Source of the DNA: a virus
Strand: one strand, 5' to 3'
DNA: 25,329 nucleotides
IMG/VR virus record: IMGVR_UViG_3300028829_004488
Location: 1-25,329 of that record
The notes under the pieces were generated by a model, which saw nothing but the letters and a program-made list of their open reading frames with translations, did not search any database and was not told the origin of the DNA. How positions within the stretch are numbered: the first letter of the stretch is position 1; every line of letters starts with the position of its first letter. This document shows positions 1 to 25,329 of this stretch, piece by piece. Position numbers and translations under genes: made by a program.

Positions 1-2
1 AT

Positions 3-47
3 TTAAAAAGAGTAATAAAGTCAGTAAAAACATTTTTTAATAAATGA
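3..47 (+). CDS. Possible 3' end of an upstream gene (partial)
   Basis: Two frames are open from the left edge and stop just before or over the next start codon. One reads LKRVIKSVKTFFNK and ends with a TGA that overlaps the ATG at 44 (ATGA). The other reads FKKSNKVSKNIF and ends with a TAA at 38-40. Both look like the lysine-rich C-termini of other genes here. Tight packing elsewhere in the window makes an upstream gene tail likely, but I cannot choose the frame or the product. Confidence 0.3.
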   Translation, partial: LKRVIKSVKTFFNK

Positions 48-940
48 TAAATTTTGAAGAGTATAGATTATTAGAATCTTATATAGGTTCTAAAAATTTT
101 GAAATTTTGTTGGAGAAAAATCTTTCTAATAAAATTGATAACAAAATAAAATTCGGTATAGTAATGCCTACTCATAAAATATCTGATGGTGGTGCTCAGA
201 CAACTAGACAAAATCACATGACTACACCTAGTATATTAAAAGATTCTTTAACATCAATAAAAAATCAAAAGTATGATAATTATACGGTTTACTTAGTAGG
301 TGATAAATATGATGGTGATGAAGAGATAAAGGAAGTAATGAATAGTATTATCCCAAAGGGTAAATTAAAATATCATAACCTGTCATCACCTGGTGAAAGA
401 GATAAAGGTTTTACAAAGCAACAATTTAGATATACTGCAGGTTGCGGTGCAATGAATAAAGGTTTGCAAATGGCTAAGTCAGATGGGTGTGATTATATTG
501 TTAGAATTGACCATGATGATAAGTGGACTCCTAATCACTTAGAGCTTTTAGCAAAAGCATACACACAATATCCTGAATTGGCATATGTATTCACAAGAAG
601 CCGTAAAAAGATAGACGCAACAAATAGCTCTAAGAAATATATGTACCAACCTAGGGACGAAAGGCATACTAATCTAATAGAACCAAATAATCTTGGTTAT
701 ACTCATGGTGATGTTAGTCACTCTGCAGTTTCATGGAGACCTTCTATGTGTGGTGATTTAAGATATCGTGATGCCGACGCGCAATGTAATACCGAACCTA
801 AAATATCTAAAGAAAAAACTAACCCAGCTGATGTTGACATGTTTAACAGAATGATGAAGGTTATAAAAGATAAAGGTCATAAGTATATGTACGTACCAAA
901 ACTAACAAGTTTCTATAGAAACAGAAAAGGTAAATTCTAA
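44..940 (+). CDS. GT-A (family 2-like) glycosyltransferase
   Basis: Probable cytoplasmic glycosyltransferase that moves a sugar from a nucleotide donor to an unknown acceptor. The GT-A/GT2 pattern is visible: a beta strand KFGIVMPTH near residues 36-44 opens the nucleotide-binding fold, the region around 66-90 (SLTSIKNQKYDNYTVYLVGD) resembles the usual S-L-x-Q-x-Y segment, and YIVRIDHDDKW (151-161) holds the metal-binding DxD-type DHDD. No signal peptide or membrane segment is seen, and the 298-residue length suits a single-domain enzyme. The N-terminal 35 residues and a polar insertion at 46-62 are not part of the usual core. It lies upstream of the sugar operon but is separated from it by the Hc1-like gene and a terminator. 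The family is fairly secure; donor and acceptor are unknown. Confidence 0.75.
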   Translation: MINFEEYRLLESYIGSKNFEILLEKNLSNKIDNKIKFGIVMPTHKISDGGAQTTRQNHMTTPSILKDSLTSIKNQKYDNYTVYLVGDKYDGDEEIKEVMNSIIPKGKLKYHNLSSPGERDKGFTKQQFRYTAGCGAMNKGLQMAKSDGCDYIVRIDHDDKWTPNHLELLAKAYTQYPELAYVFTRSRKKIDATNSSKKYMYQPRDERHTNLIEPNNLGYTHGDVSHSAVSWRPSMCGDLRYRDADAQCNTEPKISKEKTNPADVDMFNRMMKVIKDKGHKYMYVPKLTSFYRNRKGKF

Positions 941-946
941 TGAATA

Positions 947-964
947 TATATAAAAACAATAAAA
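947..964 (+). promoter_or_regulatory. Candidate late promoter / A-rich leader for the Hc1-like gene
   Basis: TATATAAAAACAATAAAA begins 28 nt before the ATG at 975. It is one of about ten similar motifs placed at nearly the same distance before genes in this window, and it resembles the T4 late promoter TATAAATA. No Shine-Dalgarno sequence lies between it and the start. Confidence 0.45.
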
Positions 965-974
965 AATAACTATT

Positions 975-1151
975 ATGGAAAAATTTGAAGAAATCAAGGC
1001 TCTTATCGAGTCAGTAAGTGAAGATGTAGATAAATTCTATGTAAAGGGAAATAAGGCAGCCGCCGTAAGAATTAGAAAATCAATGCAAGAAGTTAAAAAT
1101 CTAGCACAAGAACTAAGATTACACGTCCAAGAGACTAAGAACAATATGTAA
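975..1151 (+). CDS. Histone H1-like protein of the Hc1 family (58 aa)
   Basis: Small helical nucleoid-associated-like protein. Its 58 residues follow the pattern of the short Hc1/histone H1-like proteins common in Bacteroidota: an MEKFEEIKALIES start, then DKFYVKGNKAAAVRIRKSM (residues 19-37), then QEVKNLAQELR (38-48). The second helix carries the basic residues expected to contact DNA. The usual Gly in KAAG-R is Ala here. Codons are clean with no frame ambiguity. The gene is monocistronic: a promoter-like motif precedes it and a strong hairpin terminator follows within about 20 nt, unlike the packed operons around it. By analogy it should bind or compact DNA, either phage or host. The family call is from memory of the sequence pattern; the role in the phage is inference. 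Confidence 0.8.
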   Translation: MEKFEEIKALIESVSEDVDKFYVKGNKAAAVRIRKSMQEVKNLAQELRLHVQETKNNM

Positions 1152-1170
1152 TCATACATAATCTTTTTTA

Positions 1171-1203
1171 AAAAAGACTATCTTTAATTAGATGGTCTTT
1201 TTT
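1171..1203 (+). terminator. Rho-independent terminator after the Hc1-like gene
   Basis: AAAAAGACTATC, an 8-nt loop, then GATGGTCTTTTT form a 12-bp stem with one G-T pair, followed by a short T run. It closes the Hc1-like transcript just before the promoter motif of the sugar operon. Confidence 0.85.
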
Positions 1204-1248
1204 GTTTGTATAATGCCCGGTTATACTTGAAACTTTTTTAAAAACTTC

Positions 1249-1263
1249 TATATAATAATAAAT
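1249..1263 (+). promoter_or_regulatory. Candidate promoter of the sugar/modification operon
   Basis: TATATAATAATAAAT starts 27 nt before the ATG at 1276 and lies directly downstream of a terminator. The same 14-base core recurs before uvsX (11459) and before the gp55 gene (21336). Confidence 0.6.
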
Positions 1264-1275
1264 CAGTTAAATTAT

Positions 1276-1827
1276 ATGGAACGTTGCTTAATATTAGATT
1301 TTGATGATACTTTAGTTTCAACTATAGATACTCATGCAAATTCATGGAAACTTGCTATAGAAAGAGTATTGAATAGGGATATACCTATTGAAACAATAAT
1401 GTCTGATATTAATTACGGAATGGATGTTCTTTTAAAGAAATATCAATTAACTGAAGCTGAGTCCCAATTAGCACAAGATTACAAAAGAGAAATATTTTCA
1501 AAGAATCTTCATAAGACTAAAATAAATCAATTACTTTTGTGGATAATTAAAAATTCTCAATTTGAAAAAGTTATTATAGCATCAAATTCATCTAGAGAAA
1601 ATGTAGATAGAATTATGGCTTATCATAATATAAGTAATGAATTATTTGATATGATTGTAACGAGGGATGATGTTTTAAATAAAAAGCCACACTCAGATAT
1701 GGCAGATTTAATTTTTAAAACATTTCCTAAATATAATCCAGCTGATTTTTTAATGGTTGGTGATTCAGAAGTAGATTCAACATTCGCACTTAAAAACAAA
1801 ATGAAATGCATACTGGTAAAGTTTTAG
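1276..1827 (+). CDS. HAD-superfamily phosphatase
   Basis: Haloacid dehalogenase-type phosphohydrolase, probably acting on a small sugar phosphate. All four HAD motifs are visible: DFDDT at 8-12 (nucleophile D8, acid/base D10), IASNSS at 101-106, the lysine of NKKPHSD at 135-141, and GDSEVD at 162-167 for Mg binding. A helical cap of about 70 residues lies between motifs I and II, as in phosphoglycolate phosphatase or beta-phosphoglucomutase relatives. The length of 183 residues is slightly short for that group. It opens the operon and overlaps the kinase gene by 22 nt. With the kinase and nucleotidyltransferase that follow, it suggests a sugar-activation route, in which it might remove a phosphate from a sugar phosphate. 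The substrate cannot be read from the sequence. Confidence 0.85.
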   Translation: MERCLILDFDDTLVSTIDTHANSWKLAIERVLNRDIPIETIMSDINYGMDVLLKKYQLTEAESQLAQDYKREIFSKNLHKTKINQLLLWIIKNSQFEKVIIASNSSRENVDRIMAYHNISNELFDMIVTRDDVLNKKPHSDMADLIFKTFPKYNPADFLMVGDSEVDSTFALKNKMKCILVKF

Positions 1828-2552
1828 TAGGAAATAGTGGAGATAGGGTATATCTTCAAGATAACAAAGTTATTAAAGAAGCTGGGGTTTATCCTATAAA
1901 GTTTAAGCAGCAAATGGATTGGTTAAAAAATTGTACCCATCCGAATTTTATAAAGATTAATCCTATATCAGATACTTCATTTGAAATGAAAAAATACCCA
2001 ACATGGTATGATAAAATCTGTGAACAGCCTTTAATTAAATCAATTGACCAATTAGATGATCTTATTCATATTGTAAATGATTTTGATGGTTACGGTACTG
2101 ATGTAGATACAAGATCTTATTTAGATAAATTAGAAGGTAGAACAGGTTATACTTATGAAGGTGAATTAGATGCATCGTCAGGCTGGGGGTTTGTTCATGG
2201 TGATTTAACAGTAAGTAATATCTTATATGATAAGGATTTTATTTTTATTGATCCACGAGGTACTGAAGAGCAGAATTATTATGACTATGGAAAACTGATG
2301 CAATCTTTTGTAATGAAATATGAGGCCCATATATACAATGAAAGGAATTCTAAATATCTTAAGTTCTGTAGGGAAGCAGAAAACATAATGTATGAATGGT
2401 ATGACGAATACCAATTAAAATTCTTTTTAGCAGTTCACTTATTAGGAGCTGTTCCATTTTTTGAATTAAATGAAAGATATGAATTGGCAGGTATGTTCCT
2501 TAAGAAAGGGCATGAATTATTCGATGAATTAGAAATTAAATATAGCAAATGA
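1806..2552 (+). CDS. APH/choline-kinase-like small-molecule kinase
   Basis: Kinase of the aminoglycoside phosphotransferase/choline kinase fold, predicted to phosphorylate a small molecule such as a sugar. The catalytic loop FVHGDLTVSNIL (129-140) holds the Brenner motif H-x-D-x(4)-N (H131, D133, N138), and FIDPRG (147-152) holds the metal-binding aspartate D149, followed by DYGKL. The N-terminal GNSGDRVY (9-16) could be the Gly-rich loop, and K24 in VIKEAG may be the ATP lysine. The start overlaps the HAD gene by 22 nt; a later start would lose the Gly-rich loop. The end overlaps the nucleotidyltransferase gene as ATGA, suggesting coupled translation. The DPRG-YDYGKL ending resembles kinases of capsule loci. 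Antibiotic resistance is not suggested by this context. Confidence 0.7.
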   Translation: MHTGKVLVGNSGDRVYLQDNKVIKEAGVYPIKFKQQMDWLKNCTHPNFIKINPISDTSFEMKKYPTWYDKICEQPLIKSIDQLDDLIHIVNDFDGYGTDVDTRSYLDKLEGRTGYTYEGELDASSGWGFVHGDLTVSNILYDKDFIFIDPRGTEEQNYYDYGKLMQSFVMKYEAHIYNERNSKYLKFCREAENIMYEWYDEYQLKFFLAVHLLGAVPFFELNERYELAGMFLKKGHELFDELEIKYSK

Positions 2553-3256
2553 GTAGAGTAAGAAAAGCAATTATCTTAGCAGCCGGGAGGTCTACTAGGT
2601 ATGGATCAAATAAACTTATAGATCCAATTTTAGGAAAATCAACAATTCAGTACTGTATTGAATTTTGTATTGAGAATGGAATAGAGGATGCATATGTTAC
2701 TATAAGTAAATCTGACTTCTTTTTTAAAAATAGAAATACAAAATTATCTCATCCTATTATTGAAAGTTTATCAAAGTATAAAGAAAAGATAAACATTTGT
2801 TATGAATTTCAGAAGGATGATGAATATGGACCAGGCGCTGCAATTAAGGCATGGGAAGGTAAATTTTATGAACCTTTCTTATGTCTCTTTGGTGACAATT
2901 ATTATCAAGGTAATATTGGTTTAGAATACCATGATCCTAATAACACTGTTGTTACTTATAAGGATTATGAAACTAGAGCAAGAAATTTACAACTTGCTAC
3001 TATCCTAGAAGATGTGGTTATTGAAAAACCGCATGGTGTAGTAAGCGGTAGATATTTTTGCGGATATATGATATTTGGTAAAGAGGCATTTGATAACTTA
3101 AGTAGTATTAAATTATCAAACAGAAATGAATATGAAATTACTCATCTTATAAACTCGATGGATAATTTAAAATTTGAAGAATTAAATATATGTTGGTATG
3201 ATTTAACATACGAACAAGATAAACAAGTAATAGAAGATATTATTCAAAATTGTTAA
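2549..3256 (+). CDS. Sugar-1-phosphate nucleotidyltransferase
   Basis: NTP-transferase family enzyme that would join a nucleotide to a sugar 1-phosphate (or similar phosphate ester) to give an activated sugar. The N-terminal signature AIILAAGRSTRYGSNK (7-22) matches the LAAG-x-x-x-R phosphate-binding loop with a following lysine. GPGAAI (94-99) fits the base/sugar-binding segment and CLFGDNYY (112-119) carries the metal-binding aspartate D116. EKPHG (near 155) and the GRYFCGYMIF segment match the sugar-binding half of the fold. The C-terminal hexapeptide-repeat domain of GlmU is absent; 235 residues match single-domain RmlA/MurU/HddC-type enzymes. It overlaps the kinase by 4 nt and is 1 nt from the next gene. 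The nucleotide and sugar specificities are unknown. Confidence 0.85.
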   Translation: MSRVRKAIILAAGRSTRYGSNKLIDPILGKSTIQYCIEFCIENGIEDAYVTISKSDFFFKNRNTKLSHPIIESLSKYKEKINICYEFQKDDEYGPGAAIKAWEGKFYEPFLCLFGDNYYQGNIGLEYHDPNNTVVTYKDYETRARNLQLATILEDVVIEKPHGVVSGRYFCGYMIFGKEAFDNLSSIKLSNRNEYEITHLINSMDNLKFEELNICWYDLTYEQDKQVIEDIIQNC

Positions 3257-3257
3257 T

Positions 3258-4523
3258 ATGAAAGAGAATGTAAAAAAGATTGGTTTTTTTAAATTAGGTA
3301 AAGCCATAAAGTTTAATGAAAACAGTTGGAGCGCAATCGGTGGTGATTGTGAACCTAAGCAATTAATTTGTTCAATTGCAAACAGAAATCCTAATATCGA
3401 ATATTGGCTATTAAGCCCAAATGATTTAGGTAAGTTTAGAGCAAAACAAAAACCTAAAGTAAATTCTTTATTCGGCCCACCGCAAACAGATGAACCTATA
3501 GTTCCTAATAATATTAAAGAATTTCATTCTACTATGAAAGAGAGAAAGTCTACTGATGAAACTGTTGAAATTATTCAAGGTTTAGATTTAGATTTTATTT
3601 TCTTTTATACTGGTCCAACAAGTACTGTTAATATTCCAGAGTATATCAACAAGAAGGATGGTACTGGTCAAGTTAAATCGTTGGATTTCTTTAAGTATTA
3701 TGCAGCTCCAATTATTAAAGCGATGAATGAATTGGAAAAGAAAGTTCCTATTGTAGGTTTACTTGTTGATAACCGATATGTTCTTGCGTGTAAGGATTGG
3801 AGTATAAATAATAGACCAACCTATTACTTAGCACAAAATACATTTACTAAAGAAGAACAATATTTCTGTAATCCACCACTGAGAGATGTTAAAACAATTA
3901 CATCTACATATGAATATTCAGGTATTGAAACAGTATTTCTTTTAGATAAGAAAAGATATGATACTGATGAATTATTTAAAATGAAAAAGACCAATTCATT
4001 TATGATGCTACAGAATCAAGGTAAAGGTTCAGGTGGAATGGATCGTTGGGATCCAGTAAAAGAATACATTGTTGATCAAGAAATAGAAACTGATATCTAT
4101 GGTAAATGGGATGATGAGATTAAAGAAAAGTATCCTAAATGGTTTAAAGGAGAAACTAGAATCGAAACAATGACCGATGAATTACTCGGTACTAAATATA
4201 CATTCTGTGTACCTATTAAAGAAGGTATGGTAACCTCTAAGTATGCTGAAATGCTACACTATGGTATTATACCTTTCTTACACCCATCTTACGATACTGA
4301 CTTTAATGTATTCCCTGAAGGTCATTTTATTAGATGTAAATCAGCAGAAGATTTAAAAAAGAAAATTGAATTCTTAAATGCAAACCCGGAGCATTATAAG
4401 AAATTATTTTATAACCTACAAGAAAAGTATCTTAAGGATTCTTATTATACTGGAGAGCATGTAGATAACAAGATCTGGGAATCTTATGAAAGAGTAACTA
4501 AAACTGAAACCGTAAATGTATAA
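3258..4523 (+). CDS. Putative GT-B-fold glycosyltransferase
   Basis: Probable glycosyltransferase, assigned mainly from the C-terminal half. Residues 312-345 read as TKYTFCVPIKEGMVTSKYAE followed by MLHYGIIPFLHPSYD, like the donor-binding segment of GT-B enzymes, where an acidic residue (E331) precedes a small-residue loop and a buried strand. The tail (about 362-400) is a helical segment that packs back in GT-B folds. The N-terminal half starts with KKIGFFKLGKAIKF and includes a strand-like IEYWLLSP and LDLDFIFFYTG, compatible with a first Rossmann domain. The T4 alpha-glucosyltransferase has a similar length (400 aa) and a loosely similar C-terminal layout, but I see no strong identity. The gene overlaps the epimerase gene by 8 nt. 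Confidence in a glycosyltransferase is moderate; the acceptor is unknown. Confidence 0.5.
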   Translation: MKENVKKIGFFKLGKAIKFNENSWSAIGGDCEPKQLICSIANRNPNIEYWLLSPNDLGKFRAKQKPKVNSLFGPPQTDEPIVPNNIKEFHSTMKERKSTDETVEIIQGLDLDFIFFYTGPTSTVNIPEYINKKDGTGQVKSLDFFKYYAAPIIKAMNELEKKVPIVGLLVDNRYVLACKDWSINNRPTYYLAQNTFTKEEQYFCNPPLRDVKTITSTYEYSGIETVFLLDKKRYDTDELFKMKKTNSFMMLQNQGKGSGGMDRWDPVKEYIVDQEIETDIYGKWDDEIKEKYPKWFKGETRIETMTDELLGTKYTFCVPIKEGMVTSKYAEMLHYGIIPFLHPSYDTDFNVFPEGHFIRCKSAEDLKKKIEFLNANPEHYKKLFYNLQEKYLKDSYYTGEHVDNKIWESYERVTKTETVNV

Positions 4524-5538
4524 TTCTGAAACAAAAATCCTAGTCACCGGTGGTGCTGGGTTCGTTGGTACAAATTTTATCAATGATTTATTAAATAGAG
4601 GACATAATCCTAAATGTATTGCAGTGATCGATAATATGGAACACGGTACTTATATACCTAAAGTCCATGATCAAATTGAAAATTTTCATAAAGTAGATAT
4701 TAGAAATCAATATGTAGAAAACATTATTCAGGATTTTGCACCTGATTATGTTTATCACTTCGCTGGCTTGGTTTCTATTTATGACTGTCATGAAGATCCA
4801 TACGAAGCTGTAGATAATAATATCTTAGGAAGTATTAATGTAATGAATGGTTGTGTAAAGGCAGATGTAAAAAGAATTATCTTTAGTGAAACTTCTGCTG
4901 TATATGAAAATTGTGAAATGCCTAAAGAAGGGTTTAACGAGAATCAATCTGATCCTACTACAATTTATTCTACAACTAAAGCATGCCTTGCCTTATTAGC
5001 AGAATCATACCAGAGAACTAAAGGTTTAAATTATACTGCATTGAGATACTTTAATGTTGCTGGGCCACTTCAAGACTATAATAGAACCATACCTCCTGTA
5101 TTCGCTGGATTTATTTTAAGAATTAAAGGTAATCATAATCCTATAGTGTTTGGTGATTATATGAAGGCAAGAGATTATATTGATGTATCTGATGTTAATG
5201 CATTCCACATTCTTTGTATGGAAAATGAAGATACCGCAAACCAAACCTTTAATTTAGGAACCGGTAAAATGACAAATCTAATGGATCTTAAAAATATGAT
5301 TGGTGATATTATGGGAGTTGGTGAACCTGTGTTTGATCATTACGATCCGATTGCAGGTGAGGCTTTAAATATCAGAGGGGATATCTCCAAAGCTAAATCG
5401 ATGGGATGGGAACCTAAAAAAGATATAAGAGATACTATAAAAGAAACTATTGTTTATCTTGAAGAAGAAATTAATCAAGGTACAATTGACCCTTTAACTT
5501 TTATGGAAGATTTAGAAATTGAAAAAGTAAAAATATAA
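4516..5538 (+). CDS. NAD-dependent sugar epimerase/dehydratase (GalE-like SDR)
   Basis: Extended short-chain dehydrogenase that epimerises or dehydrates a nucleotide sugar in the cytoplasm. The NAD-binding TGGAGFVG is at 11-18, a DIRNQ acidic segment follows at 61-65, HFAGL is at 81-85, the catalytic Ser/Thr region SETSAVY at 124-130, and the YxxxK pair at Y151 and K155. The segment TALRYFNVAGP is the usual GalE-type LRYFNVAG substrate loop. At 340 residues the length is normal for GalE (about 330-340). It likely converts the sugar product of the upstream nucleotidyltransferase, or UDP-glucose/GlcNAc from the host, into the donor used by a neighbouring glycosyltransferase. Which epimer is made cannot be told. 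The next gene starts 1 nt after its stop. Confidence 0.9.
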   Translation: MYNSETKILVTGGAGFVGTNFINDLLNRGHNPKCIAVIDNMEHGTYIPKVHDQIENFHKVDIRNQYVENIIQDFAPDYVYHFAGLVSIYDCHEDPYEAVDNNILGSINVMNGCVKADVKRIIFSETSAVYENCEMPKEGFNENQSDPTTIYSTTKACLALLAESYQRTKGLNYTALRYFNVAGPLQDYNRTIPPVFAGFILRIKGNHNPIVFGDYMKARDYIDVSDVNAFHILCMENEDTANQTFNLGTGKMTNLMDLKNMIGDIMGVGEPVFDHYDPIAGEALNIRGDISKAKSMGWEPKKDIRDTIKETIVYLEEEINQGTIDPLTFMEDLEIEKVKI

Positions 5539-5539
5539 T

Positions 5540-6802
5540 ATGGAAAAAGAATTAAAATGGGGTACTATAATTCCACTGATTGGTGGTAGTGCTATAGGAT
5601 GTAAAAAATCTGCAGGTAACGAACCTGCATTTCATTTAAGTTATGATGCGTTTGCTGCTAATGAAAGTCATATTGAAAAATATTGGCCTGATGTACCTAT
5701 GTATAGGTTAGATCATGAAGATTTAGAAATTCCTAAACAAACCTTTAACGAAGTAGATTATGTAAATTCAGTTTGTCCTTGTGCAGGGTTATCACAATTA
5801 AATTCTGCAAGAGGAACGTCTGCTTCTCGTGGATCTGGTGCTACTCAAAATCAATGGATGTATAATTCATCAGAATATATTTTAGAAAACGTAAAACCTA
5901 AAGTACTTTGGGGTGAGAATGCACCTGGTCTTTTTACTAAGATGGGAGAAGGTGTTGTTGACAGGTTAAGAGAAATAGGCGAAAAATATGGCTATAGTTT
6001 TTCTTTAATTAAAACAAACACCGAGCTTCATGGAATTCCACAAAGAAGAATGAGAACTTTTTATTTCTTTTGGAATACACCAACTGTACCTATGTTAAGT
6101 TGGAAATTCAGAGAAAAGAAATTACTAATTGATTATCTTAATGAAATTCCTAAGGATGCTACACACCAAGATATGTTTATGGTTGAAGGTAAAGTCACAG
6201 ATCATTTTACACCTTATGAATATGTTTTAGAAAAGGAAGGTTTAACTCATGCTGAATTTGCTGCAAAATTTAAAAAAGGAACTATTGCACAGTACTTAGA
6301 AAAAAATGAACTTATTGATGACTGTATTAAATGGTTAGAAAAACATTATCCTAAAAGAGGGTTTTCAAATAAAAAATCTACAAAGACTTTTATTGATATG
6401 TTAGAGCACCAACAATATAAAACAAGTCAAGGATTAGGTTATTGGGATGCATCCCCGCATTTCTTTCACGATTCTTTTTCTGCTCTTATTGGTAGAAATA
6501 TGTTTAATGGTGTACACCCAGTAGAAAACAGATATCTTAATGTTAGAGAAATGCTTCACTTAATGGGACTTCCTTTAGACTTCGGTATTGAAAGCTCAAG
6601 ACAAGTAAATCATATTGCTCAAAATGTACCTGTTACAACTGCTATGGATATGGCTGATGAGGTAAAGAAATTTTGTAAAGGCGAGGCTAAGATGACTAAT
6701 TTTACATTTCTGAAACAAGATAACACAAGTCATAAAATTATTGATTCTGTTGAAATTGGATCAGAACCTAAAAAGAAATATAAAGTAAAAAGTATAATTT
6801 AA
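5540..6802 (+). CDS. DNA cytosine-C5 methyltransferase
   Basis: C5-cytosine DNA methyltransferase using S-adenosylmethionine. Motifs appear in canonical order: a diverged motif I IPLIGGSAIG (11-20), motif IV with the catalytic cysteine VCPCAGLSQLN (P80-C81), motif VI ENAPG (126-130, instead of ENV), motif VIII QRRMR (168-172), a roughly 150-residue target-recognition region, motif IX RYLNVREMLHLMGLP (331-345) and motif X QNVPVTTAMDMADEV (361-375). The acidic residue ending motif II is not obvious. The C-terminal tail after 385 is extra. No restriction endonuclease lies next to it, so it is an orphan modification enzyme. It sits between an epimerase and a GT8-like enzyme in one operon, which raises the possibility of methylcytosine-linked hypermodification; no TET/JBP-like oxygenase is visible in the window. 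The recognition sequence is unknown. Confidence 0.85.
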   Translation: MEKELKWGTIIPLIGGSAIGCKKSAGNEPAFHLSYDAFAANESHIEKYWPDVPMYRLDHEDLEIPKQTFNEVDYVNSVCPCAGLSQLNSARGTSASRGSGATQNQWMYNSSEYILENVKPKVLWGENAPGLFTKMGEGVVDRLREIGEKYGYSFSLIKTNTELHGIPQRRMRTFYFFWNTPTVPMLSWKFREKKLLIDYLNEIPKDATHQDMFMVEGKVTDHFTPYEYVLEKEGLTHAEFAAKFKKGTIAQYLEKNELIDDCIKWLEKHYPKRGFSNKKSTKTFIDMLEHQQYKTSQGLGYWDASPHFFHDSFSALIGRNMFNGVHPVENRYLNVREMLHLMGLPLDFGIESSRQVNHIAQNVPVTTAMDMADEVKKFCKGEAKMTNFTFLKQDNTSHKIIDSVEIGSEPKKKYKVKSII

Positions 6803-6804
6803 TT

Positions 6805-7809
6805 ATGAAAGATAACGCATTAGCAATAGGAATATCTAGTTTAGAGTTTACCAATATCTTATGTAGTTATTATCCTAAAGGGATCAAAGAAAATTTTGAT
6901 ATTTACTTATTTGTTGATAATAATAAAATAGACATAGATAAACTTCAGTGCATTTTTAAAGAGCATGATTTAGATATTTTTATTAATGCTAAAATTATTA
7001 TCTTAAAGGATGTATATGATCATTATATAGAAAAGCATCAATATAAAGGTAATGCAAAAAAGTTTCTATTAAATCATGGTTGTTTATTTAAAATTCTAAT
7101 GCCTATTTATCTAAGAGAAATGTTTGGTGTTAAAAGAACATATGTTTCCGATGATGATGTATTTATCCTAAATGATCTCAGTTATATGTGGACTAAATAT
7201 AAAGAGTTCGGTATTAAGAAGGAAAACTTATTTTACATTAGAAATAAAAATAAGTATGATGTAATGAATGCCTTCAATGAAATATTTGAATCTGATTTTA
7301 CTTTGGATCAAATGAATGGTCTAGCAATAAATGCAGGTAATATTATTTATGACGAAGACCCTAAGTTAGAATATTACTTTGAGCGGTTTATGAAGCACCC
7401 ATTTATTCATCATATGTTTTTTGATTTTACAGGTTATACGAGCTGGACAGTAGAACAGAGGTTTCATCATTTTAATATTCATAGATATTTAGCAGAAGGA
7501 AAGGAAGTTAAATTTTTAGAAAGTAAAGACTTAAGACTAATGCAAAATCTTGATAAAGATATGAAGGCTGGTGAGCCACCTGAAAAATATTTAAAAGAAG
7601 TCGTACCATCCTTAATCCATTATGCAATAGGCACAAAAAAACCTTTATGGTTAAATGATTTTTTACCAGGTCTTAAATGGAGATATGGTTTTGACTATAA
7701 GGCCAAATATGAATTAAAGGATATTCTATATAATAAAGATTGGCGACCACCATCCTTTAAAAGTGTACAGAAAAAACAAACAGCATTAAAAATTAAGTCT
7801 GTATTTTAA
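6805..7809 (+). CDS. GT8-like glycosyltransferase
   Basis: Retaining GT-A glycosyltransferase resembling family 8 (glycogenin/LgtC relatives). YVSDDDVFILNDL (113-125) contains the DxD (D116-D118) after a KILMPIYLREMFGVKR helix, as in GT8. LAINAGNII (173-181) matches the [IF]NAGxx[IL] acceptor/donor motif, and IHYAIGTKKPLW (271-282) matches the C-terminal H-x(2)-G-x-x-KPW metal-binding motif. The size of 334 residues is usual for the family. There is no membrane anchor. It is the last gene of the operon, 2 nt after the methyltransferase stop. The donor is probably a UDP-sugar from family knowledge; the acceptor could be DNA, a virion protein or a host surface glycan and cannot be decided here. 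Confidence 0.8.
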   Translation: MKDNALAIGISSLEFTNILCSYYPKGIKENFDIYLFVDNNKIDIDKLQCIFKEHDLDIFINAKIIILKDVYDHYIEKHQYKGNAKKFLLNHGCLFKILMPIYLREMFGVKRTYVSDDDVFILNDLSYMWTKYKEFGIKKENLFYIRNKNKYDVMNAFNEIFESDFTLDQMNGLAINAGNIIYDEDPKLEYYFERFMKHPFIHHMFFDFTGYTSWTVEQRFHHFNIHRYLAEGKEVKFLESKDLRLMQNLDKDMKAGEPPEKYLKEVVPSLIHYAIGTKKPLWLNDFLPGLKWRYGFDYKAKYELKDILYNKDWRPPSFKSVQKKQTALKIKSVF

Positions 7810-7833
7810 CTTAAACTAAGTAACAATAATCAA

Positions 7834-7846
7834 TATAATAATAAAC
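7834..7846 (+). promoter_or_regulatory. Candidate promoter of the sliding clamp gene
   Basis: TATAATAATAAAC starts 27 nt before the ATG at 7861, the same spacing and core as at 1249, 11459 and 21336. No clear hairpin lies between the GT8-like gene and this motif, so read-through from upstream is also possible. Confidence 0.5.
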
Positions 7847-7860
7847 AAATAATATTTTAA

Positions 7861-8610
7861 ATGGAAACAAAAATTAACAAAATTGACGGTTATGAATTAA
7901 GTTCATTCGTTCGCAAACTACTTCCAATTGACAAATTCATCTTTATGAAAATCGCAAAAGAAGGTACTGTATCTTCTGTATATTTTCCTGAGAGAGATGC
8001 CGTAAAATTGGTTAACACTCCAACTGCTGATATCTTTGATGCTGATATCTCTGAACCTGTAAAGGTAAGCTTTTATAATGGTACTAAAGTTATTGATGCA
8101 TTAAGTCATTTTAATGGTGATGTCCAAGGTCGTATTAAGTATACTGAATATGATGGAGAATTAATGGCAAGTGATTTTATTTTAGAAAATGAAGATCTTC
8201 AAATTAATTTGGCATGTACAGATCCTTCATTATCTTTTATGGAAATGAGCAAGGAAGAAACTGATAGAGCATTCGGTACAGATTCTAAAATGTTTAGTTT
8301 TGATTTACTTACTACTCATGTAGATAAAATGAAATCATTATTTAACTTAGATAAAGATGAAGATATCTTTACTCTTTATATAGGAGAAAAAGGTATTAAT
8401 ATTAAAGGTACTTCTTATGATGCTACTTTATGCCACTCTTATGATTCAGATGTAGAAAAAGGTGCAAAAGTTGTAATTTATAAAAAGTATATTAATCTTT
8501 TAGATAAGGAAAATTACAAAGTAAGCGTTTGTGAAAATAAGGTTGTATTTAAATCTTTAGATACTAATACACATCTTACTGTTGCTGTTGCTATTACTGA
8601 CGAGGATTAA
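7861..8610 (+). CDS. DNA polymerase sliding clamp (gp45-like)
   Basis: Predicted trimeric DNA sliding clamp, the processivity factor for the phage polymerase and, in T4, the mobile activator of late transcription. The 249-residue protein (T4 gp45 is 228) has the layout of that family: an N-terminal helix with FVRKLLPIDKFIFMKI, alternating strands, a VIDALSHF helix matching the FLGILSLV helix of gp45, an ACTDPS segment matching the AADPS of gp45, then a second domain with FTLYIGEKGINIKG and repeated strands. It is rich in acidic residues, as clamps are. Identity to T4 is low, so the call depends on layout and on the neighbouring polymerase gene. A terminator follows, so it is probably transcribed alone or as the end of the upstream operon. 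Confidence 0.7.
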   Translation: METKINKIDGYELSSFVRKLLPIDKFIFMKIAKEGTVSSVYFPERDAVKLVNTPTADIFDADISEPVKVSFYNGTKVIDALSHFNGDVQGRIKYTEYDGELMASDFILENEDLQINLACTDPSLSFMEMSKEETDRAFGTDSKMFSFDLLTTHVDKMKSLFNLDKDEDIFTLYIGEKGINIKGTSYDATLCHSYDSDVEKGAKVVIYKKYINLLDKENYKVSVCENKVVFKSLDTNTHLTVAVAITDED

Positions 8611-8625
8611 TACTGCATCTAATTA

Positions 8626-8657
8626 TTTAAAGGGCATCATAATCGGTGCCCTTTAAA
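8626..8657 (+). terminator. Terminator-like hairpin between clamp and polymerase genes
   Basis: TTTAAAGGGCA, a 10-nt loop, and TGCCCTTTAAA form a perfect 11-bp stem. The run that follows (CTTTCTTTAAT) is T-rich but broken, so termination may be partial. It separates the clamp gene from the polymerase fragment. Confidence 0.75.
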
Positions 8658-8675
8658 CTTTCTTTAATCTTACCG

Positions 8676-8688
8676 TATAAAAATAAAA
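8676..8688 (+). promoter_or_regulatory. Candidate promoter/leader of the polymerase C-half gene
   Basis: TATAAAAATAAAA abuts the ATG at 8689. It is closer to the start than the other motifs (usual spacing 25-28 nt), so it may act as an A-rich translation leader or give a nearly leaderless transcript rather than be a typical promoter. Confidence 0.3.
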
Positions 8689-9807
8689 ATGACAGAGGAA
8701 TTACAAAAAATTAACGAAGAGGCATCTAAGTTTTATAATTATGAACAGGCAGTTAAGTTAATGCTTAACTCTATTTACGGCGCATTTGGTAATCCTTATT
8801 TTTATTTCTTTAATGTTGATATTGCTGAAACTATTACACTCCAAGGTAAAGATGCAATTTTATATACCGAACAATTAGTTAATAAGTATTTTAAAGAGTT
8901 TTGGCATAAAGATCTACCAGCTCACGCTGCTATGGGTATTACTGTAACAGGTAAAATTGAAAAACCAGTAGGTATTTATATTGATACAGATTCAGTGTAT
9001 GTTAAATTTGATGAAGTAATTCAAAAGTCGGAAGGCTGGAACGGTGATGAAAAAGAATTTATACTTAAGCTTTATAAGGTTAGGTTAAATGGTTATATAG
9101 AAAAGATTCTACAAAAATATGCAGACGATAATAATGCAGAAAACTTTTTATCTTTTGAATTAGAAAGTATTGCTAAAAATGCAATATGGTTGGCAAAGAA
9201 AAAGTATATGCAGAATATAGTTTGGAAGGATCCGGATATTCACTATGATGATCTTTCTAAAATTAGTTCAAAAGGATTTGAAATCATTCAGTCATCTACT
9301 CCTATTTTTGCAAGAGAAAAATTAAAAGAACTATTAACTTACATATTTTCTGTAAGTGAATTAGATATGGGAGCATTTGCATCTTTGCTTAAGGATGTTA
9401 AAAGACAATTTAGATTAGCAAATGTTGATCAAATCAGTTTTTCAAGAAAGGTTAATAATTATCAAAAGTATATTGTAAATGATTATGAACAATTTGAGAT
9501 CGCATCAAAATGCCCAATCGGCGTAAGATCTGCAGGTTATCATAATTACTTATTAAACAATTCAGGCAAAAAAGGTAAATACCAACCATTAGGAAACGGG
9601 GAAAAATGTAAAATGTATTTTTCTGAAGATAATTCCTGTGATGTATTTGCATATGCACCTGGAGATTATCCTTATGAATTCGCGCCTAAGATTGATTACG
9701 ATCGACAATTCGAAAAAACAATATTAGATCCTATAAACAGAGTTGTTACTGCTATGGGATTTAAGGGATTCAATAGAAACTTGATTTATACTACAAGTTT
9801 ATTTTAA
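8689..9807 (+). CDS. Family B DNA polymerase, C-terminal half (gp43-like, split)
   Basis: Fingers, part of the palm and the thumb of a T4-type replicative polymerase. Motif B KLMLNSIYGAFGN is at 23-35, motif C YIDTDSVYVKF at 97-107, the KKKY DNA-contact motif at 170-173, QSSTPIFAREKL at 201-212 (T4: QQSSTPKA), and CPIGVRSAGYHNYL matches CPFHIRGVLTYRR of T4. The C-terminal end LIYTTSLF could be a clamp-binding tail like SLDFLFG of T4 gp43. The 372 residues correspond to about the last 365 of the 898 in T4 gp43. The 3'-5' exonuclease domain and motif A (DxxSLYPS, with one catalytic aspartate) are absent, and an in-frame TAA at 8665-8667 blocks extension upstream. The missing part is not in this window. 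There is no sign of an intein end. It is probably the C-terminal subunit of a two-gene polymerase. Confidence 0.9.
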   Translation: MTEELQKINEEASKFYNYEQAVKLMLNSIYGAFGNPYFYFFNVDIAETITLQGKDAILYTEQLVNKYFKEFWHKDLPAHAAMGITVTGKIEKPVGIYIDTDSVYVKFDEVIQKSEGWNGDEKEFILKLYKVRLNGYIEKILQKYADDNNAENFLSFELESIAKNAIWLAKKKYMQNIVWKDPDIHYDDLSKISSKGFEIIQSSTPIFAREKLKELLTYIFSVSELDMGAFASLLKDVKRQFRLANVDQISFSRKVNNYQKYIVNDYEQFEIASKCPIGVRSAGYHNYLLNNSGKKGKYQPLGNGEKCKMYFSEDNSCDVFAYAPGDYPYEFAPKIDYDRQFEKTILDPINRVVTAMGFKGFNRNLIYTTSLF

Positions 9808-9820
9808 AAAAAATTATGTT

Positions 9821-11440
9821 ATGAAAAACCCAGATAAATTAAACAGAAAAGATATAAGCAATTTATGTAAATTAGCGCTAGATAAAGGTGGTGATTTAGT
9901 TCCATTAAAAATTCCTTCGTCAGAATCATTAGGTGAAGGATTGACTAATGGTTCGATTCTTTTTCATAAAGATAAATGGCTTCTTAATTTAAGGAGAGTT
10001 GGATATCTATTTTATCAATCTGAAAATAAACAAAAATTCCCATGCCCTTGGGGTCCTTTAGTTTATTTAAATCCAGAAAATGATGTAGTATTAAGAACTA
10101 CAAATTATATCTGTGATTTAAATAGTGATACTCTTGAGGTTGATAAATGGAGAAAAACAGATACTACATTATTAGATAGACCACCATTATGGGAATTTAT
10201 TGGATTAGAGGATGCCCGTTTACAATTTTGGGATAACAAATTATATCAAACGGGCGTGCGACGTGACACTACAGTCAATGGGCAAGGTAGAATGGAATTA
10301 TCTACAATTAAGAATGACGAGTCTTGTATGGAGATTGATAGAGTAAGAATAGAGCCTCCTAATGATCCTACTTCTTATTGTGAAAAAAATTGGATGGCTA
10401 TAAATGATATGCCATACCATTATATTAAATGGTCAAGCCCAACAGAATTAGTAAAGGTAGATCCTAATAAAGGTACTTCAGAATTAGTAAAAATTGTAGA
10501 CCAATCTCATATTAAAACAAAAAGAGATATGAGAGGTTCTTCTAATATAATTAAATATAAAGATTACTGGGTAGGAATAATTCATGAAGTAGATCTTTGG
10601 TTTAATTCGGAATCTCAAAAAGACTCAATTTATTATCACAGATTTGTTGTTTGGGATAAAGATTGGAAAATTAAATATATTAGTGATGAATTTGATTTTA
10701 TGACTGGGCGAGTTGAATTCACTTGTGGTATTGCATTTGACGAAAAGACTAATAACTTTTTAATACCATTTGGATTTCAAGATCATACTTCATTTATGTT
10801 AAGTTTACCTGAATCTGTATTTAGGGAAGTTACTAATATGGAGCCTATAAAAACCAAAGAAAGCGTAAAGAAAACCACTAAACATAAAACACTTCATAAT
10901 TTCATTCATAATCCATTTAATGCTAAGGCTGCGTTTAAACTTGGGGAGGGGTATTTTAAAGAAGGTCATTGGGGATCTGCTTTAGGTTTCTTTTTAAGAG
11001 CAGCGGAATATACTGATGATTTAGATCTTCAATACGAGTCATTTTTCATGGTGTGTAGATGTCTTGCAAATAAAGGTGGTCGTGATGAATGTGAACAAAA
11101 AATGTGGTTGCAATTAATTTCATTAGATCCTACTCGACCTGAAGGTTATGGTGCAATGTCTTCATATTATTCATGGAGAGGTAATTATCATAATGCTTAT
11201 TTTTATAGTAACCTAGGTTATACTTTAGGTAAAGAATGCAAGCCTATGATAAAATCTACTGGTGCTATAATTAGTAAATCACCTCTATTAAAGCAAACTA
11301 AATTATTTGGATCATCTTATGGTTTAATGAAAGATAAATTAGAAATACTTAAAGATTTTATATCTAACCCTAAAAATCATAATCCGGCATTACATGCATT
11401 TATGTCACAAGAAGCAGTAAAGTATAAACTTGTACAATAA
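9821..11440 (+). CDS. Beta-propeller glycosidase/phosphorylase-like protein with TPR-like C-terminus
   Basis: Two-part protein of 539 residues. Residues about 35-335 look like a five-bladed beta-propeller of the GH130/GH43-like type: repeated strand-turn units include GSILFHKDKWLLNLR, WEFIGLEDARLQFWDNKLY (124-142, close to the GxEDPR of GH130), YCEKNWMAI (186-194), HYIKWSSPTELVKVD and VEFTCGIAFDEKTNNFLIPF (298-317). Residues about 367-470 form helix pairs like tetratricopeptide repeats (FKLGEGYFKEGHWGSALGFF, then AMSSYYSWRGNYHNAYFYSN). A basic linker near 342-358 joins the parts. GH130 enzymes act on beta-mannosides or other glycans; catalytic residues here are not certain, and the Pro of EDPR is Ala. 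It may bind or process the glycan made by the upstream operon. The fold call is moderate and the function unknown. No signal peptide is present. Confidence 0.5.
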   Translation: MKNPDKLNRKDISNLCKLALDKGGDLVPLKIPSSESLGEGLTNGSILFHKDKWLLNLRRVGYLFYQSENKQKFPCPWGPLVYLNPENDVVLRTTNYICDLNSDTLEVDKWRKTDTTLLDRPPLWEFIGLEDARLQFWDNKLYQTGVRRDTTVNGQGRMELSTIKNDESCMEIDRVRIEPPNDPTSYCEKNWMAINDMPYHYIKWSSPTELVKVDPNKGTSELVKIVDQSHIKTKRDMRGSSNIIKYKDYWVGIIHEVDLWFNSESQKDSIYYHRFVVWDKDWKIKYISDEFDFMTGRVEFTCGIAFDEKTNNFLIPFGFQDHTSFMLSLPESVFREVTNMEPIKTKESVKKTTKHKTLHNFIHNPFNAKAAFKLGEGYFKEGHWGSALGFFLRAAEYTDDLDLQYESFFMVCRCLANKGGRDECEQKMWLQLISLDPTRPEGYGAMSSYYSWRGNYHNAYFYSNLGYTLGKECKPMIKSTGAIISKSPLLKQTKLFGSSYGLMKDKLEILKDFISNPKNHNPALHAFMSQEAVKYKLVQ

Positions 11441-11458
11441 AACAACTCTTATATTTTC

Positions 11459-11473
11459 TATATAATAATAAAA
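11459..11473 (+). promoter_or_regulatory. Candidate promoter of uvsX
   Basis: TATATAATAATAAAA starts 25 nt before the ATG at 11484. Its 14-base core is identical to the motifs at 1249 and 21336. Confidence 0.6.
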
Positions 11474-11483
11474 TAAAACAAAT

Positions 11484-12680
11484 ATGGCAAAAGAATTTTC
11501 ATTCGCAGATTTAAACAAAGAAATGTCAAAACACTCCACATACGGAGAGACTTTAGACAAATCAACTATTTCAGAAATAGATCATTATATACCAACTGGA
11601 AATTGGCATCTTAATGCTTGCTTAACAGGCTCGCTGTTTGGTGGTTATCCTAATAACAGGGCAGTTGCATTAGCAGGACCCTCCGGTACTGGTAAAACTT
11701 ATCTTATCTTAAATGCAATTAAACAAGCACAGGCACAAGGTTATAGTATTGTATTTTATGATTCTGAAAATGCTGTAGATAAAACTTTAGTAGAAAAGTT
11801 TGGTATTGATCCAACAAAATTTCGTTATGAGCCATGTAATACGGTTCAAGAATTTAGAACTTCGGTAACGGCAATTACCGATGTATTAATCGAACAAAAA
11901 GCAAAAGGTATCGCTCTACCTAAAATTATGGTCGTGCTGGATTCTGCAGGTAACTTAGCAACCCAAAAAGAAATTGATGATGCTAAAACTGGAAGTAGTA
12001 AAGCTGATATGACAAGAGCTAAATTATTAAAATCTACATTCCGAATCATTATGACGCAATTCGGTATATGTAAAATACCTTTCTTATTTACTAATCATAC
12101 TTACCAAACACAAGATCTTTTCTCTAGGCAAGTAGGTGGCGGTGGAACTGGTCCTGAATATGCTGCCTCTATTATTTTATTTTTAGGTAAAGCAAAACTT
12201 AAAGAAGGTATAGAACAAACCGGTATTATTGTTACTGCCAAACCAAATAAAAATAGATTTGCAAAACCTACTAATATTAAATTCCATATTTCTTTTAATA
12301 AAGGTATGAATCCTTATATTGGATTAGAGGAGTATATAAGTTGGGATACATGTGGAGTTGAACGAGGAAGATTTATAAATGAGAATGCATTTAAGAAATT
12401 AACTGATATAGGTAAAGCTGAATGTAGAGAACATTCTTTTGATAAGGATGGTAAAAAGGTTACTATTTATTTTCAACCAGCCGCAACTGCAAGAAAGATA
12501 TGCGTAAAGCATCTTAATGATACTGTAGATCTTAATCAATTATTTACACCAGAAGTAATGACCGAGGGTGTACTGAAGGCATTGGAGCCAATCGTTGCTG
12601 CTAAGTTTAAGTATGGTGAAGAACTTGATGTTGAAAATTTAACCGAAATGCTAGAAGCCGATGTTACCGAAAAATCTTAA
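11484..12680 (+). CDS. uvsX: RecA-like recombinase UvsX
   Basis: Strand-exchange recombinase for recombination-dependent replication and repair. The Walker A loop is AGPSGTGKTY (64-73), a RecA-type FYDSENA (91-97) supplies the catalytic glutamate E95, and Walker B is IMVVLDSAGNL (148-158). SSKADMTRAKLLKSTFR and NHTYQT with GGGGTGPEYAASIILFL fit the L1/L2 and core strands of the UvsX family. At 398 residues it is close to T4 UvsX (391). The C-terminal 60 residues are acidic (ELDVENLTEMLEADVTEKS), which could modulate filament formation as in RecA. The gene overlaps the next ORF by 20 nt. In T4, uvsX is followed by genes 40 and 41; here the helicase follows after two inserted genes. Confidence 0.92.
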   Translation: MAKEFSFADLNKEMSKHSTYGETLDKSTISEIDHYIPTGNWHLNACLTGSLFGGYPNNRAVALAGPSGTGKTYLILNAIKQAQAQGYSIVFYDSENAVDKTLVEKFGIDPTKFRYEPCNTVQEFRTSVTAITDVLIEQKAKGIALPKIMVVLDSAGNLATQKEIDDAKTGSSKADMTRAKLLKSTFRIIMTQFGICKIPFLFTNHTYQTQDLFSRQVGGGGTGPEYAASIILFLGKAKLKEGIEQTGIIVTAKPNKNRFAKPTNIKFHISFNKGMNPYIGLEEYISWDTCGVERGRFINENAFKKLTDIGKAECREHSFDKDGKKVTIYFQPAATARKICVKHLNDTVDLNQLFTPEVMTEGVLKALEPIVAAKFKYGEELDVENLTEMLEADVTEKS

Positions 12681-12960
12681 TACTGCAAAACTTAAAGTAA
12701 AGCATGTATTAGGAAATCATACAACATTACCAACTTACCCAGACGCTGAAGATATTACGTATGAACTGATACGAGATTATTGTGGTAAAGTAGCAAAGGA
12801 AATTAAATTTACTAATGTATCTTTACAGAAAAAGTACAGCCTTACTGATGAAAAGGTTAATGAAATTTTAATGACTCTTAAAAAGAAAAAGATTATTAAA
12901 GTATCATTATCTAATTCTGCATATACTACATACGAAATTATTACAAATCCATATGAATAA
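12661..12960 (+). CDS. Small protein with possible winged helix-turn-helix
   Basis: I do not recognise a specific family. The 99 residues are basic at the N-terminus (NTAKLKVKHVLG). The part from about 27 to 92 has a winged-helix appearance: helix ITYELIRDYCGKVAKEI, then VSLQKKYSLTDEKVNEIL (a helix-turn-helix-like pair), then LKKKKIIKVSLSNSAYTTYEI as a wing. It could be a small DNA-binding regulator or a recombination accessory factor. It begins inside the end of uvsX (20-nt overlap) and overlaps the next gene by 8 nt, so it is probably co-expressed with both. Its position after uvsX matches T4 gene 40, but I see no sequence basis for that identity. Confidence 0.55.
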   Translation: MLPKNLNTAKLKVKHVLGNHTTLPTYPDAEDITYELIRDYCGKVAKEIKFTNVSLQKKYSLTDEKVNEILMTLKKKKIIKVSLSNSAYTTYEIITNPYE

Positions 12961-13720
12961 GCATGACTTAAGATTTAAAGAAACTCGCGGTGTTAAATTC
13001 ATATGTGATGTTCATGATATGATGGGCCAACAGATATTAGGTGATCAAGGATGGGAGCTTCATTTAGAAGATGTCTATAAAAAAATAATACTTAATGACT
13101 TTACTATTATTGATGTAGGTGCTAATATTGGTTGGCATACAGTTCAGTTTGGATTGCTAGGTAAAGAAGTGCATGCATTTGAACCAGTAAAATCTAATTT
13201 CTATAATCTCTGTGGTAATGTTGTTGTTAACAATTTAAGTGATAAGATTACTTTATATGAAGAAGCATTAAGTAATAAACCAGAGTTACTAGGTATTATT
13301 AATCAAGAAGATTTTTATGAAAATCCATTATGGTCACATAATACAAAGGAATTGGTATTTAATAATTGTGGCGGTATTGCATTAGGAAATACTGATAATA
13401 GTAATATGACTGCTAATACATTGGATAGTTTTTCATTCGCACCAACTTTAATTAAAATAGATGTTGAAGGATTTGAGCTTAAGGTTTTACAAGGTTCTAT
13501 GAAAACTTTAAATAATCATAAGCCAATTGTTTTAATTGAACTTCACCCCAAAAATACTGATAATGAATCCATAAAGACAATTCTCTTATCATTAGGTTAT
13601 AAGATGTATTTAATACCTAACTCATATAATACATATCAGCATTATGATTATTTAGCTTACCATGATGATACTAAACATGGTAAATTTGTTCAAAGGCTTA
13701 TAGATTTAAACAAAATATAG
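12953..13720 (+). CDS. FkbM-family SAM-dependent methyltransferase
   Basis: Probable O-methyltransferase of the FkbM type, which usually methylates hydroxyls of sugars or other small molecules. The SAM-binding loop IIDVGANIGWHT is at 52-63, HAFEPVKSNFYNL (74-86) gives the acidic residue binding the ribose, and the hallmark LIKIDVEGFELKVLQG is at 166-181, followed by PIVLIELHP. The size of 255 residues is normal. It sits between UvsX and helicase genes, unusual for a T4-like replication block, and overlaps the preceding small ORF by 8 nt. With the sugar genes upstream, it may O-methylate the glycan they make; this is inference. DNA or protein methylation is less likely from the family. Confidence 0.85.
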   Translation: MNKHDLRFKETRGVKFICDVHDMMGQQILGDQGWELHLEDVYKKIILNDFTIIDVGANIGWHTVQFGLLGKEVHAFEPVKSNFYNLCGNVVVNNLSDKITLYEEALSNKPELLGIINQEDFYENPLWSHNTKELVFNNCGGIALGNTDNSNMTANTLDSFSFAPTLIKIDVEGFELKVLQGSMKTLNNHKPIVLIELHPKNTDNESIKTILLSLGYKMYLIPNSYNTYQHYDYLAYHDDTKHGKFVQRLIDLNKI

Positions 13721-13727
13721 ATTTTAC

Positions 13728-13742
13728 TATATAAAAATAAAC
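13728..13742 (+). promoter_or_regulatory. Candidate promoter of the helicase gene
   Basis: TATATAAAAATAAAC starts 19 nt before the ATG at 13747, nearer than most copies of the motif in the window. Confidence 0.4.
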
Positions 13743-13746
13743 AAAA

Positions 13747-15030
13747 ATGAACTCCAGTACAGACCACGAAAAAATATTTTTTAATTACTTTCTTAAAAAG
13801 CCACATTATCTAAAAAGTACTGGCCCAGGCTTCTTTTCTAATAATGATTTAGATCAAATAGCTAAACTATCTAAAAAGTTTTATACTGATTTTGGTGAAA
13901 GCCCTTCAAGAGAACAGATGAAGGCTCTTATTAAAGATGATCCAAATGAAATACCTTCTGATATAGTTTCTTCTATTTATGATATTAATATTAATGAATA
14001 TGATCAGGATTGGTTAAAAAGAACTGGTGAGGCATGGGTTAAATGGAAACATTTTGATAAACAATTAGTAAGAACAATTGAATATGTAAAAACTCAAGAT
14101 GTATCACCAGAAAATGTTGAGGATGTTGTAACTCGTGCTATTGGCATGATCTCAACAGAAGGATCATTAAACTTTGATACTGATATTGGATTAGACTTTT
14201 TTAAACCAGAAGATCATGTACAAAGAACATCAAAGAAAATTGAAACAGGTTGGACTTTCGTAGATAATGTATCAGGTGGTGGGTATGATACAAAATCTTT
14301 AATAGTTTATGCAGGAGAACAAAATATTGGTAAATCTATATGGTTGGCTAATGATGCTGCTAACTTTGTTAGAATGGGTCATAACGTAGTTTTTATTACT
14401 GCTGAAATGTCAGCTCAAAAGGTTTTAAAAAGAATAGGTTCTAATCTGTTACAAATTCCAATGCCACAGTACGATGAAAAAACTGGTAATAGAGATTATA
14501 TGAAAAGGCGTTTAGAAAAAATATCTCGAGGTTTATTACCACCAGGTAAACTTTTTGTAAAAGAAATGCCAACATCACAAGGTACTGTTTTAGATATAGA
14601 AGCATACTTAAAAGATTTAGAAGAAGCACAAGATCATAAAGTAAATGTATTAGTTGTAGATTATATTAATATTCTTGCAAATTATAGAAATCCTAATACT
14701 GAAAATACTTATATGAAGATTAAACAAATTGCCGAAGATCTTCGAGCATTGGCAGTTAAAAGAGATATGTTAGTAATTTCAGCCACACAAATTAACCGTG
14801 GTGCATGGGATGCTACTGAGGTAAGAATGGAAAACATTGCTGAATCTGCTGGTCTTGCGCATACTGCAGATGTTATGTATGCTTTAATACAAGATTCAAT
14901 GATGCATGCAGAACGAGAATACTGGTTAAAGGTATTAAAAATTAGAGATGGTCAAGGTAAAGGTACTCGATGTAGATTTAATATTGATTATGATCACATG
15001 AGATTAACCGAAACTGACGATATAAATTAA
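13747..15030 (+). CDS. Replicative DNA helicase (gp41, DnaB-like)
   Basis: Hexameric 5'-3' helicase that unwinds DNA at the fork and works with the primase. The RecA-like core has Walker A AGEQNIGKS (189-197), VVFITAEMS (214-222) with the catalytic glutamate E220, and Walker B VNVLVVDYINIL (299-310) with D305. SATQINRGAW (345-354) matches the DnaB H3 region (Q..R), and LKVLKIRDGQGKG fits the motif with the K-x-R arginine-finger type residues. GWTFVDNVSGGGYDTKSLIVYAG is the usual DnaB lead-in. The N-terminal 150 residues are diverged and should form the ring collar. At 427 residues it is shorter than T4 gp41 (475). The primase partner gp61 is not in the window. Confidence 0.92.
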   Translation: MNSSTDHEKIFFNYFLKKPHYLKSTGPGFFSNNDLDQIAKLSKKFYTDFGESPSREQMKALIKDDPNEIPSDIVSSIYDININEYDQDWLKRTGEAWVKWKHFDKQLVRTIEYVKTQDVSPENVEDVVTRAIGMISTEGSLNFDTDIGLDFFKPEDHVQRTSKKIETGWTFVDNVSGGGYDTKSLIVYAGEQNIGKSIWLANDAANFVRMGHNVVFITAEMSAQKVLKRIGSNLLQIPMPQYDEKTGNRDYMKRRLEKISRGLLPPGKLFVKEMPTSQGTVLDIEAYLKDLEEAQDHKVNVLVVDYINILANYRNPNTENTYMKIKQIAEDLRALAVKRDMLVISATQINRGAWDATEVRMENIAESAGLAHTADVMYALIQDSMMHAEREYWLKVLKIRDGQGKGTRCRFNIDYDHMRLTETDDIN

Positions 15031-15041
15031 ACTTAAAAGAT

Positions 15042-15539
15042 ATGTGGGGAAAAAAGAAAAAACCTAAATTAGATGAAAACGGAAAACCTATTCCACCTAA
15101 ATTAGCAGACAAAGATAAAATTTTTAATAATTCATACGGTGATCAGGATATTACTGAAAACCGAGTTAACTTTACTGTTGCTGCAACTTATGGTGATAGT
15201 ATGGATCCTGATGATAGGATGCACTATGAATTACTAATTAAGAAGATTGATAAAATTATAAAGGGTAGTGAATATGAGCATTTAAATGAAGCTACGCCAG
15301 AAGGAGTAATTAAGAAATTAAATAAAGTACAAATCAATAGAGTATATTCTCATATCATAGAAAAGATTGGGGATGGGTATACAAGAGTTGATTTGTTTAG
15401 TGTTATATCAGATTACTTTGATGTATTCCCTAATAAATTTTATAATTCTCTTTCTAATAAATTTAAAGATGAACTTATTAAAGAATTGGACGATAAGTAT
15501 AATATCTTAGAAAAAAGAAAAATCAGAAAATTATTTTAA
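15042..15539 (+). CDS. Unknown protein between helicase and gp47 genes
   Basis: I do not recognise this protein. Its 165 residues begin with a lysine/proline-rich, probably disordered stretch (MWGKKKKPKLDENGKPIPPK), followed by a mostly helical domain (about 55-165) with charged amphipathic helices such as HYELLIKKIDKIIKG and KFKDELIKELDDKYNILEKRK. There are no cysteine pairs, membrane segments or nucleotide-binding motifs. It lies 11 nt after the helicase and 1 nt before gp47, so co-expression with the replication genes is likely. It could be a helicase-loading or recombination accessory factor by position, but nothing in the sequence shows this. Confidence 0.8.
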   Translation: MWGKKKKPKLDENGKPIPPKLADKDKIFNNSYGDQDITENRVNFTVAATYGDSMDPDDRMHYELLIKKIDKIIKGSEYEHLNEATPEGVIKKLNKVQINRVYSHIIEKIGDGYTRVDLFSVISDYFDVFPNKFYNSLSNKFKDELIKELDDKYNILEKRKIRKLF

Positions 15540-15540
15540 T

Positions 15541-16626
15541 ATGGCAAGAGTTTGGATGGTTAGCGATTCACATTTAGGCTGTAGATCAAATTCTGTATTA
15601 TGGCTTAATATTATTGAAGATTACTTTTTTGGGTTTTTTATACCTTTAGTTAAAAAAGAATATAAAGAAGGTGATGTTCTTTATCATTTAGGTGATGTAT
15701 TCGATAATCGCCAAAGTGTTAATTTAGCTGCGCAAGATTTAGCAATTAGAGTGTTTGAAGAATTAGGTAAGATATTTCCTGATATTCATATTATAGTTGG
15801 TAATCATGATATTATGAGAAAGAATTCTAATGATATTGCATCTGTTGATTGTTTAAAGTATTTACCTAATGTTACTGTTCATAAGGAACCAAGAATTTTA
15901 AAGTATAATAATACTAAATGTTTACTTATGCCTTGGAGAAGAGACCATGAACATGAAAAGGAAACTTTAGATTCTATAAAGGAAAATATTGATTATATGT
16001 TTTGTCATACTGAAACTCGTGGTGTACAAACTTCTCCTAGTACAAAACATTTACATGAAGGGGGTAATGATGTAGGAATATTTAAAAGATTTAAAAGAGT
16101 TTATTCTGGTCATATTCATTATAGACAAGATAAGCAAAATTTTGTTCTTGTAGGTAATCCTTATCAAATGACAAGATCTGATAGAGGAAATCAAAAAGGT
16201 ATTTATGTATTAGATTTAGATACAGGAAAGCATGAATTCTTTATGAATAAAAGAAGTCCTGAATTTATAAGGTATTATATTAATGATATCTTAGAGATGC
16301 GTATGGATGACATAAAGAAGGAAATAAAGGATAATTTTGTAGATGTTTTTATACCATCAAATGTTCTAGGTAAATATAACATTAATATGTTTATGGATTA
16401 TTTGGATGGAGTTGCTAGAAAATTAGAACCAAGAATCTATGATGAAGAAAATCCTTATGATAGAGAAGATGGAGAAATGTCTGATTTTAATGGAGAACTT
16501 AATTTAATGAACATTGCAGCTGAATACATTAATTCATTAGAATATGAAGAAGATCTAAAAGAAAGATTAAAGGTATCAGTACAAGATTTATATAAAAGAA
16601 CATTATCACCGAATCATGAAGATTAA
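15541..16626 (+). CDS. gp47-like recombination nuclease subunit (SbcD/Mre11-type)
   Basis: Calcineurin-like metallophosphoesterase, the nuclease subunit of the gp46-gp47 complex that resects DNA ends for recombination-dependent replication. Metal-binding motifs are VSDSHLG (7-13, D9 and H11), LGDVFDNRQ (50-58, D52), IIVGNHDI (84-91), FCHTETRG (154-161) and YSGHIHYRQ (188-196). The 361 residues compare with 339 in T4 gp47. The C-terminal 110 residues would hold the capping and gp46-binding region. It overlaps the gp46 gene by 11 nt, as expected for a stoichiometric complex, and starts 1 nt after the preceding stop with no Shine-Dalgarno sequence. Confidence 0.93.
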   Translation: MARVWMVSDSHLGCRSNSVLWLNIIEDYFFGFFIPLVKKEYKEGDVLYHLGDVFDNRQSVNLAAQDLAIRVFEELGKIFPDIHIIVGNHDIMRKNSNDIASVDCLKYLPNVTVHKEPRILKYNNTKCLLMPWRRDHEHEKETLDSIKENIDYMFCHTETRGVQTSPSTKHLHEGGNDVGIFKRFKRVYSGHIHYRQDKQNFVLVGNPYQMTRSDRGNQKGIYVLDLDTGKHEFFMNKRSPEFIRYYINDILEMRMDDIKKEIKDNFVDVFIPSNVLGKYNINMFMDYLDGVARKLEPRIYDEENPYDREDGEMSDFNGELNLMNIAAEYINSLEYEEDLKERLKVSVQDLYKRTLSPNHED

Positions 16627-18286
16627 AAAAGTAGAATTTAAAAACTTTGCAAGTTACGGAAACCGAATGCAGGTAATAGAATTTGATAAAGATAAAAGTG
16701 ATCTTTATTTAGTTCTTGGTGGAAATGGTGCAGGTAAAAGTACTCTTGCAAAAGTTATAACCTATTTATGTTACGGTAAAGTCGAAGGGTCAACCTTAAA
16801 AGATTTACCTAATAGAGTAAATGGTGCTCTTTGGGGTAAGATACATTTAGAATCTAAAAACAACACCGTTGAAATAGAACGAGGAATTAATCCTGGTATT
16901 TTTAATGTAAAAATAAATGGATCTGAATATGATGTTGCAGGTAAAGTAAATTTACAAGATTTTTTAGAAACTGAAATTTATGAAATACCTTACCATGTAT
17001 TTAAGAATGTAATTATTTTGTCTGTAAATGATTTTAAGTCTTTTATTACAATGTCTCCTTATGATAAGAAAAGAATCATTGATAAAATATTTGGATTTTC
17101 TATTATCAATGAAATGGCTGAAGCCGTTAAAGAAAAGAGGAGAACTATTATTGAGGAGATCCGAACATATGATGATGAAATAAGAACCCTTAATGAATCA
17201 ATAGAATCTGTAATCGATAAGATAAAGCATTTTGAAAAGGTTAGTAAAAACAAAGATGCTGAAAAGATTAAAATTCTTAAAGAAAAATTATTACAGTTAA
17301 ATGAAAACAGGAAAAAGTTAAAAGAACTTACATCTGCTACAAAAGTTAACTTAGAAAAATTAGATGAAAATTCAAGAAAGCAGAACAATAAAAAATCAAC
17401 ATTAAATTCTAAGATTAATACTGTTAAGAAAGAACTTAAGCTATATGAAAATAATTCATGCCCTACCTGCACAGCCCCTCTTAATTCTGATTTTCATTTA
17501 GATATTAAAAAAGAAAAAGAAGATTCTTTAGATTTATTATTTACTGAATGGAATCAAATAAAGGAAGACGCTGAAAGAGCAGAAACTGAATTAATTGATC
17601 TTAGACAAAAAGGTAGAAAAATACATGTTAAGGTTGGTCAATTAGAAACTCAAATGGAAGCCATTAAAGATAAGTTAATCGAAATGGCTGATAAGGATGA
17701 GTCTGAATCAGGATCACATCTCAAACAACTAGTAAAAGATTTTAAAAATCGAAAAGATGATAAATCTACAGGTAAGTTAAAAAGTGAAGGGGAAGATTAT
17801 TATTTAACTATCTTAGAAAATATTATGGGTGAAAATGGAATTAAGAACTTAGCAGTAAGATCTATACTTCCTTCATTTAATAACCACATTCAATTAATGG
17901 GGAGAGAAATGGGAATACCGTTTGGTATTAGATTTAACGAAAAGTTTTACTGTTCTCTTCATCATCTAGGAACAGAGATTAGCCCTAAGACGCTAAGCAC
18001 AGGTGAAAAGAAAAAGGTTGATTTTGTAATTATTATGGCATTAATAAAAATGATTAAGGTTAGGTTTCCTTCATTAAACATTCTTTTTCTGGATGAAATC
18101 TTCTCTTCTATTGACTCTGATGGCGTACACCATATAATTAACATACTTCATAATACAATACAAGATATAGGCCTCAATACCTTTGTTATCAACCATACAG
18201 TTTTACCAAGCGAATATTTCGATAAAAAGATTGAAATAACTAAAGATGGTGGCTTTAGTGAATTTAACATTGAATCTATTGGATAA
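16616..18286 (+). CDS. gp46-like recombination ATPase subunit (SbcC/Rad50-type)
   Basis: SMC-like ATPase partner of gp47. Walker A LGGNGAGKST is at 34-43, the Q-loop region NVIILSVNDF at 131-140, two coiled-coil arms span about 165-280 and 295-380, and the zinc-hook CPTC lies between them at 282-285. The ABC signature LSTGEKKKVD is at 460-469 and Walker B LNILFLDEIFSSID at 487-500. The length of 556 residues is almost that of T4 gp46 (560). It follows gp47 with an 11-nt overlap, so the two are translationally linked. In the cell it should bind DNA ends with gp47 and feed single strands to UvsX. Confidence 0.94.
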   Translation: MKIKKVEFKNFASYGNRMQVIEFDKDKSDLYLVLGGNGAGKSTLAKVITYLCYGKVEGSTLKDLPNRVNGALWGKIHLESKNNTVEIERGINPGIFNVKINGSEYDVAGKVNLQDFLETEIYEIPYHVFKNVIILSVNDFKSFITMSPYDKKRIIDKIFGFSIINEMAEAVKEKRRTIIEEIRTYDDEIRTLNESIESVIDKIKHFEKVSKNKDAEKIKILKEKLLQLNENRKKLKELTSATKVNLEKLDENSRKQNNKKSTLNSKINTVKKELKLYENNSCPTCTAPLNSDFHLDIKKEKEDSLDLLFTEWNQIKEDAERAETELIDLRQKGRKIHVKVGQLETQMEAIKDKLIEMADKDESESGSHLKQLVKDFKNRKDDKSTGKLKSEGEDYYLTILENIMGENGIKNLAVRSILPSFNNHIQLMGREMGIPFGIRFNEKFYCSLHHLGTEISPKTLSTGEKKKVDFVIIMALIKMIKVRFPSLNILFLDEIFSSIDSDGVHHIINILHNTIQDIGLNTFVINHTVLPSEYFDKKIEITKDGGFSEFNIESIG

Positions 18287-18292
18287 ATAGAA

Positions 18293-18300
18293 TATAAACA
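18293..18300 (+). promoter_or_regulatory. Weak candidate promoter before the gp15-like gene
   Basis: TATAAACA lies 19 nt before the ATG at 18312 and only 6 nt after the gp46 stop. It is a weaker match to the window's recurring motif. Confidence 0.25.
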
Positions 18301-18311
18301 AAGTCTAATAG

Positions 18312-19268
18312 ATGTCAGCATATAATCAGGAATTTAATAAAGATAATACTATACTTAGGTACTTAGTAGTAGGTATGTTAGCCGAATTAAGCAAAAAAGT
18401 ATATTATTATAATCAAGTAGATGAAGATACTTTAAAAAAGATTGAGGTACCTTTCTTTTATTCTATATCTGGTAATGAAAGATTTCTTTTAGATAACTTT
18501 ATGTTTGATGCCGAAAAGGCAGGTAAAGCAATTGGAGATTATGAAGTAGTTCCTAGAGGTATACTTCAAATGAATTCTATGGCTATTGACTCTAGTGCAC
18601 AAACCAATAAATTTACAAGAGCGGAATTTGTAAGAGAATGGAATGGTGTATTAAAGACATTTTCTCTAATGACTAATTTCTTACCTGTTACTATGGGCTT
18701 CAGTGTAACTTTAATATGTTCTAATAATTTGGAAATGTTAAAGGTTACAGAGTCTATTATGAACAAATTATATAGGGCCACTACATTTCAGGTAGATTTA
18801 GGAATGTTTAGAGTTAATGCAAGTATGGGAGTCCCTGATGACTATTCACAGGAGAGATCATTTGAATGGGGATTAAATGATAAAAAGGAATTCCAAGTTA
18901 CTTTTGATATGGAGTTAAAATCATTTATGCCAGTATTTGAAAGTGGAATACTATTATCAGAAATAGACTTTATTACTAGACAAGCCTTAATTACAAATCC
19001 TGATGCTATTGGAGTTGGTCAGTTAAGATGCGATAGTAATGGTAATGCTGGTATTTATTTCGGTGGTGTGTTTCAAAAGTTTGAATTTAGCGATGATAAT
19101 ATTTTAGTAGCACCTTTTGAAAACCTATTAAGTAATCAGGGTTATAATAATACCACAAGCAAACAAGTAGGTGGGCCTTATGATAGAAGAGAAATAGATT
19201 CATCTAAAAAACCAACCGAATCATCAGAGAGTAGGCAATATCGAAATGCAGATGATGATGAAGGATAA
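18312..19268 (+). CDS. Tail sheath stabiliser / tail completion protein (gp15-like)
   Basis: Likely virion protein forming the ring at the head-proximal tail end. The layout follows T4 gp15: an N-terminal NKDNTILRYLVVGMLAELSKKVYY (compare FRRYATLMGDLFSNIQI), a strand IEVPFFYSISGNERFLLDNF (compare IRVPITYASKEHFMMKL), YEVVPRGILQM (compare ETILPRINLHL), then TMGFSVTLICSNNLEMLKVTE and a following helix (compare YELSIFTRYEDDMFQIVEQIL), and late strands EFQVTFDMELKSFMPVF (compare WSLTFEVNGWMYPPV). The final 40 residues are polar and probably disordered, as in gp15. It has 318 residues against 272 in T4. Identity is low, so this is a moderate call. It is the first structural gene after the replication block. 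Confidence 0.55.
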   Translation: MSAYNQEFNKDNTILRYLVVGMLAELSKKVYYYNQVDEDTLKKIEVPFFYSISGNERFLLDNFMFDAEKAGKAIGDYEVVPRGILQMNSMAIDSSAQTNKFTRAEFVREWNGVLKTFSLMTNFLPVTMGFSVTLICSNNLEMLKVTESIMNKLYRATTFQVDLGMFRVNASMGVPDDYSQERSFEWGLNDKKEFQVTFDMELKSFMPVFESGILLSEIDFITRQALITNPDAIGVGQLRCDSNGNAGIYFGGVFQKFEFSDDNILVAPFENLLSNQGYNNTTSKQVGGPYDRREIDSSKKPTESSESRQYRNADDDEG

Positions 19269-19288
19269 TTAACTCTAAGATCCTAGAA

Positions 19289-19303
19289 TATATAAAACAA
19301 ATC
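19289..19303 (+). promoter_or_regulatory. Candidate promoter of the 654-residue protein gene
   Basis: TATATAAAACAAATC starts 27 nt before the ATG at 19316, the standard spacing for this motif in the window. Confidence 0.45.
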
Positions 19304-19315
19304 AAATTCTATAAT

Positions 19316-21280
19316 ATGGAAAAAGTTATTAAAGAAGGCCAAACTCAGGTTTACATGGATGGTGGAATTGACCGCCAATATGGAGTTAATACTGACGCAC
19401 CTTACCTTAACGCCCCTAATCAACAATTATTAGATATAGTTGGTGTATTATTTGCACAGAGCGGTAAAACAAAATTAGACGGTAAAAACGGAAAGGTGGT
19501 TAATGAAGGACCTATGACAGACTCACAGGTACTTTCTATTTTAGTCGGAATGGGAATTCCCCAACAATTAGGTATGAGTGCTATAAATGCCTTTAAAGGA
19601 AACAACATAACAGAAAATAATAAACAAAAAAATCATAACGAAATGAAATTTACAATTGCTGAACTGCACGAAAATGTTATGAAGAGCATTGATGCACTAA
19701 AAGAAATGAATTCGGATAATTCCAGAACTTCTTATACTGCTAAGAATGCCCTTGACATTTTAGAAGAATCTCTAAAGGCATTCCCGATGAGATTTAAGAA
19801 CGAAGAAACCAAAGTAATTAGCGAAGAAATAGAAAACAGTGTTAATCCTATGCTTAAGTTTAACATTGCTAAAAATCTTCATAGAAACTTAGCTTCTTCT
19901 GATTGGTTAAATCCAATTAACGAATTAAGATCTTATATCACAGGAGCTTATAACGATGCTAAATGGTCTTTCAGAATATCTGAAGCTGTTTCTAGAACAC
20001 AATCACAAAAAGGTAAAATGTATGAAAGTTTAGTAACTGACTTAGAAGGTTTACTAACAGAATCATCTGATACTATTAAATCTAAGTTTTCTGCAATTGC
20101 TGCAAAGAACCCATGGTCAATGGATTGTAAAGCTATTCTAAATGAAATGAAGGCAGATGATAACAAAGCTACTGCAAATGGAGGTGGAACAATTTCTACT
20201 ATCCTTTCACCGGTTTTAGAATCTGAAAATGGATTAACATTCCACTTACATGGAAAAAACTATAACTTTAATGGAAAGACAATTACTGAAACTGAAGTTA
20301 AAGATTCAAGATTCTTTGATGTATTGGAAGGTCTAGGAATGTTTAAAAACATGAACGGTACTTTGGTTACTTTCGGAGAAGGTAATAATAAAACGTTAGA
20401 ATACAATTTATCTGAAGGTACATTAAAATTAGGAAATACTGATTTATCAAATGTAAGCATCATTGAATTAAAAGAATCTTTAATGGCTCTTAATTTCTTT
20501 GGTTACAGAAATCAATGGAAAATTGATAATGTATGTAAGTTTTTTGAATCTATTGATCTTCTTGCCGAAATGGATAATTTTACAAACATTACCTCAACTG
20601 AGTTTACTAATCTATTTTTAACTATGATAGGGGTTCAGGAAGGTATCTATGTAAATAAAGTTAATTCAGGAATGCATGTTAATGAAATGGTATTTGTACC
20701 TTCTGCAACTGAGGCTGTAAAATTAGTAAAAGAATTTATTAATTATGATGCTACTCCAATTCTTTCAGAAAGATTAATTGCTGAAAATGATGAAGCTGCT
20801 AAAATTGAAAAATCACGATCTGACATTTCAGATAAAATATCATTCTTAGAAGAAAAGAAAGCAAAAGTAAAAGATGCTATTGATAAGCTTGGTGAAACTG
20901 AAGAACTCACAGAAGCAATGAATTTACTAGAAGAAGAAATTTCTAAATTTGAAAAATCATTACAAGAAACTTATGACAGAGTTGTATTAGGTGGAAATAA
21001 AGGTGATAAATCTAAAACTCATGACGGTGAAGATTTTGAAGATGATGATGAAAAGGATGAATCAGTAACAGAAAAAAAAAGTCGTAACGATTATTTAAAC
21101 GACGGTTTTGTAGAAGCTGAAATTAACAAGAACGGTAATGGTCTTAAAAAAGGTATGGAAGTTATGGTAAGTGCTGAAGATTATACTTCATTAGGCGATA
21201 AAGATCAATTAGAATGTATTGATCCTAAAACTGGAAAAACTACTATCTGTCCAAAAAGCCAACTCAACGTTAAGATTTAA
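19316..21280 (+). CDS. Unknown large protein, probably virion-associated
   Basis: I do not recognise a family. The 654-residue protein has an N-terminal domain (1-95), a polar Asn/Lys linker, a largely helical middle, a predicted coiled coil at about 490-558 (ISFLEEKKAKVKDAIDKLGE and onward), an acidic stretch at about 570-585 (EDFEDDDEKDES), and a small C-terminal beta-type domain (about 605-654, GLKKGMEVMVSAEDY and CIDPKTGKTTICP). There is no signal peptide or membrane segment. An internal ATG at 19642 in the same frame, after the linker, could be a second start. Its own promoter-like motif, following terminator and place between a gp15-like gene and the late sigma factor suggest an abundant late protein, perhaps structural or a core/internal head protein. 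That is inference from position. Confidence 0.75.
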   Translation: MEKVIKEGQTQVYMDGGIDRQYGVNTDAPYLNAPNQQLLDIVGVLFAQSGKTKLDGKNGKVVNEGPMTDSQVLSILVGMGIPQQLGMSAINAFKGNNITENNKQKNHNEMKFTIAELHENVMKSIDALKEMNSDNSRTSYTAKNALDILEESLKAFPMRFKNEETKVISEEIENSVNPMLKFNIAKNLHRNLASSDWLNPINELRSYITGAYNDAKWSFRISEAVSRTQSQKGKMYESLVTDLEGLLTESSDTIKSKFSAIAAKNPWSMDCKAILNEMKADDNKATANGGGTISTILSPVLESENGLTFHLHGKNYNFNGKTITETEVKDSRFFDVLEGLGMFKNMNGTLVTFGEGNNKTLEYNLSEGTLKLGNTDLSNVSIIELKESLMALNFFGYRNQWKIDNVCKFFESIDLLAEMDNFTNITSTEFTNLFLTMIGVQEGIYVNKVNSGMHVNEMVFVPSATEAVKLVKEFINYDATPILSERLIAENDEAAKIEKSRSDISDKISFLEEKKAKVKDAIDKLGETEELTEAMNLLEEEISKFEKSLQETYDRVVLGGNKGDKSKTHDGEDFEDDDEKDESVTEKKSRNDYLNDGFVEAEINKNGNGLKKGMEVMVSAEDYTSLGDKDQLECIDPKTGKTTICPKSQLNVKI

Positions 21281-21297
21281 TAACACCCACTATATAG

Positions 21298-21334
21298 AAA
21301 AGCCGGTAGTAATAATAAACTATCGGCTTTTTTT
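21298..21334 (+). terminator. Rho-independent terminator after the 654-residue protein gene
   Basis: AAAAGCCGGTAG, a 10-nt loop and CTATCGGCTTTT form a 12-bp stem with one G-T pair, ending in a run of seven T. It is the strongest terminator in the window and lies directly before the promoter motif at 21336. Confidence 0.92.
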
Positions 21335-21335
21335 G

Positions 21336-21350
21336 TATATAATAATAAAT
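21336..21350 (+). promoter_or_regulatory. Candidate promoter of the gp55 gene and head operon
   Basis: TATATAATAATAAAT starts 28 nt before the ATG at 21364 and only 2 nt after the terminator T-run. Transcription of gp55 and gp4 probably starts here. Confidence 0.65.
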
Positions 21351-21363
21351 AAAACATTTATAA

Positions 21364-21729
21364 ATGGCAAGAAAAAGAAATTATCTAAATAATAGAGATC
21401 TTTTAGAACAAATAATATTATCCAAAGAACAAGATGAGCTCACCCCAAAGGCATTAGAATTTTTAATGTTATTAGCAGACAAATGTTCTAGGAAATTATC
21501 ATACGCAAATCCAGACGATAGACAAGACTGTATAGCATCTGCTTATATGGACTTATTTAAATATTGGAGAAACTTTAATCCAGAAAAATCAACTAATGCC
21601 TTCGCTTATTTTACTGAAATATGTAAAAGAGGATTTGCAAAAGGTTGGAATAAATTACATCCTAGGAAATACGCTGGTACTGTATCAATTAATGGTAGCG
21701 CTGATAGCGACGGTATTTATACAATATAA
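21364..21729 (+). CDS. Late-transcription sigma factor (gp55-like)
   Basis: Phage sigma factor that directs host RNA polymerase to late promoters, working in T4 with the sliding clamp and gp33. The region NPDDRQDCIASAYMDLFKYW (49-68), then RNFNPEKSTNAFAYFTEICKR (69-89) and GFAKGWNKLHP (90-100), matches sigma region 2 of the gp55 family, including the aromatic-rich promoter-melting part. At 121 residues it is shorter than T4 gp55 (185). Region 4 is absent, as in gp55. The short tail (SADSDGIYTI) could be the clamp contact but shows no clear motif. It starts its own transcription unit, followed after 7 nt by gp4. Confidence 0.88.
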   Translation: MARKRNYLNNRDLLEQIILSKEQDELTPKALEFLMLLADKCSRKLSYANPDDRQDCIASAYMDLFKYWRNFNPEKSTNAFAYFTEICKRGFAKGWNKLHPRKYAGTVSINGSADSDGIYTI

Positions 21730-21736
21730 ATTTTAA

Positions 21737-22216
21737 ATGAGCATTAAAAAGGTAAAACCTACTTCTAAGTCAGGATTTAAACAAGGTTATTATAATCCTG
21801 TTAATCCACAAAAGTATATAGGAGAACATCCTATCATATACAGAAGTAGCTGGGAAAGAAAGTTTTGCCATTGGTGTGATCATAATGATGAAGTATTAAA
21901 ATGGGCATCTGAACCATTCTCAGTAAAATACTTTAATATGTTAGATAAAAAGTTTCATAATTATTACCCAGACTTTTATATGAAGATGAATAAAGGCGAA
22001 GGTATAATTGAAGAATTTGTAGTAGAGATAAAACCTAAGGCACAATTACAAAAACCAAAGGCCCCAAAAAGAAAAACACCAAAGGCACTAAAGAATTTTA
22101 AACATGGATATGAAACTTATGTTAGGAACCTTTGTAAAACTGAAGCATTAAATAAAATGGCTAAATTAAGAAATTTTAAAGTTATGCTATTAACCGAAGA
22201 CTCAAAATTGTTTTAA
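21737..22216 (+). CDS. Head completion nuclease (gp4-like)
   Basis: T4 gp4 (also called 50/65) family protein, needed to finish DNA-filled heads before tail joining. It has the TnsA/PD-(D/E)xK-like nuclease pattern: IIYRSSWERKFCHWCDHN (33-50) with E40, NYYPDFYMKM (75-84) with D79, and FVVEIKP (94-100) giving E97-x-K99. Its 159 residues compare with about 150 in T4. The helical C-terminus after the proline/lysine-rich 101-115 is typical. It lies 7 nt after gp55, and its stop overlaps the next start as TAATG. Confidence 0.88.
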   Translation: MSIKKVKPTSKSGFKQGYYNPVNPQKYIGEHPIIYRSSWERKFCHWCDHNDEVLKWASEPFSVKYFNMLDKKFHNYYPDFYMKMNKGEGIIEEFVVEIKPKAQLQKPKAPKRKTPKALKNFKHGYETYVRNLCKTEALNKMAKLRNFKVMLLTEDSKLF

Positions 22217-22791
22217 TGGCTATAGTAGGATCATTTCAAATAGATTTAGATATTTATCTTAAAGAAAATAAAGGTAGATCAGGGGCATCTAAGCAATCGG
22301 ATTCTTCATTATCTACGATTGGTGATAAAGCTAGAGGTGATCTTGAAAATGGTAAGATGTATTCTTTTGAATATTTTACACCTGAAGAAACTTTTTATGA
22401 TACCTATCCTATAGTATTAGGTTTAGGTAAAAGTATAGATAATCATCAGCTAGGATTAAATCTTCACTATATTCCATATGAAGCAAGAATACCTTTTTTA
22501 TCTGATGTATATAGATCATTTAAAGATACTATACTAAGAGAGACAAACACCGCACCTGGAAATCCTAATAGACAATCTAGGTTAAATGAATTTACATATG
22601 ATAATTTAAAACAATCATTAGGTAGAAAATACAATATAACATATGCCATTAGGCAATATAGAATAGATAGAATAAGAAAACCCAGAGTGATGAGTTATGC
22701 TGATTGGTACATAGGTGCTGTAAATAACGAAAATCATTTCTTTGGTGGAAATATTAATGATGCACAAGCATTATATTATAAGAATATATAA
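22216..22791 (+). CDS. Probable virion protein of unknown role
   Basis: I do not recognise a named T4 counterpart. The 191-residue protein has a polar, probably flexible N-terminus (15-45), then KMYSFEYFTPEETFYDTYPIVLGL and GLNLHYIPYEARIPFLSDVY, a pattern (YYD-x-x-P, GLNLHYL) I associate with structural proteins of marine myoviruses. The C-terminal half is basic and aromatic (ITYAIRQYRIDRIRK, SYADWYIGAV). In T4, gene 4 is followed by baseplate gene 53 (196 aa), so position and length fit gp53, but I see no resemblance to the T4 gp53 sequence. It is coupled to gp4 by a 1-nt overlap and precedes the portal. Confidence 0.5.
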   Translation: MAIVGSFQIDLDIYLKENKGRSGASKQSDSSLSTIGDKARGDLENGKMYSFEYFTPEETFYDTYPIVLGLGKSIDNHQLGLNLHYIPYEARIPFLSDVYRSFKDTILRETNTAPGNPNRQSRLNEFTYDNLKQSLGRKYNITYAIRQYRIDRIRKPRVMSYADWYIGAVNNENHFFGGNINDAQALYYKNI

Positions 22792-22800
22792 ACAATAAAA
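22785..22800 (+). promoter_or_regulatory. Candidate promoter of the portal gene
   Basis: TATATAAACAATAAAA overlaps the stop codon of the preceding gene and starts 27 nt before the portal ATG at 22812. Confidence 0.45.
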
Positions 22801-22811
22801 GATAAAACAAT

Positions 22812-24386
22812 ATGGCAGGTTTTACTGATAGAAGAGGACCCTTAAGTACAGGTAATCCAGTAAGGAAGATTTTAAAGGATCTTTCTAATTTAGGCATGGC
22901 TTACGATGATATGATCATTCGTAATTCTCGTGCTGTAGGTTTTACAGAAAACCAAATGGGTTATACGTTTAATCCAATGGGATCTGATTCCGATGATATG
23001 TATAGCGCCTTTGCTGCATTATCATTAACTGATACTACCATGAAAAAGAATATCTCTATCTTTGATAGGGATTATGAAAGAAAAAGAGATCAGCTTAGAG
23101 AATATGCAGTACAAGATGAAATAGAAGATATCTTAGATGTAATTACTGATGAAGCGATTGTATTTGATGAATCTAATTATATGGCTTATGCAGATTTTAA
23201 TGGTCATATAGCATCATCAATAGAAGATGAAATTGGAGATGTGTATAATAACTTATATAATTATTTTGGATTTAATGATTCTATTTCTCCGTGGAATTAT
23301 TTTAGAAAATGGTTAGTAGATGGGTTTTTGGCATTTGAAATAGTTTATAATGATAAGCAAACTGAAATTATTGGATTTAAAGAATTGGATCCTATTTCAT
23401 TAATGCCTGGTCTTGATACAGATACAGGTAAAAAACAATGGGTGCAATATCAAGGCCAAGGTGCAAAAGAGAGAAAGCTATGGGATTCTCAAATTATTTA
23501 CTTATCATATTCTTCAATTAATTCTCCTATGAGAATATCTTATGTGGAGCGATTAATAAGATCGTTTAATCTTTTAAGAATTATGGAAACAACCAGAATC
23601 ATCTGGGCTGTTTCTAATGCTTCATTTAAAACTCAATTTATTATACCTGTAGGTGGTAAATCTAAAACCAGAGCAAAGCAGTCTCTGGCGCAATTAATGA
23701 ATTCATATAGAGAAGTTGTTGATTTTAATCAAGAGAGCGGTGAAATTGTAACCAACGGAAAATCAATGATGCCTTTCAATAAGGAATATTGGTTACCATC
23801 AAAAGACGGTGAATCCCCAGAGATTAGTACAATCGGTGGAGATGGACCAGATCATAAAGAAGGCGGTAATACTTATGATATGGATGCTAGTGGAATGTTA
23901 AGAGATGAAATTAAATTTTCTAAATTTATTGACCGTCTTAGATCTATATTCCAAGAAGTACTTGTAAAACCGATGTATCTTCAAATGTGTCTTAATCACC
24001 CTGAATTAAAAAATGATGTTTCATTTAAATCTGGTTTAGGACTTAAATTTGTTAAAGATAATGTGTTTGAGGAAATGAAAGAAATGGAGTTACAAACAAA
24101 AAGAGTAGACTTCATTGGAAATCTTAAAACACAGTTAAGTACAATGACTGCAGAAATGGAGGAAATTCCATACTTCGATTTAGGATTCCTTGTTAAGAGG
24201 TACGGTGGCTTTACACGAGAAGATTTAAAAGCTAATCAGAGGGCTAAGGAAAGAACCGATTTAGAAAAGGAGGGGTATAAGGAAGAAGATATTGAAAAGA
24301 TCCTTTTAGGTGCTGATAAGGCAGATTTTGAACCGGAAAAGAATAGTAATGGAATTGATGATGATCCATTAGCAGACCTAGGATAA
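22812..24386 (+). CDS. Portal vertex protein (gp20-like)
   Basis: Forms the dodecameric portal through which DNA enters the head and to which the neck joins. Its 524 residues equal the length of T4 gp20. Recognisable portions are the N-terminal wing with REYAVQDEIEDILDVITDEA (96-115), IIGFKELDPISLMPG (186-200), a long helix with RISYVERLIRSFNLLRIMET (241-260), and FIIPVGGKSKTRAKQSLAQL (276-295), followed by SGEIVTNGKSMMPFNKEYWL (309-328) and PEISTIGGDGP (336-346). The last part lines up well with T4 gp20 (DASTGKI, EDYWLQRRDG, EVDTLPG). The C-terminus is acidic and probably disordered (FEPEKNSNGIDDDPLADLG). It is followed by the prohead protease as in T4 (20-21). Confidence 0.92.
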   Translation: MAGFTDRRGPLSTGNPVRKILKDLSNLGMAYDDMIIRNSRAVGFTENQMGYTFNPMGSDSDDMYSAFAALSLTDTTMKKNISIFDRDYERKRDQLREYAVQDEIEDILDVITDEAIVFDESNYMAYADFNGHIASSIEDEIGDVYNNLYNYFGFNDSISPWNYFRKWLVDGFLAFEIVYNDKQTEIIGFKELDPISLMPGLDTDTGKKQWVQYQGQGAKERKLWDSQIIYLSYSSINSPMRISYVERLIRSFNLLRIMETTRIIWAVSNASFKTQFIIPVGGKSKTRAKQSLAQLMNSYREVVDFNQESGEIVTNGKSMMPFNKEYWLPSKDGESPEISTIGGDGPDHKEGGNTYDMDASGMLRDEIKFSKFIDRLRSIFQEVLVKPMYLQMCLNHPELKNDVSFKSGLGLKFVKDNVFEEMKEMELQTKRVDFIGNLKTQLSTMTAEMEEIPYFDLGFLVKRYGGFTREDLKANQRAKERTDLEKEGYKEEDIEKILLGADKADFEPEKNSNGIDDDPLADLG

Positions 24387-24406
24387 AAAGTTTGCAAACA
24401 TTGTAA

Positions 24407-24420
24407 TATATAAATCAAAT
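24407..24420 (+). promoter_or_regulatory. Candidate promoter of the prohead protease gene
   Basis: TATATAAATCAAAT starts 26 nt before the ATG at 24433 and contains TATAAAT, close to the T4 late consensus TATAAATA. Confidence 0.5.
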
Positions 24421-24432
24421 AACTAATAGAAA

Positions 24433-25329
24433 ATGTCAGGAAAAAAATTATTGATTCTTGAAAGACAGAAATCAAATTTAGATATAACCACCGGTGAAGA
24501 CGGTTCAGTTGTATTAGAAGGTGTATTTACCGAGTTTGATGTTAAGAACAAGAACAACAGGATTTACGAGGAAAAAGAAGTAATGCCTCATATCAATGAA
24601 TTACAAGAAAAGGTTAAAACCAATAAACTTCTAGGTGAATTAGATCACCCTAAAGATTTTGATGTTAGTTTGGCTAATGTCTCTCATGTTGTTGAATCAT
24701 TAGATTATGATAAGACTAAAAAACAAGTTATTGGAAAAATCAGATTACTAAATACCTCTAAAGGTAAAGAAGCACAAGCTCTTATTAAAGATGGTATTCC
24801 TTTACATATTTCAAGTAGAGCTGCTGGTACAGTAGATGAAAATGGTAAAGTTAAAATTAAAAAGTTTTTTACTTATGACTTGGTTGCAGATCCTGGCTTT
24901 GAAAATGCCGAGTTATCAAGAGTAAACGAATCTTTTGGTTTAAGTAATGATGATGGTATATTAATCTATGAAATGGAAGAAACTGAAAATAACGATAATA
25001 AAAAAGATCTAACGATGGAAAATAATAATTTTGTAACTGTTGAAGATTTTCAAAAGTATACTGAATATGTATCTGGTGTTTTAAGTAATGTTAAAGAATC
25101 TACTAATTCTAATAATGATGAGGTAATGGAAAAACTTATTAAATACACTGAGCATATTGCAGAGAAAGTAAATCAGGTTACTGATTATGCTGAATACTTA
25201 TCAGAGAATCTTGATAAAAATATTTCATACTCTGACTATTTAGCAGAGAATGTAAATTCAATTAAAGATTATGCTAGTTATTTAGCTGAAGAGCTTGATG
25301 GTAGTATTCAATATGCTGAGCATGTTGCT
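24433..25329 (+). CDS. Prohead protease (gp21-like) with repeat-rich C-terminal extension, partial
   Basis: Serine protease that matures the prohead by cutting scaffold and capsid proteins. The start is the ATG at 24433; the gene runs off the window with 299 codons seen. The protease part covers about 1-175: VLEGVFTEFDVKNKNNRIY (28-46), GELDHPKDF (68-76) with the catalytic His at 72, and PLHISSRAAG (123-132) with the catalytic Ser at 127 or 128, as in the H-S pair of T4 gp21. FFTYDLVADPGFENAEL follows. T4 gp21 is about 212 residues, so this protein is clearly longer. After an acidic linker (180-198) it has amphipathic 14-residue repeats beginning at 209 and, in register, from 238. The extension may be a fused scaffold (gp22-like) or an autocleaved delivery segment. 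The portal gene lies directly upstream. Confidence 0.88.
   Translation, partial: MSGKKLLILERQKSNLDITTGEDGSVVLEGVFTEFDVKNKNNRIYEEKEVMPHINELQEKVKTNKLLGELDHPKDFDVSLANVSHVVESLDYDKTKKQVIGKIRLLNTSKGKEAQALIKDGIPLHISSRAAGTVDENGKVKIKKFFTYDLVADPGFENAELSRVNESFGLSNDDGILIYEMEETENNDNKKDLTMENNNFVTVEDFQKYTEYVSGVLSNVKESTNSNNDEVMEKLIKYTEHIAEKVNQVTDYAEYLSENLDKNISYSDYLAENVNSIKDYASYLAEELDGSIQYAEHVA
25144..25329 (+). repeat. Tandem 42-bp (14-residue) repeats inside the protease gene
   Basis: Units start with a Tyr codon at 25144, 25186, 25228, 25270 and 25312, exactly 42 nt apart, and continue past the window end. Units read YTEHIAEKVNQVTD, YAEYLSENLDKNIS, YSDYLAENVNSIKD and YASYLAEELDGSIQ. A degenerate earlier unit starts at 25057. 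The DNA sequences of the units differ more than the proteins, so the repeat is kept at protein level. Confidence 0.9.

Follow-up and report, generated by a model that had tools for sequence, protein, structure and literature searches.

The window analysed here, by which we mean the whole stretch of DNA, is a complete virus record of 25,329 bases that is in all likelihood a genome fragment. Its gene set is of the T4 type and includes part of a DNA polymerase, a UvsX-like recombinase, a DnaB-like helicase, and SbcCD-like subunits, together with genes for a late sigma factor, head closure, a DNA end protector, the portal, and the head protease. The gene of interest, hc1, and the features that bear on its expression are the following:

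943–950, + strand: AATATATA box, 32 nt before the hc1 ATG; putative late promoter
975–1151, + strand: hc1 (58 codons and a stop), encoding a 58-residue short Hc1-family protein with a Pfam Hc1 match
1169–1204, + strand: intrinsic-terminator-like hairpin of 15 pairs followed by T, apparently closing the hc1 unit
1227–1256, + strand: sigma-70-like promoter of the next unit (11 of 12 matches), past the terminator
19287–19294, + strand: AATATATA box, 29 nt before an ORF (19316–21280) that has no PHROG match
21364–21729, + strand: gp55-like late sigma factor gene (phrog_234, E 8.7e-16)
22783–22790, + strand: AATATATA box, 29 nt before the portal gene (22812–24386; phrog_213)
24405–24412, + strand: AATATATA box, 28 nt before the head maturation protease gene, which starts at 24433 (phrog_207)

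The first-pass annotation had read the ORF at 975–1151 as an Hc1-family gene and had proposed a Pfam profile search, and this reading held. In particular, the protein matched Pfam Hc1 (PF07432) at 82.1 bits (E 2.6e-23; cut-off 23.5), with residues 1–57 of its 58 aligned to model positions 1–57 of 57. Relatives are encoded at 40 distinct viral loci found in one scan of viral contigs (46–100% identity over the best segment), and hc1 is under purifying selection, dN/dS having a median of 0.098 and a maximum of 0.40 over 189 pairs with dS of 0.1–1.5 (26 distinct 174-nt coding sequences out of 32). Thus, the Pfam match, the viral relatives, and the dN/dS values together rule out a chance ORF. An HctA orthologue was likewise ruled out, since the protein scored 21 bits against the HctA equivalog (NCBIfam NF051889), below its cut-off of 100; judged by these profile scores, the product belongs in Pfam Hc1 and not in HctA. 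Among PHROGs there was no match to the protein better than E 0.098, a search by sequence for relatives of solved structure gave none better than E 0.38, and tblastn for Hc1 in a phage collection matched 3 of 50,697 records, all from uncultured phages. (Note that gene calls in the locus comparisons described below are longest-ORF calls, and that the window's clade refers to 31 loci, namely the window, L002–L030, and L037, which are near relatives whose counts are not independent; the proteins of L002 and L037 are identical to that of the window and possibly come from the same phage.)

An AlphaFold model of the protein is a two-helix hairpin (helices at residues 2–22 and 28–57; mean pLDDT 96.4, pTM 0.75), and the protein would on this model consist of the hairpin domain alone. 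Although near neutral overall (net charge +1, pI 8.0), its charge is distributed unevenly, with a net −5 over residues 1–19, +6 over residues 20–41, and 0 over residues 42–58. The segment from 20 to 41 is basic throughout, at +4 to +7 in the viral set (31 distinct sequences) and +4 to +6 in the bacterial set (101 distinct sequences), and six positions (F21, A29, R32, R34, R48, and K55) do not vary across 25 sequences. The chain stops at residue 58 and so has no C-terminal basic DNA-binding region of the HctA type; nor was a lysine-rich tail present at 69 further viral loci, where 0–7 residues follow the domain. (Some copies are 64–78 residues long, none of them, judged by eye, lysine-rich like HctA.) When the model was used to search the PDB for similar folds, nothing was found at E ≤0.001 (best E 0.36); the matches were ordinary helical hairpins, including the small terminase gp16 of phage 44RR (E 1.1), none of them significant. 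As a separate observation, the top viral fold match was BFVD A0A1V0SJN2 of Klosneuvirus KNV1 (TM 0.92, E 0.006, above the 0.001 mark and not significant), a giant-virus protein of 131 aa with an Hc1-like hairpin and additional length that is 33% identical to the phage Hc1 model over 58 columns.

The AATATATA box has four copies in the window, all on the + strand. It lies upstream of hc1, at a distance of 29–43 nt, in 30 of the 31 clade loci, L028 being the exception; L033, which shares the window's fork of the tree, also lacks it, and counting this locus the figure is 30 of 32. In the seven longer contigs of the clade the box is found upstream of 68 of 652 genes, compared to a mean of 13.67 and a maximum of 24 in 100 shuffles, and 65 of the sites in these 652 upstream regions are 20–36 nt before the start codon. 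The box precedes hc1 and portal or protease homologues in these contigs (in G010, the portal box stands at a short ORF called ahead of the portal). Ten box-bearing genes were scanned; six have no PHROG match and one matches an unknown family, the others being one major head protein (G007, box 85 nt upstream), one tail-tube-like gene, and one homing-endonuclease-like gene. Because the box is common to portal and protease genes, we group hc1 with late virion genes, and the gene is probably transcribed late in infection.

The T4 late promoter consensus is TATAAATA, and T4 late genes combine an AT-rich TATA-type box shortly before the gene with the gp55 sigma factor. The arrangement in the window is similar in that a gp55-like gene is present at 21364–21729 (it has no Pfam match at E 0.001), and its product is a candidate reader of the AATATATA box, which differs from the T4 late consensus. 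As far as the available text of a review of T4 late transcription goes, the T4 late promoter is recognised by gp55, has no upstream element, and has a similar consensus in relatives.

The terminator that the first-pass annotation had placed after hc1 was confirmed, in that the 15-pair hairpin has a folding z-score of −4.71 over 1152–1216 and a terminator-like hairpin lies 3′ of hc1 in 30 of the 31 clade loci (L024 lacks it), the stem sequences varying between loci while the pairing is preserved. Behind it, TTGAAAC or TTAAAAC followed by TATAAT is present in 27 of the 31. With a box upstream, a terminator downstream, and a promoter behind the terminator, hc1 looks like a single-gene unit, apparently one that stands between late and early genes. 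The annotation had also credited hc1 with a promoter-like motif of its own, which, if taken to be of the sigma-70 type, was not found; what stands there instead is the AATATATA box at 943–950. A sigma-70 scan of positions 1–6000 returned 31 promoters, under the shuffled mean of 38.0, and no + strand site in 900–975. A sigma-70 promoter driving hc1 from this interval was thus rejected, the strong site at 1227–1256 lying past the terminator.

Outside the window's clade, AATATATA is upstream of hc1 at only 3 of 69 loci, so the late box cannot be generalised to every phage hc1. Among the huge phages it precedes hc1 in LR745206 (at −29) and LR756502 (at −27), and there is no box before hc1 in LR756500. 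These 3 of 69 loci, together with the absence of the box from LR756500, L028, and L033, count against the reading of hc1 that we favour below, as do, among the ten scanned box-bearing genes, the six without a PHROG match and the one that is homing-endonuclease-like. (In six 50-kb pieces of LR745206.1, L187–L191 and L193, AATATATA favours two distances ahead of starts, about 24–35 nt and, as a second cluster, 12–14 nt.)

The best relatives of the portal in the phage collection are from uncultured huge phages, LR756500 being first at 58.9%; Sphingomonas phage PAU and the Prevotella Lak phages rank lower. Of 296 genomes sampled from the Bacteroidota, the phylum to which the Mucilaginibacter genome G014 belongs, 177 carry PF07432; among 14 control genomes only that of Bacteroides ihuae, itself a Bacteroides, does so. 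On the basis of this distribution a Bacteroidota host is likely, consistent with what had been proposed from the sequence at the outset, and because the gene is so common in Bacteroidota, we infer that the phage hc1 is of host origin. In a tree of 127 rows and 58 columns (identical rows dropped), the window falls within a 23-row viral fork supported at 94/89, and the virus label requires two changes; note that its bootstrap had not settled and that the tree resolves little and gives no direction of transfer. Descent from one host genus is thus not upheld. We also looked for the HU family, because HU might make a second nucleoid protein redundant, and found it in two (LR745206 and LR756502) of the 16 phage records examined, the rest of which are mostly fragments. 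(LR745206.1, of 634 kb, has PF07432 matches at 567427–567558 and 246465–246620, of 61.1 and 26.2 bits, as well as its HU-family gene.)

The short Hc1 of Bacteroidota is of the same length class as the phage protein, matches the profile from end to end, has the same tip residues, and likewise lacks a long lysine-rich tail; the identity between the window protein and bacterial Hc1 reaches 66% among the 80 bacterial loci listed. The two differ in that the window's clade has NKAAAVRIRK where most bacterial copies have AAGTRxRK, and in that hc1 of Sphingobacteriales adjoins ftsZ-like genes whereas phage hc1 adjoins phage genes. The surroundings of bacterial hc1 are conserved: among the 80 bacterial loci listed (L042–L121), 67 have an aminotransferase-like gene upstream, 52 have an FtsZ-like gene, and 36 have an FtsA-like gene, these names being read from the sequences rather than taken from a family search. 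For chlamydial HctA, positions 7–39 of 121 align with window residues 4–37. According to the accessible portion of the chlamydial literature, the DNA-binding region of HctA is placed at its C-terminus, a region that the phage protein and the short bacterial ones lack, and the title of a 1996 paper names a potential N-terminal dimerisation site in chlamydial Hc1.

A second scan, made with the family alignment, found a relative encoded in at least 367 of 598 stretches, from which at least 80 loci were kept. The comparison set outside the core of the window's clade comprised 83 loci, 69 from the second scan (L239 and L240, on the contigs of L034 and L035, and L194–L202, on contigs of first-scan loci, were left out) and 14 from earlier. 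Among the matches listed, a gp32-like SSB gene is upstream of hc1 in 31 of the 83, with a UvsX-like gene also in the stretch in 25 of those 31; an ORF and then a DNA polymerase are downstream in 9; a cytidylyltransferase-like gene is nearby in 17, three of which also have DnaK; and 26 have no searched neighbour near hc1, some or many of these stretches being short. These loci are related, and the counts are not independent. (The SSB, UvsX, and DnaK labels follow Pfam gp32, RecA, and HSP70, the first two also PHROGs; the labels "clamp" and "GT" are our own reading, both ORFs lacking an informative family match.) Judged by where it lies, the ORF before the polymerase (7861–8610 in the window) may be a sliding clamp; an unknown PHROG matches it weakly, and Pfam gave no match. 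Thus, phage relatives of hc1 are often found among replication and recombination genes. The gp32-linked Hc1 proteins are acidic overall, with net charges from −5 to +1 around a median of −1, and retain the basic tip (+2 to +5), as determined for 26 distinct sequences, a set that does not include L251, L214, L220, and L222, which the pattern missed.

That hc1 is real and was assigned to the right family is clear, and phage-borne Hc1 has been known since 2025, because PF07432 was then reported in four complete genomes of moraphages (Perez-Hernandez et al. 2025, PMC12619734), likewise large T4-related phages with predicted Bacteroidota hosts. In the accessible text of that paper, genome compaction during packaging is proposed for the moraphage protein, DnaK is encoded by eight moraphages, and neither a late unit nor a link to gp32 or uvsX is described. 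The three loci with DnaK downstream of hc1 (L206, L209, and L211) probably belong with the moraphages, and their hc1 neighbourhood differs from that of the window's clade, the window being a 25-kb fragment. In the literature searched, which left subscription journals mostly outside its scope, this was the only paper found on PF07432, and we found neither a functional study of tail-less short Hc1 nor a description of a late hc1 unit or of the gp32-hc1-uvsX order.

The reading we favour, at a probability of roughly 0.4, is that hc1 encodes a small architectural protein acting on phage DNA after its replication. The protein would be made from its own transcript late in infection, as the box, the terminator, and the gp55-like sigma factor gene suggest; it would fold into the predicted hairpin, whose first helix is acidic and whose basic tip is conserved; and the hairpin would dimerise, as published work has suggested for the corresponding N-terminal portion of chlamydial Hc1. 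The basic tips of the dimer could then touch or bridge DNA and so organise the replicated DNA of the phage before it is packaged or while packaging proceeds. We regard a histone-like function as plausible and compaction of phage DNA as possible. The near-neutral charge and the absent DNA-binding tail count against this architectural reading, as do the net acidity of the gp32-linked relatives and the replication and recombination neighbourhood in other lineages.

The last two of these points also favour the main rival, which we consider somewhat doubtful, namely that Hc1 is functionally no histone and instead assists phage replication or recombination, perhaps by partnering the gp32-like SSB, UvsX, or the polymerase complex, and that the window's clade has moved it to a late unit of its own. 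The recurrence of gp32, uvsX, and polymerase genes around hc1 gives this idea real weight. However, in the window's clade hc1 is parted from the polymerase by a block of genes and sits in its own unit, the loci with no searched neighbour or with a cytidylyltransferase-like gene instead fit it poorly, the loci are related, and bacterial hc1 has other neighbours. A broader version, which we regard as rather improbable, is that short Hc1 is an unrecognised and widespread replication and recombination accessory in several large-phage lineages (in the orders gp32-hc1-uvsX and hc1-ORF-polymerase), that these proteins are no histones, and that "histone H1-like" misnames the tail-less form generally.

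Two further explanations appear quite unlikely. The presence of the same short protein in so many genomes of the host phylum, up to 66% identical, makes mixed dimers conceivable, such that phage Hc1 might pair with or displace the host's short Hc1 and alter the host nucleoid. The first-pass annotation had suggested that the protein displaces host nucleoid proteins or silences genes, which implies early action; because the upstream box groups hc1 with late virion genes, such an early takeover is disfavoured, and no host function of short Hc1 was found in the literature searched. Less probable still is a small helical-hairpin part in assembly or packaging whose action would not involve DNA, such as a scaffold in head assembly. 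The late-type box and the inclusion of the 44RR small terminase among the non-significant fold matches are consistent with such a part, but matches of this kind arise with any helical hairpin, and the basic tip is kept alike in phages and in bacteria, which build no head.

What makes the locus interesting is the apparent late single-gene unit and the recurring association with genes of replication and recombination, and the gp32/uvsX neighbourhood offers a testable alternative to the histone label. If the role we favour is correct, phages have turned a common Bacteroidota protein to use on their own DNA, and the 58-residue protein would provide a minimal model for the function of the tail-less Hc1 domain.

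The block that, in the window's clade, stands between hc1 and the polymerase region (1276–7809 in the window) contains HAD-hydrolase, kinase-like, sugar-nucleotide, and epimerase genes and a DNA methyltransferase gene (5540–6802); it is absent from L032, L184, and L213 and possibly serves in DNA or virion modification. The DNA polymerase ORF that follows (8689–9807; 372 aa) matches phrog_262 at positions 498–840 of 856, the C-terminal part, and matches phrog_1918, a short family, over nearly its whole length, so the polymerase may be split. Farther downstream, between the UvsX and methyltransferase genes, a 99-aa ORF (12661–12960) scored 25.4 bits against the archaeal MCM winged helix, under the cut-off of 26.1.
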